From the NCBI GenBank assembly GCA_002786715.1, contig PCTW01000039.1, positions 72,626-136,625 of the forward strand: a stretch of DNA of 64,000 nt, written 5' to 3'. A program made the translations under genes and the position numbers. This document shows, in pieces, positions 1-64,000 of the stretch. The DNA is from Bdellovibrio sp. CG22_combo_CG10-13_8_21_14_all_39_27. GTDB lineage: Bacteria; Bdellovibrionota; Bacteriovoracia; Bacteriovoracales; Bacteriovoracaceae. The notes under the pieces were generated by a model. It was not told the origin of the DNA, made no database searches, and worked only from the letters and a program-made list of their open reading frames with translations. Within the stretch, counting starts at the first letter, position 1. Every line of letters starts with the position of its first letter.

Positions 1-148
1 TGATTGCCGAATAGGTGTTAATGAACAACAAGCCTTGGCCATTAAAACTAATGAAATTAATCTAAAGATTGAAGAATATTTGAAAGAAAAAATTGAAAAT
101 TTCTATCTTGAGATTTTGGCCAAGCCTGCGAATACGAAACGCGACTAA
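1..148 (+). CDS. C-terminal end of an unidentified protein (partial)
   Basis: An open frame runs from the left edge (codons begin at base 2) to a TAA at 146-148 and encodes 48 residues. The peptide is rich in Glu, Lys, Asn and Ile and looks like a charged, probably helical C-terminus. No domain can be recognised from so little sequence. It converges on the GNAT gene across a 37-base gap with no terminator-like hairpin that I can see. Confidence 0.6.
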   Translation, partial: DCRIGVNEQQALAIKTNEINLKIEEYLKEKIENFYLEILAKPANTKRD

Positions 149-185
149 TCGATGAAGTAATCAAAACGAAGCATAAAGTCCTCGT

Positions 186-629
186 TTAAAGAGCTTTGTG
201 CATGCGTTCTGCATGCTGACCACTTTCGTAATAATCGGGTATGGTTTTTTTTCCGATATAACCATGTTTTTGATAAAACTGAATCACGTGAGTGTTTTCA
301 ACTTGGACCTCAAGTGCAATTTCTCTCATTCCTTTTTGACGAACAAGCTCTTCCCCAAAGGCCAAGAGTCTTGTCGCAATTTTATGCTTTCTATATTTCT
401 CATCAACAGCGATTGAATAGAGTCGCGCTTTCTTTGAGTTTTTTCGATAGAGCATTAAGCTGTAAGCTACAATTTGACTTCCCACTTCTGCGACAAAAAG
501 TTCCGATGTTTTACTTTTAATAAAACGAGAAAAACTTTTTTTATCTAAGAGATAATACTTAAAACAACTCTGTTCGAGTTGTACTAAAGAGGGAATATCG
601 TTTAAAGAAGCTGATCGAATAATGATCAT
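186..629 (-). CDS. GNAT family N-acetyltransferase (RimI-like)
   Basis: This 147-residue protein is a complete single-domain GNAT acetyltransferase, which moves an acetyl group from acetyl-CoA to an amine. Motif A, the acetyl-CoA pyrophosphate loop, is seen near residues 70-88 (LYSIAVDEKYRKHKIATRLL), followed by ALEVQVENTHVIQFYQKHGY, the usual strand and helix before the C-terminal Tyr. The order and length resemble RimI-type ribosomal-protein or small-substrate acetyltransferases; the substrate cannot be told. The gene stands alone on the minus strand with its own promoter candidate at 650-678. The Shine-Dalgarno sequence is weak (GAGA, about 7 bases before ATG). Confidence 0.85.
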   Translation of the reverse strand: MIIIRSASLNDIPSLVQLEQSCFKYYLLDKKSFSRFIKSKTSELFVAEVGSQIVAYSLMLYRKNSKKARLYSIAVDEKYRKHKIATRLLAFGEELVRQKGMREIALEVQVENTHVIQFYQKHGYIGKKTIPDYYESGQHAERMHKAL

Positions 630-633
630 AAGG

Positions 634-686
634 AATCTCAGTTCTCTTGATTATGGAACAAATCAAAACTGATTTCAATTGAGATT
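634..686. repeat. Interrupted inverted repeat around the GNAT promoter
   Basis: Three nested arm pairs lie in order: AATCTCA (634-640) with TGAGATT (680-686), CAGTT (639-643) with AACTG (667-671), and TTGATT (647-652) with AATCAA (661-666). Together they could form one long interrupted stem. The region also holds the -35 and -10 candidates of the GNAT gene, so it could be an operator region or, read as RNA, a partial leader structure. No T-tract follows on either strand, so it is not a typical terminator. Confidence 0.35.
650..678 (-). promoter_or_regulatory. Candidate sigma-70 promoter of the GNAT gene
   Basis: On the minus strand, TTGAAA (678-673) is followed after exactly 17 bases by CATAAT (655-650). 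Transcription would begin near base 643 and leave a leader of about 14 bases before the ATG at 629. This is a pattern match only. Confidence 0.4.
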
Positions 687-711
687 GCAATTGTAACATA
701 TTGAATTCACA

Positions 712-1704
712 TTATTTTTGAGTCATGAAATAACGTTCTAATTTGGCCGGCATTTGTTGGGAAACAACGATTTGCTGATCTTTTAAGACTTCGATTTTGA
801 CGATTTCTTGGAATTGGTGAAGGGCCGAAATAATCTCTTGTTCACTTTGACCTTGTTTATCGAGTTTGGCCAAGCACACTTGTCCCAGTCGTAGATCAGA
901 GGCCCTGGGGTCTTTGCCCAGCGACTTTAGGTGCTCATCAGCTTCTTTCTGGAGACTTTCACCGTTAACTGAAAAAAAGTTAATATTAAAGGCTCCGGTT
1001 AAACGCACCAGAGGCTGAATGGCGGGATCGAAAATGTCGGCGTCTTTGTCGATACAAACTTCCAGCCACGTTTTTCCAATTTGCCCGTAATGCAGAAGCA
1101 TATCTCCAAATTGTGTATCGAGAGAAAACTCTTTTTCAAACTCAGGCCCGAGCATCATGCCAGGGGATTCAAAAAATTCGGTCAAAACGTAGGCGATTGT
1201 TCTTTTCGGATCTTGAGCACGGGCCAGTTCAGAGCGCTCCCAAGCTTCGAGCTCATGGACATAGTCATTGAGCCCGCAGACAGCAGATTTGACCTCATTG
1301 GAAGATTGATGCCAATACTCAGTCTGCTGCCAGATAGTGCCGATTAAGAGTTCGAAATGGTGATGAATGATATTTGAATACTCTTGAGTAAAGGGTCCTT
1401 CGAGTTTTTCCGGAATTGAATAGCGTCCGTCTTTATTGATGACGTCAATGCATTCATTGAGTTTGCGAGCGAGAAATTCGGGATTTCGAGCTCCGTCAAT
1501 AAATCCCATAAAGCGCGGTTTAAAGAGATAATTAAATTTCAATGTTGCGATCAGATACTTTAACCAAATGGGAGTAATAGTATTTTCAACCACATTAAAT
1601 TTGAGTTGGTATTGAGGCTTGAGATCACTTTTGGCAAAGGATAAGACGACTTGATATTCTTTGGGGTTAATTTGCTCAGACATATTTAATGAAGCTCGTT
1701 GCAT
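712..1704 (-). CDS. Conserved-looking protein of unknown function, third gene of the LamG-PilZ operon
   Basis: I do not recognise this 330-residue protein (323 residues if the second ATG at 1683 is used). It has no signal peptide or membrane segment and is probably cytoplasmic. It is mostly helical and acidic, with several Trp/Tyr/His-rich stretches such as HHHFELLIGTIWQQTEYWHQ in the middle third. The ATG at 1704 has AGGAG about 12 bases upstream; the ATG at 1683 overlaps the stop of the PilZ gene by 8 bases (ATGTCTGA). Either way translation is probably coupled to the PilZ protein, which makes a functional link with it and with the giant lipoprotein likely. Confidence 0.75.
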   Translation of the reverse strand: MQRASLNMSEQINPKEYQVVLSFAKSDLKPQYQLKFNVVENTITPIWLKYLIATLKFNYLFKPRFMGFIDGARNPEFLARKLNECIDVINKDGRYSIPEKLEGPFTQEYSNIIHHHFELLIGTIWQQTEYWHQSSNEVKSAVCGLNDYVHELEAWERSELARAQDPKRTIAYVLTEFFESPGMMLGPEFEKEFSLDTQFGDMLLHYGQIGKTWLEVCIDKDADIFDPAIQPLVRLTGAFNINFFSVNGESLQKEADEHLKSLGKDPRASDLRLGQVCLAKLDKQGQSEQEIISALHQFQEIVKIEVLKDQQIVVSQQMPAKLERYFMTQK

Positions 1705-2860
1705 CGAGGACGAACTCTCCTAACTTTTCTTTTTCACGAATGTATTTGCATATTTCGTCTTGCGCTTTATTAATGGCCGCTGGAGGCTTGGGCTGACTAA
1801 TCTGTTCTAAGAATTCGTTCTTGATATTATCAGTGACTTCTCCCAATAATTCGTAGAGCAATTCCTTACTGGAGAGACGAAGAGCAGTCGCCAGTAATTC
1901 CCTTTTGACTTCTGTCCAAAAAATTTGCTTCATTTGGTTAGTGAGATAACGAAGATGATCTAACTCTTCGATCCGTTCCTGTAAATTGGCGGCGAGTGCA
2001 GGATTGTCTTCTTTGACTTTGGCCAAGACTTTTAATTGTTCTTCATCGCTTAAACCATTAAAGCCCGAGGTTTCAATTCCTTTTAATTTCGATTGTCTTT
2101 TATCGATAATACTTCCAATCGATTTATACGTCACTGACTCAAGAGATTCAATGTATTTGACGCCGATTCTGGTTAACTCTGAAGCATTGGTTCGATCTTT
2201 AATTCCTTCCGGTAATTGAAAACGATCAATTGAAATGATCTTGGCCCGATGGTCACTTGGCAATTGCTGATCGGTTATATGAGTGAGTACAATTTCTTGA
2301 TCGATATGAAATTTAAGAGACTCGGCTTGAGTGATCACAAAGGCCAACCCTGCTGTGCTTAGATCAACTAACGTATAATTGGCAATTTGTTCTTTTTCAT
2401 CATGCTTATATTTTAAGCTGACGCTTTTATAGTCTTGATATTTAAAATAAAAACGAGATTGAGTTCGACGTTCTTTTATTTTGATTTCAGTTGGTGTTTT
2501 AAAAGTGAGCTCAGATCCATTCTTTTGGTATTTGTCCCGTTTGAAAATGATATCTTTTTTCGGCAAATGAGCAAAGATCGGTTCGAGCTCGCGAAGCTCT
2601 TCAATATTTTCAGAGGTAATTTCGAGTTTTGTTATTTTCTCTTCGCATTCGACAATGACGCCTGTCCATTTCATTCGACCTTGAGTTGAGCTTTGCCAAA
2701 GCGTCCACTCTTCCCTCTTCGGAATTGAATCCCTTAGAAGTTCCATGTTCTTTTTATTGTTGAATGAGCTCCACATTTCCATTTTAATATTATGCCTGAT
2801 TAAAAAAGGGTGAACAAGATGATCTAATTCCCGAGGATTATGGTATGACTGGGTCGCCAA
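1676..2860 (-). CDS. PilZ-domain protein (probable cyclic di-GMP receptor)
   Basis: This 394-residue cytoplasmic protein has an N-terminal region of about 125 residues, then a PilZ domain and a helical C-terminal region. The c-di-GMP-binding signature is intact: R132-xxx-R136 followed by D166-x-S168-xx-G171 (DLSTAGLAF). Known PilZ proteins bind c-di-GMP and then act on motility, secretion or exopolysaccharide machinery. The likely start is the TTG at 2860, preceded by AAGG at a 5-base distance; it lies 23 bases inside the end of the giant LamG gene, so the two are likely translationally coupled. The next ATG in frame (2782) has no ribosome binding site. The partner of this PilZ domain is unknown; the overlap suggests the giant lipoprotein or its export. 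Confidence 0.85.
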   Translation of the reverse strand: MATQSYHNPRELDHLVHPFLIRHNIKMEMWSSFNNKKNMELLRDSIPKREEWTLWQSSTQGRMKWTGVIVECEEKITKLEITSENIEELRELEPIFAHLPKKDIIFKRDKYQKNGSELTFKTPTEIKIKERRTQSRFYFKYQDYKSVSLKYKHDEKEQIANYTLVDLSTAGLAFVITQAESLKFHIDQEIVLTHITDQQLPSDHRAKIISIDRFQLPEGIKDRTNASELTRIGVKYIESLESVTYKSIGSIIDKRQSKLKGIETSGFNGLSDEEQLKVLAKVKEDNPALAANLQERIEELDHLRYLTNQMKQIFWTEVKRELLATALRLSSKELLYELLGEVTDNIKNEFLEQISQPKPPAAINKAQDEICKYIREKEKLGEFVLDATSFIKYV

Positions 2861-5800
2861 TCAAACCTTTGTCGTAATTAAAGTAGATTTTTCTCTCTTG
2901 GAGATAACTTTGATAAATGACCAAATCATCGATTGCGCCATTAAAATAACTGCTAGAGTTCATGGCATTACCACCTAAGCTGAGAGGTACTAAAGCAGTA
3001 TCAATAAGAGGATCAGCCCCGATATCAATGACGTTTTGTGGCTTGCTATTAATATAGAGATAAAGGGCAGTGCCCGATCTTGCCACAGTAATACGCGACC
3101 ATACTCCCACTGCTAAATTTTCAATACTTGAGATGCTACTCGTTGTTGGAGTTGATGTTTGGAAATCAAAGATCACTTGTCCAGCAGCAGTTGTTCTTAA
3201 TCTAAATTCCTGATCAGCCGGAGTTGCCGTATCCCATTTGCCTAAGATGTCCGAAGCTGTGTTGGTAGTTGGCTTCACCCATACAGACATGGTGAAATCT
3301 CCACTAAAATTGATGGAGGTTGCAGCCGCTCGGCTAATCACACTTGAGTTGGTTGAAGTAAAGAGGAAGTAGTCTAATACTTGACCACCTGTTGTTTCGA
3401 GAGTCGCAGGACCTGTGTTGGTATCAAAATGCAGAGGGGTTCCAGCGATGGTATCAACCAACTCTGAGCCCGTTTCAAACTTCCAATAATGAGTCGGTGA
3501 AATCGCCGGGTCAATAGTTCCTGACTCTGTTGCGAGTGAAGTTGTTTTTAAGCCTTTAGCATAGACGGCACTTCGCTCATCAGCGGTTAGGACACTATTC
3601 CAAATCGCAACTTCATCGAGCTGACCTGTGACAGGTGAGTTTTTACCACCTCTAATCTGAGCACCGACACGAACTCCAATTGGCGAAGCCACAAAGTTTG
3701 CAGTGTTGATTGAAGTAGAACCGGCCAAAGCATTATTGATATAGAATTGGATAAGCCCGGCATTTCTTACGACTGCAATATGTTGCCAGACCGCAAACTC
3801 AACTTTGTTACTCGAACAAGCTCTCTTGTATTTATTAGTATTCCAAGTTCCTGTCGATGCAGTCGTTTGGAAATCTAAACACAAGCGTCCAATCGAATCA
3901 ACTCTTACTGCAAAACTGTCGTTGGCCGAAGTTTCATCCCAACGCCCAATGACATGAGAATCAAGCGAAGGTGCTGTGATATTAATCCACGCTGAAACTG
4001 TAATCGCGTTGGTAAGAGTCAGAGGACTATAAGCTAAATCATAGTAAGCATTACTTGAGAAGTTGACCGCTTCATTCACAATTCCAGTATAACCACCTGC
4101 GAGCGTTCCGGTATTCACACCTTGAGCGAGATCATTAGTCATCACTTCTCTTTGGAACTTAGAAGGTGTAATAATTTGGGCATTATCCATAGTCAAATAC
4201 AAGCTTGGTGCCGGCACAGCTGGTTCATTATAAGTGATGACGAAATCGGTACTGGCCGAAACGTTTGAGGCTGCATCTTTAAACCACACACTTATATTGT
4301 TGACTCCATTGACTAAAGGTGGCGAGAGCATAGCTCCAGCGGCAGTAGTACAAGTTTGCCAACCAGATTGAGTTCCAGAAGGTGGAGAGGCCGTGACTCC
4401 AACATAAACACCATCAATGTCCGCACACGAACCAATCGTGAATTTGGCAAAGGCTTCAGTCGTAGGCTCAGCATTAATTTTAGTAACACTTGGAGGAGTT
4501 GGAGGTGTGGTATCCCCTGTAATGCGATCAATATTAATATCAGTTGTATAACTTGAAACAACGACTCCGGTTTTAAACCACAATCGTAAATTATAAGTTT
4601 GTATCAAAGCCAGTGTGGCCGAATCAAGTGGAGTATTTGGATCACAAGCCACCCAACCTGGATAAGTGGCGTCACCAACAGCAGTGTCGAGAGGAGCCGC
4701 ATCTCCAACAAAGCCCACCCAAACATGAGAAAATCCATTGCAATCATTCAGCTGGATTTTAGCTGTCGGGGTATCCCAAGTTGTTGCACCATTGACTCCA
4801 ACCAAAGTTGCCACTGGATCAATAGGAATTGGATTGCCGGCATTACCTTTTAACATATTCTCATAAATTTCACGCTGACTAAGAGCGCGGTCTTTCCAAA
4901 TGGCCACTTCATCAAGCAGACCGTTATAGGCATATTCATCACTGGCGGCAGCATTCGTTTTACTAATATTGACACCAAAATCGGCTCCTGTTGCTCCTGT
5001 CGTGTGATTAGCACTAAGAGTAAGATTTGTATCATCGATAATATTGGTGATGGTAAAATTCTGAAGCCCAATTCTTACGGTATTGGTTGTGCGTTTAAAG
5101 ATGCTACTTCCGACAGCTCCACCAGTATGTGTTGTAACAAGGGTCATATTAGTTGCATCAGTGATAGTAGCAATCTGATGAATCTCGCCATTTATCTTAA
5201 CGAACTGATTGATCGCAAATTCAGTCAAGAAAGAAGTTCCAGTACCAACGACTGCGGAAGTACCAGGAGTCACATCGACAGTTCCCGTTTTAGTTTCAAA
5301 GAGATCGGTTAGAAAACTAGTTCCAGTACCAACGACTGCATTAGAGCCTGCGCCTACTGTTACTGTTCCTGCAATATTGTAATAACTATATAGACTTGAT
5401 TCACCAAATCTTAATCTGGTTAAATTAGGAACAAGAAGTGGATTCAAGTTATTTGTATCTAACGATCCTGACTCAATGCCATTGACGAAGAAATTAAGAA
5501 CCTTTCCTTTCCTACGGACAGTAAGATAAACCCACGTATTATCTGCCGTTAAAGGATCAATTGTTGCCGACACGGCATGCGTACCAGTTCCACCAACAAC
5601 AACTCTTTGAATAAAATTATAATAGTGAGTCGTCGCCGATGAAGCTCCTCTATTATAGGTAATTCGGAAAACTTGATTTTCATCGTCAGGTCCCCACATG
5701 TCGAGGATCGCCGTACTATCATTTGAAGACGTGTCGCCACTAGCATTATAATGGCCAGCATAACTTGGTTGCTTCGTCCATAACGAGATTGTGTATTCTG

Positions 5801-8800
5801 CTCCAAAGGCAATTGGAGCTGCTGAATCAGATTCTAAATACTGATGAACACCAACAGTATTGGCCTCTCCACCAATCACAACATCTTCAAAACGTGTAAA
5901 GAGGAAACTCTCGGCAACTTTGGCATCAACACCTGTTTGACTTGGAGTAACAGATCCCACACGTCTCATGGGTAATGTCCCCGTCAATGAATTGAGATAT
6001 GGATCAGCATAATTGGCATCATTAAAGTTCCAATAATAATCTGGAATTTTACTCTCAACATAATTAGGTATCGGTGTATCTAAATATTCATTTTTAGCGC
6101 CGTGATAATAGATATAGGCCATCTGCTCTTCAGATAAACCTTGGTCGTAGAGAGCGATTTCATCATACCAACCTTCAGCTCCACCAATGACCAGCGGTAA
6201 ACCATTAAGAGCAAGGTTGCCATTGCCCACAAAATAAGAAGCATCGAGACGCCCGTCGAAATAAAGCTTTAAAGTACTACCTGTTCGAGAAGCTGCAATA
6301 TTATGCCAAACACCCGACTTGAGGCGCGATTTAGTTGCATAATTTAAAACGGTAATAGTGTCTGCAGTTGTTCTTACAACGTCATATTGTCCTTGATTCA
6401 TCAAAGAAGTATTAGAACCAACAGCCTTATTCATCTTGTACCAAAATGAGAAGGCAAAATCTTTCACCGCATCGTATTCACCGCGATAAGTACGATTGAT
6501 CGTATACGTATATTCATTGTCTGATGGAATTCCATGTTTAAAGGCATCAGATCCACCAATTCCCCCTCCTACTTTTATTGGATCATAGACATAGCTTTGA
6601 GATCTGATATCTTTATGTCCCGCCAAATCTTTATAATAATAACTGCCGACTCTATCCGCCGCATTGAAAGTGTAATAAGCCTGAGGGTTCACCATTGAAG
6701 GCGGATAATAAGTTACACTAAAGGTACTTGCTGGCGCAGCTGAAACGTCACCTTCTTCATCACGATAGAAAATGTAAACATTGGAGGCACCTGCATCCAA
6801 CAGTGAAGAGATAATATAAGCAGCATCGAGCGAACAAAATTGCCAACCGAGATCATCTTTTAAAGGTGGAGTAGCATCACCCACTTTGACATAAATGGCA
6901 TTGATTTCAATTCCATTGGCCCCAGTACAACTCGGCATTGTAAAGTTAACCCATGGCATATTACTGGTGGTCAATCCATTTGAGAGATAAATTCCTGGAT
7001 CGGTAGGTGCAATTCCATCTGGAACGGCCGTTGGCAAATAGAAAGCACCATATTCGTAATCGTAATACACTTGTTGCTCAGTTAAAGTTTTATCCCAAAT
7101 TCGAACATCATCAATAACACCATTGTAAAATGAAGAAGCAACACCGGCATTATTAGTTCCAGTCTCTGCACCAATAGTCCAATGACTAGTATCATCGTGA
7201 TAGATTTCTACTCGAGTACCAAATAATTGAATTGAATAAGTCTTAACCTTAACCCCATCGAGGAAAAGATTCAGATCGCGACCATCATAGGTACCAGCAA
7301 TATGATGAAGCCCATCTGAGTAAATATTGGTATCAATTCCTGCGACGTAAGTGACTCGAGAAGGCGAGCTCGTCACATAAAATTGGAGCTGAGCATTTTT
7401 AATGCGAAGGCCAGCACCGCCACCAGAAGCAGTTGCAAAATATTGCTCGTTACCAACGATATGGCGATGTTGAGTTTCACCTTTTTTGAGCTGGACCCAA
7501 GCTGAAATTGAAATGTCATACATTGGATTGGTAGCGGCTGTCGGATGAATCGAGATCATGTCATCGACCCCATCAAAATTAAAACCACCCTCAATCGCAG
7601 ATAACGTTCCCGTTGCGAAATCACCTATTTTATAATAGACACTGCCGGTAGCTCCGCCGAGATGATTAGTCTCAGTAACAAGAGCCGTGTCATTCGTGAT
7701 TGATTGGATCTGAAGGGTTTCATTTCCAATTCTAATTCGATCTCCCACCACAAATTCAGTCGTGAAAGTAGTACCAACACCGGTCACAGCATTTGAAGCC
7801 GATGAGATTGACACTGTTCCAGCCGCCTGGGTGACTGTACTGGTTGGAACGCCCACGGCATCGAGAACTCCATCTGCTCTTGAGAGTGAATCTTTTGTGG
7901 TTGTTGCAACAAGAGCGTTCACGAAACTAGAGTCAAGCGACCAGTGAACTTGAGGACGAGGAATATCGGTTACGTAATTAGGAAAAGTATAAGTTTGACC
8001 ATTTGCAGTTCCATAACTCGCGCTCACTGTACCTGTAAAATTTTTCGCCCAAACGACAGGAATCACAGTTGAACTATAAGTCATCGGAGCAGAAAGGATA
8101 CCACCTGCGAGAGTGTTACAAGGCTGCCAATTTTCATCATTATTAGCGGGTGCCGTGGTCGACTCAGTCACTAACACTTGATTCATATCTGTACAATCTG
8201 AAACAGTCATTCGAAGTCTTGAACCGTAAGATTTTTTGCCAGGTTCATAGATGACAGTTCTTGCGTTAGGAGGCGTGATCACAGCTAATGATGGATCGTA
8301 TATTTTAGTCGAGTTATTGGCAAAATTCGTATAAATGTCTGTGACATGGGTTGCATAAAGTGCTGTGTTATAAATGGCCACTTCGTCAATATTACCATCA
8401 TAGTAACTACCAGATGGTTTTTCAGTATCTGAAGCTTTTGCCATCATCACTAATGATGTCCCTGGATAATTACCAGCAGGAGGGTTATAGAAGATAGTGC
8501 GATTGCTTCCTGTGTCTTTGGTTCGAGAAAGGGCACCATTGATGTATAGCTTCATAAAACGACCATCAAAAGTACCAACAATATGCTTCCATCCTCCACC
8601 GATTTGGGCCTGAGGAATATCCAAAGTAAAATCCGTGCCGCCAAGATTGAGTAAGAATTCAAAATATTGAGCCGTAGCCGCATTACCGGGAGAGCATGTA
8701 GAGGTACAATGCCATCTAAAGGCGAAGCCTTCAGGTGTATCACCACGATTATTTAAAATATATCTTTCAGCTTGATTAGTATAATCACCAATAATATTTA

Positions 8801-11800
8801 CCCAAAATGAAACCGAAAGCTCATCAGTTGGTTTAATAATACTATTGTGCTCTACTTCTAAATATTTTCGAGAACCATCAAACTTAATTGAATCATTAAC
8901 TTTACCTGCTACAAAATCAGCTGGTAAGACACCATACATATCAGCATCGAGTTGATTGACTGACTCATACAATTTTTTACCCACGACTGTTTCATCATCA
9001 ATCGCCCAATAAGCGACAGGATCGGGTCTTGCTGGAACAGAATAGACAACCGTTGTATCAATCGAAGTTGGCGTCACGTTGCCGTTAGCATCTTTAAACC
9101 AGAATTTAACAGTGTGTGATCCCGCAGATAGCGTTGGACCTAAAAGATAACCACCAAGCGTTTCACAACGCTGCCAACCTGTATCAAATGCAGTAGGAGC
9201 AGCTTGCCCATCAATCGTAATATAAACACCGGCGATATCTGTACAATCATCAACGGTGTACATTGGATCCGGATTATCTGTTGGCCAATTGGCACCGAAG
9301 GTCGAAGCAATCACTCCAATATTTGGGATCGTCGTCGGAGGCGTACTATCGGCCGGAGTGATGGCCCAAGCATAGCGCTTATACCAAGAGACGATTTCTG
9401 GTTCTGATAAGGCTTTATCAAATAATAAAAATTCATCAAGAATTCCGGCGTACCAACCTGTCGTCGTATATGATAATCGAAATCCATTAAGTTGATCTTG
9501 AACGATTGGTCTTAAACCGTTTGCGGCCCAGTTGCGATATCCAACATTTGTTGTGGCAACGAGAATAGCATCGAGATAAAGTTTTACATCATACCCATCA
9601 TAAATTCCGGTTACAAAGTGCATGCCCGTACTGATCAGCGAAGTCGGATAGCTTGCATCAACATAAGAAGTTCCTCTATCAAATGTTGAAGGTTGAGTAA
9701 CATTGACTCTAAACTTTAAGTTTCCACCCTCGAGAAGAATGGCAGTATCGTTGACGTCTGTATAACGGTTAACGATTCTTTTAAGAGTCGCATCTCCATT
9801 AGTAATTTCTGCCCAAATGCCAATGGTAATTTCTTGTCTCAAGTCATTTATCGCCACCGTTGATGTACTGACATAATTACTCGTTCCATTAAATTGCAGG
9901 GCTCCCCCATCAGCGTTGGCAACTCTCACTGGAGCATTTGTTTCTGAAGCGTTTCCTCTAGTAAAGAAGTCAGGATGATTCGTTCCTGTAATTTGGTCAG
10001 TGTTCAATGAGTAATACGTAATTGGCAATGTCAGGTTATAGTCGACGGCCTTATCGATAGCGACTCCCGTTGCTCCCACGGTATGAGCTTGTGATAACAC
10101 GAGATTGGTATCATTGGTGATTGACTGAACAGCGTGAACTTCGCCCGCAATAACAACGTAGTCGCCAGGGGCTAGTTCCGTCGTAAACAATGTTCCAGCA
10201 CCGGCCAAAGCAGTTTGGGAAGGAACGATAGTGACAGTACCCGTTAATCTTTTCTTTTCAGGAACGATAGGCAAAATTTCTTTGCGACCAGCGACAGTTG
10301 AAATAACTCCATCAGCATTTTTAGCATAGACATCGACGAATTGAGTTCCGAGAGGAAGCTCTTTAGAAAGAATAGCACCTTTTGTGGTTACACAGTTTCT
10401 CCAATCCACATCTTTTGGATCTGGAGTTGCAGCATCTTGCTCTTGAACAAAAATATAAGGAGTATTGGTACAATCCAATATCGTCATTCGAGCGCGAGGC
10501 CCGAAGTTATCGTAATGATATATATAAGCGTTATCCACATTTGCAGGAGCTGCTAAGGCTGCATAAACGTGATTCCCGGAGTTCCCTGCAGTGACAACTG
10601 AATTAATTTGAGTTTGAGTTAAATCGAATCCATAAATGGCGACTTCATCAACCTTTTCATTAAAGAAAGCATTAGGATTGGTATTATAGTTTGACTCAGC
10701 ACCAATTCTAAATGGCGTCGGAACATCCCATCTTACGTAATCTCGTTCGGCCAATGGCCCAACGCTCGAGACTTCAACTCCATCGACAAAGAGTTTAAGT
10801 TCATATCCTGTGAAAACTCCAAGCACATGGTGCCATCCGGTAGAAATACCTGTCATTGAAGTTGAAGCAACTACAGTATTGGCAATATCTAGTTCCGATT
10901 TAAAGACTAAATTTCCACCAGTCAATCTCAAGTCATAACCAGTTCTCGACGTGGCTGAGGCATAATTGTGATGGTCAATCAGAACCTTGGTTGCTCCATC
11001 AGAGTTGGTTAAATAATACCAGCCACCAACTGAGAGATAATTCACAGGTCTTAAAAGTTTAGTTGAAGTTCCAGTTAAGTAGGAACCAACGTTGCCGTTA
11101 GCACTTCCGAGCATGAAGCCTTCATTCACTTTACCTGCAACATGAGTGGCGGTTGGATTGACGGGTGTATCAATATTGGTAAGAAGAAGGTCGTGAACTT
11201 TATTGTCCACAATATCCGCTGTCCACTTAGATACAGTTTGGGTGGCATCAAGTGGCCAAACCGCATTCGCACTTGGAACCGCAGCATTGTTATAATCAAC
11301 CACAAAGTCAGAAGAAACGGGCGTCACGTTACCGGCAAGATCTTTAAACCAAGTGGTCACGGTATGTCCGCCGGCTGTTAAACTTTCAATCCCAAAGGAG
11401 CCAAGTCTCAAACGACAAATTTCCCAACGGGCATCTTGTTTATCAGGTTGAGTTCCTTCGTTAACTAAAACCCCTGAAATATCGGTACAGCTATTGACCG
11501 TAAAATAAGCCTTATTGGTAAACATATTAGGACGCGTATTCTCAAGGGCGACCGTTGGATTAACCGGAGGAGTGGTGTCTGCCGCATATAAAATATCGGC
11601 ACCATTGTGATAGAGAGAAGAGACTTCTAATCCGCCAATGGTTTTATCCCACACAATGACTTCATCTATTTTTTGATCATAGTATGAGTTTGAAGTGATG
11701 GCTCCTGGTCCTGGGTACATGGCCCCACATGGAGTATTGATTTCGTAAGTTTTCCAGTTATTGGGAAGATCATTGGTTGAAGCGGCGGAACCAACAAAAG

Positions 11801-14800
11801 TATTCACACTTGGTTCATAAGTAATGGTTGCTGGTGATGCGGTTGAAAATGACTTAACAAAAATACCATCAAAATATAGCGATGCCTTTTGGCCGTCAAA
11901 AGTACCGACAACTAAGTGCCAACCTGTCGTATAATTTTTAGTTTCAAGATAAGGCTCAACTAAGCCTTGATCTGTATAAACGGAGAAGCGTAAACCTCGA
12001 TCATCAAAGTTTGTCGCTTGCAATCGAATGGCCCATCCCTTACCGTTAAACAAATTACTGACGATATGCTTATCAACTCCACCAGTATTTGCTGAACCGA
12101 CTAAATAAACCCATGCCGCCACCGAGAGCTTGTCAGTTGGCTTCACCTTAGCATTCGCTGGATGATTGGCCCTTAAAATAGTAGGTTGCTTACTAGAGTT
12201 AAAAATTCCAAAACCAAATGACTGATTGAGAACGCCCGTTTGGTTGGTTTGCAAGACACTGGTATTAGAGTCCAATCCTTCAATATAACGACAAGTTCCG
12301 ACGGGATCTGGTTCAACGTTTTTAAGAGTATCTGATTTTAAGTTGATCTGACTTAAGCGATCGTAGGCCGTTCTCGAGGCTCCGAGATAATGGGAGTTAT
12401 CAAAAGTCCAATGGACTACTGGTCTTGAGATAGGAAGATCATATTGAGTGGTAATAGGAACGTATTCAAACGTTTTTGAAATATTACCAAAGAGATCTTT
12501 AGTCCATAATTTACCAAAGGAATCGGCAGTCGTGAGTTCTTTTGAAAGAAGACCGCCGACAAGAGTATTACATTTTTGCCAATCAATATCATTTTTATCT
12601 GGTGGGAATTCATCTTTTGAAACAAGAATATAATCGAGTCCGGTACATGAATTGACTGTTAGGTTAGCTCGAGAAACGAGAGAGTTATAATAGGTTATAT
12701 TCAAAGTTCCCGGAACAGTCGGAGGAGTAACATTATAATAGATGAGATCGTGATCAATTCCACGATTATACATTGCAGTTACAACCGTATCTGTTAAAGC
12801 AGCATTGAAATAAGAAACTTCATCTAGACTTCCACTAAAATAACTGCCTGCAGCTCCGGTTGTGGCCGTTGAAGCGGCACCGATGATGACTGAATTATTA
12901 TTTGTGTAAGTAATATCTTTATTTAGTGAGGCGACAGTGACGGCCGGTAACACTTCTGTCCCATCTAAGAAAAGTCTGAGAGTTCCATTATCATAAACAC
13001 CTACTGCATGATGCCAGTCTGTTGTCAGTAAACCGACAGTCGTCGTTGAAATAACCTCGTTAGCACTATCTACTACAACTCTAAATTCAAGCGTGTTGTT
13101 ACCAAGAACTAATGAGTAACCACCTCCGTTAGAATTGCCAATCAGCACATGGTCGGCAGCATCGAAGGAACCAACTTTAAACCAAGTTGATACGGTTACC
13201 AAATTGGCTGGTTGAAAAGAAGCATTATAAGGAACTTCAATAAATTCCGAAGTTCCATTAAAACTTCGTCCTTCATCAACTTGCGCAGCCACTTGTAAAG
13301 TACCGTTTAAAACCCCATCTTTTCCCCCTGTCACATCAAAGGCAACAGCTCCATCGACGTTCACTTGGTTAAGCGTCCAATAAGAATCGGGAGTAGGAAT
13401 AGTAAAGTCATAAGTAAAGTTCATGACGACGTCGGTGCTCGTTAAGGAAACGTTCCCCGCTGCATCCTTAAACCAAAATTTAACGGTGTTATTACCTAAT
13501 GCGAGCAATGGAGATTTAATTAAATCACCAGTCGTCGCACAAGCTTGCCAGTTGGCAATATCGGGCAATGGAACGGTTGTATCAAGGGTTGCATAGACCG
13601 CAGAGACATCCGTACAAGATGAAACATTGAATCTCGCAATGGGGATACCCGTTGTATAATTATTATTCTTTGGAGTTATTGCCACTGAAACAGGAGGAAC
13701 AGTATCCTGACCGTTAAAGAAGTTATAAATGGTTCCACTTGAGAGAGCATCATCCCAGACTACAATTTCATCTAGAATATTATCAAAATGGGTTCCTGCG
13801 ACAGGTCCATTATTACAACTCGACTCGGCTCCAATCATAAACGAGCCTAAGCAGGAATACTGAATACCAAGTGTCGATGTGTAATCAACTGAGGCGACTT
13901 CATTTCCATCCATATAAATTTTCACAAATTGCCCATCATAAGAACCAATGATGTTATGAAAGCCAGTAGTATAGGAGGCTGTTCCAATTCCGGCATAGCG
14001 TAGTCCTCCGGAAGTTTCCACATTGAATCTCAATTCGTTATTCGCTTGATTGATTTCAAAAGAATATCCATGATTGGTCGTATGGTTACCTGCTAAGACT
14101 TGCTGACGATTATCACTTGAGGTGAGGTTCGCCCAAATGGACATGGTGATTTTATTTAAAGGTTGAGCATTGTAAGCATATTTTCGTTCTACAAAATCTG
14201 ATTCTGCTCTTGAGAAGAGAAAGCCTTCATTTTGAATGGCAACTTGATTAGACGAAGCTCCAACGTTGGTGGCGAAATGACCTGAGAAAATATCATAGAG
14301 CGTGTTGATATTGAGATGATTATTATCGAGGGTATAGTACAGGGTTCCTGGATATTGATAAGCGATTCCAGTAATTGTTGTGTCGAGCTTGAAATAACTG
14401 GCAGAAATATTGTTATATTCATCTTTTGCCCAAATCTTGAGCTCATGCGCTCCTTGAGTGAGGTTGGGATGGATAATACCTGCATACTGAGTATTACATA
14501 GTTGCCAATCTGGACTATCTACTGTTGGCGGGTGAGTTGTTTCGTTAATATAAATGAACTTAGCATCGCCACAGGTTGGCAAAGTGATAAGTGCATTTTG
14601 CATAAACTCGCCTTGAAAAGTTGCGGCTGCAATATCGGCAGGAGCGATAGAATCTTGCTTCACTTTAAAATTGTTGTAAGCATCAATATAATGATCAAGC
14701 ACCATTTGATCAGTAAAAAATTGATCCCAAACAACGACTTCATCGATCTTGTTATCAAAGAGATTGGTGCTTAATGGATTATTATTACAGGCATCATTGA

Positions 14801-17800
14801 GACCACCCACAACGAATAATTTTGAACATCCGTAAGTCAAGTTAGCAGCAACACCTAAATCTAAAGTCGTCGAGACCTGTTGTCCATCAAGATAGAGTTT
14901 TAAATAACGACCATCACTGGTTCCCACCACATGGCGCCAACCTGTTTCATAACTTGAAGTCGGAATTGAAACGACATTGGCGATGCCACTTGCAAAGAAT
15001 TTTAAATTACCGGCCTCAAGCTTGAGACCGTAGTCACCATTGGTCGCGAGTCCTTTTGTTCCAGCATCACTTTTTGTCAGGTAGGCCCAAAGAGAAAGTG
15101 TGACTGAAATGCTAGGCTTCAAGGTTGAAGTATTTTCGGTAAAAAGATAGCTATTCGTTCCTGAAAACTGCAACCCTTCACTTGAACGTCCAGCGACTTC
15201 TGTCACTTGTGAGAGATCCCATCGATAAAGATGGCTAGTTCCTTTCGCATCAATCACTCTATTTTTGTTCAAGTGAGTTTTATCCATTGTCCAATAAGCG
15301 ATTGGCTCAGGAAGATTTCCGATGGTTGGATCAAAAATAAAGGCAATGTCTCTTGGCAGACTATTAATATTACCTGCAGCATCTTTAAACCAAACTGATA
15401 ATGTATAGGAACCAGCTAAATCAACGTCGTAAACGATTGGGCCATAAACAGTTGAACAGTTCTGCCACCCAGCTAAACCAGGATTGGGTTCGACGTAAGG
15501 ATTTGGATACTGTGACGTTTCAATATAAATCTGATCGATATCAGTACAATCTGTCACTCGCACAAGTGCCGGAGCAGATGTCAGAACAGGAGCATTCTGT
15601 AATTCAATTGGAGGACGAGGAGGATCAATAATGTCTGGAGCAGCCGCGATGATAACATTTTTCATCATTGAAGAAGCACTGACATTTCCTGCGGCATCTT
15701 TAAACCAAGCATAGAGATCATAATCACCATCGACTAACGATTCCGTTTTAAAACCATTGACGGCAGAGCTACAAGCTTGCCAAAAGGAATCACTAGCAAG
15801 AGGAGCAGTTGGAGCTGCTGCCAAATGAGCAACATTTTTCCAAATCATTCCAGTAATGACATCTTCTGGAAATGTTTTATTAGCCGCGACAGCCGATGCT
15901 CCTGCCGTATGAGGCAATATCAAAGTCAATGCAGTTGCTGAATCAACGGATTTAACTTTGCGAGACTCTCCTGATATAAGGATAAAATCTCCAGCACTAA
16001 TTTCACCTGTAAAGTTTGTACCAACACCAGTCACGGCAGTAGAGGCGGCCGTAACCGAAACTGTCCCCGTCAAAGCAATATCTGGATTGGGGGTACAAGT
16101 ATTTAAAGTAAATGAAGCTCTTGAACCATTATTTTCGATAGTCTCAACAGGTCCAGGAACAGCTCCTGCTCCATCACCATTTTCTAAAAATAAAGTTAGC
16201 GGAACGGCGGCCCCCTCGCCTACAGTAATAGGAGGAGGAGTAACATCTGGAGCTTTATAAGTAATCGCAACCCGACTATACCAAGGGTCAAGAATATACC
16301 CATCATTATATAAGTACCAAACATCGTAAGTATGATTTCCTTCCCCAACCACAGCTGGAGGAATAATCCCGTTGAGAGCAGTGGTGCAAGTTAAGCCACC
16401 AGCTCCCGCAAAATCTCCCGCCGTTGGAGCTGTCGGTGAACTTTCATCTACCTTTATATAGACCTTAGAAATTCCGGTACACTGATCCAAACTCAAAGGT
16501 GGTTGCGTATTATTAACCAGTGAACCACCAAAAATACTGGCCGTAGGTGGAACAAAGTTGACTGTCACTTGAGAAAAATCGGGTGAAACAGTAGTTCCCG
16601 TTTTGTACCAAACGTTAACCGTTTGTGAGCCAGAACTAGTGAGAGTATAAGTAATTGCCCCAGCTGTTGTCGAACAAGCTTGCCAACCACTATCACCAGC
16701 TAAAGGAGCAGCTCCTTGATTGACGAGCACAGCATCCACTCCCGTGCAGCTTGCAAGCGTATAGGAAGTATGTGGACGATTCACGATCGGTGTTTCAACC
16801 CATGCCACTTGTGGCAAATAATTTACAGGAACATTCACTGGATTTTTTGAAATAAAATTGTCGTCGTATTTAAAAAAGGCCTTGAGTGTGTGGTTCCCTG
16901 GTGACAACTGCATCGATTTCAATGCACCAACAGCACTGGAACATGTTTGCCAAGCAGGGTCTGTCACTAATGGTTGAGTTCCTGTTTCATTAAAAAGGAC
17001 ATTGGTAATATGAGTACCACCCCCACAAGCATTAATAGTAATGTCTGCGATTTCTGTCGAAATAGTTGGACCATTTTCAACGTTGAGAATGGGGGCATTA
17101 TAAGTGACAGCAAAAGGAATAAAGGCACTGTTCACGTTATCGCCAACATCTTTTAACCAAAATTGAAGATTATTAACTCCGTTAACGAAATCATCGAACA
17201 GCATCGTTTGGTTGACGCTATCACAAACCTGCCAACCTGAATCAGTAGCAGCAGGAGCACCTCCTGCTCCTTTGGTAATTTTCATTCCACCATAAGGTTT
17301 AATTTTAGTGGTTGGAATCAAACCGTTGCCAACCAGAGCAGGAACGTTTCCAGGGTTCTCATTCAAGACTATTTGTGTATCTGAGACGACTGTTTTAATT
17401 TGCGTGAGAACACCATTAATATAAGTGTAGTCCAGATTGCTAAAGTCAGTCGTGAAAGTTGTTCCGATTCCAGTGACATTCACATTATCTGCAGAAACAT
17501 TTACAGTCCCCGCAATAGCGGAAATTTTCTTAAAACTTGAGTTGGCTTCAGTCACTGCTGTCGATTGATACTTATTAACAACCATAGATGTATTGTTGGT
17601 AATCGAAGCTACTCGATAGCGAATATTTGAAACTTCAATTACATCATTGACGGCAAGTTCAGTTGTGAACAAGGTGCTCAATCCGGTAACTGTCGCGGTT
17701 GGATCAACTCCTGCTGCACTAAAACTAAGTGCTCCAGAAAGAGTTGGCTCAGCAGGAATATAAGTCGGATCAGCACAAGTAGGAAGAAGTCTAAATGATC

Positions 17801-19352
17801 CTTGTGAGTAACCAGTCAATAAACTAGTCCCTGTAATCGAGAGATCTCCAAAGGGAGTTCCTGTAATTGCCGGAACTGTATAGTCAAAAGGAATTGAAAT
17901 TGGAGTTGAACTGGTTGAAACAACTTGCACAGGAGTTGTTCCATCGAGATCTAATCCTTCAGATTTTACCCACAATGAAGCAGCATTGTAATAACCACTT
18001 CCCACTTGAGTTGGGAAATTATACACAATTCCATTGGCCAATGCTGTTGCACAAGAAACCCAATTACCATCACCTATTGCCGGCTGTGAAGTTGCGACCT
18101 GGACAAAGAGGTTGTTATCAGCGGGTTCATAAGAAAGTGCTCCAACATTACATGATCTTTGCAAGCAAGCTGCAATTCGAACAGTTGATGAGCCACCCGT
18201 TATTGGAGAAGCTTCTGAAGCGGAAGCAATGCTTGGTAAAATAGGATTTGAAGTTTTAGCAACAGTGAACCCTACTTGGTCAATAGTCGAAGAGTTACCA
18301 GCAGCATCTGTGGCAACGATTCGGAAAGCTCCACTTGGATGAGTTTTCTGAGGAACACAAAAGTCGGCATTTCCAGGTGAGCCTGGAGTAATATTTCCAA
18401 GTTCAACATAAGGGAATGTCGCTGTGTCAGTTGAATCAGGGGTGTAATACATTTTGGCCGTCGATATACCTGATGTCCCGTCACTGACATTAAAGCTTAC
18501 ATTAAAATCATCAAGGGAATTCATTGCTGTCGCAGTTGTAACAAAAGTCGCAGTTGGATTTGTGATATCTGCAGAAACAGTAATGTCTCGTGAAGTACTC
18601 GTGATTGAAGTTAATGGAGTGACATTATCTAAATCGGTATCTTCAGACTTTACCCAAACGTTGTAAGTATAATTACCGTCACCACTACCAAAAACTTCAT
18701 TCTGACCATTTGCTAGGAACGTATCACACGAAACCCAGGCTCCAGAGGCTGCTATCGGTTGTCCAACGTTGATTGCGACAGATAAATTATTTGTTGGGGC
18801 TTCGTAATAAAGCGCACCGCTTGAACAGGCCGTTTTCTTACAAGCATCAATTAAAATATCAGTATTGGGTTGATTGGTGGCAAGGCCATTACTTGAAGTT
18901 AAAACAGGCAATACGGGCTCTGTCAGAGCAATTGAAAAATTCTCTGCAGGAATAAGACCTAATGTTTCTTCGGCACTATTTCCGTTATTATCTGTAGCAA
19001 CAATTTTAAAAGCAGGCTTTGGATGATTTTTATTGGGAGCACAGAAATTAACTGTTCGCTGGCCTTCAGTGAAAGATCCCACTTCGCGATATGGCAGATT
19101 GTCTCCATCAGGCGAATACATCAAAACAGCTTTAGAAATTCCAGAGCCACCGGGATCGTCGACGACCTTGAATTCAAGTGGAAAATCTTGGGCACCATTC
19201 ATCGTTGCGGGAGCAGTAGTAATAAATGAAATAGTAGGTTTAATCGCATCAGGATTAACAATGTTTTTGACTTCAATTTTTCCCAACGGATTACACGAAG
19301 CCATTGCAGCTAAAAGTAGAGCAAAGAAAATTCTTTTAAATAAAAAAAGCAT
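2838..19352 (-). CDS. Giant LamG/concanavalin-like repeat lipoprotein (about 5504 residues)
   Basis: This is a single uninterrupted gene. The N-terminus is a lipoprotein signal peptide (MLFLFKRIFFALLLAAMASC); Cys is followed by Asn, which favours outer-membrane sorting. The first ~1350 residues hold Ig-like or Cys-pair modules only. After that, about 12 LamG/concanavalin-like domains alternate with Cys-pair modules roughly every 1.2 kb. Each LamG domain opens with an aromatic-rich strand such as YWTMD or HWTFD and carries a GWHHVVGTYDG-like strand, LYLDG and IDEVxIWD. The Cys-pair module reads roughly NSCTD...W.xC and ends WFKDAAGN; I count about 18. The frame stays open to 19424, but the signal peptide fixes the ATG at 19352, with GGAGG 17 bases upstream. 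It is probably a surface adhesin or glycan-binding protein; the ligand is unknown. Confidence 0.92.
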   Translation of the reverse strand: MLFLFKRIFFALLLAAMASCNPLGKIEVKNIVNPDAIKPTISFITTAPATMNGAQDFPLEFKVVDDPGGSGISKAVLMYSPDGDNLPYREVGSFTEGQRTVNFCAPNKNHPKPAFKIVATDNNGNSAEETLGLIPAENFSIALTEPVLPVLTSSNGLATNQPNTDILIDACKKTACSSGALYYEAPTNNLSVAINVGQPIAASGAWVSCDTFLANGQNEVFGSGDGNYTYNVWVKSEDTDLDNVTPLTSITSTSRDITVSADITNPTATFVTTATAMNSLDDFNVSFNVSDGTSGISTAKMYYTPDSTDTATFPYVELGNITPGSPGNADFCVPQKTHPSGAFRIVATDAAGNSSTIDQVGFTVAKTSNPILPSIASASEASPITGGSSTVRIAACLQRSCNVGALSYEPADNNLFVQVATSQPAIGDGNWVSCATALANGIVYNFPTQVGSGYYNAASLWVKSEGLDLDGTTPVQVVSTSSTPISIPFDYTVPAITGTPFGDLSITGTSLLTGYSQGSFRLLPTCADPTYIPAEPTLSGALSFSAAGVDPTATVTGLSTLFTTELAVNDVIEVSNIRYRVASITNNTSMVVNKYQSTAVTEANSSFKKISAIAGTVNVSADNVNVTGIGTTFTTDFSNLDYTYINGVLTQIKTVVSDTQIVLNENPGNVPALVGNGLIPTTKIKPYGGMKITKGAGGAPAATDSGWQVCDSVNQTMLFDDFVNGVNNLQFWLKDVGDNVNSAFIPFAVTYNAPILNVENGPTISTEIADITINACGGGTHITNVLFNETGTQPLVTDPAWQTCSSAVGALKSMQLSPGNHTLKAFFKYDDNFISKNPVNVPVNYLPQVAWVETPIVNRPHTSYTLASCTGVDAVLVNQGAAPLAGDSGWQACSTTAGAITYTLTSSGSQTVNVWYKTGTTVSPDFSQVTVNFVPPTASIFGGSLVNNTQPPLSLDQCTGISKVYIKVDESSPTAPTAGDFAGAGGLTCTTALNGIIPPAVVGEGNHTYDVWYLYNDGYILDPWYSRVAITYKAPDVTPPPITVGEGAAVPLTLFLENGDGAGAVPGPVETIENNGSRASFTLNTCTPNPDIALTGTVSVTAASTAVTGVGTNFTGEISAGDFILISGESRKVKSVDSATALTLILPHTAGASAVAANKTFPEDVITGMIWKNVAHLAAAPTAPLASDSFWQACSSAVNGFKTESLVDGDYDLYAWFKDAAGNVSASSMMKNVIIAAAPDIIDPPRPPIELQNAPVLTSAPALVRVTDCTDIDQIYIETSQYPNPYVEPNPGLAGWQNCSTVYGPIVYDVDLAGSYTLSVWFKDAAGNINSLPRDIAFIFDPTIGNLPEPIAYWTMDKTHLNKNRVIDAKGTSHLYRWDLSQVTEVAGRSSEGLQFSGTNSYLFTENTSTLKPSISVTLSLWAYLTKSDAGTKGLATNGDYGLKLEAGNLKFFASGIANVVSIPTSSYETGWRHVVGTSDGRYLKLYLDGQQVSTTLDLGVAANLTYGCSKLFVVGGLNDACNNNPLSTNLFDNKIDEVVVWDQFFTDQMVLDHYIDAYNNFKVKQDSIAPADIAAATFQGEFMQNALITLPTCGDAKFIYINETTHPPTVDSPDWQLCNTQYAGIIHPNLTQGAHELKIWAKDEYNNISASYFKLDTTITGIAYQYPGTLYYTLDNNHLNINTLYDIFSGHFATNVGASSNQVAIQNEGFLFSRAESDFVERKYAYNAQPLNKITMSIWANLTSSDNRQQVLAGNHTTNHGYSFEINQANNELRFNVETSGGLRYAGIGTASYTTGFHNIIGSYDGQFVKIYMDGNEVASVDYTSTLGIQYSCLGSFMIGAESSCNNGPVAGTHFDNILDEIVVWDDALSSGTIYNFFNGQDTVPPVSVAITPKNNNYTTGIPIARFNVSSCTDVSAVYATLDTTVPLPDIANWQACATTGDLIKSPLLALGNNTVKFWFKDAAGNVSLTSTDVVMNFTYDFTIPTPDSYWTLNQVNVDGAVAFDVTGGKDGVLNGTLQVAAQVDEGRSFNGTSEFIEVPYNASFQPANLVTVSTWFKVGSFDAADHVLIGNSNGGGYSLVLGNNTLEFRVVVDSANEVISTTTVGLLTTDWHHAVGVYDNGTLRLFLDGTEVLPAVTVASLNKDITYTNNNSVIIGAASTATTGAAGSYFSGSLDEVSYFNAALTDTVVTAMYNRGIDHDLIYYNVTPPTVPGTLNITYYNSLVSRANLTVNSCTGLDYILVSKDEFPPDKNDIDWQKCNTLVGGLLSKELTTADSFGKLWTKDLFGNISKTFEYVPITTQYDLPISRPVVHWTFDNSHYLGASRTAYDRLSQINLKSDTLKNVEPDPVGTCRYIEGLDSNTSVLQTNQTGVLNQSFGFGIFNSSKQPTILRANHPANAKVKPTDKLSVAAWVYLVGSANTGGVDKHIVSNLFNGKGWAIRLQATNFDDRGLRFSVYTDQGLVEPYLETKNYTTGWHLVVGTFDGQKASLYFDGIFVKSFSTASPATITYEPSVNTFVGSAASTNDLPNNWKTYEINTPCGAMYPGPGAITSNSYYDQKIDEVIVWDKTIGGLEVSSLYHNGADILYAADTTPPVNPTVALENTRPNMFTNKAYFTVNSCTDISGVLVNEGTQPDKQDARWEICRLRLGSFGIESLTAGGHTVTTWFKDLAGNVTPVSSDFVVDYNNAAVPSANAVWPLDATQTVSKWTADIVDNKVHDLLLTNIDTPVNPTATHVAGKVNEGFMLGSANGNVGSYLTGTSTKLLRPVNYLSVGGWYYLTNSDGATKVLIDHHNYASATSRTGYDLRLTGGNLVFKSELDIANTVVASTSMTGISTGWHHVLGVFTGYELKLFVDGVEVSSVGPLAERDYVRWDVPTPFRIGAESNYNTNPNAFFNEKVDEVAIYGFDLTQTQINSVVTAGNSGNHVYAALAAPANVDNAYIYHYDNFGPRARMTILDCTNTPYIFVQEQDAATPDPKDVDWRNCVTTKGAILSKELPLGTQFVDVYAKNADGVISTVAGRKEILPIVPEKKRLTGTVTIVPSQTALAGAGTLFTTELAPGDYVVIAGEVHAVQSITNDTNLVLSQAHTVGATGVAIDKAVDYNLTLPITYYSLNTDQITGTNHPDFFTRGNASETNAPVRVANADGGALQFNGTSNYVSTSTVAINDLRQEITIGIWAEITNGDATLKRIVNRYTDVNDTAILLEGGNLKFRVNVTQPSTFDRGTSYVDASYPTSLISTGMHFVTGIYDGYDVKLYLDAILVATTNVGYRNWAANGLRPIVQDQLNGFRLSYTTTGWYAGILDEFLLFDKALSEPEIVSWYKRYAWAITPADSTPPTTIPNIGVIASTFGANWPTDNPDPMYTVDDCTDIAGVYITIDGQAAPTAFDTGWQRCETLGGYLLGPTLSAGSHTVKFWFKDANGNVTPTSIDTTVVYSVPARPDPVAYWAIDDETVVGKKLYESVNQLDADMYGVLPADFVAGKVNDSIKFDGSRKYLEVEHNSIIKPTDELSVSFWVNIIGDYTNQAERYILNNRGDTPEGFAFRWHCTSTCSPGNAATAQYFEFLLNLGGTDFTLDIPQAQIGGGWKHIVGTFDGRFMKLYINGALSRTKDTGSNRTIFYNPPAGNYPGTSLVMMAKASDTEKPSGSYYDGNIDEVAIYNTALYATHVTDIYTNFANNSTKIYDPSLAVITPPNARTVIYEPGKKSYGSRLRMTVSDCTDMNQVLVTESTTAPANNDENWQPCNTLAGGILSAPMTYSSTVIPVVWAKNFTGTVSASYGTANGQTYTFPNYVTDIPRPQVHWSLDSSFVNALVATTTKDSLSRADGVLDAVGVPTSTVTQAAGTVSISSASNAVTGVGTTFTTEFVVGDRIRIGNETLQIQSITNDTALVTETNHLGGATGSVYYKIGDFATGTLSAIEGGFNFDGVDDMISIHPTAATNPMYDISISAWVQLKKGETQHRHIVGNEQYFATASGGGAGLRIKNAQLQFYVTSSPSRVTYVAGIDTNIYSDGLHHIAGTYDGRDLNLFLDGVKVKTYSIQLFGTRVEIYHDDTSHWTIGAETGTNNAGVASSFYNGVIDDVRIWDKTLTEQQVYYDYEYGAFYLPTAVPDGIAPTDPGIYLSNGLTTSNMPWVNFTMPSCTGANGIEINAIYVKVGDATPPLKDDLGWQFCSLDAAYIISSLLDAGASNVYIFYRDEEGDVSAAPASTFSVTYYPPSMVNPQAYYTFNAADRVGSYYYKDLAGHKDIRSQSYVYDPIKVGGGIGGSDAFKHGIPSDNEYTYTINRTYRGEYDAVKDFAFSFWYKMNKAVGSNTSLMNQGQYDVVRTTADTITVLNYATKSRLKSGVWHNIAASRTGSTLKLYFDGRLDASYFVGNGNLALNGLPLVIGGAEGWYDEIALYDQGLSEEQMAYIYYHGAKNEYLDTPIPNYVESKIPDYYWNFNDANYADPYLNSLTGTLPMRRVGSVTPSQTGVDAKVAESFLFTRFEDVVIGGEANTVGVHQYLESDSAAPIAFGAEYTISLWTKQPSYAGHYNASGDTSSNDSTAILDMWGPDDENQVFRITYNRGASSATTHYYNFIQRVVVGGTGTHAVSATIDPLTADNTWVYLTVRRKGKVLNFFVNGIESGSLDTNNLNPLLVPNLTRLRFGESSLYSYYNIAGTVTVGAGSNAVVGTGTSFLTDLFETKTGTVDVTPGTSAVVGTGTSFLTEFAINQFVKINGEIHQIATITDATNMTLVTTHTGGAVGSSIFKRTTNTVRIGLQNFTITNIIDDTNLTLSANHTTGATGADFGVNISKTNAAASDEYAYNGLLDEVAIWKDRALSQREIYENMLKGNAGNPIPIDPVATLVGVNGATTWDTPTAKIQLNDCNGFSHVWVGFVGDAAPLDTAVGDATYPGWVACDPNTPLDSATLALIQTYNLRLWFKTGVVVSSYTTDINIDRITGDTTPPTPPSVTKINAEPTTEAFAKFTIGSCADIDGVYVGVTASPPSGTQSGWQTCTTAAGAMLSPPLVNGVNNISVWFKDAASNVSASTDFVITYNEPAVPAPSLYLTMDNAQIITPSKFQREVMTNDLAQGVNTGTLAGGYTGIVNEAVNFSSNAYYDLAYSPLTLTNAITVSAWINITAPSLDSHVIGRWDETSANDSFAVRVDSIGRLCLDFQTTASTGTWNTNKYKRACSSNKVEFAVWQHIAVVRNAGLIQFYINNALAGSTSINTANFVASPIGVRVGAQIRGGKNSPVTGQLDEVAIWNSVLTADERSAVYAKGLKTTSLATESGTIDPAISPTHYWKFETGSELVDTIAGTPLHFDTNTGPATLETTGGQVLDYFLFTSTNSSVISRAAATSINFSGDFTMSVWVKPTTNTASDILGKWDTATPADQEFRLRTTAAGQVIFDFQTSTPTTSSISSIENLAVGVWSRITVARSGTALYLYINSKPQNVIDIGADPLIDTALVPLSLGGNAMNSSSYFNGAIDDLVIYQSYLQERKIYFNYDKGLIGDPVIP
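4960..5376 (-). repeat. Nested pair of ~65-residue GTV-module repeats inside LamG domain 10
   Basis: An outer module begins near 5376 (AGTVTVGAGSNAVVGTGTSF), is broken at about 5288 by a complete second copy (TGTVDVTPGTSAVVGTGTSF, 5288 to about 5091), and then resumes with VRIGLQNFTITNIIDDTNL and ends near 4960. The two copies share an identical 20-base stretch at 5236-5255 and 5320-5339, so this pair is more recent than the others. Together they interrupt the last strands of a LamG domain, which continues as LLDEVAIWKD. Confidence 0.7.
7630..7825 (-). repeat. ~65-residue GTV module inserted in LamG domain 8
   Basis: The module reads AAGTVSISSASNAVTGVGTT, then FTTEF, GDRIRIGNETLQIQSITND and GGATGSVYYK. 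It sits between the opening strand of LamG domain 8 and its FNFDGVDD strand, so it interrupts the domain. Confidence 0.65.
10045..10247 (-). repeat. ~65-residue GTV module between a Cys-pair module and LamG domain 6
   Basis: The module reads LTGTVTIVPSQTALAGAGT, FTTELAPGDYVVIAGEVHAV, QSITNDTNLVL and AHTVGATGVAIDKA. Here it is in a linker and not within a domain. Confidence 0.65.
15873..16073 (-). repeat. ~65-residue GTV module inserted inside a Cys-pair module
   Basis: The module reads LTGTVSVTAASTAVTGVGTN, FTGEISAGDFILISGESRKV and LPHTAGASAVAANK. It separates the first Cys strand (LNTCTPNPDIA) from the rest of the Cys-pair module (IWKNVAH ... FWQACSS). Confidence 0.65.
17310..17741 (-). repeat. 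Two tandem ~65-residue GTV modules inserted inside a Cys-pair module
   Basis: The first copy (17741 to about 17550) begins LSGALSFSAAG and contains FTTELAVNDVIEVSN and VASITNNTS. The second (17516 to about 17310) begins IAGTVNVSADNVNVTGIGTT. They lie between LLPTCADPTYIP and GWQVCDS of one Cys-pair module. These are the most diverged copies. Confidence 0.6.
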
Positions 19353-19388
19353 CCGTGGACTAATTCTTTCCTCCAAGGAAAGCGTAAA

Positions 19389-19410
19389 ACAATTGAGTTC
19401 CTTCAATTGT
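19389..19410. repeat. Perfect 8-base inverted repeat upstream of the giant lipoprotein gene
   Basis: ACAATTGA and TCAATTGT are separated by 6 bases, ending 37 bases before the ATG at 19352. It could be an operator or a leader hairpin. The region 19353-19622 between the giant gene and the divergent receiver gene shows no other structure I can name. Confidence 0.4.
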
Positions 19411-19622
19411 AAGTAGTAGTTCAACAGTCACTTATCGGAAAAATGTGAATAAAAATTGAATGCTAAGTGAGTGAAAATGCAGGGAAAAACTTACCTCATA
19501 TTTATAAATAATTAATATTTAAAAAGGATAAGATTTGAAATAGCCATCTTTCTGGGCCAGTTTGAAGATGAATCAAGCTAAAAGTGCTCAAGTTGACCCA
19601 AAAGCTACCGAAAAGACGTGAA

Positions 19623-20027
19623 ATGCTAGACGATAAAATAACAAAACGAAAAATTCTCGTGCTCGACGATATGGCCACCATCCGAGAGGCCATGCAATCG
19701 GCTTTGAGGAAGCTCGGTTTTTCTAAAATTCAACAGTCGGCCGATGGCCAGGACGGTTGGAATAAACTCAAGCAAAATGTCGAAGAACCCTTTGGACTTA
19801 TTTTCTCAGATATCAATATGCCCAATTGTAATGGTATCGAGTTTGTAAAACTTTTAAGAACACTTGATGTTTACAAAAGTATTCCCGTTATCATGGTGAG
19901 TTCTGAGAATGAGAGTCATATTATTCTCGATGCAATCGCCGCCGGTGCAAACAATTACGTTTTAAAACCATTTACTCCCAATACCATTGAACAAAAAATT
20001 ACCGAAGTTTTTAATAAGCTTAAGTAG
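19623..20027 (+). CDS. Stand-alone CheY-like receiver protein
   Basis: This 134-residue single receiver domain has an acidic pair (LVLDDM), the phospho-acceptor D63 in FSDINMP, a switch Ser in MVSSE and the conserved Lys in VLKPF. There is no output domain, so it acts by protein contact, as CheY does. The frame is open from a GTG at 19584, but the ATG at 19623 begins where other receivers begin and is preferred. Its end overlaps by 8 bases the end of the convergent CheA-like kinase gene, its most likely phosphodonor. Confidence 0.88.
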   Translation: MLDDKITKRKILVLDDMATIREAMQSALRKLGFSKIQQSADGQDGWNKLKQNVEEPFGLIFSDINMPNCNGIEFVKLLRTLDVYKSIPVIMVSSENESHIILDAIAAGANNYVLKPFTPNTIEQKITEVFNKLK

Positions 20028-22548
20028 GTAGTTCGAATATAAACTTAGAACCTACTCCAACTTGAGATTCAATATGGAGTTGTCCCCCCATCTTTTCAAC
20101 GAGATCTTTTATTGCACTCATGCCAACGCCACGGCCAGAAATTGAGGTGACTTGTTCAGCTGTACTAAAGTCTTGATCAAAAATATGATAAATAATCTCC
20201 TGATCACTTTCACTGAATGCGGCTTCATTTTCAGGATTGTTTTCAAAGAGTTTTTTACGAATCCTTTCAGGATTAATTCCTGCACCATCATCTTCAATGA
20301 TCAGTTTTAATTTTCGTCCTTCTTCATCAAGCATTGCTTGAACCGCAATTGTACCGGATGGATTTTTTCCTAATTCATCTCTTGTACTAGGTGGCTCGAT
20401 CCCATGATCAGCACAGTTTCTAAACAAGTGAACCAGCATAGCGAAAAATTCTTGAAATTTATCTGGATCAACTCGAGTTTCTCCATTAATAATTTTAAGA
20501 GGTGAAAACTCTTTATCAAGTTTTATCGCCAAGCTGCTTAACAACTCTTTGTAAGGAGTTAATAGTTCTTCAACAGGAACTTTCATTATTTTTTCACTGA
20601 AGATATATTTTAGTTCTCGCTCATTTGATTCTTGAACGAGATCATTAACGTACATAAGCAAAGCTTGATCAATTTCGACTTGGTCTGAGTGAATACTTAA
20701 AGCTGTAAAAATCTCTTGCTTAAATTGACTATAAGCTTCTTTTAAACGATCTCGATCAAGAAGTAATTTCTCTTTAACAGAGTCGCTCTCTACAAAGTCT
20801 TTCTTTAAATCGACGACAAACTGCTCACATTCTCGAGCTAATTCGACCATGAAATCCACACCGTACATGCCAAATCCACCATTTAGAGAGTGATAAACGA
20901 GCATGGCCTCATCCAGTCGAGGTGGACTTGATTGCAAGATATCATCGAGACTAAGAATGAAATCCTCTACTTCTTGAGTAAAAGAAATAAATTGCTTCTT
21001 ACTTCCTAGTATTTTAAAAATCATTTCAACATAACGTTCTTTCTTTTTATTCTCTTCAATTGCACGCATCTCTGCCGTTTTATCAGTAGCGACAACCACG
21101 ACATTGCTAATTTTTTGCTCATCGTCTCTCATTGGATGATAGTGTAGCTTCAGCATCTTGTAGTCATCGTCTGTAACATTTTTCCCAAAGACTTTTTCTT
21201 TTGGACCAAGCATTGAAGCAGATTCAAAAGGAATCATTTCACTAAATAGAATATCTGCCCACTTCTCAATTTTGACTCGTTGATCTTCATCCAATTGCAG
21301 AACAGACATATAATCACTATTTGCAGGTGATCGGTTAAAAAGATTTTCACAAGCCTTCGTATAAATAGATGAACACTTTAAATCTTTATCAAAAACAAAA
21401 AGTCCTTGATCCAAACTATCGATCATAGCTTGAATAAAATCGTTGGCCGACTTCAATTCTGCTGTTCGCTCCTCAACCATTTTTTCGAGATTCTTGCTAT
21501 AATCTTCAATTTTGACATTCGCATCTCTGAGCTCATCAATAATGACTTCTTTTTCCTTCAAAAGATTAAAGATTTTTTCGGACATGAAATTGAATTTTTC
21601 ACCGAGTACAAAAAGTTCATCTTTGGTTTTTATCTCAACTTTATGTTCAAAATTTCCATCGGCAATAAATTGAGCATTTTCCATTAGAGATCGAATTGGC
21701 TTAGTGAGACGGATACTAAAAAAGAGACCAGCAACCAACGCTGCCCCAATTAAGATCAAACCAAAAGCCATTGTTTTAAAATTGAGGGCAGAAACAATAG
21801 AATAAGCTTTTTTAGTTGAAATAAAGCTGATTATTTTCATCGAAGAAATGGGTAAGTGAACAGATGAAACTAAGAAACCTTCATCTCCGAATTTAATCTC
21901 TTGAGTTAGGTCATTCTTATTGCCTGTATTTCTCGACAGGATTAGCTTGTTCGTTTTCTCCTCTCCCGTTTGCCAAAGAATCTCACCTGCATCCGTTGCG
22001 ATTATATAACTAAAAACAAGATCATTTGAAATTCTATTCAAAAGCGTATCCATAACAAGAATCAAACTTAGATTTTTATTTCCTTGCCGAAACTGTGCTA
22101 AAAGTAAATTTTCTTCAGGTATTTTTCGAACTGAAATCCCCTCTTCATCAGTCTCAGAAACTTCTTCGATGAGCTTACTCACTTTTAGAGCGAAGCCTTC
22201 AGGCTTATTGGCAAAAAGAGTCTTATGAAATGTTTTTCTCACTGAAGATTCATCAAGCTTAAAGCTAAAGGCAGCAATATTGTTTTGTTTCTCGAAGAGT
22301 TCGATCCACGCCTTACCCGATTGCTGAGAAAGGAGAACATAGGATTCAATTTGTATAAATGATTCTTGAATCTGATCTTGTATCGTTTTTTTAAGGCCTT
22401 CTGTACTCGTTAAAATATTTTCAAAGATGTAAGCCTTTTTGTCTGAAGTTAATAGGGCATTTGTAAAAAAAAGATTGCTGGAAACAGCAATAATGAGCAA
22501 GGCTGACAAACCTGCTAAGATTTTTATCTTAATTCCAAAACCTTTCAA
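20020..22548 (-). CDS. Membrane-bound CheA-like sensor histidine kinase (periplasmic sensor, HAMP, PAS, HPt, HATPase)
   Basis: The 842-residue protein starts with a membrane segment (about 8-32), has a periplasmic sensing region of about 220 residues, a second membrane segment (about 258-278), a HAMP linker, a coiled coil, a PAS domain (about 370-480), an HPt-like helix pair with H552 in YHSLNGGFGMYG, and a CheA-type ATPase (N box HLFRNCADHGIEPP near 707; FSTAEQVTSISGRGVGMSAI near 803). In CheA the HPt His is phosphorylated by the ATPase domain and passes phosphate to CheY-like receivers. A CheW-binding P5 domain is absent, so it is not a normal chemotaxis kinase. It is divergent from the FecR gene (68 bases apart) and convergent with a receiver gene. 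Confidence 0.88.
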   Translation of the reverse strand: MKGFGIKIKILAGLSALLIIAVSSNLFFTNALLTSDKKAYIFENILTSTEGLKKTIQDQIQESFIQIESYVLLSQQSGKAWIELFEKQNNIAAFSFKLDESSVRKTFHKTLFANKPEGFALKVSKLIEEVSETDEEGISVRKIPEENLLLAQFRQGNKNLSLILVMDTLLNRISNDLVFSYIIATDAGEILWQTGEEKTNKLILSRNTGNKNDLTQEIKFGDEGFLVSSVHLPISSMKIISFISTKKAYSIVSALNFKTMAFGLILIGAALVAGLFFSIRLTKPIRSLMENAQFIADGNFEHKVEIKTKDELFVLGEKFNFMSEKIFNLLKEKEVIIDELRDANVKIEDYSKNLEKMVEERTAELKSANDFIQAMIDSLDQGLFVFDKDLKCSSIYTKACENLFNRSPANSDYMSVLQLDEDQRVKIEKWADILFSEMIPFESASMLGPKEKVFGKNVTDDDYKMLKLHYHPMRDDEQKISNVVVVATDKTAEMRAIEENKKKERYVEMIFKILGSKKQFISFTQEVEDFILSLDDILQSSPPRLDEAMLVYHSLNGGFGMYGVDFMVELARECEQFVVDLKKDFVESDSVKEKLLLDRDRLKEAYSQFKQEIFTALSIHSDQVEIDQALLMYVNDLVQESNERELKYIFSEKIMKVPVEELLTPYKELLSSLAIKLDKEFSPLKIINGETRVDPDKFQEFFAMLVHLFRNCADHGIEPPSTRDELGKNPSGTIAVQAMLDEEGRKLKLIIEDDGAGINPERIRKKLFENNPENEAAFSESDQEIIYHIFDQDFSTAEQVTSISGRGVGMSAIKDLVEKMGGQLHIESQVGVGSKFIFELPT

Positions 22549-22616
22549 ACTACCACTATCCCCTGCAAAATTTGCGCTAATAGTCTATTGCCTTAAGTAT
22601 CTGTAAACTTATTTAT

Positions 22617-24557
22617 ATGCTTAATGCTAATTATAATGATTATGAAGAATTTCAACAGGCTAGAAGTTTTGTCCTCGTTGATTGGATCACACTTATCCTG
22701 AGCGTTTCACTCATCTGCTTTGGAGCATATTTATATAAGCAAAGTAATTCTCAGACTCTTCTTCTCAGAAACTTGAACCCGATAGCGAAAATCAGCCAAC
22801 TCGAGTTCGATTCAAATCGAAAAATTCCAGGAACTCTCAACTGGATAGAAACCAATCAAGGCGACATTCTCTACCAAGGTGATCAAATTCTAACGGATGA
22901 TCGATCAACTGTTCTCGTCTCTTTTGATAGTGGCCCGGAACTGATTATTGGACCTCAAACTTTAATTAAGATTGACCTTTTTAGGGATAATTTCAATATC
23001 AACATCATAAAGGGCTCAATCGAAGTAAAACAAAAAGCAAAATCAATTAAAAAAGTGCTTCTTTCTAATAATGAAAATGAAAAGATTGAAATTAAGGAAG
23101 GTTCTAGAATAGAGACATCTCCTTTCGGCTTGATGACAAATCAACAAATCCCCAAACAAAATTCAACTTTTAATGTCATCGATAGTCCTACCATTGGAAA
23201 AATTATTAATCCCTCCACCGATAAAGACATTCCCATTGAATTCAAAAGTCCACAAAGTGGAACAATTTACGTTTATAACTCAAACGGAGTAGAGGTGGGC
23301 CAATATAAAGTTCAGCAACAACAAAGCTTGAGCCTGCCAATGTTCGAGCCCGGTCGTTATTTTACTCAAATTAAAAATAGCGAAGGTAGGGAAATTGGTA
23401 AAACCTCTTTTACGGTTACTTCTTATGAAAGCCCCAGCATAAATCAACTAAGTTCTAAATCTGAATATTATAAGGGCGAAAAAATTGAACTGAGTTGGAA
23501 AGGTCGAGAAGATATTATTTACAAATTAAGAATCAAAACGCCAACCCAAACAGTCATTCGGCAAGTTCGAGGAAATCACTACTCATACCCTTTGGAAGAA
23601 AAAGGTGAGCACAGTTTTGAAGTTGCTATAGTTAGCAATAATCATGTTTATAAAAGCGCTAAGCAGCTAGTCAATGTGAACCTCGTTGCTGGCCTCGTCA
23701 TACCAGAGAATCAACTGTTTCAAAACGTAAAGAAGACCGAAAACGCGCAATTTACTGTTAAAAATCATCTTAATAGTGATCCCGTTGTCTTTGAAGTAAG
23801 TCCTAATCCAGAATTTACTCAAATCATTAAAAAAGAAAGTTCTCCTATTGGTAAAAAAGAGATCGCCATGGAAAAACCTGGCATTTACTATGCTCGTGCC
23901 AGAACTGAAAGTGCCAAACCAATTGTTTCTAGCGTGGCCAAGATTGTCGTATCTGGACCTGTTGCTAGGGTCGCAAAGGATTATCAAAAAAATCAAATTA
24001 TTAGTGATGATAAAAAGAAAGTCCTGCTTTCATGGAATAAAGTAGAAGGAGCTGATCGTTCTATTTTACAAGTTTCTGAGACAGCAGACTTTAAAGAATT
24101 ATTGATAAATAAAGAAACTGATTTGAACAAAGAATTAGTCGAAATACCAAAGCTTGGAAAATATTTTTGGAGGTTATCCCCAAAAACAGATTCTCCTCAA
24201 TATTTAACAAAAACAGCACCTATTGCGCTTGAAGCAGTTCTCCCTAAGCCTTTAACAATACCTAAAATTATTCCTCGGCAAATTATTTATTATCGAGATA
24301 TAAAAGGCACAGCTAGCTATGTCATAAAATTTAATCCCTATCCTTTTGCTAAAAAGTATTGGATCGAAGTTTTTGCAGACAAAGAGCTACAAAAACTGGT
24401 GTTTAAAAAATCATTCGATAACACTGAAGCTTATTGGGTTAGCAATCGCTCAGGGTTATATTATTATAAAGTGAAGATTGAAGATAAATGGGGACGTATG
24501 AGTCAATATTCTGATGTGGGTGAATTGATTTTTCCTATTTCACCATTGGTGAAATAG
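22617..24557 (+). CDS. FecR-domain protein with repeated Ig/Fn3-like modules
   Basis: This 646-residue protein has one N-terminal membrane anchor (about 18-41, FVLVDWITLILSVSLICFGA), then a FecR-like beta domain (about 60-150; NQGDILYQGDQILTDDRSTV, GSIEVK) and four or five Ig/Fn3-like modules in the periplasm. The last module (KYWIEVFADKEL ... GLYYYKVKIEDKWGR) is clearly homologous to one in the FecR protein at 39820. In classic FecR the domain lies outside the membrane and controls a sigma factor; no sigma factor is present here and the cytoplasmic tail is only about 17 residues. The stop overlaps the GTG of the LysM-barrel gene by one base, so the two are co-translated. Confidence 0.85.
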   Translation: MLNANYNDYEEFQQARSFVLVDWITLILSVSLICFGAYLYKQSNSQTLLLRNLNPIAKISQLEFDSNRKIPGTLNWIETNQGDILYQGDQILTDDRSTVLVSFDSGPELIIGPQTLIKIDLFRDNFNINIIKGSIEVKQKAKSIKKVLLSNNENEKIEIKEGSRIETSPFGLMTNQQIPKQNSTFNVIDSPTIGKIINPSTDKDIPIEFKSPQSGTIYVYNSNGVEVGQYKVQQQQSLSLPMFEPGRYFTQIKNSEGREIGKTSFTVTSYESPSINQLSSKSEYYKGEKIELSWKGREDIIYKLRIKTPTQTVIRQVRGNHYSYPLEEKGEHSFEVAIVSNNHVYKSAKQLVNVNLVAGLVIPENQLFQNVKKTENAQFTVKNHLNSDPVVFEVSPNPEFTQIIKKESSPIGKKEIAMEKPGIYYARARTESAKPIVSSVAKIVVSGPVARVAKDYQKNQIISDDKKKVLLSWNKVEGADRSILQVSETADFKELLINKETDLNKELVEIPKLGKYFWRLSPKTDSPQYLTKTAPIALEAVLPKPLTIPKIIPRQIIYYRDIKGTASYVIKFNPYPFAKKYWIEVFADKELQKLVFKKSFDNTEAYWVSNRSGLYYYKVKIEDKWGRMSQYSDVGELIFPISPLVK

Positions 24558-25582
24558 TGAAGAAATTTATAATACTCCTATGCTTGTTTTATTCGACGGC
24601 TTTTGCCGCTGGCGCGAAATACTATAAAGTTAAATACATAGTTGAGTCCAATGATACATTGGCAAAAATTTTCAAGCGCTTTGTCTTTCCAGACAGCGTT
24701 ATCACTCTCAAAACTCCCATGACTCAAAAAACCATTAAGGGTAATCCCCATGTTGGTAATTGGAGCAAATTGGAATCTGGTACCAAGGTCAATCTTTATA
24801 TCGCTGCAGAGTTTATGGATCTTTCGAAATATAAAGATTACGTTCAAAAACTAAAAAAAGGTTTAGCTGAAGTTCAAAAGAAAAAAGAGGAACAGCAAGA
24901 AACAGAAAACTCTAAAGGCTTACCTGAAGGATTAAAAGCTTCCCTCTTTTACATGGCCTCCTATGGTCAATTTACACAGGATAATCCTCGCTATGCCGAA
25001 GTTAAGTTTCTTCAGAATAGTCCAGCGACGCTTGGAGCTTCATTTTCATTCTATCCGAAGAAGAGTGATTGGTCCTTTGCTTGGAGCGCTTACTTCTCCT
25101 ACCTGCTGGCCACATCTAACAATCTCGATTCATCTAATGTTTCCGTTCCTCCAGAAATTGGTGCTACCTTTTACAATGAGTATCGATTTAAAAACCAAAA
25201 TTTCACCGGTTACTTCGGTCTCGACTTTGAAAAATTCTCCACCTTTAATATGGGAGGAATTCAGAGACAAAGAAAAATTCTACTTGATGAAAACACAGTA
25301 CTCTATGCCACAGTTGGAATTTCCAAGCTGGTTCATGTTTTTGGGAGTCCCTACTTTACCAAGATTTCAATTTCTAAAAGCTTAACCACTTCAATAGCTG
25401 AAAATGCCCAGGGTGTTACTTCCGAGGGAGCCTATGATGGTTTCAAGTTTCTTTGGTATGTTAATAAAAAGTTTTCAAAGAAACTCTACCTACATACTCT
25501 TTTCAAGTATCACTCAATGGATGGGCCATCTAAGCTCTCAACTCTTAGATTAGGCGTAGGTTTCGGCTACATTCTCTTTTAA
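24557..25582 (+). CDS. LysM-like domain plus outer-membrane beta-barrel protein
   Basis: The 341-residue protein has a signal peptide (cut after STAFA, about residue 17), a LysM-like region (about 22-80; YIVESNDTLAKIFKRF), a charged coiled coil of about 30 residues (KKEEQQETEN) and a C-terminal region of alternating hydrophobic strands that ends in Phe (LRLGVGFGYILF), as required for outer-membrane barrel assembly. It could link peptidoglycan and outer membrane. The GTG start at 24557 shares its G with the TAG of the FecR gene, a strong sign of coupled synthesis. Confidence 0.8.
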   Translation: MKKFIILLCLFYSTAFAAGAKYYKVKYIVESNDTLAKIFKRFVFPDSVITLKTPMTQKTIKGNPHVGNWSKLESGTKVNLYIAAEFMDLSKYKDYVQKLKKGLAEVQKKKEEQQETENSKGLPEGLKASLFYMASYGQFTQDNPRYAEVKFLQNSPATLGASFSFYPKKSDWSFAWSAYFSYLLATSNNLDSSNVSVPPEIGATFYNEYRFKNQNFTGYFGLDFEKFSTFNMGGIQRQRKILLDENTVLYATVGISKLVHVFGSPYFTKISISKSLTTSIAENAQGVTSEGAYDGFKFLWYVNKKFSKKLYLHTLFKYHSMDGPSKLSTLRLGVGFGYILF

Positions 25583-25631
25583 TCCGAGCTTTCCACTCAA
25601 GTTTATTTAACATTCTTCCGAAAAGAAGATT

Positions 25632-26321
25632 ATGAAACATAAACTATCGAAATTGCTCATTATGACTACGGCATTTGCCATGCTTACAACCTCTTGTACT
25701 TCCAAGCGTACGTCGGTTGCGAAAGACCCAGAAACAGACGGCGAAGTGATCGTACTTGAAGATGATGTTCAAAATCAATTTGATCATGAGCTTAAGGAAT
25801 ACGATCAATTCAATGCTCACACTGTTTATGATGATGGTGAAAAAATTGAAGAATTCAAAGAACAGAAACAAGCCGAAGTAATTGAAACCATTTCAAATAA
25901 TTTTAAAACCTATACTGTCCAACGAAATGAAACGCTAATGATGATTTCTTTTAAACTCTTTGGTGTTTTGTCTGATTGGAAAAAACTCTATTCCTGGAAT
26001 GAAGAACAGCTTATTAACGAAAATAATTTAACGCCAGGAATGCAGCTAAAGTATGTACCTGCAGATGAAGAGTTTAGCTGGCAACCCGAAGGGAATCCTT
26101 ATCTCATCGTTCGAGGCGACACGTTGGGAGTTATTTCGACTAAAGTATATGACGGAGAGAAAAAGTATTGGAAAAAGCTTTGGGAAAATAATAAGCCAAT
26201 GATCAGAGATCCTAACTTGATTTTTGCAGGTTTTACTATTTTCTATCAACCCCTAGAGCAATTAACTGGTCAACCACAAACGACCAGAGAACTATCAAGC
26301 GAAACAGAAGTCATTGAATGA
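25632..26321 (+). CDS. Lipoprotein with two LysM domains
   Basis: This 229-residue protein has a lipoprotein signal with lipobox LTTSC. A spacer rich in Glu/Asp is followed by two LysM domains: YTVQRNETLMMISFKLFG... (about 95-145) and YLIVRGDTLGVISTKVYDG... (about 155-205). LysM domains bind the glycan strand of peptidoglycan, so the protein likely bridges a membrane and the cell wall. It follows the LysM-barrel gene by 49 bases and overlaps the next receiver gene by 4 bases (ATGA), which ties a cell-wall-binding lipoprotein to a cytoplasmic receiver in one operon. Confidence 0.88.
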   Translation: MKHKLSKLLIMTTAFAMLTTSCTSKRTSVAKDPETDGEVIVLEDDVQNQFDHELKEYDQFNAHTVYDDGEKIEEFKEQKQAEVIETISNNFKTYTVQRNETLMMISFKLFGVLSDWKKLYSWNEEQLINENNLTPGMQLKYVPADEEFSWQPEGNPYLIVRGDTLGVISTKVYDGEKKYWKKLWENNKPMIRDPNLIFAGFTIFYQPLEQLTGQPQTTRELSSETEVIE

Positions 26322-26716
26322 GTAAATTTTCAGATTTAGAACTTAAAATTTTAATTGTTGAAGATATGGAAAATTTCATTAAGCAAATGGTTAATGATCT
26401 AAAAAAACTTCAGATCAAAGGTTCAATCAACTACGCCATGTCCATCAAAAAAGGAATTGGATTGATTGATACACAAGACTATGACTTCATCATTTCAGAC
26501 TGGAATTTACCCGATGGAACAGGGATGGATGTTCTCAAGCATGTTCGCCAAAAGAAGAATTATGCAAAGACTCCTTTTTTAATGTGTACAACGATGGATG
26601 AAGTTGAAAATATCTTAACGGCCATAACGGCAGGCGCGACTGAATATATTGTGAAGCCTTGGGAGTTTGAAGAACTTAAAACCAAACTTTCAACCTGCTT
26701 ATTAAAGAAGCCATAA
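26318..26716 (+). CDS. Stand-alone CheY-like receiver protein
   Basis: A 132-residue receiver domain without output domain. The acidic residues are in LIVEDM, the phospho-acceptor is D61 (ISDWNLPDGTGMDVL), the switch Thr is in CTTMD and the Lys in IVKPW. Its start overlaps the LysM lipoprotein stop by 4 bases and its stop codon directly abuts the ATG of the next receiver gene. Confidence 0.88.
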   Translation: MSKFSDLELKILIVEDMENFIKQMVNDLKKLQIKGSINYAMSIKKGIGLIDTQDYDFIISDWNLPDGTGMDVLKHVRQKKNYAKTPFLMCTTMDEVENILTAITAGATEYIVKPWEFEELKTKLSTCLLKKP

Positions 26717-27139
26717 ATGAAAACACCAAAAAACATTAATTTTCTCGTTGTTGATGATATGACTTTCACCCATTCTTTTATCCTTCAATCGTTAAAGAAA
26801 CTAGGTTTTGAAGGCAATATTTTTGCTGCAAAGAATATGAATAGTGCCATCGAAAAGATAAAAGAAGTTTATAAACATAAAATGAAAATAGATGTGATCA
26901 TTACCGATCTTCACTTACCTGATGGAAATGGGATTGAGCTTACAAGAAAAATAAGAAGTACATCTTCACTTGTTAATATACCTATTATTATGATGACTAC
27001 TGATGAGAATTCTCACCTCGTTATTGAAGCTTTTGAAGCGGGAGTTGATAATTACTTCTTCAAACCCATTGATGATGACATATTAAGAGAAAAAATTGAG
27101 TTTGCTTGGGCCAAAAAGCATGGAAACAAAGCCTCTTAG
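26717..27139 (+). CDS. Stand-alone CheY-like receiver protein
   Basis: A 140-residue receiver domain: acidic pair in LVVDDM, phospho-acceptor D64 (ITDLHLPDGNGIEL), switch Thr in MMTTDE and Lys in FFKPID. It starts on the base after the previous stop, so the two receivers are made together. They are related but clearly diverged, so they may compete for, or relay from, the same kinase. No kinase is encoded downstream on this strand; the CheA-like kinase at 20020-22548 is the nearest. Confidence 0.87.
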   Translation: MKTPKNINFLVVDDMTFTHSFILQSLKKLGFEGNIFAAKNMNSAIEKIKEVYKHKMKIDVIITDLHLPDGNGIELTRKIRSTSSLVNIPIIMMTTDENSHLVIEAFEAGVDNYFFKPIDDDILREKIEFAWAKKHGNKAS

Positions 27140-27198
27140 CTGTTCTCAGCTGTGTAATAATTATATATCAACTTGTGAATAATTAAGGACGCATTAGA

Positions 27199-27561
27199 AT
27201 GCGTCTCATGAAAAAGACTATATTGGCTTTTATTATTCTACCTCTTATTGTTCTCTCCTCTTGTGGAAAGGACAATAAGAAAAATGATTCCGACAACGCT
27301 GTTTCTGGAACAAATACTCTATCAACTCAACAGTTTAATTATCATTTTTGCGGAACTATTATTTCTCAGAATTATTCTGGAAATTTCATGTATGGCAATT
27401 ACTTGCCTTTAAAGCTTTACCCTGAAAATTATTCGCAAGACATTCAAAATGCACTCAACTCTGCGGGGAAAGGGCGCTACGCATGCGTTTATTCACGATC
27501 TGAGCCACAGTATGAATATGGCTTTATGACTTTTTATGTAGAAGCGATTCAGTTTCAATAA
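27199..27561 (+). CDS. Small lipoprotein of unknown function
   Basis: A 120-residue lipoprotein with a signal ending in lipobox LSSC (Cys at about residue 22) followed by a Lys/Asp-rich linker. The mature part has two further Cys residues (HFCGT and YACVY) that could form a disulphide, and several Tyr/Phe residues. No family recognised. AGGA lies 9 bases before the ATG at 27199; a second ATG at 27208 is possible. The last 38 bases overlap the end of the convergent fatty acid hydroxylase gene. Confidence 0.75.
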   Translation: MRLMKKTILAFIILPLIVLSSCGKDNKKNDSDNAVSGTNTLSTQQFNYHFCGTIISQNYSGNFMYGNYLPLKLYPENYSQDIQNALNSAGKGRYACVYSRSEPQYEYGFMTFYVEAIQFQ

Positions 27562-28306
27562 GAGATCTAAAATTCTGTTCAACGTTTTGAGCGTGATCTT
27601 CGGCCAAATCCGCTGGAAGGATTCCTTTATATTTTGTCCCCATGAGAATATCCATTAATGGATACACGATCGTAAAATTATATTTCCCCATGAGCTTTGG
27701 GTTATGATGGACGCGATGATGCTCACGCATCATTTTCAACCAATTAAGTTTCATGAGAAAATGATCCTCTTGCAAATGGCTCGCCCAATGAACAAATTCG
27801 TAAAGTAAAAAGTAGCCAGCACTCATTGATGTAAAAAAGTGAGCTTGGTCGATTGTTAAGAAGAACGAACTTCCATAAAAGAAAAGAGGAAAAATTGCAA
27901 AGACAAAGATGGCCACGACAAAACTTGGAAAAAAGATGGCGTAATAATCTTTACTATTTTTAAAGGTGATGTGGTCACTGGTAAAAAAACGATGATGCTC
28001 AACGGTGTGAGAATCGAAAGGAAAGGTCCAGAACTTCATTCTACGATGTAGTGGAAAGCGATGAATACAATAAACGGCAAAGTTACCTATAAGCATAACT
28101 AAAACAAAGAGAGCAATGAGCGATAATTGAAATTTTTTAATCAGAACAAGATTACCTAAAAAAACTATGCCTAAGGAACCCAAATTGAAACCAAGATGCA
28201 ACCAATGGCGGTAGCTGCTAGGGAGCTTTTCGAGTCTATAAATATCGCGATACTCATCGTTAGTTAATCCTCGAGTCTTTTGAGCGAAAGCTAGTTTTTC
28301 ATTCAT
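27524..28306 (-). CDS. Fatty acid hydroxylase / sterol desaturase superfamily membrane protein
   Basis: This 260-residue multi-pass membrane protein carries the di-iron histidine clusters of the family: HRFPLH (82-87), HTVEHH (100-105), HWASH (173-177) and HHRVHH (196-201). Members hydroxylate or desaturate lipids with O2; the substrate here is unknown but likely a membrane lipid or fatty acid. Hydrophobic segments lie at about 35-80, 122-145 and 150-172. AAGGA precedes the ATG. The gene is divergent from a TetR regulator, and a palindrome sits between its -35 and -10 elements, so repression by that regulator is likely. Confidence 0.87.
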   Translation of the reverse strand: MNEKLAFAQKTRGLTNDEYRDIYRLEKLPSSYRHWLHLGFNLGSLGIVFLGNLVLIKKFQLSLIALFVLVMLIGNFAVYCIHRFPLHRRMKFWTFPFDSHTVEHHRFFTSDHITFKNSKDYYAIFFPSFVVAIFVFAIFPLFFYGSSFFLTIDQAHFFTSMSAGYFLLYEFVHWASHLQEDHFLMKLNWLKMMREHHRVHHNPKLMGKYNFTIVYPLMDILMGTKYKGILPADLAEDHAQNVEQNFRSLIETESLLHKKS

Positions 28307-28323
28307 CTCTTTTATCCTTGAAC

Positions 28324-28338
28324 TCCAGATGATCTGGA
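28324..28338. repeat. Perfect 7-base inverted repeat in the hydroxylase leader
   Basis: TCCAGAT and ATCTGGA flank a single G. It lies about 18 bases upstream of the hydroxylase ATG, within its likely transcript. It does not match the main palindrome at 28353 and may be a second protein site or a chance repeat. Confidence 0.3.
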
Positions 28339-28347
28339 ACTACAATA

Positions 28348-28376
28348 GTTATAATACTGACTGGTCAGTATTGCAA
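28348..28376 (-). promoter_or_regulatory. Promoter of the fatty acid hydroxylase gene
   Basis: On the minus strand, TTGCAA (28376-28371) and TATAAC (28353-28348) are 17 bases apart, the best sigma-70 spacing. A plus-strand TATAAT at 28350-28355 could serve the divergent TetR gene, whose -35 is poor. The palindrome at 28353-28372 fills the spacer. Confidence 0.55.
28353..28372. promoter_or_regulatory. TetR-type operator palindrome
   Basis: The arms AATACTGAC and GTCAGTATT are perfect and separated by TG, giving a 20-base dyad. Its size and TGAC-TG-GTCA core are like those of sites bound by TetR-family dimers. It lies 16 bases before the start codon of the TetR gene and inside the promoter of the divergent hydroxylase, so it likely represses both. 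Confidence 0.7.
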
Positions 28377-28388
28377 TAGGCTATAATT

Positions 28389-29018
28389 ATGAAGAATCAT
28401 ATAGTTAAGAAGAAAATAGGCCGGCCAAGGTCAGATCATAAGCCTCTTTTGACCCAATCGGCGATTTCACTCTTTCTTGAAAAAGGCTTTCATCAAACTC
28501 GAATTGAAGACATTATCCATAAGGCCGAAATAGGAAAAGGAACTTTTTATCTCTATTTTCAAAATAAAGAGCAATTGGTTCTAGACGCTCTTCAAAGCTT
28601 AGCGCTCGAGCTTAGAGAGACTTTTGATTGGGTTCATATGGAAATGCCAGAAGAGAGCAATCTCGAAGAACTCTTCCATAAAGAAGCCCTTAAAATCGTT
28701 TCAACACTTGAGAAGAATCAAGAGTTAGCTCGATTTCTCTTTAAAGAAGGTAGATCTGTTGGCCAAGAAATTGATCAGCAATTGAATCAGTACTATCTTA
28801 GTATTGTTGAGCAAGCTGAAAATACTTATGCCTTGGGAATGCATATGGGAATTCTGGAGAGAGGAGATCCAAGAGTTTCGGCCATGTGTGTATTAGGCTC
28901 TGTCCTCCAAGTGTTTCATTATTACCTCGAAGGTCAGCTCAAGTTGGAAACGAAAGAAATTGCGAAACTTGTCACTCAGTTTTGCCTACGTGGTTTGGGT
29001 TTAAAATCAATGACATAA
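28389..29018 (+). CDS. TetR/AcrR family transcriptional regulator
   Basis: This 209-residue regulator has a short basic N-terminus (GRPRSDHK), then the TetR helix-turn-helix (about 20-65; FLEKGFHQTRIEDIIHKAEI, GTFYLYFQNKEQL) and a helical ligand-binding domain. The ligand cannot be predicted; the neighbour suggests a lipid or fatty acid derivative. It is divergent from the fatty acid hydroxylase gene with the operator palindrome between them. The ribosome binding site is weak (ATAGG, 9 bases before ATG). Confidence 0.92.
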   Translation: MKNHIVKKKIGRPRSDHKPLLTQSAISLFLEKGFHQTRIEDIIHKAEIGKGTFYLYFQNKEQLVLDALQSLALELRETFDWVHMEMPEESNLEELFHKEALKIVSTLEKNQELARFLFKEGRSVGQEIDQQLNQYYLSIVEQAENTYALGMHMGILERGDPRVSAMCVLGSVLQVFHYYLEGQLKLETKEIAKLVTQFCLRGLGLKSMT

Positions 29019-29078
29019 GTAAATGTTAATATTACAGGGACTCTTGCAAATAATGGCTTCAAAACTTACTTTCACGCT

Positions 29079-29603
29079 ATGAAAAACTTCATTATTATTT
29101 TTCTATTAACGATCTCGACCTCGCTCTATGCTCGAATAGACAAAGTAGAAGTTTATAAATCAGCAAGACGTCTTGATCTCATCTCTAAAGGTGAAGTGAT
29201 TAAAAGCTTTGATGTACATTTAGGCTCTGTTCCCATTGGTCATAAAGAGCAAGAGGGAGATGGAAAAACGCCTGAGGGCTCATATAAAATCAGTTGGAAA
29301 AATGAGCAGTCCCAATATCATAAAGGCTTACTTATTTCATATCCAAATGAAGCAGACAAGCAGCGCGCCCGAGAGCTCGGAGTTGAGCCTGGTGGTGCTA
29401 TTTATATTCATGGTATGCCCAATAGTATTGGGAAGTGGCGCTATCTCTTTTGGAATTACACAGAAGAAGAAGCACGTGAACTTGTCTATAGCTTCTTAAA
29501 TAACTTTGACTGGACTCAAGGTTGCGTTGCTGTAACGAATGCCGAAATAGATGAAATCTTTGGATTAGTGAGAGAAGGCACCCCCATCGAGCTCTTTCCC
29601 TAA
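29079..29603 (+). CDS. L,D-transpeptidase (YkuD) family protein
   Basis: The 174-residue protein has a signal peptide (about 18 residues, ending SLYA) and a YkuD catalytic domain. The active-site pattern is present: H111 in IHGMPNS and C149 in DWTQGCVAVTNAE. Such enzymes act in the periplasm: they form or cut 3-3 cross-links, or attach or release lipoproteins at meso-diaminopimelate. There is no separate binding domain, so it is a minimal enzyme. In predatory Bdellovibrio, L,D-transpeptidases strengthen and remodel the prey wall; whether this one does so is only a possibility. Confidence 0.9.
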   Translation: MKNFIIIFLLTISTSLYARIDKVEVYKSARRLDLISKGEVIKSFDVHLGSVPIGHKEQEGDGKTPEGSYKISWKNEQSQYHKGLLISYPNEADKQRARELGVEPGGAIYIHGMPNSIGKWRYLFWNYTEEEARELVYSFLNNFDWTQGCVAVTNAEIDEIFGLVREGTPIELFP

Positions 29604-29605
29604 TC

Positions 29606-29637
29606 TGTCTAAGGATTAGACACCAGACATTTTTTAC
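29606..29637 (+). terminator. Weak candidate terminator after the L,D-transpeptidase gene
   Basis: TGTCTAA (29606-29612) and TTAGACA (29616-29622) can pair around a 3-base loop, and a run of six T follows after a short gap (from about 29630). The stem is AT-rich and the T-run is displaced, so termination may be inefficient. Confidence 0.35.
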
Positions 29638-29680
29638 TTAGTTCTCTTTCGCAAATTCTAATTCTCGCTCACCATGTTTA

Positions 29681-29700
29681 TGAGACAACTTCAAGTCTCA
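29681..29700 (+). repeat. Inverted repeat in the leader of the barrel gene
   Basis: TGAGAC and GTCTCA flank 8 bases, about 50 bases upstream of the ATG at 29753. It could be a small leader hairpin or operator; there is no T-tract. Confidence 0.25.
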
Positions 29701-29752
29701 CTCTCACCACGGAAAATCAATTTCACAAAAAAGTTATGACAGGAGGTCATGT

Positions 29753-30367
29753 ATGAAAAATCTTTTCATTATCAGCTTACTTATTCTTCTCACTCAAACC
29801 AGTTATGCCGGAGTTCATCTTGAACCCTATCTCGGCTATGCAGTCTCAGCCGGAACTGAACAAACCAGTAACGGTACCAAGATCGAAAGCAGTATGAACT
29901 ATATTGAATTCGGTGGACGTGCAGGTTGGGAGATGATGGGACTGTCTATTGGTATGGATGGCAACTTTACGCCAACCACTTTTGATATTGATACAGAAAA
30001 GCCCACGAAGTCTAAGGGAACAGTCGATTATAAGTCTCATAATTTAGGAGCCTTTGTCGGATTTGAACTTCCTCTTTTCAGGGTCTGGGGCAGTTATTAT
30101 TTTGCTTCACAAATTAGTTATGACAAAGATCGAGATACTTCTGTTAGTGATTCCACGGGCGATGAACTCAATGGTAGTGGCTATGGAGTGGGTGTTGGCT
30201 TTACTGGGCTGCCGATGCTAGCAATTAACTTAGAATACAGAGCAAATAGTTATGACGAATACAAAGACAAATCTTCTGGAGTTACGACAAAATATCCAGC
30301 AGGAGGAGCTTCTGCAATAGATGCTAACTCCATTTTGCTTTCAGTTTCTGTTCCTTTTCACTTCTAG
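29753..30367 (+). CDS. Small outer-membrane beta-barrel protein
   Basis: A 204-residue protein with a signal peptide ending TSYA (about residue 19) and alternating strands typical of an 8-stranded OmpW/OmpA-like barrel: a VHLEPYLGYAVS opening strand, repeated Gly-aromatic turns and a terminal strand ending in Phe (LLSVSVPFHF). An excellent ribosome binding site, AGGAGGT, lies 5 bases before the ATG, which suggests high expression. The stop overlaps that of the convergent pcp gene by 4 bases (CTAG). The ligand or role is unknown. Confidence 0.85.
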   Translation: MKNLFIISLLILLTQTSYAGVHLEPYLGYAVSAGTEQTSNGTKIESSMNYIEFGGRAGWEMMGLSIGMDGNFTPTTFDIDTEKPTKSKGTVDYKSHNLGAFVGFELPLFRVWGSYYFASQISYDKDRDTSVSDSTGDELNGSGYGVGVGFTGLPMLAINLEYRANSYDEYKDKSSGVTTKYPAGGASAIDANSILLSVSVPFHF

Positions 30368-30981
30368 TCTTCTCTACCTAATTGAACATTTGTAAGCTCA
30401 GGGCCTTCAATGGCCTTGAGCATTTTGGCTACTGCTTTAGTGATAAGGGTCATTTCTAAACCATCTTGATTAATCTCTTTCGAAGGAGGTAGATGAATAA
30501 ACCCACCTTTGAGATTATAGTTTTTGGCATAGTTTACAATCATATACATAAGATAATTGCAAACGTAAGTACCGGCCGTATTAGAGATAGCTACCGGTAA
30601 ATTATCTTTTAATCCATTCAACACCATTGCATGAATTGGCAATTGAGAAAAAAGACCATCTGAAGATTCTTCCAAAATATAATTCTGAACTGGTTGATTT
30701 CCGTCGTTATCTGCGATTCTTGCTTCAATCGTATTGATAGCAATTCGTTCAATGGTAATTTCTCGACGAGAAGAGGCCAATCCCGTTCCAATAATAATAT
30801 CAGGTTTAAATTCATTCATTTTTAGCTTCAATATTTCAAAGCAAGAATTAAAACTAACAGGAAGAACTATTGTTTCCAATTCAAAACTAAATTCTTCACT
30901 TTTTAATGAACTCATAAGCGCTTGAGATGGATTGAACTGCATTCCATCGAAAGGCTCAAAACCAGATATGAGAACTTTCAT
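30364..30981 (-). CDS. pcp: Pyroglutamyl-peptidase I (peptidase C15)
   Basis: This 205-residue cytoplasmic cysteine peptidase removes N-terminal pyroglutamate from peptides. The N-terminus MKVLISGFEPFDGMQFNPS is typical. The catalytic triad is seen as E79 (ITIERIAIN), C141 (GTYVCN) and H163 (GFIHLP). The length fits the family. It starts 9 bases after the 2H phosphoesterase stop, with AGGAAG as ribosome binding site, so it is the last gene of a three-gene operon with the radical SAM gene. It ends in a 4-base overlap with the convergent barrel gene. Confidence 0.93.
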   Translation of the reverse strand: MKVLISGFEPFDGMQFNPSQALMSSLKSEEFSFELETIVLPVSFNSCFEILKLKMNEFKPDIIIGTGLASSRREITIERIAINTIEARIADNDGNQPVQNYILEESSDGLFSQLPIHAMVLNGLKDNLPVAISNTAGTYVCNYLMYMIVNYAKNYNLKGGFIHLPPSKEINQDGLEMTLITKAVAKMLKAIEGPELTNVQLGRED

Positions 30982-30990
30982 CTGCTCTTC

Positions 30991-31656
30991 CTATGGATTG
31001 ATATTTAATTGATAGCGATAGTCTTTCGCGTGAAGTTCATCTTTTATAACTCCTTGGGAGCTGTGAAGATCTTGATCAGTAAAACCAATAGTAATATGGG
31101 GGTAAAAAAGTTCAGGCTTAAAGCCATTGTTAGGTAAGGTTGCCCATTTTTTTCTAAGTTTAATCAAGTCCAGTGAATCAACAATAATAAAAAAAGTCTC
31201 TTTTTCATCAACCTGATGACTTCCGATCGATTTAATTGAAAAATTAACTTTAAAACCATTCTCGTTAATGAAAGGGCCAATCATTTCTTCTAATTGCTTA
31301 ATAGTTGTCCCAGCAGGTTTGAAATTGCAATAATACTCGACGGGAGTAAGAACAGTTATATGTGCTTCTCCGCGATTTTTAAGTTGGGGGTAATCTTTTT
31401 TTAACTGTTCGAAAACCTTTTCATACCTAGGATAATCTAAATTCCGAGTAATATAAGAGCCGTAAGGACCATTTTCGGAGCTTGTTTTAAAGGTCATACC
31501 TCGGGTCTGGCTCGAATCAATAAATATTGAAGTAATTGGTTTATTCTCTTGGGGCTTTGAGTATTTTGAAAATCGTGGAGCAGGATCAGGGGAGCAAATA
31601 TCACCATATGAAGTATTGGTGATAATAAAAAAAAGTACGACAAATAGAGATTTCAC
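30991..31656 (-). CDS. Secreted 2H-phosphoesterase-like protein
   Basis: The 221-residue protein has a signal peptide (ending NTSYG, about residue 18) and two H-x-T motifs, H99-I-T101 (AHITVLTP) and H187-I-T189 (PHITIGFT). These are the two catalytic motifs of the 2H phosphoesterase superfamily, which includes RNA ligase-like and cyclic phosphodiesterases, about 90 residues apart as expected. The substrate is unknown; its export points to a periplasmic or prey-derived nucleotide or RNA. The GTG start overlaps the TGA of the radical SAM gene (GTGA). Confidence 0.72.
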   Translation of the reverse strand: MKSLFVVLFFIITNTSYGDICSPDPAPRFSKYSKPQENKPITSIFIDSSQTRGMTFKTSSENGPYGSYITRNLDYPRYEKVFEQLKKDYPQLKNRGEAHITVLTPVEYYCNFKPAGTTIKQLEEMIGPFINENGFKVNFSIKSIGSHQVDEKETFFIIVDSLDLIKLRKKWATLPNNGFKPELFYPHITIGFTDQDLHSSQGVIKDELHAKDYRYQLNINP

Positions 31657-32543
31657 TTTGTTAGTCCTTTAAGCTTTTTATCAAACCTTCTAATGTAGGG
31701 ACAATGTTGGCAGAGCTTTTCACAGAGTTCTCCCCTCTCAAAGCCTTCTTTCATTTTGACGGCTCGTTCTGATGCTAAAATCGTGTTAAGGGGCGTTTCA
31801 AACAAGTTTCCTAAGTTAATGTTTGCTTCTTTGTCGAGACAGCAAGGGACAACTGTCCCATCAGAAAGAATTCCAAAGTGATTGCGTAATCCTTGACACG
31901 TTCCTTTGTCACCTTGGTAAGGGAGATCAAATGATGGCCAATCAAAGCGAGAATCAAAATGAAGATAAACTTTATCAAATAATTTTTTACTCTTGGTGAG
32001 AGCGACTTCAACTTTTCGATTAATAGTTATCTTAAAAAAATCTTCAAGAAATTTAAAGACCGCTTCATTTTCGATCTCAGCATCAGCCCCTTGATTCCAC
32101 AACCGTAGATTGAGGTAAACTTCAGGCCTTCTTAAGCTAAGTTGAATAATAAATTGGCAAATATATTGAAGATAATCCTCCAAGGACTTCTCTGGAAAGT
32201 TATCGTGAAAACTTTGGATAGAAATATTGATTTGCCGCAAGCTTTTGGCTTGAAACAAAATCTCTTCTTTTTGCTTAAGCAATAATCCGTTGGTGGTTAA
32301 GTTAACAGGAATGTCATATTTCTCAGCGATTTGAAAGAAAGCTTCAAGGTCTTTATGCACCAGAGGTTCACCCATAAGATGCAAACAGATTTGCTTAGTC
32401 AGAGGTGCAGCTTGCTTCACGCACTCTTCAAACTGATGAATGTTCATATTGTTCTTGGGACGCACGACTTCCGGACAAAAGGAGCACTGAACATTACAAA
32501 TATTCGTGATTTCGATGTGAATGCGATCAAAAGTTTTTTCCAT
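31653..32543 (-). CDS. Radical SAM / SPASM-domain protein
   Basis: This 296-residue enzyme binds a [4Fe-4S] cluster through C16-xxx-C20-xx-C23 (ICNVQCSFC) and cleaves S-adenosylmethionine. A short SPASM-like Cys cluster follows near the C-terminus (VVPCCLDKEA and ELCEKLCQHCPY) for a second cluster. Such proteins often modify peptides or RNA; the substrate is unknown. The ATG follows directly on the T-tract of a terminator hairpin and has no Shine-Dalgarno sequence outside that hairpin; an in-frame TAA 12 bases upstream rules out an earlier start. It leads an operon with the 2H phosphoesterase and pcp. Confidence 0.88.
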   Translation of the reverse strand: MEKTFDRIHIEITNICNVQCSFCPEVVRPKNNMNIHQFEECVKQAAPLTKQICLHLMGEPLVHKDLEAFFQIAEKYDIPVNLTTNGLLLKQKEEILFQAKSLRQINISIQSFHDNFPEKSLEDYLQYICQFIIQLSLRRPEVYLNLRLWNQGADAEIENEAVFKFLEDFFKITINRKVEVALTKSKKLFDKVYLHFDSRFDWPSFDLPYQGDKGTCQGLRNHFGILSDGTVVPCCLDKEANINLGNLFETPLNTILASERAVKMKEGFERGELCEKLCQHCPYIRRFDKKLKGLTK

Positions 32544-32569
32544 AAAAAAGCCGCCCCATTAGGGCGGCT
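32544..32569 (-). terminator. Rho-independent terminator between the glucoamylase and radical SAM genes
   Basis: On the minus strand a perfect 8-base GC-rich stem, AGCCGCCC with GGGCGGCT (32569-32549), has a 5-base loop and is followed by six T (32549-32544). The ATG of the radical SAM gene follows immediately. The stem also has a short T-run on the plus-strand side. It should end glucoamylase transcripts; partial read-through would supply the radical SAM operon. Confidence 0.85.
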
Positions 32570-32597
32570 CTTTTATATCGAGATTATTGATATTTGA

Positions 32598-34025
32598 CTA
32601 GTTTCCAATCGCTTCAACCGCTTCGAGACGGTTCAAGTATGCATTAATAAAGCTTGAGTAGCTCCAAGTAAGGTGTTCAGCACCTTGCATATATCCATGG
32701 TCACGGTTCATTTGCTCTGACATCGAACCATCCTTAGGAAGGTGGATTCTAATTCTTGCCATGTACTGATCTCCTCTCTCAACGAGACCTTTTACTAGAG
32801 CTTTGAATTGAGCATCATTCTTCGTAAGAACCTTTCCAGAAACAAGTTCTTGGTCAACTGCCTGAGTCGTTAAAACTGTACCTAAGAAATCGCGATTTCT
32901 ATCGGTAATTTTAATCGTCTGAGCATTTGTCAGTGTTCTTGCCATTTTATAGTGGTAACTCGCAAAAGCTGCAGTCGTTAAGAACCATGGATTTCCGCCT
33001 TTGCCAGTTCCATATCCATCATATTGATCTTCAGGATATCTACCAATTGCTGCTCCAACATTGTTAAAATTTTGGTTCACTCTGTAGATATTTGCAAAGC
33101 TATCATTCATCTTTTGAGCGGTAAGCATGAAGCGGTCATCAAGAACGCTCATAAATGAGTCATTAGCTCTTTCTGTGTTGATCAAACCGAGAAAAATCGA
33201 AGAATCCATTCCAGACTTGTAATCGATACCACCAACCCTGTTAAGAGTTGATTTGAACATAGCTTCAGACTCACTCCAATGAAACTGAAGAGCTGTTTCA
33301 AGAGCACGAGCTTGGAGCTCGTACCATGAAGCTGCACCATTATCACCAAGCTTACGAGCAAGCTCAGCACCCTCAAGAAGTGCACGTCTCTGAGCTAAAC
33401 GAGTAAAGAAATGGTGACCCATAACCTCTTCCCAAAGATCGAAATCATGGTTTTTCCAGTTATGTGAAACGTATTCTAAATCTCTTTTAATAACAGAAGC
33501 ACTTGGCTGTTGACCGTCATAAAGAACTTCTCTGACATAGGCTTCGTGACCATTTTGAAGAAAATGATTGGCAAGCTTAATAAAAGTTAAAGCTCTTAAA
33601 GCTGGGCCATCATTTTGTGGACGTCCCCATGGGCCAACAAAGGGAGTTCCATCAACATTGAACTTTACTTCACCTAAGCGACCAGGAGCTTGCATTTCTT
33701 GCGATTGATGAAGACGAGTGAGGTCTGCATAATCAATAATCAATTTTAAAAGATCGTCACGATCAGCAACAAGAGTTGAGCGATCGAACATTCTCTCAAT
33801 TGTGAGCATCACTAAAGATGCATCTCTAACCCAATGGTAGTAATAATTTGGATTAGACTTTGAAGGAGAAGCGACAACGGTTCCCGGCAAAGTATCCGCT
33901 CTATTAATATTGGCCTTTAATTTTGTAACTGAAATTTGATACTGCTTGTTGAGCCAAATTTCAAAGTCGCCCGCTTGAGCAGACAAAGTGACGATGCTCA
34001 CGAGCATTATGAAAAAGCTTTTCAT
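32598..34025 (-). CDS. Secreted glycoside hydrolase family 15 (glucoamylase-like)
   Basis: The 475-residue protein has a signal peptide (ending SAQA, about residue 18) and a single (alpha/alpha)6-barrel GH15 domain, close to the fungal type. Recognisable motifs are GTVVASPS, YYYHWVRDASLVM (61-73), GPWGRPQNDGPALR, DLWEEV with the likely general acid E199, and GAEHLTWSYSSF with the likely general base E450. These enzymes release glucose from the non-reducing ends of alpha-1,4-glucans. It probably acts in the periplasm or on prey glycogen. AGAGGGG precedes the ATG. A strong terminator follows, so it is a single-gene unit. Confidence 0.93.
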   Translation of the reverse strand: MKSFFIMLVSIVTLSAQAGDFEIWLNKQYQISVTKLKANINRADTLPGTVVASPSKSNPNYYYHWVRDASLVMLTIERMFDRSTLVADRDDLLKLIIDYADLTRLHQSQEMQAPGRLGEVKFNVDGTPFVGPWGRPQNDGPALRALTFIKLANHFLQNGHEAYVREVLYDGQQPSASVIKRDLEYVSHNWKNHDFDLWEEVMGHHFFTRLAQRRALLEGAELARKLGDNGAASWYELQARALETALQFHWSESEAMFKSTLNRVGGIDYKSGMDSSIFLGLINTERANDSFMSVLDDRFMLTAQKMNDSFANIYRVNQNFNNVGAAIGRYPEDQYDGYGTGKGGNPWFLTTAAFASYHYKMARTLTNAQTIKITDRNRDFLGTVLTTQAVDQELVSGKVLTKNDAQFKALVKGLVERGDQYMARIRIHLPKDGSMSEQMNRDHGYMQGAEHLTWSYSSFINAYLNRLEAVEAIGN

Positions 34026-34053
34026 GATAAAACCCCTCTTTTCATGATTGCCA

Positions 34054-34069
34054 AATAATTTGAATTATT
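34054..34069. repeat. Inverted repeat upstream of the glucoamylase gene
   Basis: AATAATT and AATTATT are separated by TG, 29 bases upstream of the glucoamylase ATG. The spot suits an operator, but the sequence is AT-only and could be chance. The rest of the 214-base divergent gap (34026-34239) shows nothing I can assign. Confidence 0.3.
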
Positions 34070-34239
34070 AAACTTTCATATCGGACACAAGTCATCAAGT
34101 AAAAAGGGTTTACGTAAAGAAAATACCTAGAGCCTCCTTCGAAATTTCAGCGAATTAACATTCACAGTTATTGGCGAGATTGTTGCGCACTGTGTAAAAA
34201 TTGTCGATTTTGATTAAAACCCTTATACCTATTGGCCTT

Positions 34240-34728
34240 ATGAAATTGATTTCTCTGTTGCTTTGCTTTTTAAGTTCGAGCTTGTTTGCTGAAATGCGAA
34301 TGAGTTCTTTGCACATGGAAAAGGCCCGTACTATTGCTCAACAAATTGCCTATCGCGCGATGTTGAATTCCTACTCCGACAATCATGAATTGATACAAAG
34401 AGTTTACCTGAAGATCGGCTCAGTACGTTTCAATACTCCAGACTATGGCTACGATTTTACTTCTTGTGCTCCAATGACTTTGGCCTATGTTGAGATGTAT
34501 AAAGATCCAAATACCATTAATCTATGTCACTTATCACTGATTGGTAGCATCGAAAAATTAGCGCAAACCCTTATTCATGAATCTGCTCATTTGATTGGAT
34601 TAGAAGATGAATGTGATGCAAGCAGAGTTGAACTACTCCTATTTCGATTATCTCGCTCTCCCCTTGTCTATAAGAATAATTATTTGAATCAATGTGGACT
34701 AGATCAAAGTCTGCGTTGGCTTTTTTAA
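34240..34728 (+). CDS. Small exported HExxH metallopeptidase-like protein
   Basis: This 162-residue protein has a signal peptide (MKLISLLLCFLSSSLFA) and one zinc-binding motif HESAH in LIHESAHLIGLEDE, with a downstream Glu/Asp cluster that could supply the third ligand. The layout is like short deuterolysin-type (M35-like) zincins, but the family is not certain. Four or five Cys residues suggest disulphides. The frame extends to a TTG at 34201, but the signal peptide begins at the ATG at 34240. The last 30 bases overlap the convergent receiver gene. Confidence 0.72.
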   Translation: MKLISLLLCFLSSSLFAEMRMSSLHMEKARTIAQQIAYRAMLNSYSDNHELIQRVYLKIGSVRFNTPDYGYDFTSCAPMTLAYVEMYKDPNTINLCHLSLIGSIEKLAQTLIHESAHLIGLEDECDASRVELLLFRLSRSPLVYKNNYLNQCGLDQSLRWLF

Positions 34729-35106
34729 TAAAGGCCGAATCTTTGCCATCATCTGGGCAAAGGTGAAAGGTTTTACTAAAATGTCATCGATTCCTACCTG
34801 TAGAGCGCTTTGAACATCTTCCTTAGAGAGGATTGCTGACATCAAAACTACTCTTATAGAAGAGTGTTTTAACATTTTTCTTAATTGTCGAACAAACTCA
34901 ACTCCTGATTTTCCAGGTAAATTTTGATCAAGAATCAAAACATGAAACTCTTGATTCTCTAATTTAAAAAGCGCTTGAGTGGCATCATTGGCAACTACAG
35001 TTTGCAAATCTTCTGTGCCAACTTTTAAAAAAGCTTTAATGAGATCACAAATTTTTTTGTCATCATCAACTACGAGAACTGAATAGGGACGACTATCGAA
35101 GCTCAT
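34699..35106 (-). CDS. Stand-alone CheY-like receiver protein
   Basis: A 135-residue receiver domain (LVVDDD; phospho-acceptor D60 in LILDQNLPGKSGVEF; switch Ser in LMSAIL; Lys in LVKPF). Its ATG overlaps the stop of the hybrid kinase gene by 4 bases, so it is probably the output or relay partner of that kinase. No output domain is attached. Confidence 0.9.
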   Translation of the reverse strand: MSFDSRPYSVLVVDDDKKICDLIKAFLKVGTEDLQTVVANDATQALFKLENQEFHVLILDQNLPGKSGVEFVRQLRKMLKHSSIRVVLMSAILSKEDVQSALQVGIDDILVKPFTFAQMMAKIRPLLKKPTQTLI

Positions 35107-36623
35107 TTATTCGCCAAGACTCCACGAATAGTCGACATAAAAACCTCACTCGAAAAAGGTTTTAAAATAGCCGCCTTTACATTAAATCGCTCTTTATCTC
35201 GGTTGTAATAGTCCAAAACATTTGCACCACTCATATAGATGACAGGACAATTCTTTTTATTATTAAAGATAGCTTCCGCCAGTTCGGAACCATTCATCCC
35301 GGGCATCTGATAGTCAGTTATCACAACATCAATCTTTGTTTGTTGAAGCATCTTCAAAGCTGCTTCACCACTAGTTGACCCTATTAAAAGCAGGTCTTGA
35401 TCCTCACAAAATTTTTGGCAAAGATTCAGAATATTTGGCTCATTGTCAACGATGAGGACTCTTGGAATAGATTGATTTTCATGACTTAGAAAATGAGAAG
35501 TATTATCGACAAAGCTACTGACTTCTATTGAAGGAAGCTCAATTCTGAAATGCGCACCAGAGGCTGAGTCTAGTAAAGACAATCGTCCTTGATGAGCTGC
35601 GATGATTCGAGAGGAAATACTTAGTCCAAGTCCTGTTCCCTTACCTACTTCTTTGGTAGTAAAGAAAGCTTGAAAAATTCTCTCTCGATTTTCTGGCTTA
35701 ATGCCTGGCCCATTGTCTGTCACGTCAAAGTAAACTTCGCTGCCATCGTTGCCACAAGAAACTTCCAGTTGAACAGTAGGATTTTTAGTATTGGCATCAC
35801 TGAGCGCATCTACTGCGTTCTGTAACAAGTTAATTATAACTTGCTCGACTTTGATTTTATTAACGAGAATAAGTTGATTATTGTCTTGGATTTTAATTTT
35901 TAATGTTACTTCATTGTCTTCAAAATGTGATTTAACCATATGATGGCATCTATCAACCAAATCTTTAACACTACAATACTCTTTACGATCTTCGCTTTTA
36001 TGAAGAAACTCTTTCATTCCCGCTACAATTTGATTAATTCTTTCGTGCGATTCTCTAATATTATTTAAAGCTTCTTTTAAGTTTTCTCTTTGAGAATTGA
36101 GGTCATCTTCCTCCATTGTAAATTCGATAATCTCAACATTGCCAGATGCTACTGTTAATGGATTATTGATTTCATGAGAAATATTGGCAGACATTTCACC
36201 AATGGTCTTCAGTTTGTCAGCTTGCACAATTTGTTCGTGAGAAGTTTTCAATTCTTCAAGTTTTTCACGATACTTATCATACAATTTTTTCTCAACACTC
36301 ATGTCGTTAAACGAAATGATCAAATTTGAATCAACAAAAGAAACTCTGGGAATAACGGTTAATGCATTTCCATTAAAAACAAAAGAAGACTCCGCTCCGA
36401 GTGCAGTAGTCTTAGTCGAGAAAGATTTCGTAATCAATTCATTTAAAATACTCTCTAAGGGGCTCAGAAGTTCTGCCAAGCTGCCAGCCTTGTTAACAAG
36501 ACGAGGAGTAAGTTTAAATAAGGTTAAGAATGCACTATTAAAATAATGTATCCTTTGTTTTTCATCGATGATGACGATGGATAAGTTCATATCATCAAAG
36601 ATATTATAATTTTGTGTAGTCAT
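35103..36623 (-). CDS. Hybrid sensor histidine kinase (PAS, HisKA, HATPase, receiver)
   Basis: The 506-residue soluble kinase has a PAS-like domain (about 1-115), a short coiled coil, a HisKA domain with H150 (SANISHEINNPL), an ATPase domain (NLLQNAVDAL, DNGPGIKP, GTGLGLSIS) and a C-terminal receiver (from about 387; phospho-acceptor near 437 in ITDYQMPGMNG; ILKPF). No membrane segment is seen, so the signal is cytoplasmic or comes from a partner. It is in an operon with the SpoIIE-type phosphatase, the STAS protein (3 bases upstream) and the receiver (4-base overlap). Confidence 0.93.
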   Translation of the reverse strand: MTTQNYNIFDDMNLSIVIIDEKQRIHYFNSAFLTLFKLTPRLVNKAGSLAELLSPLESILNELITKSFSTKTTALGAESSFVFNGNALTVIPRVSFVDSNLIISFNDMSVEKKLYDKYREKLEELKTSHEQIVQADKLKTIGEMSANISHEINNPLTVASGNVEIIEFTMEEDDLNSQRENLKEALNNIRESHERINQIVAGMKEFLHKSEDRKEYCSVKDLVDRCHHMVKSHFEDNEVTLKIKIQDNNQLILVNKIKVEQVIINLLQNAVDALSDANTKNPTVQLEVSCGNDGSEVYFDVTDNGPGIKPENRERIFQAFFTTKEVGKGTGLGLSISSRIIAAHQGRLSLLDSASGAHFRIELPSIEVSSFVDNTSHFLSHENQSIPRVLIVDNEPNILNLCQKFCEDQDLLLIGSTSGEAALKMLQQTKIDVVITDYQMPGMNGSELAEAIFNNKKNCPVIYMSGANVLDYYNRDKERFNVKAAILKPFSSEVFMSTIRGVLANK

Positions 36624-36626
36624 GAC

Positions 36627-37097
36627 TTAGCCTTGCTTTAAAAAGTTAAAATATTGAGCTTCAATTGCATCAAATTCCATTTCAGATCCACAATCACTAC
36701 AATTGCATTTCGGAGCCTTAAAAGATTGTATGTCTGCTGAATTGATTTTCACTTTGACTTCTTTATCGCAATCCTCGCAAAAATAAGGAGCGTAAAAGCT
36801 TTCAACCTTAGCCCCCTTAGGAATAAATCCTTGAACCATGTTGATTTGTTCAATAATAATCTGGGGACAATTGACATAAATAATTTGAGAGTTTGTTCCC
36901 AACCCTACCAAATACTGAATCCATTCTCGAATGCCACAGGAATTAATCATGGAAACTTTTTGAAAATCAAAAACAATTTTAGCAGACTCTAAATTTTTAA
37001 TATTTGCAAAATCTGCATCTTCGTCAATAACACCAGTCAATTGGACTGTTGTTTGGTCACTAACGATATTGATACCGACTTCAAGCTTATCACTCAC
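36627..37097 (-). CDS. STAS-domain protein with C-terminal zinc ribbon (anti-anti-sigma-like)
   Basis: The first ~100 of 156 residues form a STAS domain. The phosphorylation loop reads INSCG, where S53 matches the phospho-Ser of SpoIIAA and RsbV (DSSG/DSTG); the preceding Asp is Asn. The C-terminal part holds two Cys pairs (CEDCDK, about residue 108, and CNCSDCGSEM, about 132-140) that look like a zinc ribbon, which is uncommon in such proteins. Its ATG overlaps the stop of the SpoIIE gene by 4 bases. It is the likely phosphorylation substrate of that fusion protein. Confidence 0.8.
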   Translation of the reverse strand: MSDKLEVGINIVSDQTTVQLTGVIDEDADFANIKNLESAKIVFDFQKVSMINSCGIREWIQYLVGLGTNSQIIYVNCPQIIIEQINMVQGFIPKGAKVESFYAPYFCEDCDKEVKVKINSADIQSFKAPKCNCSDCGSEMEFDAIEAQYFNFLKQG

Positions 37098-39739
37098 GCA
37101 TTACCTCTCTCTATGAAATGGAAAGATGTGATTCTTTCCTTATATTTTTTATACCTTTTATTTGATTCAATTAGACACACAATTTCAGTACTCACATTGG
37201 GAGTTCTTTGAATCCAAAATTGATTTGTTTGACTGTAGGTTAAATAAAGCCCCAAGCCTGCCCCTCTTCCTGATTCCTTCGGTGCCTGGTCTTTATAGCC
37301 TCTATATATTGAATCGATAATTTTTTTCCTCTCGAGTAAGCCTAATTGATCTTTTACTTGAATCGCCACGTAGTTTTTATTCTTAATAAAAGACAAAACA
37401 ACACTTGAGCTCTCCCCGTGCATAATAATGTTATTCACCAGTTCCAATGCCATAAAATGAAGATAGTTTGCTGGTGAATCAAAATATTCGCTAAAGTCAT
37501 GTTGTTTAAGAAAGTTTTCAATTTTCGCCGATTTCTCATCTCCTGAATTAATATCAAGTGATGAAATAGTGCTCTTGGACCTCATGAGATCAATCAAGTC
37601 GCCTTTGCTACCTAAAACAGAAAGTTCTAATTCCTCTTGCAAAAAAGGACTATTCTCACCAATCAAGTGATAGATCTCATGCTCGCTGAGCAATTTTATA
37701 TTTTCAAGATTTTCCTGGGTCGAGCAGACAACTGCTTTAGCGCTTACCAGCTGAGGATATGCTGTCACCTCTTCCGCGGCCATAATGACCGAAGCATAAG
37801 ATTTTGATTGGTCAAGCAAGTCCCCAAAATGAACTTCGAAGGAACTATCAGGAGTTGGAATGAGATTTATACTTTTAAGTGTTTTACTGCAAAGGACTTG
37901 GGCTTTTGATGTCTGCGAACCTAAACCTCTTTGAGATTGATTCCATTTAACAATTGAAATTGTTATATCGTCGTTGTTTTTATTGTCTGCAAAATTCATT
38001 GCCGACCGAAGAAGGGTTTTTAACTTCAAATCAATACTTAAGGAGTCTGAAGCTTCCAATTCTTTGATAAGTCTTCTTTGCCCAAAAGCTTTAGCTTCAT
38101 TGTTTTCTAATTCCAATAAACCATCTGTTAATAGGAGTAATTGATCGCCATCATTAAGTACAAGTTCACTATCATTATATTTTGCATTTCGGTCCTGTCC
38201 GATTCTCAATCCAACTTCACCGAGAAGAGGTTCGATCCTTTCTTTGAATGTGGCCGTCTTTTTATTGCGAATAACCCAAAGTGGATGATGAGAAGCATTT
38301 GAACAGATAAGCCTGCCCGAACTCAATTGGAGAACTCCTGCAAGTGCTGTCAAATTCACTTCGCCTTCAAGTTCTGCGACAACCTGATTAAAGACGTTTA
38401 ACATTTCGTGTGGCAAGATCAATTCGTTATCAGCTTGATTCATTCTCTTCATCGTTGCAAGTGCACTGCTTGCAGTAGCAGTAAGCAGGGCAGCGGGAAC
38501 TCCATGTCCAGTAGCATCGCAAATCATGAAATAAAAATAGTCACCTTGTTTAAAGTATCCCCACCAATCGCCACCGCATTCGGAGGCTGAGACATATTGA
38601 TAGGTTGTCTCGACATTATCCAAAGTTTCACTCTCTTCTGGAAAGTAAGTTTGCTGAACCAACTGGGCCACTTTGACTTCATTTTCTAGTCGAGATTTCT
38701 CTTTCATTTCCTCGATATATCGAAGTATTTCTTTACCCATGAATTCAAAGGAATGAGCGAGCTTTCCGATCTCATCGTTCGATCGGATAGAGAGCTGTGT
38801 ATCAAATTGTCCTTGGGCCACTTTCTCCGTGGCACTCGTAAGAAGCTGAATATTTTTTGTTAGAGCACGTGCAAATAAGAGTGCTACAATCACCACCACT
38901 GAAAAAATCAAAAGGCCAAAGTAGAGTGATTTTTGTTGTAAAACATTAGCTGCACTAAAAGCTTTGCTTTCACTAATGCTACTTAATATATAGAGGGGAA
39001 AGTCTTTAAGCTTAACGAAAGCAATCAGGTTGTCCCCAATTTTAGTTACTGTTTGCTGAGCACCGTCAGATATGACTTTAGTGATACCTTCTGAATTAAT
39101 ATTTTCTTTTTCTGCGTTTTGAAGTTCAATCAATGGAAGTCCGCTTGTATCAACAATTTTCGATTGGAATACGTGAGCAGAAGTTGAAATCATTTGGCGC
39201 ATAAAATCAGTTTTGATTTTAGCAATAACACCTATCTTTTTACTTTCTGAAATAAGAGACAAGGCCCATCCTGGAACTAAGCCCTTTCGATCTTCAAACT
39301 TTAGTTGAAAATGATCTTGGAGATCTCTCCCCTCATTGTCTTCAGTATTACTTTTCTGATCTTCAAATTTATAAAGGTCAAGAAAGGATTGATCGACTAC
39401 ATTTTGGATCAGCTTCCAATTTTTGCCTTCTCGACTATAAATTTTTAATTCATAAAGTTGAGGCTCTTGAGCGAAATAAGTTTTAAGAAAAGTTTGATCT
39501 GCACCTAGTTCAATTGATTTGGCGATTGCGTAGAGATTTCTCTTATTCTGAATAAGAAAAGAGTTCACTTGATTAGAAAGATGGTTCGCCGAAGTTAGGG
39601 AATTATTATAAATATCTGCTGATTTATCTTTTCTGAAGATATCTATGGCAAAATACACATAGAAGCCAACTGAACTTAAAAGAAGAACGAATATGACTAA
39701 ACTAAATTTTAATTTTAACGGAAAACCGACTTTTCCCAT
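37094..39739 (-). CDS. Membrane sensor with SpoIIE/PP2C phosphatase and GHKL ATPase domains
   Basis: The 881-residue protein has a membrane segment (about 10-30), a periplasmic Cache-like domain, a second segment and HAMP (FARALTKNIQLLTSATEKVA), a SpoIIE phosphatase (ASECGGDWWGYF, ICDATGHGVPAALLTA, NDDITISIV), a linker of about 200 residues and a C-terminal RsbW-like GHKL ATPase (ALELVNNIIMHGES, VKDQLGLLE, GRGAGLGLYLT). It thus appears to hold both the phosphatase and the kinase of a partner-switching module. The frame is open to 39829, but AGAGGAA lies 8 bases before the ATG at 39739, which also avoids overlap with the divergent gene. It leads an operon with the STAS, hybrid kinase and receiver genes. 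Confidence 0.87.
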   Translation of the reverse strand: MGKVGFPLKLKFSLVIFVLLLSSVGFYVYFAIDIFRKDKSADIYNNSLTSANHLSNQVNSFLIQNKRNLYAIAKSIELGADQTFLKTYFAQEPQLYELKIYSREGKNWKLIQNVVDQSFLDLYKFEDQKSNTEDNEGRDLQDHFQLKFEDRKGLVPGWALSLISESKKIGVIAKIKTDFMRQMISTSAHVFQSKIVDTSGLPLIELQNAEKENINSEGITKVISDGAQQTVTKIGDNLIAFVKLKDFPLYILSSISESKAFSAANVLQQKSLYFGLLIFSVVVIVALLFARALTKNIQLLTSATEKVAQGQFDTQLSIRSNDEIGKLAHSFEFMGKEILRYIEEMKEKSRLENEVKVAQLVQQTYFPEESETLDNVETTYQYVSASECGGDWWGYFKQGDYFYFMICDATGHGVPAALLTATASSALATMKRMNQADNELILPHEMLNVFNQVVAELEGEVNLTALAGVLQLSSGRLICSNASHHPLWVIRNKKTATFKERIEPLLGEVGLRIGQDRNAKYNDSELVLNDGDQLLLLTDGLLELENNEAKAFGQRRLIKELEASDSLSIDLKLKTLLRSAMNFADNKNNDDITISIVKWNQSQRGLGSQTSKAQVLCSKTLKSINLIPTPDSSFEVHFGDLLDQSKSYASVIMAAEEVTAYPQLVSAKAVVCSTQENLENIKLLSEHEIYHLIGENSPFLQEELELSVLGSKGDLIDLMRSKSTISSLDINSGDEKSAKIENFLKQHDFSEYFDSPANYLHFMALELVNNIIMHGESSSVVLSFIKNKNYVAIQVKDQLGLLERKKIIDSIYRGYKDQAPKESGRGAGLGLYLTYSQTNQFWIQRTPNVSTEIVCLIESNKRYKKYKERITSFHFIERGNA

Positions 39740-39819
39740 CAACATCTTCCTCTTGGAGAAATCTGACTCAATGATACAATGGTTTATTATAACTTTTTTA
39801 CTGAGTAATAGAGCTTTTT

Positions 39820-42800
39820 TTGCAGACAAAATATTTTGATCAAATTCTTATCCTTTTAATGGCAGCACTGGCGGTTTTCAGTGGCTATCAGCTTTATCGC
39901 CCCATTGATCAAATTCAATTAGACAGCGCTCATTCAGTAGCCGAGATTATTTCTCAAGTGAACACGGTTAAAACAAAGAGAAATAATTGGCTTGCTTGGC
40001 TAGATAGCAATATTGGCTTCAAACTCTCTGAAAATGACATGATCTATACCCATGCTGACTCTTCTGCTGAAATCGAACTCAATGACGGCTCAACTCTGAG
40101 CTTGGCCGAAAGTACTCTCTTCAAAGTCAGTGGAGTGAATAATCAAGAAGAATTCAATTTGGAACGAGGCATTGTATTTGCAAAATTGGCCAGTTCCCGT
40201 CGCGATCTCAAAGTTGACCTGGGCGGAAACAAGCTCCAGCTATCGGCAGAAAATGCTGAATTTCAAATTTCAAAAGACTCTGAAAATCAAAATATTTCAC
40301 TTTTATCAGGTGAAATGAAGATTCAAAATGAAAGCGGTATACAGGTTATTAAAGAAAATCAAGAAGCTTCATTTAATGGTAGTCAAATTAAAATCAAAAA
40401 TATTCCCCTCATCTCTCTGGCTCCTCATAAAAAAACTTATTATATCGCCCAAGCTCATAATATTCATTTTGAATGGCAACAAAAAATGGAATCTCAAAAT
40501 ATAAAAATACTTATTGCAACCGACCGTAAATTTAAAAAAATGATCAACTCAACTTCTATCCAAGGAAACTCCTTTGATTTTATTATTGATCAATCAGGAA
40601 CCTATTATTGGAAATTAGTAGGCCAATCGAATCAAGAATCTTTTTCAACTCCCATTCGTTTTTTTCAAGTCTATCGAGAATTTGCTCCTCAGATTTTTGA
40701 AATAAACTCTCCCTTGATTACTTTTGAAGAAGTACTTAATGAATATACAATTCAGTGGTCTGCTCAAGGATTTAAAGCTTTCGAGACTCAACTTTCCTTC
40801 AATGAGCAACCTTCTCTCAATCAAGAGATCAAAAAAAACTCTCTCCGATTAACTGAACTCAAAAAAGGAAAATATACATTCAGAGTTAGAGGAATTGATA
40901 ACGACCGACCTGAAGCTTTGTGGTCAGAGTCGAAAGCGTTTGAAGTTCTTCAAATAGAAAAGCTAAGTGCCCCTCATATACTCTCTCCAAGTCCTAACAG
41001 TGAATTTGTGGTCTACGACATTGAGCAATCTCAAATCTCTTTCGCCTGGGATAATGTCTTGGGTTCGAACTCTTACCGACTTGAACTCAAATCCAATAAT
41101 GAAGTTCAATCATTCACTTCTCAAAGTCACCATATGACCTTACCTCTAACAGCGGAAGGATCATATGAATGGAGATTAGTGGCGCTCAATGACCTCCAAG
41201 AATCAAGTTCCGAATGGAATACCTTTTCTGTAAAAATTGCGAAAGATAATGCGTTGTCGCCACAGGATGGTTCTGTTGTAGAATTAAAAAGGCCAGATCA
41301 AGATGTCACTTTTGAATGGAAACCCGATTCTAAAACCCAAGACCCCACTTACCTATTAGAAGTAAGCAATGATCCTCAATTCAATCAAATTCAAGTGACC
41401 AGAAAACTCAAAGGAATTAAGTCTAATGTTCGTTTCTCTAAACTTGGAACTTATTATTGGCGAACTAAAATCATTAAAGAGAACGGCCAGGTTGAATTTT
41501 CAAGGCCAACGAAAGTAGAAGTTGTCCCATCACCAGCTCCAAAGCCTCTTGAACTTCCAGAGGAAAATACTATTGAGATTCAATTTGAGAAAGAAACTTC
41601 ACTGTGGAATTGGTTTATTAGTCCCGCTTATGCCGATGGTGGTTTCATCGAATTAAAGTGGCCAAAGAATGAGGACGCCAAGTTTTATAAAATAGAAATA
41701 TTCACAGATAGTGAGATGAAAAATAAAGTCCTTGATAAAACTGTACAAACCAATAGTTTCAAATGGAATAATGTCACCGAGGGGCAGTACTTTTGGAGGG
41801 TGGCGATTGTCGATCATTGGGATCGAGAAGGTACATTTTCCAATCTCTCAAAGCTTATAACTTCATATCCCGAAGAATTTTTTGCACCTGTAGGTTCCCA
41901 GCTCATAACTCCTAAGCATCGAAGTGCTATTAGAAAAGGAGTTGAATTTGAATGGAGCAAAGATGACAAGGCAGAAAAGTATCGCTTTATGTTGGCCACT
42001 GATCTCGAATTTAAAAATATCATTTTTGAGAAGATGCTCAAGCAAAGCTCAATTCGCTTAAATACTGAAATCGAGCAGCTAAATCCAGAAAAGAGATATT
42101 ATTGGAAAGTCGTAAGCATTGGAAAAAAAGGACATGAAAAATCAAGTTTAAGAAGGCAAGTCTACCGTCTTCCCAATGAAAAAAAGAGAGAAGAAAAACA
42201 GTCTTTGACTAAATCAAGCAAAGTACTTCCTCCTCATAAGAAGAGAATGGTCCAATCTCTTTTAACAATCGATGCTCTTCCTTCCTCTATTTCCGAAGAC
42301 ACAACGAATACCAGGACTACGACCGTCTCCGGAACTGCGCTCAATTCACTACGTCTGTCCTATCGACGAAAAATATCCATGTGGTTTAACGAATATCAAA
42401 CCGAGGCCCATCGTTTAAGTGGAGAAGTTTTTCAAAACCTATCCTTTTCCCAAATTTACCTTTCACTAAAAGGTACCCGTCCTTACTCATGGGGCAATCT
42501 TTCAACCGGGCTCAATATTTACTCTATCAATTCTTATCCCGTGCAAACCACGGTCAAAGAACAAAGCTCTACCCTCTTTGCTGTCCCTATCGGTGTTTCA
42601 AAATCATTTAACTTAAGCTCAAGATGGTCAACAGAGCTGTCCGCCCATGCATTACTAGGAACGATTTTAGGTACTGAAGCTCGCGCCCACTTTAATTATA
42701 GCTGGGCTGAAAATTTTGATTTAAGAACTGGAATTGAATACTCGAATTTAAGTTTCACTGCAGATAGCAATGATGTTTCTGTATCTAGAATTTCTCTGTT

Positions 42801-42825
42801 GCTAGGAATCTCTCAGCTCTTTTAA
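39820..42825 (+). CDS. FecR-domain protein with Ig/Fn3-like modules and a C-terminal beta-barrel-like region
   Basis: The 1001-residue protein starts at TTG 39820 (no ATG is available before residue 14; the ATG at 39859 would remove part of the membrane segment). A hydrophobic segment (about 8-22) lacks a clear cleavage site. It is followed by a FecR-like domain (about 60-180; HADSSAEIELNDGSTLSLAE), seven or so Ig/Fn3-like modules with YYWR/YFWR strands, a basic linker (about 770-810) and about 170 residues of alternating strands ending in Phe (ISLLLGISQLF), as in outer-membrane barrels. The module KFYKIEIFTDSEM...GQYFWRVAIVDHWDR matches the end of the FecR protein at 22617. It is divergent from the SpoIIE sensor gene. 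Confidence 0.83.
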   Translation: MQTKYFDQILILLMAALAVFSGYQLYRPIDQIQLDSAHSVAEIISQVNTVKTKRNNWLAWLDSNIGFKLSENDMIYTHADSSAEIELNDGSTLSLAESTLFKVSGVNNQEEFNLERGIVFAKLASSRRDLKVDLGGNKLQLSAENAEFQISKDSENQNISLLSGEMKIQNESGIQVIKENQEASFNGSQIKIKNIPLISLAPHKKTYYIAQAHNIHFEWQQKMESQNIKILIATDRKFKKMINSTSIQGNSFDFIIDQSGTYYWKLVGQSNQESFSTPIRFFQVYREFAPQIFEINSPLITFEEVLNEYTIQWSAQGFKAFETQLSFNEQPSLNQEIKKNSLRLTELKKGKYTFRVRGIDNDRPEALWSESKAFEVLQIEKLSAPHILSPSPNSEFVVYDIEQSQISFAWDNVLGSNSYRLELKSNNEVQSFTSQSHHMTLPLTAEGSYEWRLVALNDLQESSSEWNTFSVKIAKDNALSPQDGSVVELKRPDQDVTFEWKPDSKTQDPTYLLEVSNDPQFNQIQVTRKLKGIKSNVRFSKLGTYYWRTKIIKENGQVEFSRPTKVEVVPSPAPKPLELPEENTIEIQFEKETSLWNWFISPAYADGGFIELKWPKNEDAKFYKIEIFTDSEMKNKVLDKTVQTNSFKWNNVTEGQYFWRVAIVDHWDREGTFSNLSKLITSYPEEFFAPVGSQLITPKHRSAIRKGVEFEWSKDDKAEKYRFMLATDLEFKNIIFEKMLKQSSIRLNTEIEQLNPEKRYYWKVVSIGKKGHEKSSLRRQVYRLPNEKKREEKQSLTKSSKVLPPHKKRMVQSLLTIDALPSSISEDTTNTRTTTVSGTALNSLRLSYRRKISMWFNEYQTEAHRLSGEVFQNLSFSQIYLSLKGTRPYSWGNLSTGLNIYSINSYPVQTTVKEQSSTLFAVPIGVSKSFNLSSRWSTELSAHALLGTILGTEARAHFNYSWAENFDLRTGIEYSNLSFTADSNDVSVSRISLLLGISQLF

Positions 42826-43936
42826 ATTTAAAACTCACAAGAATCAAACCACCCAATAAAAAAGTCACGACATGACTCCAAGACAATTTCTCTCTCGCAG
42901 CACAGCTGATATCTGATGACAATTCAACACTCGAAGAGCTGTTGCGGGCAATAATTGTTGCAAGCGAATTCACTTGAGCTGAAGGCGAAACTGTTCCTCC
43001 TCCCGTTATCACTCCGTCAATATCATCGAGACGAATACGTCCGCTACCGCCACTTCCACCTTCTCCAGAAGTTCCGAACGAACCATTGGCCCCTCCCGTT
43101 CCTCCTGTCGCCGTTAGAGAACCAGAAATAATAATATTCCCCTCTGATTGCAGCCAAATCGCTCCGCCAGATCCTGCACCACCTCCAGATTCAACACTGG
43201 CACCATCTCCACCTCCATTTCCCCCATTGGCCACCACCGATCCTGAAATCGTGATATCTCCACCAGCAATAATATGAATAGCGCCACCGCCACCGCCGCC
43301 AGTTGAACCTGAAACCTTCACTCCGCCAGTCGTTTCGCCACCGCCACCAGAAGCTCCGCCAGAGCCACCGATAAAACTACTTTCAAAATTAGTTTCATTT
43401 CCCCAAGTGGGTCCTTGCGCCCCTTTGGTTCCAGCCTGAGAGGTACCGTTTATGTCTCCATTAAGTGCAAGTGTTCCACCTTGCGTGGAATAACTTCCGC
43501 CACCGCCACCGCCACCATAGACATCAAATGCATTTGAAACATCATTGACATAAATTCCTTTTACGCCACCACCTGTTCCATTTCCATTTTGGCCGTCAGT
43601 ATCCAGTGCGCCATACGCCCCACCATTACTACCTCCTGCTCCCGCGAGTCCTCCTGCAAGAGAACCTGTTCCATCGGCATTTGCCCCGACGCCACCATTA
43701 GCGCTGAGTGTATTTGAAATCGTTACCGCTCCTTGCACCTTAATCACAACGGCAGCTCCGCCAACAGCATTAAAGACAGAATTAGCAGCGCCAATGTTCA
43801 AGGTGGTACAATTATAGGTTCTCGTTCCAGCGATAAGTGTCGCTTGTGTGCAAGCGCCATCAGCACCGGTTCCAGTGTCAAAATAGGCAAAGGCATTTTG
43901 AGATAAAATGATGAATAAGAAAGGGATAAGCTTCAT
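42785..43936 (-). CDS. Exported glycine-rich protein with Cys-TM-basic C-terminal tail
   Basis: This 383-residue protein has a signal peptide (ending NAFA), a very Gly-rich body (about 30-330) with repeated ITISGS(V/L)xAxGG segments that suggest stacked beta turns, and a C-terminal tail made of a Cys (SCAAREK), a hydrophobic helix (VVTFLLGGLILVSF) and Lys/Arg residues. Such a tail resembles C-terminal sorting signals like MYXO-CTERM, which direct proteins to a sorting protease and the surface. The tail is an inference from layout. Its last 41 bases overlap the end of the convergent FecR-barrel gene. Confidence 0.8.
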   Translation of the reverse strand: MKLIPFLFIILSQNAFAYFDTGTGADGACTQATLIAGTRTYNCTTLNIGAANSVFNAVGGAAVVIKVQGAVTISNTLSANGGVGANADGTGSLAGGLAGAGGSNGGAYGALDTDGQNGNGTGGGVKGIYVNDVSNAFDVYGGGGGGGSYSTQGGTLALNGDINGTSQAGTKGAQGPTWGNETNFESSFIGGSGGASGGGGETTGGVKVSGSTGGGGGGAIHIIAGGDITISGSVVANGGNGGGDGASVESGGGAGSGGAIWLQSEGNIIISGSLTATGGTGGANGSFGTSGEGGSGGSGRIRLDDIDGVITGGGTVSPSAQVNSLATIIARNSSSSVELSSDISCAAREKLSWSHVVTFLLGGLILVSFKFKRAERFLATEKF

Positions 43937-43973
43937 GCTTTAAGTTTATCTCTAAAAGGTGAGATAGTGCAAT

Positions 43974-45737
43974 TTAGTCGAGTTTCATAATTTTTACTTG
44001 AGTATAAACTTCTTCTTCTCCGAAATCGGCAGCTAAACCAAATCCGATAATATCCTTTGTTACTGTACAACGATGACGAATTTCAAACTCTGTTGGAGCA
44101 GCAACAGTGACGACACCTTCAATGAACGAATTGTTTACACCACCAGCTGTTGTATGTGAGCGGCCGGTAGTACCTGCGATTTCAGTAGCTCCAGTTGTGA
44201 CATTAAAAAGAATCGCTTTATGCACGTTATCCAAATAAGTTGGGGCCATCGCTTCAACTGAGTATTTTCCGGGTTGAAGAGTGAATTTGTTCGCTGCTAA
44301 TGTGGCAATCGAACCATCGCCTGAAAAATTATTGAGATCTCTAGTAATCCATACTCCAGCGGTACAACCACCACCATGAACACCATTTGCTTTCACATCT
44401 TTAATGTAGGCAACTTTCACTCCAGCCGAAGCTGCAGGCGCAGCTGGTAGAACACTTGCAGAGAGCTTTCCATTACTGTCGAGCTGTGGAATTTGTCCTG
44501 AACCCGTACCGACGTTTACACTCAAAGCATCTGCTGCAGTAATGGCACCATTCGCACCAGAACCAGCAACGATACCAACGCCGACTTGGATTTCAGTTAC
44601 ACCAGAATCACCCTTGTCACCTTTATCACCTTTTAAACCTTGTGGTCCTTGCGCGCCAGTTGCTCCCGTTGGACCTTGTGGCCCTTGAATACCGTCAGCA
44701 CCAGCAACACCTTGTGGACCCTGGGCACCAGTATCTCCCTTATCACCTTTGTCACCTTTCAATCCCTGAGGGCCTTGTGGACCTTGAGGACCTGCAGCTC
44801 CGACCACGCCGTCCAAGCCAGGATCACCTTGTGGACCTTGCGCCCCTTTTGGACCTTGAAGACCAGCTTCACCCTGAGGCCCTTGTGGACCTTGCGGTCC
44901 AACTAGTCCTTGAGGACCCTGTGGTCCCATTGGACCAGCAATACCAACTGGACCCTGAGGTCCTTGCGGTCCCATCACGCCAGCAATACCTTCTATACCT
45001 TGCGGTCCTTGAGGACCTATTTCACCGACCGGACCCTGTGGACCAGCTTCACCCGGTAATCCTTGCGGACCAGTAGCGCCAACAACGCTTGATGGACTCC
45101 AGCTTTGCCCATCCCACGCGAGAATATCACCTTCGTTCACACCGTCAGGAATGTAGTCTGCTGGACGCCAAAGCTCTCCATCAAATCGAAGAATTTGACC
45201 AGCATTTGCATCTATATGAGGAATTTTTAAACCTGTTTGAAATCTCTCTACAACTTCGACACTAGCCTTTGCTCTTGAAAAAGAATAACGAGCAAGATTC
45301 AATTGAAGACCAATTGCTTTCTTAACTTTAATTTCATCACCTTCATTTGCACCATTACTACATTCACTAAAATCATATTCATGATTGAACAATCTTCTAT
45401 TGGAGTCGGCTTCATAAGAACAAACGACATCATCAAATTTAAGTTGAACACCATCGCGACCAGATAAAGCTGCCCCATAGACTAACTTCACTTTCTTAGG
45501 AATTTCAGCAACTCCATTAAAGGCTACGCTTGAGTATTCTCCTGGCTTTGAATAAAGATGAATTTGCTGATGACCTTCATTGTGATTTTTTTGAAGCACA
45601 TAAAAGACAGCATCGAATGCCTTCTTATCTTTGGCTTCAGAAGTTGAAGCAAAAAGTGCTGTGGCTATTAAACCCAGTAGAAATACCTTAACTACTGGCT
45701 TTGCAAAAAATCTCGTCATTCCATTTATTGTTTTCAT
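43974..45737 (-). CDS. Exported collagen-like protein with globular C-terminal head
   Basis: The 587-residue protein has a signal peptide (about 35 residues, ending STSEA), an N-terminal domain of about 180 residues with two Cys (VVCSYE and SECSNG), a collagen region of 53 uninterrupted Gly-X-Y triplets, and a C-terminal domain of about 185 residues. The latter (GKYSVEAMAPTYLDNVHKAI...) looks like a beta-sandwich trimerisation head of the C1q/TNF kind. Bacterial collagen-like proteins form trimeric stalks on surfaces. Two short motifs before the collagen part (QILRFDGELW and DILAWDGQSW) are found in phage-tail-like and other collagen-like proteins. There is no lipobox and no sorting tail, so the anchor is unknown. 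Confidence 0.9.
   Translation of the reverse strand: MKTINGMTRFFAKPVVKVFLLGLIATALFASTSEAKDKKAFDAVFYVLQKNHNEGHQQIHLYSKPGEYSSVAFNGVAEIPKKVKLVYGAALSGRDGVQLKFDDVVCSYEADSNRRLFNHEYDFSECSNGANEGDEIKVKKAIGLQLNLARYSFSRAKASVEVVERFQTGLKIPHIDANAGQILRFDGELWRPADYIPDGVNEGDILAWDGQSWSPSSVVGATGPQGLPGEAGPQGPVGEIGPQGPQGIEGIAGVMGPQGPQGPVGIAGPMGPQGPQGLVGPQGPQGPQGEAGLQGPKGAQGPQGDPGLDGVVGAAGPQGPQGPQGLKGDKGDKGDTGAQGPQGVAGADGIQGPQGPTGATGAQGPQGLKGDKGDKGDSGVTEIQVGVGIVAGSGANGAITAADALSVNVGTGSGQIPQLDSNGKLSASVLPAAPAASAGVKVAYIKDVKANGVHGGGCTAGVWITRDLNNFSGDGSIATLAANKFTLQPGKYSVEAMAPTYLDNVHKAILFNVTTGATEIAGTTGRSHTTAGGVNNSFIEGVVTVAAPTEFEIRHRCTVTKDIIGFGLAADFGEEEVYTQVKIMKLD
44604..45080 (-). repeat. Collagen-like Gly-X-Y repeat region (53 triplets)
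   Basis: All 53 triplets are perfect. GPQ dominates, and two blocks of GLK-GDK-GDK occur, the charged pattern that stabilises bacterial collagen helices where hydroxyproline is missing. The DNA is repetitive in 9-base units and so prone to length change by slippage. Confidence 0.9.
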
Positions 45738-45942
45738 GAAACTATTATCGCCCAGAAGGCCTTGAAAACCCGACTAGAGAATGCAAGTAATGAATCATTT
45801 TAGAGAGTTATCCGAAATATTAAGAAGTTATTGTTGATACAGATAAGCCTGCGAACAGTGGTTAGGTAGCACAAAATGTTGCCATTCCTTCACAATTTTT
45901 CCTAACAACTGGATTTTTTGAATATTGAAGAAGTTCCTTAAT

Positions 45943-45959
45943 CTACTGAAAATCAGTAG
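45943..45959. repeat. Short inverted repeat upstream of the receiver gene
   Basis: CTACTGA and TCAGTAG are perfect arms around AAA. It lies 63 bases upstream of the ATG at 46022. It may be an operator or small hairpin. The rest of the 284-base gap (45738-46021) between the divergent collagen-like and receiver genes shows no gene that I can support. Confidence 0.3.
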
Positions 45960-46021
45960 GCAAACTAATCAACTACCTCAAATTCTATGTGGAGTTAACG
46001 ACATCATTTATAATAAGGGGT

Positions 46022-46444
46022 ATGAAGTTACTTATGGGACAAATTATCGATCACATGCTTTTAGGAAAATCGATCCTAGTGGTTGATGATGAGCCAAAGA
46101 TTCAACACATCATTAGTAAGTATCTTGAACGCGCGAAAGTTCCAGAAAATAGAATCGTCTTTGCTTCCAATGGCCAAGAAGCTCTCCAAAAAATGAGGAA
46201 CCAAGATTTTGGGTTGGTTATTATGGATATCGTGATGCCCAAAGCAAATGGACTACAAGTCGTTAAGGCACTAAAAGCAGAGACTCGTACCAGAAGTATT
46301 CCTCTCATTCTCATCTCCGGCAATTTACATGCAAAACTTGTCAAAGTCGCAGTTATACTGGGAGTGAAAAATATATTGTCCAAACCCTTCACCTATGACA
46401 GTTTTATGCAAAGAGTTTGTGATACCCTCAAGATCACGGTTTAA
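46022..46444 (+). CDS. Stand-alone CheY-like receiver protein
   Basis: A 140-residue receiver domain with acidic pair (LVVDDE), phospho-acceptor D69 (VIMDIVMPKANG), switch Ser (LISGN) and Lys (LSKPF). The start is uncertain: the frame is open from a GTG at 45989; the ATG at 46022 or the one at 46034 would begin closer to the domain. No kinase gene is adjacent, so this is an orphan receiver. Confidence 0.85.
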   Translation: MKLLMGQIIDHMLLGKSILVVDDEPKIQHIISKYLERAKVPENRIVFASNGQEALQKMRNQDFGLVIMDIVMPKANGLQVVKALKAETRTRSIPLILISGNLHAKLVKVAVILGVKNILSKPFTYDSFMQRVCDTLKITV

Positions 46445-46507
46445 AAGAACTCTTATTGAGATGATTGAGGTGAATTTTTCCTCATACTCGAAGACCCGAT
46501 ATTTGAC

Positions 46508-46513
46508 TATAAT
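46508..46513 (+). promoter_or_regulatory. Candidate -10 element of the hydrolase gene
   Basis: TATAAT ends 10 bases before the ATG at 46524. With normal spacing transcription would begin about 4 bases before the start codon. There is no recognisable -35 and no Shine-Dalgarno sequence, which would fit a nearly leaderless transcript. Confidence 0.35.
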
Positions 46514-46523
46514 AGATTAAGTT

Positions 46524-47495
46524 ATGCCATTAGTTCAAAACACTACTTACAACCCTCTTAAAATTTTACGAAATGGACATGTCCAAACGCTTTATCCTTA
46601 CTTTTTTCGCAAGGTCGATGGAGTAGATTTTAAAAGATATCGTCTCGATACTCACGATCTCGACTTTGTCGATGTCGATGTCTCAAGTGTTAATTCAGAT
46701 ACAGTTGTCATTCTGACTCACGGTCTTGAGGGTTCAAGTCACTCTCCTTACATTAAAGGAATGACGAAACAATTCAATTCAATGGGTATTGATGCTCTAG
46801 CCTGGAACCAGCGTTCATGTAGTGGCCAAATGAATAAAGCAAAGCATTTTTATCATGCTGCTTCGATAGAAGACATGGAACATGTCATTCAATTTGCTAT
46901 TAATAAATTAAAATATAAAAAAATATACTTAGTGGGCTACAGTCTCGGCGGAAATGTTGTTGGCTATTATCTTGGCGCCCATGGGGCTCAAATCCATTCT
47001 GAAATTCACGGCGGAGTTATTTTTTCATCAACGATTCATCTGGAGTCAACTGCTCGATTGATGCGAGATAATATTTTTAGCAAGGCTTATGCTGAAAGTT
47101 TTCTCACGACGATGAGAGATAAAGTAGTCCAGAAACATGAACTGATTGGTCTCGACCTAAATATGCCGGCCATTATGCGAGCAAAAAACTTTATTGATTT
47201 TGATGAACAAGTCACAGCGCCATTGAATGGATTCAGATCAGCTTGGGATTATTATAAATACGCTAGTGCTGTTAATCTTATTGAGGAAGTTCGAGTTCCG
47301 TTCCTCATAGTTCAAGCAAAAGATGATCCATTTCTTGATCGCGGATCATATCCTGTCAGACAAGCTCATCGCAGCCGCTATGTCCATCTTGAGATTACAG
47401 AGACAGGTGGTCACTGTGGATTTATGGACTATCGTCCAAAGCTTCAATTTTGGAGTGAAAAAAGGGCCGTCGACTTCTTAATGTCAGTTGCCTAA
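46524..47495 (+). CDS. Alpha/beta hydrolase of the YheT-like family
   Basis: The 323-residue protein is an alpha/beta hydrolase: the family opening NGHVQTLYPYFFRK (about 15-30), oxyanion-loop region THGLEGSSHSPY, nucleophile elbow GYSLGGN (Ser near 145) and the catalytic His in GGHCGFMD near the C-terminus. YheT-type proteins are predicted carboxylesterases whose substrates are poorly known. No signal peptide is seen, so it is cytoplasmic. The gene appears to lack a Shine-Dalgarno sequence. It ends in a 4-base overlap (CTAA) with the convergent oxyR gene. Confidence 0.9.
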   Translation: MPLVQNTTYNPLKILRNGHVQTLYPYFFRKVDGVDFKRYRLDTHDLDFVDVDVSSVNSDTVVILTHGLEGSSHSPYIKGMTKQFNSMGIDALAWNQRSCSGQMNKAKHFYHAASIEDMEHVIQFAINKLKYKKIYLVGYSLGGNVVGYYLGAHGAQIHSEIHGGVIFSSTIHLESTARLMRDNIFSKAYAESFLTTMRDKVVQKHELIGLDLNMPAIMRAKNFIDFDEQVTAPLNGFRSAWDYYKYASAVNLIEEVRVPFLIVQAKDDPFLDRGSYPVRQAHRSRYVHLEITETGGHCGFMDYRPKLQFWSEKRAVDFLMSVA

Positions 47496-48436
47496 TCAAT
47501 CGGCACAACATCAAACTGCTTACCTTTTAAATTTCTCATTTCAATTGGCAAAGCTTCTATAATTGTTTTCTCAAGTGCATTCACAATTTTTTCTTTTAAA
47601 AAAGAACGAGAATAAACCAGAGAAACTTCTCGAGTGGGAATTGGCGCTTGAAAAGGACGCAATTGTTTTTTGGCAGCTGTTGATAATTGGTCAGTGGCCA
47701 ATTGAGGTAGAAGCGTATAGCCCCCACTCTTCATCACCATTTGCTTAAGCGTTTCGAGATTTCCACTCTCGAAAGAGACTCCCACCTTTTTGCTTTTTGG
47801 AACTCTTAAATCACATACTGAGAGGACTTGATTTCGAAAGCAGTGGCCTTCACTTAAAAGCCAAATCTCTTCTGGCACCAGATCGTTGTCCTTTATTTTG
47901 GTTTTTTTAAGAAGGGCATGGAGTGGAGAGAGAAAGAGCATAAAGGGTTCGTAAAATAGAACTTTCTCAATGAGGTTGTCGCGCTTAAGCGGAGTCGCCA
48001 TCAGACCTGCATCTATCTCATCACGATCAAGTGCTTCGATAATCACTTCAGTCTGCATTTCGGTAATGATCAAATTAACTTTGGGGAAGTCGACCATAAA
48101 TTTTCCGACAAACAAAGGAACTACATAAGGGGCCATTGTTGGAATCACGGCCAAATGAAAATCTCCTTCTACTTGTTGATCTGATCCACGCGCCAGTTCC
48201 AACATCTTATGATAATCCCTAATTACGATTTGGGCCTGTTCAAGCACTCTCTCTCCTTCTAATGTTGGAACTGTAGGAGACTTAGAACGATCAAAAAGAA
48301 TAATTCCAATTTGCTCTTCAAATTTTTGCAGTTGCATTGAAAGGGTGGGTTGAGTCACATGACAATAGTCTGCCGCTTTTTTAAAGTTGCGAAAACGGTT
48401 TACTGCTAGGGCGTATTCGATCTGAGAAAGAGACAT
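47492..48436 (-). CDS. oxyR: LysR-type regulator OxyR (peroxide sensor)
   Basis: The 314-residue LysR-type regulator has an N-terminal helix-turn-helix (FKKAADYCHVTQPTLSMQLQ) and a substrate-binding-like domain. The redox motif EGHCFRNQVLSVC places Cys at 199 and 208, the same positions and spacing as the peroxide-sensing pair of Escherichia coli OxyR. In the known mechanism H2O2 oxidises the first Cys, a disulphide forms and target genes are activated. It is divergent from a VOC-family gene, with an inverted repeat in the 100-base gap between them. AAGGA precedes the ATG. Confidence 0.92.
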   Translation of the reverse strand: MSLSQIEYALAVNRFRNFKKAADYCHVTQPTLSMQLQKFEEQIGIILFDRSKSPTVPTLEGERVLEQAQIVIRDYHKMLELARGSDQQVEGDFHLAVIPTMAPYVVPLFVGKFMVDFPKVNLIITEMQTEVIIEALDRDEIDAGLMATPLKRDNLIEKVLFYEPFMLFLSPLHALLKKTKIKDNDLVPEEIWLLSEGHCFRNQVLSVCDLRVPKSKKVGVSFESGNLETLKQMVMKSGGYTLLPQLATDQLSTAAKKQLRPFQAPIPTREVSLVYSRSFLKEKIVNALEKTIIEALPIEMRNLKGKQFDVVPID

Positions 48437-48459
48437 AAGAATTCCTTGATATCAATTTT

Positions 48460-48477
48460 ACCTATCATAACATAGGT
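48460..48477. promoter_or_regulatory. Inverted repeat between oxyR and the VOC gene
   Basis: ACCTAT and ATAGGT flank 6 bases. The CTAT/ATAG half-sites are like those in OxyR operators, but the spacing differs by one base from the classical 7 and only one pair is evident. It is 24 bases upstream of oxyR and 60 bases upstream of the VOC gene, a fitting spot for autoregulation. Confidence 0.45.
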
Positions 48478-48536
48478 TCAATCGATTTTATCAATGCATT
48501 TTAATATTCTATCTTAAGTCTAACGAAGGAGAAAAA

Positions 48537-48905
48537 ATGAAAATAGATCATTTAAATATTTCAACCAACAAAATTAACGACATGATTCAATTTTACGCTG
48601 AGCATTTCGACCTCAAAATTGTCGAAGAAGGAGAATACAATGGACTACCTCATGTTATTATCGGTCACCCCGAACGTTTCTATCTCTGCCTCTACCAGAC
48701 TGATGAGTCACTAGATAAAAAGGTAAGAATCAATCATATTGGGGTTAATGTGACAGATTTTGGTACTTTTTTGAGTAAGATAAAAGCAAAAAAAATACCT
48801 CTGCTTTACAATGGTCTCACCCATTATCCTCAATCTGATTCTTTTTATATCGCTGATCCTGATGGAAATGAAATTGAAATTTCGTCAAAATTTGGCGGCA
48901 GATAA
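48537..48905 (+). CDS. VOC (glyoxalase/dioxygenase) superfamily protein
   Basis: This 122-residue protein is a single VOC fold of two beta-alpha-beta-beta-beta units. It starts KIDHLNISTNKINDMIQFYA and ends YIADPDGNEIEIS. Potential metal ligands are H5, the His in INHIGVNV and the Glu in GNEIEIS. Members include glyoxalase I, antibiotic-resistance proteins and ring-cleaving dioxygenases; the reaction cannot be told. A good ribosome binding site (AAGGAG) precedes the ATG. Its place beside oxyR suggests a link to oxidative or electrophile stress. A strong terminator follows. Confidence 0.88.
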   Translation: MKIDHLNISTNKINDMIQFYAEHFDLKIVEEGEYNGLPHVIIGHPERFYLCLYQTDESLDKKVRINHIGVNVTDFGTFLSKIKAKKIPLLYNGLTHYPQSDSFYIADPDGNEIEISSKFGGR

Positions 48906-48906
48906 A

Positions 48907-48944
48907 AAGAGGTCCCTCTTGTGTCAAAACAAGAGGGACTTCTT
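48907..48944. terminator. Bidirectional rho-independent terminator
   Basis: GTCCCTCTTGT (48912-48922) and ACAAGAGGGAC (48929-48939) form a perfect 11-base stem with a 6-base loop; flanking A- and T-rich stretches extend it and supply T-tracts on both strands. It separates the convergent VOC and protease genes. Confidence 0.9.
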
Positions 48945-48949
48945 TGATT

Positions 48950-50071
48950 TTATTTTTCCAATTCGATCACATACTTCCCTGTTGCACCTGAGTAACCATA
49001 AACTTTTAAATAGTATGTCCCTCTAGCTAAACTCATTGATATCAATTCGCTATTAGTTGTACCTTCACTCACCTTTAACTTCTGCCCCTTTGAATTATAG
49101 AGGGCCATGTCGAGATCTCCTTTTGAGTGAGAAAAAGCAATTTGAACTTTCATTGCTGTCGTTTTCGTTAGGGACAATTTGAAATAATCGGCACCTGCAT
49201 CTTCAATCTCTGCATCATATGAACCCGCACTTAAACTCAAAGCTGATGATTGAGATTTTCCGCCATCTAAAAACTTTCTTGAACCGCCACTTGTTCCTCC
49301 TGTTCCTGCAAACATTCCAAATTGAGACTTTAAAACGGCTAAGATTTTATACATTGGGACGGCGTAGTTCTCGTATCCACGTCCCATGCCGTTATTGCCG
49401 TAACCTGCATGGTGAAGTGCGATAACGTGATGATCAGATCCAGAGAAAACAGGAGAACCTGAAGAACCCCCAAGTGTATCCGCATTGTGAGTGTACTCAG
49501 CGTCTATTTTGGTTATGTTACCGATAGAATATTTTTTTGACCAATCGCAATCTGATACTGAATAGTAATCACAATTTTGTTGAATGACATAAACAGAGAG
49601 ATTCTTCGCCGCGATTTTATCGCTCAACTGAGCCACTCCATACTTCGCTCCAGGTGCTCCCTGACATTTTAAGAGAGCAAAATCTAACTCACTGTGATTG
49701 CCGATAAAAGTTGAGCAATCAAAACTTTCACGATCTTCTTTTTGAACTCCGGCCTCATGCTTGAATTGGGCCGTTACTCCACGTGCATATGATGCCGCTG
49801 GAATACAATGATGATTAGTCATTAAGATGTCTTCAGTAATCATAAAACCTGTACAGCGAGAACCCATCGCTGGTAAATCAAGATCGACGACGGCCCCTGA
49901 ATTTTGACGAATAGGGCTTGAAGTAGAGAGAGAAGTAATCTCTTTCCAATCGAGATCCCCCACAATGATAGAAGAACTGACTGTTTCATCACCAATATTA
50001 TCTTGGCGACCACAGGCCGTTAATAGCAGAGAAATAACAAGAAATAGTAAGATTGAGATCTTCTTGAACAT
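48950..50071 (-). CDS. Trypsin-like serine protease lipoprotein with C-terminal PPC domain
   Basis: The 373-residue protein has a lipoprotein signal with C20 in lipobox LTAC, a chymotrypsin-fold S1/V8-like protease domain (about 40-245) and a pre-peptidase C-terminal (PPC-type) beta domain (about 275-373; DYFKLSLTKTTAM ... GTYYLKVYGYSG). The triad is likely H88 (TNHHC), D130 (LDFALLK) and S204 (GGSSGSPVF). It should act in the periplasm or at the surface; PPC domains are usually on secreted proteases and are often removed on maturation. Predatory bacteria encode many such enzymes. It is a single-gene unit, divergent from the riboswitch-controlled symporter. Confidence 0.92.
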   Translation of the reverse strand: MFKKISILLFLVISLLLTACGRQDNIGDETVSSSIIVGDLDWKEITSLSTSSPIRQNSGAVVDLDLPAMGSRCTGFMITEDILMTNHHCIPAASYARGVTAQFKHEAGVQKEDRESFDCSTFIGNHSELDFALLKCQGAPGAKYGVAQLSDKIAAKNLSVYVIQQNCDYYSVSDCDWSKKYSIGNITKIDAEYTHNADTLGGSSGSPVFSGSDHHVIALHHAGYGNNGMGRGYENYAVPMYKILAVLKSQFGMFAGTGGTSGGSRKFLDGGKSQSSALSLSAGSYDAEIEDAGADYFKLSLTKTTAMKVQIAFSHSKGDLDMALYNSKGQKLKVSEGTTNSELISMSLARGTYYLKVYGYSGATGKYVIELEK

Positions 50072-50285
50072 GATGCCCTCCTTTGCTCACTCTCCATTGC
50101 GAAGAGTGCGCCTCTTCTCCCTTGAATCGAACTCGTCTTGAGCTCGAGGCAAATAATGTATCTTTAAAGAGAGCCTAAGCAGACATGACTTTTCCTTTCA
50201 CGCTTAATTGCCCCTCAATGTTAAGAAATTGAAAGAAATTTTCAAAGTTCAGTTTCTTTTTGACACCGATTATGGCAATTTATCG

Positions 50286-50370
50286 CTAACAGGGGAGCCA
50301 AAGAATTGGCTGAGAGGCGGAAACGCGACCCTTTGAACTTGATGCAGTTGATACTGCCGAAAGGAGTTAC
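50286..50370 (+). ncRNA. TPP riboswitch (THI element)
   Basis: The conserved parts of the thiamine pyrophosphate aptamer are all present in order: CAGGGGAGCC (50290-50299), the pyrimidine-sensing GGCTGAGA (50308-50315), GACCCTTTGAAC (50327-50338), CTTGATGCAGTTGATACTGC (50338-50357) and GAAAGGAG (50359-50366). P1 can form between TAAC (50287-50290) and GTTA (50366-50369). The Shine-Dalgarno AAGGAG (50361-50366) lies in the 3' end of the aptamer, 6 bases before the ATG, so TPP binding should block translation initiation directly. A TTGACA at 50260-50265 is a possible -35. Confidence 0.93.
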
Positions 50371-50372
50371 CG

Positions 50373-51809
50373 ATGGAACCTCTATCTCCCAGCCTTAATT
50401 TATTAGATCATTTGAACATTCTCGATTGGATTGTCTTTGGGCTTGTCTTATTAGCGACCTTTGCGGCAGTCATCTGGGGCCAGATTAAGAAAAATCGAGA
50501 GATACCAACGAATGATGAAGAATTAAATTTTCTTGATCTTCTTTTAATGGGAAGAAGACTCACCTTGCCCATGTTTGTCGCGACTCTGGTAGCCACTTGG
50601 TATGGTGGAATTTTTGGAGTCACGCAAATAGCTTTTGAACAGGGGATTTACAACTTTGTTACTCAAGGTCTGTTTTGGTATTTGGCCTATATCGTTTTCG
50701 CACTCTTCTTGGTGCATAAAATTGCCCCTTATCACGCCGTCACACTCCCCGACTTGGTGGATAAAATGTTTGGCCCTCGCTCCGCTAAGGTCGCGGCCAT
50801 GTTTAACTTCTTTAATGTTCTGCCTGTTGCCTATGTCATAAGCCTTGGACTTTTTCTTCAATCTCTTTTTGGTTGGAGCATGAACCTTTCGATGATAATC
50901 GGCGTCGCGATAGTCATTTCTTATTCATTAAGCGGTGGCTTTAGAGCTGTCGTCTTTTCTGATATCGTCCAATTTTCTGTGATGGTCTCAAGTGTTCTCC
51001 TTGTCGCCATATTATCGGTTTCCACATTTGGCTTTGATACTTTAACCACTAATCTTCCCGCTGGTCACTTTCATCCCATGGGCGAGAATTCTCTCTCAAC
51101 GACTCTCGTATGGGGTTTCATTGCTTTATCAACATTAGTTGATCCCAATTTCTATCAACGTTGTTTTGCAGCAGAAAGCGAAAGCGCTGCTCGCAGAGGC
51201 ATCCTCATTTCTACCGGAATTTGGTTTCTCTTTGATATTTGTACGACTATGGGAGGAATGTATGCTCGAGCCACCATTCCTGAAGCTAATTCTGGCCAAG
51301 CTTATCTCATCTACGGACTTCAAATTCTTCCGCCAGGTCTTCGCGGTTTTTTTCTTGGCGGAATCTTAGCGACCATTCTCTCGACACTAGACTCTTATTT
51401 GTTTCAGGCCGGAACTAATTTAGCCTTCGACCTCGCTCCCAAAAAATGGAAAGGGAAAATTTCCATTCACCATTTTGGAATCATCGGTGTCGGTTTATTG
51501 AGTATAATTTTGGCCAATGTCTTTGATGGAAATATCAAACGGGTTTGGAAAACCTTAGGGAGCTACTCTGCTGCTTGCTTACTGCTTCCAGTGATGATTG
51601 GTCACCTCTTTCCAAAGAGGATTTCTGATTCGCAATTTGTGCTCGCTTGTGCCGTAGGTGTTATTGGCACAACCTATTGGCGAAATGCCTCTCATATGGG
51701 CTTCTGGGCGGACGTCGACGAGCTGTATATAGGAATGTTGTGCACAGCAATCGTTCTTGTACCTACATTGGGTAAAAAAATTCAAGAAAATCCATCAAAT
51801 AACTCATAG
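50373..51809 (+). CDS. Sodium:solute symporter under TPP control (probable thiamine or thiamine-precursor transporter)
   Basis: The 478-residue protein has 12-13 membrane segments and belongs to the sodium:solute symporter (SSS) family, LeuT fold. Family marks include TWYGGIFGVTQIAFEQG in the first core helix, SYSLSGGFRAVVFSDIVQF, DPNFYQRCFAA and the Na2-site segment GGILATILSTLDSYLFQAG. Its substrate is not readable from the protein alone, but the TPP riboswitch in front of it marks it as a vitamin B1-related importer (thiamine or its pyrimidine moiety). Comparative work has linked SSS proteins with TPP riboswitches under the name ThiV; I have not checked orthology. The start is fixed by the riboswitch Shine-Dalgarno sequence. 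Confidence 0.9.
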   Translation: MEPLSPSLNLLDHLNILDWIVFGLVLLATFAAVIWGQIKKNREIPTNDEELNFLDLLLMGRRLTLPMFVATLVATWYGGIFGVTQIAFEQGIYNFVTQGLFWYLAYIVFALFLVHKIAPYHAVTLPDLVDKMFGPRSAKVAAMFNFFNVLPVAYVISLGLFLQSLFGWSMNLSMIIGVAIVISYSLSGGFRAVVFSDIVQFSVMVSSVLLVAILSVSTFGFDTLTTNLPAGHFHPMGENSLSTTLVWGFIALSTLVDPNFYQRCFAAESESAARRGILISTGIWFLFDICTTMGGMYARATIPEANSGQAYLIYGLQILPPGLRGFFLGGILATILSTLDSYLFQAGTNLAFDLAPKKWKGKISIHHFGIIGVGLLSIILANVFDGNIKRVWKTLGSYSAACLLLPVMIGHLFPKRISDSQFVLACAVGVIGTTYWRNASHMGFWADVDELYIGMLCTAIVLVPTLGKKIQENPSNNS

Positions 51810-51893
51810 CGCACTCTAACTATTTATAGCGATAGTCCATCGTCGGCGTTATGCTAGGGGAGTTTATTTTTCACTCTATTAAGAGGTTTATTT

Positions 51894-54218
51894 ATGGATC
51901 ATCATGAAAACGATAAAAAGCGCCAACAAGCGCTCGACTACCACTCACAAGGACGACCTGGAAAAATTGAAGTTACTCCTACCAAACCATTCTTAACTAA
52001 TGATGATTTATCCAAAGCCTACTCACCTGGCGTAGCCTGGCCTTGTCTTGAAATCTCCAAAAATCCTGAGGATGCTTATAAGTATACAGCGAAGGGAAAT
52101 CTCGTCGGAGTTATTTCAAATGGAACAGCAGTTTTAGGTCTCGGAAATATTGGAGCTCTCGCAGGAAAACCAGTGATGGAAGGAAAAGGAATTCTTTTCA
52201 AACGTTTTGCTGACATTGATGTTTTTGATATTGAAGTTAACGAGCCCACAATTGAAGGAATGGTTAGAGTGGTTAAGGCCCTTGAGCCAACTTTTGGTGG
52301 AGTCAATCTCGAAGATATCAAAGCTCCTGAGTGTTTTGAAATTGAGCAACAGCTAGTCGAGATCATGGATATCCCCGTTTTCCATGACGACCAACATGGG
52401 ACGGCGATTATTGCAGCTGCCGCTTTTTTAAATGCACTTGAAGTAACGAAACGAGATATTAAAAAAGTCAAAGTTGTTTTCTCTGGTGCTGGAGCTGCTG
52501 CTATTGCGTGTGCTCGCCTCTTTCTCCATCTCGGTGTTAAACCTGAAAATTTGATCATGACTGACTCCAAGGGCGTTGTTTATAAAGGCCGCAAAGATGG
52601 CATGAATAAATACAAGGATGAGTTTGCTGTTGATACGAAGATGAGAACTCTGGCTGACGCAATGGATGGAGCAGATGCTTTCGTCGGTTGTTCGGCTCGT
52701 GGTGTCCTGACAAAAGAGATGGTTAAAACCATGGCCAAGGAACCTATCATTTTTGCCATGGCCAACCCTGATCCCGAAATTCTTCCTGATGAAGTCGCTG
52801 AAGTTCGCAATGATGCCATTATGGCCACTGGGAGAAGTGATTTCCCCAACCAAGTCAATAACGTATTAGGATTCCCTTTTATTTTCCGCGGAGCTCTTGA
52901 CGTCAAAGCTCGTAAGATCAATATCGAAATGAAACTCGCTGCTGTTTATGCACTTGCTGAATTAGCAAAAGAAGAAATACCAGATGAAGTTCGAGTTGCT
53001 TACGGAAACAAAGATTTTAAATTTGGTCGCGAATATCTTATTCCCAAGCCTTTCGATAGCCGAGTGCTTACAAGAGTTACTCCAGCTGTTGCTAAAGCGG
53101 CCATGGATTCAGGCGTGGCCAGAGTTCAAATTCCGGACATGAGTGCTTATGTTACGGAACTTCAAAACCGCTTAGGCCAAGCTTCACAACTCATGAGCGG
53201 AATGAGAGAGCAACTCAAAGGTCATATTTCTTCTCGCGGTTCTAAAACCAGAATGGTTTTTGCCGAAGGAAGCAATACTCGTATTCTTCAAGCGGTAAAA
53301 CAACTTAAAGACGATAATCTCATTGCCCCTGTACTTTTAGGTAATCCAGAGAAAATTCACGCTAAAATGAAATCCCTTAATCTATATGACGACCTCAATG
53401 ACCTCGAAATCATTTGGCCGCAAAAAAGTTCTTATTATCGTGACTTTGTCTCTGAATTTGTTCAAATGAGACAGAGAAGTGGAGTGACGAGATACCACGC
53501 TGAAGATCTTATGATTCAGGAAAACTATTTCGGCTCAATGCTCATTCATAAAAACCTTGCTGACTGCTTAGTTGCTGGTCCGACTCTCAGCTATGCTGAT
53601 TGTCTTGTTCCCATTCTTAATATTGTAGGAACGAGAGAAAAAAAGAAATCAGCTGCCATATATATGATGGTATTTAAAAACAGAACTCTCTTCTTTGCAG
53701 ACTGTGCAGCCCAGGTGAATCCAAGTGCTGAAGAACTTTCAGACATTGCCGTAAACACCGCTGAACTTTTCCGCTATTTAATGAAGCGTGAACCACGTAT
53801 CGCCTTTTTAAGCTTTTCAAACTTTGGTTCAAGCAAATCACCAGAAGCCCATAAAGTGAAGCAAGCAGTAAAACTTACCCGTGATCGCTATCCAGAAATG
53901 AAAGTTGAAGGCGAAGTTCAAGCTGACGTAGCTGTAAACAAAGGCATTATGGATAAGCTCTTCGATTTCTCAACGCTTGATAGATCAACAGACATTCTCA
54001 TTTTTCCTGAACTCAATTCAGCAAACATCAGCTATAAGCTTCTTTCGCAACTCTCAAACGTGACGGCGATTGGACCGCTTCTTGTTCCGATGACAGGAAC
54101 GACAAACATTATTCAACGTACGGCCACCGTAGCGGAAATCGTGAACATGTGTACAGTGACAGCTCTTCTATCAGAAGAAGAAGATCTTATTTATAAAAAA
54201 GGAAGTCATCATGTCTAA
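51894..54218 (+). CDS. maeB: NADP-dependent malic enzyme with C-terminal phosphotransacetylase-like domain
   Basis: The 774-residue protein is the long bacterial MaeB type. Residues 1 to about 430 form the malic enzyme (AYSPGVAWPC, ISNGTAVLGLGNIG, FADIDVFDIE, HDDQHGTAIIAAA), which converts malate to pyruvate and CO2 with NAD(P)+. Residues from about 440 to the end form a phosphotransacetylase-like domain, which in characterised MaeB proteins binds acetyl-CoA and regulates activity and oligomer state. AGAGG lies 8 bases before the ATG. Its end overlaps the ridA start by 8 bases, so the genes are coupled. Confidence 0.95.
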   Translation: MDHHENDKKRQQALDYHSQGRPGKIEVTPTKPFLTNDDLSKAYSPGVAWPCLEISKNPEDAYKYTAKGNLVGVISNGTAVLGLGNIGALAGKPVMEGKGILFKRFADIDVFDIEVNEPTIEGMVRVVKALEPTFGGVNLEDIKAPECFEIEQQLVEIMDIPVFHDDQHGTAIIAAAAFLNALEVTKRDIKKVKVVFSGAGAAAIACARLFLHLGVKPENLIMTDSKGVVYKGRKDGMNKYKDEFAVDTKMRTLADAMDGADAFVGCSARGVLTKEMVKTMAKEPIIFAMANPDPEILPDEVAEVRNDAIMATGRSDFPNQVNNVLGFPFIFRGALDVKARKINIEMKLAAVYALAELAKEEIPDEVRVAYGNKDFKFGREYLIPKPFDSRVLTRVTPAVAKAAMDSGVARVQIPDMSAYVTELQNRLGQASQLMSGMREQLKGHISSRGSKTRMVFAEGSNTRILQAVKQLKDDNLIAPVLLGNPEKIHAKMKSLNLYDDLNDLEIIWPQKSSYYRDFVSEFVQMRQRSGVTRYHAEDLMIQENYFGSMLIHKNLADCLVAGPTLSYADCLVPILNIVGTREKKKSAAIYMMVFKNRTLFFADCAAQVNPSAEELSDIAVNTAELFRYLMKREPRIAFLSFSNFGSSKSPEAHKVKQAVKLTRDRYPEMKVEGEVQADVAVNKGIMDKLFDFSTLDRSTDILIFPELNSANISYKLLSQLSNVTAIGPLLVPMTGTTNIIQRTATVAEIVNMCTVTALLSEEEDLIYKKGSHHV

Positions 54219-54591
54219 AAAAATTATCTCTACTGAGCTTGCCCCTAGTGCTGTAGGAACCTACTCTCAAGGAATCGAAGTTAACGGGATCTTTTATTTT
54301 TCAGGACAAATTGGACTTGATCCGGCAACCATGAACATGGCTCCGGACTTCAAAGGACAACTTGAGCAAATATTGAAAAACATCGATGGGCTTCTCGAAT
54401 CTCAATCACTTAAAAGAGAAAATATCATTAAAACGACTGTGTTCATGACTGACCTAGCGAAGTTTGGACAAGTTAATGCTGCCTACGAAAATTATTTCAA
54501 AGCACCCTATCCAGCTCGTTCAACAGTTCAAGTTAGTGCTCTTCCCAAGGGAGCTGAAATTGAGATCGAAGTTTTAGCCTCTAAAAACTAA
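54211..54591 (+). CDS. ridA: RidA family enamine/imine deaminase
   Basis: This 126-residue trimer-forming protein hydrolyses reactive enamine/imine intermediates from PLP enzymes such as threonine dehydratase. Key residues of the RidA subfamily are present: R103 in PARSTVQV and E120 in EIEIEVLA; the GTYSQGIEVNG and SGQIGLDP stretches also fit. It starts 8 bases inside maeB and is 2 bases before the next gene. Confidence 0.94.
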   Translation: MSKKIISTELAPSAVGTYSQGIEVNGIFYFSGQIGLDPATMNMAPDFKGQLEQILKNIDGLLESQSLKRENIIKTTVFMTDLAKFGQVNAAYENYFKAPYPARSTVQVSALPKGAEIEIEVLASKN

Positions 54592-54593
54592 TA

Positions 54594-55250
54594 ATGTTTG
54601 AAAGTAAGTACATTTTCGAAGGTAAAGAAACCAGAATGTGGAGAAAGACTAAGAACTTTCTCCTCATTTCGCTTTTTCTCTTCTTGGGTTTTATTTCATT
54701 AGGTCTCATTATCGTACGTGTGGGTTCAAATGAAACAGCACTAGCACGAGAGTATTTCTATAATCGTCATCCTGATCTCGTCGTTGTTTATACTGGGGAC
54801 AATGGACGAATTCCATTAGCTTTCCAATTGGCCAAGCAGTACCGACAAGCGCGAATTCTCATATCCGGGGTTTACAATAAAAATAATGTCGAGACGCTTG
54901 TTAATCCTCTTCAGGATCAAACAGGACTGGATCCCAATCTTCTTGAAATTGATTATCTTGCAAGAAATACAGTCGAGAATGTGCTATCAACATTGCGCTA
55001 TTTACGGGTCAATAAAGGTTTTAATAACATACTCGTGGTTTCGAGCGATTATCATATTTTTCGAATTAAGCTCATTATGAATCGGCTCAGATCAGAGAAG
55101 GAGGGCTTTCAGGTCTTTTACTCTGGCGTTGAAAATAAGTTTGATGACCTTCGAAACGTGACTATCCTCTATAAAGAAGTTTATAAATCAATTAAAGCAT
55201 TACTCTTCTTAACTTTCTGGGATCCAGAACTCGAAACAATTAAAGATTAA
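54594..55250 (+). CDS. YdcF/SanA-like (DUF218) membrane-anchored protein
   Basis: The 218-residue protein has one N-terminal membrane segment (about 21-42, FLLISLFLFLGFISLGLIIV) and a DUF218 domain. Family marks are LVVVYTGDNGRIPLAFQLA, ARILISGVY, ARNTVENVLSTLRYL and ILVVSSDYHIFR. Relatives (YdcF, SanA, ElyC) act at the envelope and some are linked to peptidoglycan or vancomycin tolerance; the biochemical role is unclear. The ATG lies 2 bases after the ridA stop, so it is co-transcribed. The start could be the second ATG at 54633. It ends in a 4-base overlap (TTAA) with rel. Confidence 0.85.
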   Translation: MFESKYIFEGKETRMWRKTKNFLLISLFLFLGFISLGLIIVRVGSNETALAREYFYNRHPDLVVVYTGDNGRIPLAFQLAKQYRQARILISGVYNKNNVETLVNPLQDQTGLDPNLLEIDYLARNTVENVLSTLRYLRVNKGFNNILVVSSDYHIFRIKLIMNRLRSEKEGFQVFYSGVENKFDDLRNVTILYKEVYKSIKALLFLTFWDPELETIKD

Positions 55251-57436
55251 ATACGTGTTACTTCAATAACTTCTTCCAAACCTTCAATCACTGAAATGGT
55301 TTTCAAAAGCTCACTAAAGTCTTTAACTTCAACCTCAAACACGAAACTGCCCTTTCGATCTGGTAATGACTTGGCCAGGGCTGAACGAATGTTGACGCCT
55401 GCTCCAGAAATCGTTTTTGAAATATGTGACAGAATTCCTGGACGATCATGAGTGATCACTCGAATGTTCACTGGATGTCTGAACATAAATTCAGTATTCC
55501 ACTCGACCAAAACTCTCTTTGCAGCAATATCGACTCGACTGCAGCCAGTAGTATGAACTGTGATTCCACGTCCGCGTGTGATAACGCCCACGATTGGATC
55601 ACCCGGAATGGGATTACAACAACGCCCCATTCTCACCATGACATCATCGAGACCATCTACAATGACAGCATTGTCTTTATGAGATTTTTTCTTAACCTGA
55701 CTTGTAAGCTTTTTAGAATAGGATTCTAATTCTTCAATTTGCTTATCACTTTCTTCTTCTTCATTAGCATTTTTCTTGAGATGTGGAAGGTAAACGAGAA
55801 GATCTTTGATGGAATACTTGCCAGCTCCAACTTGAATATAAAGTTCGTCTTCATTAGAAATGTTGAGTTCACCAATCAGTTTATCAAAATCTCCGCTTTT
55901 CTTAAGCGACTTCACTGATGTATCAAAAACTCTAAAGGCCTTTTCGAGAATATCTTTACCGGCATCTTTATTGGCTTCGCGTTCAATCTTAAGAAGCCAC
56001 TGCTTAATCTTTGTTTTGGCCCGAGAAGTCTTAACAATATTCAACCAATCTTTTGAAGGAGATTGGGTTTTAGAAGTCATCACTTCAATGGTATCGCCCG
56101 ATTTTAATGTATAACGAAGAGGTACTATCCTTCCATTGACCTTTGCACCAACACAACGATTACCAACTTCGGTATGGACGATATAGGCAAAATCCAATGG
56201 AGTAGCACCAAAACCTAATTCGAAAACATCACCCTTTGGAGTAAAAACAAAAATTCCGCCGACATCAAGATCATTCTTAACAACGTCCATGAATTCAGCA
56301 TTGTTTTGAACTGACTGATTAAACTCTAGCAATTGCTCAACCCAATCAAGTTTTGGAGTAAAGCCTGCAACGCCTTCTTTATACTTCCAGTGAGCAGCGA
56401 CACCTGTTTCAGCGATTTCATCCATTTCATTAGTGCGAATTTGAATTTCAATTCGCTCGGCTTTTGGCCCAATCACAGTGGTATGCAAACTTTGATAACC
56501 GTTCACTTTAGGAATGGCCACGTAGTCTTTAAAGCGACCCGGAATAGGAGTAAAGGACGAGTGAATAATACCTAATGCTTTATAACATTCAGTAATATTA
56601 TTAACGATTAATCTAAAGGCGAGAAGATCTTGAATTTGTTCAAAATCAACACCACGACCAGTCATCTTTTTATAAATGGAGAAGAAGTGCTTAGGACGTC
56701 CTTTGACCTCTGCCTTCAACGAATACTCAATTAATTTTTCTTGCACGATTTCAATCGTCTCGCGAATATAACCATCTCTCTCCGATTTCTTCATCGCCAC
56801 TTTTTCACGTAAGCGATAATAGATATCAGGGTGCAAGAATCTTAAGCAGAGATCTTCTAATTCACCTTTTACAGAATGAATACCTAAACGACTTGCCAGA
56901 GGGACATAAATATCAAGTGTTTCCTGAGCGATTTTTTTTTGTTTTTCTTCCGAAATATACTGAAGCGTTCGCATGTTATGCATACGATCGGCAAGCTTTA
57001 CAATAATCACGCGAAGATCTTTCGCCATGGCCACAACCATCTTGCGGAAGTTTTCAGCCTGAGATTCTTCTTTCGTTTTAAACTTAATTTTTGAGATTTT
57101 AGTTAAGCCGACAACAATTTGAGCAACATCTTTACCAAATTTTTCTTCAATAGTAGCTGGCTCGACATCGCAATCTTCTACCACGTCGTGAAGGAGTCCT
57201 GCGATAATTGAAGGAACATCCATTCTCAATTTAACCAAAGTGGCTGAGACATTTATGGGGTGGATAATATATTCTTCGCCCGAACTACGCTTTTGACCGG
57301 TATGAGACTTTTCAGCAAAATGATAGGCTTCGCGAATCTTTTCAAAGTCAGCGTCAGGGTAATAGGCTTCCACTCGACGAACTAATTCATCAACACTCAA
57401 TTCTCTTTCATGGGAAAAATCTAAAGTTTGATACAT
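55247..57436 (-). CDS. rel: Bifunctional (p)ppGpp synthetase/hydrolase (RelA/SpoT family)
   Basis: This 729-residue Rel/SpoT protein makes and hydrolyses the alarmone (p)ppGpp. It has an HD hydrolase domain with the catalytic pair H83-D84 (GLLHDVVEDCD), a synthetase domain (DLLAFRLIVNNITECYKALG, GRFKDYVAIPKVNGYQSLHT), a TGS domain (VFTPKGDVFELGFGATPLDF), a helical/Zn-finger-like part (MGRCCNPIPGDPIVG) and a C-terminal ACT domain (DRPGILSHISKTISGAGVNI). All parts are intact, so it is probably the only long alarmone enzyme. It overlaps the stop of gmk by one base. Confidence 0.96.
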   Translation of the reverse strand: MYQTLDFSHERELSVDELVRRVEAYYPDADFEKIREAYHFAEKSHTGQKRSSGEEYIIHPINVSATLVKLRMDVPSIIAGLLHDVVEDCDVEPATIEEKFGKDVAQIVVGLTKISKIKFKTKEESQAENFRKMVVAMAKDLRVIIVKLADRMHNMRTLQYISEEKQKKIAQETLDIYVPLASRLGIHSVKGELEDLCLRFLHPDIYYRLREKVAMKKSERDGYIRETIEIVQEKLIEYSLKAEVKGRPKHFFSIYKKMTGRGVDFEQIQDLLAFRLIVNNITECYKALGIIHSSFTPIPGRFKDYVAIPKVNGYQSLHTTVIGPKAERIEIQIRTNEMDEIAETGVAAHWKYKEGVAGFTPKLDWVEQLLEFNQSVQNNAEFMDVVKNDLDVGGIFVFTPKGDVFELGFGATPLDFAYIVHTEVGNRCVGAKVNGRIVPLRYTLKSGDTIEVMTSKTQSPSKDWLNIVKTSRAKTKIKQWLLKIEREANKDAGKDILEKAFRVFDTSVKSLKKSGDFDKLIGELNISNEDELYIQVGAGKYSIKDLLVYLPHLKKNANEEEESDKQIEELESYSKKLTSQVKKKSHKDNAVIVDGLDDVMVRMGRCCNPIPGDPIVGVITRGRGITVHTTGCSRVDIAAKRVLVEWNTEFMFRHPVNIRVITHDRPGILSHISKTISGAGVNIRSALAKSLPDRKGSFVFEVEVKDFSELLKTISVIEGLEEVIEVTRI

Positions 57437-58005
57437 TAGTTTTCTAATAACCCTTTAACGATTTTTTTGAGATCGACATAAGCGTGCTCAAGTTCATCGT
57501 TAATAACACAGTAGTCGTAATCATCTTTGCGTTGAATTTCACTTTTAGCATTAGACAATCGGACCTGAATGACATCTTCGGTTTCCGTTCCACGATCTCT
57601 TAATCGTTTTTCCAGTTCAGCCAGACTTGGAGGCGCAATAAAAATCACATGAGCTTCATCACCAAAATGCTTCTTCATGTTATCCGCGCCCTGAACGTCG
57701 AGATCAAAGAGGATAGAAAAGCCATGATTGATTTTTGATTCAACAAATCCTAGTGATGTTCCGTAATAGTTGCCATGGACCTCAGCCCATTCAATAAAAT
57801 CACCTTGATTCTTTTTCTTTAGAAATTCTTCTTTGGATATAAAGAAATAATGTTTCCCATCGACTTCACCAGGTCTTACAGGTCGAGTAGTAAATGATAC
57901 TGACCAATGAAGCTCTCTGAACTCTTCTTTCAATTGCTTGATCAATGTCGACTTACCAGTACCAGAGGGAGCGACAATAATAATAATTTTACCTTTTGCA
58001 GTCAC
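57436..58005 (-). CDS. gmk: Guanylate kinase
   Basis: The 189-residue enzyme phosphorylates GMP to GDP with ATP. The P-loop is APSGTGKS (12-19), followed by the GMP-binding SFTTRPVRPGEVDGKHYFF and the FIEWAEVHGNYYGTS segment. Length and motifs are normal. It begins 4 bases after yicC and overlaps rel by one base. rpoZ, which sits between gmk and spoT in enteric bacteria, is not here. Confidence 0.97.
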   Translation of the reverse strand: MTAKGKIIIIVAPSGTGKSTLIKQLKEEFRELHWSVSFTTRPVRPGEVDGKHYFFISKEEFLKKKNQGDFIEWAEVHGNYYGTSLGFVESKINHGFSILFDLDVQGADNMKKHFGDEAHVIFIAPPSLAELEKRLRDRGTETEDVIQVRLSNAKSEIQRKDDYDYCVINDELEHAYVDLKKIVKGLLEN

Positions 58006-58009
58006 TTAT

Positions 58010-58882
58010 TTACTCCAGATTCAAACCTTGCTCGCGCATTTTTTCTAAGTGAACTTTCATTTGAACGACGGCTTCTGAAATTTCATTAACAGTCGACTTA
58101 GAACCCGTAGTGTTTGTCTCTCTGCCTAACTCTTGAAATAGAAACTCGAGCTGACGTCCAATTTCGCCACCATTTTTAAAAAGATCTTCAAGCTTTTTAA
58201 GATGCCCTTTGATTCTATTAATTTCTTCGTGAATATCCATTTTTTCAAGATAATATACAATTTCTTGAAGAAAGCGAGATTCTTCAACCTTGACGTCTGA
58301 ACCAAATTCTTGAAAGCGCTTCTTTAATTTTTGTTCAACTGCACTTTGGAAAGAATCCGCGTTGTCTAACACGACTTGAAAATTTTTCTTGTAGTCTGAA
58401 AGGTGTTTGTTAAAAACGCCTACCAACTTCATCCCCTCTTCATTACGACTTTTTGATAATTCAGACACGGCAACTTTTAATGCTTTCCACATACTATCGA
58501 TTAACTCGTTGTCTTGAGAAAGATCAACATCTTTAAAAAATTCTGAGCGTAAAAAATCCGTAGGAACGATGCTGAGTTGTCCTTCGGTTCCAACCATTTG
58601 CTTCATTGAAGTCACAAAAGCTTTTACTTTTGCTTCATCAATCATATCAAATTTTAAGTTTTTCTCGCTTCTCTTGTAGTTTACAGAAACATCGAAGCTT
58701 CCTCTAATAAAAGTTTCAGAGAGTTCTTTCTTCATCAACATTTCTTGGGAATTAAAAACGGAACTCATTTTAAAACGAATATCTTTAAAACGATGATTAA
58801 CTGATTTGATCTCTACTGTGACGAGGTAGTTCTCAGATTGAAATTCGCCTTTTCCAAATCCTGTCATTGAATAGATAGTCAC
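58010..58882 (-). CDS. yicC: YicC family endoribonuclease
   Basis: The 290-residue protein begins with the family signature SMTGFGKGEF and SVNHRFKDIRFKMS and ends with the GRETNTTGSKSTVNEISEAV segment of the YicC C-terminal domain. Recent work on the Escherichia coli protein describes it as an endoribonuclease acting on small RNA; the role here is inferred by homology. It is in the usual place directly before gmk, 17 bases after accA. Confidence 0.95.
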   Translation of the reverse strand: MTIYSMTGFGKGEFQSENYLVTVEIKSVNHRFKDIRFKMSSVFNSQEMLMKKELSETFIRGSFDVSVNYKRSEKNLKFDMIDEAKVKAFVTSMKQMVGTEGQLSIVPTDFLRSEFFKDVDLSQDNELIDSMWKALKVAVSELSKSRNEEGMKLVGVFNKHLSDYKKNFQVVLDNADSFQSAVEQKLKKRFQEFGSDVKVEESRFLQEIVYYLEKMDIHEEINRIKGHLKKLEDLFKNGGEIGRQLEFLFQELGRETNTTGSKSTVNEISEAVVQMKVHLEKMREQGLNLE

Positions 58883-58899
58883 CAGTAGCTCCTTAAAAA

Positions 58900-59904
58900 T
58901 TACAAATAGGGTTTAATATCAGCACCATCAGAAAAATCGATGGTTTGATTACCCATTCTTCTAAACTTTTCAAATCTTAGATTTAGTAGTTTATCAGACT
59001 TTAGTTTACTCAAAATATTGATTTCTTTTAAGACAGCATCTTTTACCAACTCAATGGCTTCTTCTACATTGCGATGAGCCCCACCTGCAGGTTCCAAGAT
59101 AATATGATCAATAATTCCTAACTCTAGTGCCTTATTTGGCCCCAAGTTCAAAGAATTGGCTGCAGTTTCTGCCATTTTTGGGTCAGCCCAAAGAATAGAG
59201 GCACAAGACTCAGGAGAAATAACAGAATAAACTGAATACTCCATCATCAAGACTTTATCGGCGATCGCGATGCCTAAAGCTCCACCTGAACCGCCTTCTC
59301 CAATCACAATGGCGACGATAGGAGTTTTAATTCCAAACATCTCAGCAAGATTTTCAGCGATAGCACTTGATTGTCCTCTCTCTTCTGCACCAATTCCTGG
59401 ATAGGCACCTGGGGTATCGACAAAAGTAATGACGGGGATATTAAAACGCTCAGCCATTTTCATAACCCTAATAGCTTTTCTATATCCTTCAGGTCTCGGC
59501 ATTCCGAAATTGTGAACAACTTTTTCTTTAGTCTTGCGACCTTTCTCAATTCCAATAACACAAACCTTTTGCTCACCAATAAATCCAAAGCCAGCAATGA
59601 TTGAAGGATCATCTGCAAAGTGGCGATCTCCTGCGACATCATGAAAATCTGTCACCATGCGATTGATATAATCGATAGCGTGTGGACGATTGGGATGCCG
59701 TGAAAGCTGAACCCGTTCCCAGCTTGTAAGGTTGCCGTAAATATCTTTGATGAGTATTGAAACTTTTTTCTCGAGGGCCTTTATTTCTTTCGAAATATCC
59801 ATGCCTGGACGAAGTGAAGCTTCTTTCAAATCTTTGATTTGATTTTCTAATTCTCGAACTGGTTTTTCGAAATCGAGGGCAAAGCTATTTTGATTTTCGC
59901 TCAC
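58900..59904 (-). CDS. accA: Acetyl-CoA carboxylase carboxyltransferase subunit alpha
   Basis: The protein (334 residues from this start) is the alpha subunit of the carboxyltransferase that makes malonyl-CoA for fatty acid synthesis, together with AccD. Motifs are LSRHPNRPHAIDYI, FVDTPGAYPGIGAEERGQ and IGEGGSGGALGIAIADKVLM. The frame is open to 59964, but a GTG at 59904 preceded by AGGGAG at 6 bases gives the usual AccA N-terminus (MSENQN...) and is preferred. It leads the accA-yicC-gmk-rel operon. Confidence 0.96.
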   Translation of the reverse strand: MSENQNSFALDFEKPVRELENQIKDLKEASLRPGMDISKEIKALEKKVSILIKDIYGNLTSWERVQLSRHPNRPHAIDYINRMVTDFHDVAGDRHFADDPSIIAGFGFIGEQKVCVIGIEKGRKTKEKVVHNFGMPRPEGYRKAIRVMKMAERFNIPVITFVDTPGAYPGIGAEERGQSSAIAENLAEMFGIKTPIVAIVIGEGGSGGALGIAIADKVLMMEYSVYSVISPESCASILWADPKMAETAANSLNLGPNKALELGIIDHIILEPAGGAHRNVEEAIELVKDAVLKEINILSKLKSDKLLNLRFEKFRRMGNQTIDFSDGADIKPYL

Positions 59905-60013
59905 CGTAAACTCCCTGAAATAAGGTGCTTGTCTAACAAAAAATGGTGAGAGGAGAATAGACAAAAGAGACGAAGATTACAACCTGTTACCTGTCATAAT
60001 TTCAATATGTTAT

Positions 60014-60667
60014 CTATTGAAGATGCCAACCTTCTACTGTTCCGTTTTCAAAGTACACTTGCTGCACAGAGCCATTAGAAGAATAAGACCATCTTTCATT
60101 CTGAAGTCGAGGGTCACCTGCAATATCAATTCGAGTAGGTCTTCCCCACAAACTCACGACATCTTGCTTGCTCATCCCTTGAGTGATTTGACGATCATTA
60201 TTTAACCCAGCGGGATCAATCGAAGCGATTGAACGTGAAGGACGATAAGTCTTTACCGGTTTGTTAATCGACATTTGTCTATAGTCGACCCATTGCTCTC
60301 GCTCTGAAGGAGATAGCGATAAGAAATACAAACGCTCTTCCATCGTTTCAAAGTAGGGATCTACTGAGTCATATAATTCTTTATCATAGCCTTGGAGCTT
60401 TTCTTCTTTCATGGCCAGTTCTGATTTTTGAGACTTAAATTCATCTCGCTGTTCACGATTCATTTCAGTCGGAGGAGTTCTCAGCATAATGTCTTCACGC
60501 GAGCGATAAGCTTTTCCTGTATCACCAGGAATCGTTCGAAAATCTCGACCAGCAACAAAGACACCATCAGTTTCCTGATCCATCTCTGTAATAAAAGTTC
60601 TGTTCTCCATGAACGCACAACCGGTGAGTTGTAAAACCATCATCAAACCGAAAAGTGAATTCTTCAT
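60014..60667 (-). CDS. Lipoprotein with BamE/SmpA-like C-terminal domain
   Basis: The 217-residue protein has a lipoprotein signal (MKNSLFGLMMVLQLTGC; Cys 17), a charged helical middle and a C-terminal domain (about 150-217; ITQGMSKQDVVSLWGRPTRI, WSYSSNGSVQQVYFENG) that resembles the BamE/SmpA/OmlA fold. BamE supports the outer-membrane protein assembly machine, but the fold is shared by many lipoproteins. The ATG at 60667 has GGAG 7 bases upstream and begins the signal peptide; an earlier ATG at 60697 is less likely. It is upstream of accA on the same strand with a 109-base gap. Confidence 0.82.
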   Translation of the reverse strand: MKNSLFGLMMVLQLTGCAFMENRTFITEMDQETDGVFVAGRDFRTIPGDTGKAYRSREDIMLRTPPTEMNREQRDEFKSQKSELAMKEEKLQGYDKELYDSVDPYFETMEERLYFLSLSPSEREQWVDYRQMSINKPVKTYRPSRSIASIDPAGLNNDRQITQGMSKQDVVSLWGRPTRIDIAGDPRLQNERWSYSSNGSVQQVYFENGTVEGWHLQ

Positions 60668-60732
60668 CGTATACTCCTTCGTACCCAAACTGTTCACACC
60701 TCACTTATCGACCTCCTTCTGGAGCCACCTAA

Positions 60733-61734
60733 ATGGCTGGCCTCGAAGAATACAAGACAGGAAATTACTTCCTACTCACACTTCATGATCGAAGTTTCGA
60801 TGAGTTAGAGCCTTTTTTCACAAGTTTTACAGTCAACTTTTCTAAGGAAAATGCCGAAAAGAAAGAAGAGGAAGGGGGAAGATTGAACAAGTTGGCCCTA
60901 TTTGAAGAATGGTTAAATCGCTTATTGCTTGTCTTAGGACAACGAATGCAAACTATTGTTCAAAAATTCACTCCGACAAAAATTAAAGCCAGTAGCAAAA
61001 AAATATTGCACTCAAAAGAACATCTTCGTGAAAATTTCAAAAAATCAAAACAACTTTTTGCCGAAAAAGCCCTCACAGGAATTGCTTTAGCAAAGTCAGG
61101 TGTTGAAAAAGGGAAAGAGAAAACAGCTCATCTCGTTGTTAGCGCTAAAGAGACAGACTGGAAAAATCTAAGTTTTAAAAAAGCTATCATTGCTTTTTTC
61201 ACTTTCATATCACCTCCCTTTCTTAAACTCAAAAATTGGTACATCGGTCTGAAACCCGCTTCAATTGCGACGGGAGTTGTGATCAGTTCAGTAGTCTCTG
61301 TGACTGGTGTTGGTATTTATCAACAAACAGAAAAACTGGCAGAGAAAGCTCGTGGCCCAGCCAGCAAGGAAGAAGTTCAAATAGAAGTCACTCGTCCTAA
61401 ATATTATAAACTCGATGAGAAGGCTTTATCGGTCACAAATGTGGTCCTTCCCACTTATCTCGAAAGTACAGGAGCGATTAAAAAGCTCGTGATCGACTTT
61501 ACTTTTATTACATCTAATAGATACATCAAGTCTTACTTCTGGGAGCATCCTCATATTATCAATGATCGCTTAAATACAAAAATTGAACCTATCGCAGTAG
61601 AGTTTCCCCTAGAAGATGAAGGTAAAGACATTATCAAAGACAAGATTCGCCGTGAGATGAATATCCTTTTAAAAGAACTCAGCATCGAAGGTGAAATTCA
61701 ACAGGTCTACGTCGATAATATTACCGGAGCTTAA
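60733..61734 (+). CDS. FliL-like single-pass membrane protein with long N-terminal region
   Basis: The 333-residue protein has a cytoplasmic N-terminal half rich in Lys/Glu (about 1-170), one membrane segment (about 174-198, SIATGVVISSVVSVTGVGIY) and a periplasmic part. The C-terminus (DRLNTKIEPIAVEFPLEDEG, then KIRREMNILLKEL and IQQVYVDNI) matches the end of FliL, the flagellar stator-associated protein, including the EEG...I..EINxxL...V..VY.T pattern. FliL is normally about 150-180 residues, so the N-terminal 170 residues are an addition. No flagellar genes are nearby. GGAG lies 8 bases before the ATG. Confidence 0.75.
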   Translation: MAGLEEYKTGNYFLLTLHDRSFDELEPFFTSFTVNFSKENAEKKEEEGGRLNKLALFEEWLNRLLLVLGQRMQTIVQKFTPTKIKASSKKILHSKEHLRENFKKSKQLFAEKALTGIALAKSGVEKGKEKTAHLVVSAKETDWKNLSFKKAIIAFFTFISPPFLKLKNWYIGLKPASIATGVVISSVVSVTGVGIYQQTEKLAEKARGPASKEEVQIEVTRPKYYKLDEKALSVTNVVLPTYLESTGAIKKLVIDFTFITSNRYIKSYFWEHPHIINDRLNTKIEPIAVEFPLEDEGKDIIKDKIRREMNILLKELSIEGEIQQVYVDNITGA

Positions 61735-62921
61735 GCACTTTTCATTCTTCTGATCGTCAATTCAGAAATACCCAAAATTCGACTAGCTTCACTTACTTTT
61801 CCGCTTACCCGGTGGAGAACTTTATAAACATAGTCCTGCTTCACTTTTTCCAGTTTTGGCCAAGCCTCATCCGTAACAATACTTTCTGAACTAAGCAATT
61901 CGTCATCAAGGTCGTCGTATTTCCAGTAGAGCCTTGAAGACATCAACTTCTTTCTTTCGAAATGCGAGCTTAGCTGGCGATAGTTTCCTTCCCAAGAGCA
62001 ATTGAGATAAAACTTCTCTAGAAAAGGGTCAATTTCAATTCCTTTTTCTTGCTTAAATTGGCTTATAAAGTCGTGGACCAACTCTGGCTTTTCCCGAAGA
62101 GATGGCAGCACCACATGATGCCCAGTCAAAATTCTATAGTAAAAGTCTTTCCTCCAGTGATTATTCTTGACCAGTTCTTTGAGAGGTTTTCCAGTGCTAA
62201 AGAAAAAACGACATTCCACTTTACGAGGATTAGATTCGCCGACTCGATAATAAAAATGATTATCCAACATCAAAAGAAGCTTTAGTTGAATGGAATGAGG
62301 AATTGAATCTAATTCATCTAAAAAGAGAGTTCCATTTTTGGCTTTTTCAATAGCCCCTTTTTCATCTTGAATGGCTCCTGTAAAGGCTCCCTTTTTGTGA
62401 CCAAAAAGCGTTGATTCAATTAATCCAAAAGGTATCGCCGCCAAATTCAGGTGCAAAAAAAGACCTGATATTCTTGAGGCATCATGAATATTCTTTGCCA
62501 TTGATGTTTTGCCGGTTCCCGTCTCTCCCTCAAATAATATATTCAGTGAAGAATTCGTCAGATTTTCATCGACATTCACCACTCCCTTTTTATCACTGTT
62601 TTTCTTGGTAAACTTCAATTTTAGTCCCTCAAATTCAACACACATATTATGAGTTAAAATTGTTTTTTGAACTGCAATTCCATTGCAAAAAAACCAAGCC
62701 CCATGAGCTTCAATCTCAAATCGATCATCTTTCATTTGAAACAAGATTTTTGATTTCAATTGCTGAGAATGGGAAAGCTTCCAATTGTATTCTTCAGGCC
62801 AAAAAGAATTGTAAGTAAACTTGATTTCGATTTTTTTTTTAGGGCTAAAAGGGCATTCAACCACTAAATAATCTCCTACTTGAATCAAAGCATGGGATAA
62901 GAACTGAATAACATTACTCAT
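61731..62921 (-). CDS. Sigma-54-dependent transcriptional activator with FHA-like N-terminus
   Basis: The 396-residue protein has an N-terminal beta domain (about 1-105) like a degenerate FHA domain, an AAA+ domain with Walker A GETGTGKT (132-139), the sigma-54-contacting loop GAFTGA (178-183) and Walker B TLFLDELD, and a C-terminal Fis-type helix-turn-helix (VSEASRILGISELTIRRM). It should activate sigma-54 promoters on a signal sensed by the N-terminal domain, perhaps a phosphothreonine. The frame is open to 62966, but GGAGG 6 bases before the ATG at 62921 fixes the start. It is divergent from engB and ends in a 4-base overlap (TTAA) with the FliL-like gene. Confidence 0.92.
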   Translation of the reverse strand: MSNVIQFLSHALIQVGDYLVVECPFSPKKKIEIKFTYNSFWPEEYNWKLSHSQQLKSKILFQMKDDRFEIEAHGAWFFCNGIAVQKTILTHNMCVEFEGLKLKFTKKNSDKKGVVNVDENLTNSSLNILFEGETGTGKTSMAKNIHDASRISGLFLHLNLAAIPFGLIESTLFGHKKGAFTGAIQDEKGAIEKAKNGTLFLDELDSIPHSIQLKLLLMLDNHFYYRVGESNPRKVECRFFFSTGKPLKELVKNNHWRKDFYYRILTGHHVVLPSLREKPELVHDFISQFKQEKGIEIDPFLEKFYLNCSWEGNYRQLSSHFERKKLMSSRLYWKYDDLDDELLSSESIVTDEAWPKLEKVKQDYVYKVLHRVSGKVSEASRILGISELTIRRMKSA

Positions 62922-63008
62922 AATGGACCTCCTCCTGAGTGCTTTGCAAAAGTGAGAACCCTTCATTTTTTACAAAACCCTTGAATTTATGAGTATTTAA
63001 GCCTAGAC

Positions 63009-63698
63009 ATGGGCATGATGAATTTTGAAATTAGACCACAAACGGCCCAATTTGAGTTGGGAATTTCTGACGGTGAGCAATTGCGTGAATGGATGGCCAA
63101 AACCCATCTTGTGCCTAAGCTTGTTTTCTCTGGGCGTTCTAATGTTGGAAAATCTTCGCTCATTAATTCTATTTATGGAAACAAAACAGCACGAACTTCT
63201 AAAACAGCAGGACGCACCCGAGAAGTTAACGTTTTTTCTTTTCCTCTTTATTACGATGGGAAACGTGCAACAGATCTTCCTCTTTTTTATTTCCTTGATA
63301 TTCCTGGATACGGTTTTGCAGAAGTAAATCCTCAGATGAAGAAAAAATGGGATTTCTTAATGGGAGTTCTCTTTTCTGAAATGACTGAGAGTACATTGAT
63401 CGTCAATATTCAAGATGCACGACATCCGATGCAAGAAGCAGATATGGCTTTTCGTGACTTCAGTAAAAAACTCGAAGCCAATCATATTCTTGTATTCAAT
63501 AAAATGGATAAGCTTAAAACTCAAAAAGAGCGTGCCCAACTTGATAAACAAAGAATCGAGTTCTCTAAAAAGTTTAAGCATTGTCGTGAAATTTATTTTG
63601 CTTCTGCTGAAACGGCAAAAGGAATACCTGAACTCACGAACTCATTGATCCAATTTTTACTTAAGACATTAGAAAAGAGAAAAGTTAGTCATTCTTAG
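63009..63698 (+). CDS. engB: Ribosome biogenesis GTPase EngB/YihA
   Basis: The 229-residue GTPase is an essential factor for large-subunit assembly. G1 is GRSNVGKSS, the G2 Thr lies in SKTAGRTREVN, G3 is DIPGYG, G4 is NKMD and G5 is SAETAKG. A short insertion (YYDGKRATDLP) lies before G3. The start could be the ATG at 63009, 63015 or 63018; none has a strong Shine-Dalgarno sequence. The 3' end overlaps the next convergent gene by 14 bases. Confidence 0.96.
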   Translation: MGMMNFEIRPQTAQFELGISDGEQLREWMAKTHLVPKLVFSGRSNVGKSSLINSIYGNKTARTSKTAGRTREVNVFSFPLYYDGKRATDLPLFYFLDIPGYGFAEVNPQMKKKWDFLMGVLFSEMTESTLIVNIQDARHPMQEADMAFRDFSKKLEANHILVFNKMDKLKTQKERAQLDKQRIEFSKKFKHCREIYFASAETAKGIPELTNSLIQFLLKTLEKRKVSHS

Positions 63699-64000
63699 GG
63701 ACATCTTTTGAAACGTCATTGATGCCAGGGTTATTAAATTTTATTTTGTTTACTTCTTTCTCAATTGTATCAAGTTCTGATTCACAAACTTGAATTGTTG
63801 CCATGATTTCTTTAAGACGAGGGTGATTCCATTCAAGTCGACCTTCCGCTACTTCTTTATAGACGAGCATTCCCAGCTCTTCATAAGAGGTATGCAAGCA
63901 AGAATTAGTTTTAGAAGCGGTTAGCATCTTTTTTCCAATATCAGTTGTACGCTTAATTTCCTCTTGGCAAACTTGGAATATTTCTTGCACACGAGAGCGC
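63685..64000 (-). CDS. Unidentified protein, C-terminal part (runs off the window)
   Basis: At least 101 residues are visible and the frame remains open to the right edge (codons before the GTG at 63990 are CGT, TCT, CGC), so the gene either starts at that GTG or continues outside. The protein is small, helical and charged with several Cys residues (FQVCQEE, NSCLHTS, IQVCESE). It has no recognised domain. It converges on engB with a 14-base overlap. Confidence 0.6.
   Translation of the reverse strand, partial: RSRVQEIFQVCQEEIKRTTDIGKKMLTASKTNSCLHTSYEELGMLVYKEVAEGRLEWNHPRLKEIMATIQVCESELDTIEKEVNKIKFNNPGINDVSKDVPKND

Follow-up and report, generated by a model that had tools for sequence, protein, structure and literature searches.

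A conserved FecR–kinase–receiver locus of the Bacteriovoracaceae as a candidate envelope-coupled phosphorelay

Described FecR-linked clusters and the locus compared

The nearest known kind of gene cluster to the locus analysed here is the FecR/LysM plus CHASE2 kinase operon, exemplified by BiofilmReg of Burkholderia, which combines an OmpR/CreB-type regulator, a LysM/FecR protein (COG4254), a CHASE2 histidine kinase and DUF4136; insertion into this operon abolished biofilm, and a route from the wall to the cytoplasm was proposed (PMC5192318). Both have a FecR-type periplasmic protein beside membrane kinase and receiver genes, together with a peptidoglycan-binding LysM, but the locus studied differs in every module. 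FecR and LysM form one protein in BiofilmReg, whereas the present locus encodes FecR, the barrel and the LysM lipoprotein as separate proteins; the kinase is of the CHASE2 plus HisKA type there and of the HAMP-HPt-CheA type here; the BiofilmReg regulator binds DNA, whereas the outputs here are two to three single receivers; and the outer-membrane barrel is an addition. The Campylobacterota cluster of FecR, CHASE2 adenylate cyclase, phosphodiesterase and TPR genes (PMC9239204) and MtxA of Magnetospirillum with its CHASE2 cyclase (PMC4439547) likewise pair an envelope protein with a transmembrane signalling enzyme, although their output is cAMP, with no phosphorelay, kinase, barrel or receivers. 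CheA/CheY chemotaxis has the HPt, the CheA-type ATPase and CheY-like receivers in common with the locus; in contrast, the kinase here is membrane-bound, with HAMP and without CheW/P5, and the locus holds no chemoreceptor genes, while canonical CheW-domain proteins are found elsewhere in the same genome (C34, C55). A plain chemotaxis operon was ruled out on the lack of a CheW domain and of a receptor.

A further, phylum-wide Bdellovibrionota locus consists of FecR, HAMP-SpoIIE, STAS-like, soluble PAS-HPt-CheA kinase and receiver genes, and shares with the present one a homologous kinase core, FecR, a receiver and the HAMP sensor half. In that locus a SpoIIE phosphatase forms the end of the receptor and the kinase is a soluble protein, whereas here the receptor half is fused to the kinase, with the barrel and the LysM lipoprotein as additions. 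No described system with the same set of parts was found in the literature, in which FecR together with Bdellovibrio gave two chance co-mentions only and the locus tags of Bdellovibrio homologs nothing usable. The statement of a preliminary description that no such system was known thus holds for the exact set, but not for FecR-linked kinase or cyclase clusters in general (PMC5192318, PMC9239204). For studying how predators of the Bdellovibrio group sense outer-membrane contact and relay it inward, the module offers a defined, deletable gene set that is shared throughout the family and has a homologous core in Bdellovibrio itself.

Gene content and conservation of the locus

Seven neighbouring genes (ORF calls) occupy positions 19623-27139 of the window, the whole stretch of 64,000 nucleotides analysed, whose host belongs to the Bacteriovoracaceae (Table 1). 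The genes of receiver A and the kinase are convergent with an 8-base overlap, the barrel start shares one base with the FecR stop (TAGTG), and receiver B overlaps the LysM lipoprotein gene by 4 bases; the reading frames, the latter two overlaps and the divergent kinase were all found as the preliminary description had reported them. Pfam assigned three Response_reg domains to the locus, HAMP, HPt and HATPase to the kinase and two LysM domains to the lipoprotein. Counts of promoters and terminators were close to shuffled means.

Table 1. Position, strand and main properties of the features of the locus and of one tentative additional part.
Feature	Position in window	Strand	Properties
Receiver A	19623..20027	+	CheY-like single domain, 134 aa; PF00072 E 3e-26
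Membrane kinase	20020..22548	-	842 aa
Intergenic region, kinase/FecR	22549..22616	.	68 bp, divergent; presumed site of both promoters
FecR-type protein	22617..24557	+	646 aa; divergent from kinase
Outer-membrane barrel protein (predicted)	24557..25582	+	341 aa
LysM lipoprotein	25632..26321	+	229 aa; PF01476, two stretches
Receiver B	26318..26716	+	CheY-like single domain, 132 aa; PF00072; position-specific clade
Receiver C	26717..27139	+	CheY-like single domain, 140 aa; PF00072; abuts receiver B
Giant LamG lipoprotein (tentative extra part)	2838..19424	-	5528 aa; PF13385, 8 stretches

Gene order across related genomes had been set beforehand as the refuting test for the proposal that these products act together. 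The kinase, FecR, barrel and receiver genes are each found again, arranged and oriented as in the window, in 13-16 of 16 comparison loci, whereas most flanking genes recur in 0-1 of them; the test did not refute the proposal, a chance neighbourhood is ruled out, and the locus is a conserved unit, its order and orientation, but not its flanks, being kept across many genera. Many relatives of the predator Bacteriovorax share this gene order, and the cultured strain Bacteriovorax sp. BSW11_IV carries the module (L132). The FecR and kinase genes are always divergent, with a gap of 21-109 bp (17 loci), while the FecR-barrel spacing lies mostly between -19 and +9 nt, with conserved translational coupling. 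Beyond these genes, the relatives compared have no conserved gene in common next to the module. Among 129 genomes of the family, 21 strong kinase matches were obtained, with a FecR gene at <=6.5 kb in 17 and the barrel in 14; two of the loci missing FecR or barrel are truncated contigs. In two genomes of different genera (G088 and G148) the kinase matches have identical scores, so one of them may be contamination. When named genome contigs were searched, the FecR protein gave no match and the kinase-segment alignment 18 named loci. Across the phylum, and also in Bdellovibrio, related kinases have a FecR gene nearby (42 of the 57 loci examined), and the present locus is one branch of this FecR-kinase family.

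Partial versions of the module bear on an alternative with two neighbouring units. In this view the products of the FecR-barrel-lipoprotein operon would make up a structure of the envelope, and the kinase-receiver pathway would either control it or share the divergent promoter, without sensing through it. Barrel-lipoprotein pairs recur without the kinase (L044, L047 and L057, as well as L039, which has FecR) and kinases occur without FecR (L148, L158), which suggests that the parts can work apart; moreover, the kinase has its own periplasmic region. However, FecR adjoins the kinase even where barrel and lipoprotein are both absent (L143-L147), the 4-base overlap couples translation of receiver B to that of the envelope lipoprotein, and, since Pfam detected no DNA-binding domain in the receivers, they could regulate transcription of the operon only through a further factor. 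Two separate units are an unlikely reading.

Domain organization of the encoded proteins

The kinase consists of a transmembrane segment, a periplasmic region, a second transmembrane segment, HAMP, a weak PAS, an HPt domain (His553) and a CheA-type ATPase. The ATPase region matches CheA structures (E 6e-32), and His553 and the ATPase motifs are invariant in all 17 kinases aligned; the protein ends at the ATPase, at residue 842, and no CheW-like regulatory (P5) domain is present. Its first part, residues 3-350, shares homology with the sensor-HAMP half at the N-terminus of the SpoIIE receptor of a sister module (E 7e-17). Receivers A, B and C comprise the receiver domain only, with the phosphorylatable Asp and the conserved Lys present and the phosphoacceptor region kept. 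Orthologs of receiver A likewise lie next to the kinase gene, and 14 of 15 group in a single clade; receiver C, found in some relatives only, clades with the L105 copy; this position-specific grouping argues that the receivers are distinct parts rather than spare copies.

The FecR-type protein has an N-terminal transmembrane anchor, a FecR-like domain and about five Ig/FN3-like domains, which the AlphaFold model (pLDDT 83) arranges as a membrane-anchored rod; its C-terminal motif LIFPISPL is conserved in the family alignment. PF04773 did not match the window's own protein, but it matched 7 of 14 aligned family members (best E 7e-5) and the homologous 1001-aa paralog of the sister module (1.7e-9). 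In fold searches with the model, FN3/Ig matches took up the results and the FecR domain itself was hardly probed; PDB sequence searches with FecR and barrel profiles returned weak antibody and fibronectin matches only. Pfam found no LysM in this protein or its family members. A T9SS sorting-tail match (E 8e-4), below the Pfam cut-off and inside an Ig-like domain, was discarded as spurious. The FecR-type domain recognized in some orthologs would suit a degenerate FecI/FecR iron-type sigma/anti-sigma unit. Yet neither the reading frames of the locus nor Pfam reveal a sigma factor beside FecR, just as the preliminary description had maintained in setting the locus apart from such units; there is no TonB-dependent receptor, the barrel being ten-stranded and without a plug; and the transmembrane helix starts at residue 18-20, leaving about 17 residues ahead of it and hence no cytoplasmic anti-sigma domain (14 family members). 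An ECF sigma unit is contradicted by these features, and even a degenerate one is extremely improbable.

The AlphaFold model of the barrel protein (pLDDT 85) comprises a LysM-like domain (residues 22-83), a long helix and a 10-strand barrel (residues 125-339, about 215 residues) modelled without a plug. The fold search ranked OpcA (Z 20.9) and omptin (Z 19.1) as similar, although Pfam returned no omptin match in any of 15 orthologs. Together with an N-terminal signal-like helix or signal peptide and a C-terminal F, the model points to a closed, even-stranded outer-membrane beta-barrel with an export signal. The LysM label of its N-terminal domain is a putative one: residues 22-83, modelled as E-H-H-E (beta-alpha-alpha-beta) with pLDDT ~90, lie outside the coverage of the fold search, the profile match to the lipoprotein LysM is weak (E 0.0065, probability 6%), and the likeness falls below Pfam detection (PF01476 in 0 of 15 orthologs). 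The LysM lipoprotein carries a predicted lipid-modified Cys22, which all 10 aligned long-form homologs share, and is a paralog of a family present in 126 of 129 genomes. At L115 and L116 its position is held by proteins of 83-88 aa without LysM, which implies that peptidoglycan binding is not essential there.

Proposed signal route, sister module and large surface proteins

The locus probably encodes one envelope-coupled phosphorelay that ends in single-domain receivers and depends on presumed contacts between its envelope parts. Anchored in the inner membrane through a single helix, FecR would project its FecR domain and Ig-like rod into the periplasm, in the direction of the barrel protein and its LysM-like domain, while the LysM lipoprotein would tie the assembly to peptidoglycan. 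A change in the outer membrane or the wall, such as surface contact, loading of surface lipoproteins or wall remodelling, may alter the FecR assembly and thereby the periplasmic sensor region of the HAMP kinase beside it, which would autophosphorylate its HPt histidine through the CheA-type ATPase without CheW or chemoreceptors. Phosphate would then pass to two or three separate CheY-like receivers, acting on their putative targets through protein contact and not through DNA binding. The predicted locations agree with the chain put forward in the preliminary description: the barrel is assigned to the outer membrane, the lipoprotein to the wall, the FecR anchor and the kinase to the inner membrane, and the receivers to the cytoplasm. 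By its predicted fold, FecR spans the periplasm.

Close to the locus, the window contains a sister FecR-SpoIIE module, its SpoIIE receptor gene divergent from a FecR gene, and this module is followed by the gene of a conserved collagen-like secreted protein. Judged from sequence, one receptor type appears to serve two output types, kinase and SpoIIE, both FecR-paired. FecR-type proteins recur beside one and the same family of kinases and with two kinds of output, which speaks for FecR as a general adaptor of envelope sensing rather than a sigma regulator only. More tentatively, these loci could be phylum-wide surface-sensing machines of the Bdellovibrionota. A FecR-Ig rod in the periplasm would then connect barrels of the outer membrane and giant surface lipoproteins (LamG, collagen-like) with cytoplasmic outputs that can replace one another, either a CheA-type phosphorelay or a partner switch of the SpoIIE/STAS kind, and the machines would serve in contact with prey or surfaces and in displaying large adhesins. 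This wide extension is doubtful; if true, such a class of FecR-Ig surface-sensing machines would be a signalling architecture new to the literature.

Large surface proteins may also be the business of the barrel and the LysM lipoprotein themselves, which would export or anchor them (e.g. the 5528-aa LamG protein), with FecR, kinase and receivers monitoring and timing the display. The LamG lipoprotein occurs in only 5 of the 129 family genomes, all of which carry the kinase (hypergeometric 5e-5, relatedness ignored), and in four of these five it stands directly beside the module, next to receiver A. Barrel paralogs elsewhere adjoin other large lipobox-bearing proteins (RCC1 repeats, S74, ~1100 aa), and the collagen-like protein after the sister FecR module fits the same pattern. 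On the other hand, a giant protein is missing from the surroundings of most module loci, the proteins encoded next to the barrel paralogs belong to unrelated families, and a 10-strand barrel suits adhesins or omptins better than export channels. A display function is an improbable reading beside the phosphorelay. While the gene set given in the preliminary description was confirmed, its left boundary may be too narrow, the giant LamG lipoprotein being associated with the module.

Gene order and its conservation

An ORF reading of the window recovered all seven genes of the module in the places and with the overlaps that the preliminary description had given them, and Pfam agreed with its labels for the three receivers, the kinase with HPt and CheA-type ATPase domains, and the double-LysM lipoprotein.

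Features of the module and its surroundings (window positions)
Feature	Position	Remarks
Giant LamG lipoprotein, 5528 aa	2838-19424	LamG domains
Receiver A	19623-20027	converges on kinase gene; Pfam receiver
Kinase	20020-22548 (minus)	Pfam: HAMP, HPt, CheA-type ATPase
FecR-type gene	22617-24557	divergent from kinase, 68 bp between
Barrel gene	start 24557	start shares stop base of FecR-type gene
LysM lipoprotein	25632-26321	Pfam: two LysM stretches; four-base overlap with receiver B
Receiver B	start 26318	Pfam receiver
Receiver C	start 26717	abuts receiver B; Pfam receiver
Sister module	34699-43936	receiver, HisKA kinase-receiver, STAS-like protein, HAMP-SpoIIE protein, divergent 1001-aa FecR, 383-aa protein
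Collagen-like secreted protein, 587 aa	43974-45737	54 GXX repeats; next after the 383-aa protein

The gene order, proposed for checking in related genomes, is kept there. An all-against-all comparison of the ORFs around 17 kinase copies found homologs of the FecR-type, barrel, receiver A and receiver B genes in 13-16 of the 16 other loci, with relative place and orientation unchanged in most, and homologs of the LysM lipoprotein in nine; most flanking genes recur in none or one of these loci, and the giant lipoprotein in three. Divergence of the FecR-type and kinase genes is preserved at all 17 loci (gap 21-109 bp), the FecR-barrel junction mostly measures -19 to +9 nt, and receiver A and the kinase converge within a few bases everywhere except at one locus. 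Among 129 family genomes, 21 strong kinase matches were obtained, with FecR within 6.5 kb in 17 and the barrel in 14; of the four matches without FecR, two lie on cut contigs, and the remaining pair, from different genera, score identically. The named loci place Halobacteriovorax genomes in the host's family, together with Bacteriovoracaceae.

Architecture of the envelope proteins and the proposed phosphorelay

PF04773, the profile behind the FecR label, is matched by 7 of 14 family members and by a 1001-aa paralog encoded elsewhere in the window and homologous to them, but not by the module's own FecR-type protein. The model of this protein comprises a membrane helix (20-42), an all-beta FecR-like region (55-174) and Ig/FN3-like domains up to the C-terminus, a rod that, anchored in the inner membrane, could be long enough to extend towards the wall and the outer membrane.

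The AlphaFold model of the LysM-barrel protein (pLDDT 85) contains a beta-alpha-alpha-beta domain (22-83), then a long helix, then ten strands (125-339), and structural alignment of the barrel gave Z 20.9 and rmsd 2.6 over 196 residues with the Neisseria OpcA adhesin, and Z 17-19 with omptins; most orthologs end in F. No barrel ortholog matched Pfam LysM, and profile comparison of the N-terminus with the lipoprotein's LysM gave a weak match; "LysM-like barrel" is therefore a reasonable label, short of proof. The lipobox cysteine of the LysM lipoprotein is invariant in the alignment. Barrel and lipoprotein genes are also paired without the kinase at four loci (L044, L047, L039, L057), suggesting that their products act together. 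In G056, a genome of another family, the barrel and a large lipoprotein closely resemble a copy at C21 in the host's own genome (L043, L044), through either recent transfer or assembly contamination.

The kinase is held in the membrane and lacks a CheW-like domain; its HPt histidine and ATPase motifs are intact in all 17 copies. The window's receivers retain the phosphoacceptor region, carry no DNA-binding domain by Pfam, and fall into position-specific clades. Motility is one possible, putative target, since FliM, a flagellar motor protein, and canonical CheW-domain proteins are encoded elsewhere in the genome. At two loci (L102:6705-7094, L104:12551-12973) receiver B is preceded by a short protein of receiver-like length with no Pfam match or clear phosphoacceptor, possibly a pseudo-receiver.

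The simplest reading of the module is probably a phosphorelay, in which an envelope assembly would be the sensor and contact-acting receivers would be the outputs; the barrel's LysM-like domain would face the periplasm, and LysM domains are also present on the lipoprotein. The statement that no such set had been described stands for the open-access literature, where no description of the module was found, but related ideas exist: the nearest described systems are BiofilmReg of Burkholderia (PMC5192318), the FecR-CHASE2 cyclase clusters of Campylobacterota (PMC9239204) and the MtxA operon (PMC4439547), which share the idea with the module but no domain architecture.

Surface proteins and the sister module

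Relatives of the giant LamG lipoprotein are confined to 5 of 129 family genomes. Each of these five carries the kinase (probability 5e-5, treating as independent genomes that are not), and in four the lipoprotein directly adjoins receiver A. At about 6 of 18 loci with a barrel paralog but no kinase, the paralog adjoins another large lipoprotein. Both linkages suggest that the barrel and LysM lipoprotein may serve large surface proteins.

The sister module is conserved in several genera; its gene set recurs in G014, G002, G093 and G136, the collagen-like protein lies beside it in four other genomes, and in genome G029 the two modules occur mixed. Its STAS-like protein was named by eye and has no Pfam STAS match, and its HAMP-SpoIIE phosphatase also gave a weak HATPase match.

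Related loci across the phylum

The kinase segment was found in 147 of 369 phylum genomes at E 1e-15, and a FecR gene accompanies the kinase, no more than 7 kb away, in 42 of 57 loci examined, over several families. The Bdellovibrio-group locus encodes a HAMP-SpoIIE receptor, a STAS-like protein, FecR, a soluble PAS-HPt-CheA kinase, a receiver and a receiver-DUF4388 protein, whereas in the window module the receptor half is fused to the kinase: kinase residues 3-350 show homology to residues 35-395 of the HAMP-SpoIIE protein that the window itself encodes (E 7e-17). Eight loci of the Bdellovibrio group (L160-L163, L173, L174, L177, L178) combine FecR and kinase with HAMP-SpoIIE genes and mostly also receivers, an apparently undescribed arrangement; a conserved lipoprotein of ~1000 aa, with an EF-hand in one case, lies a few kb from several of them. 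One genus (G008, G146, G147) shows a striking expansion, with 23-25 kinase-segment matches per genome.
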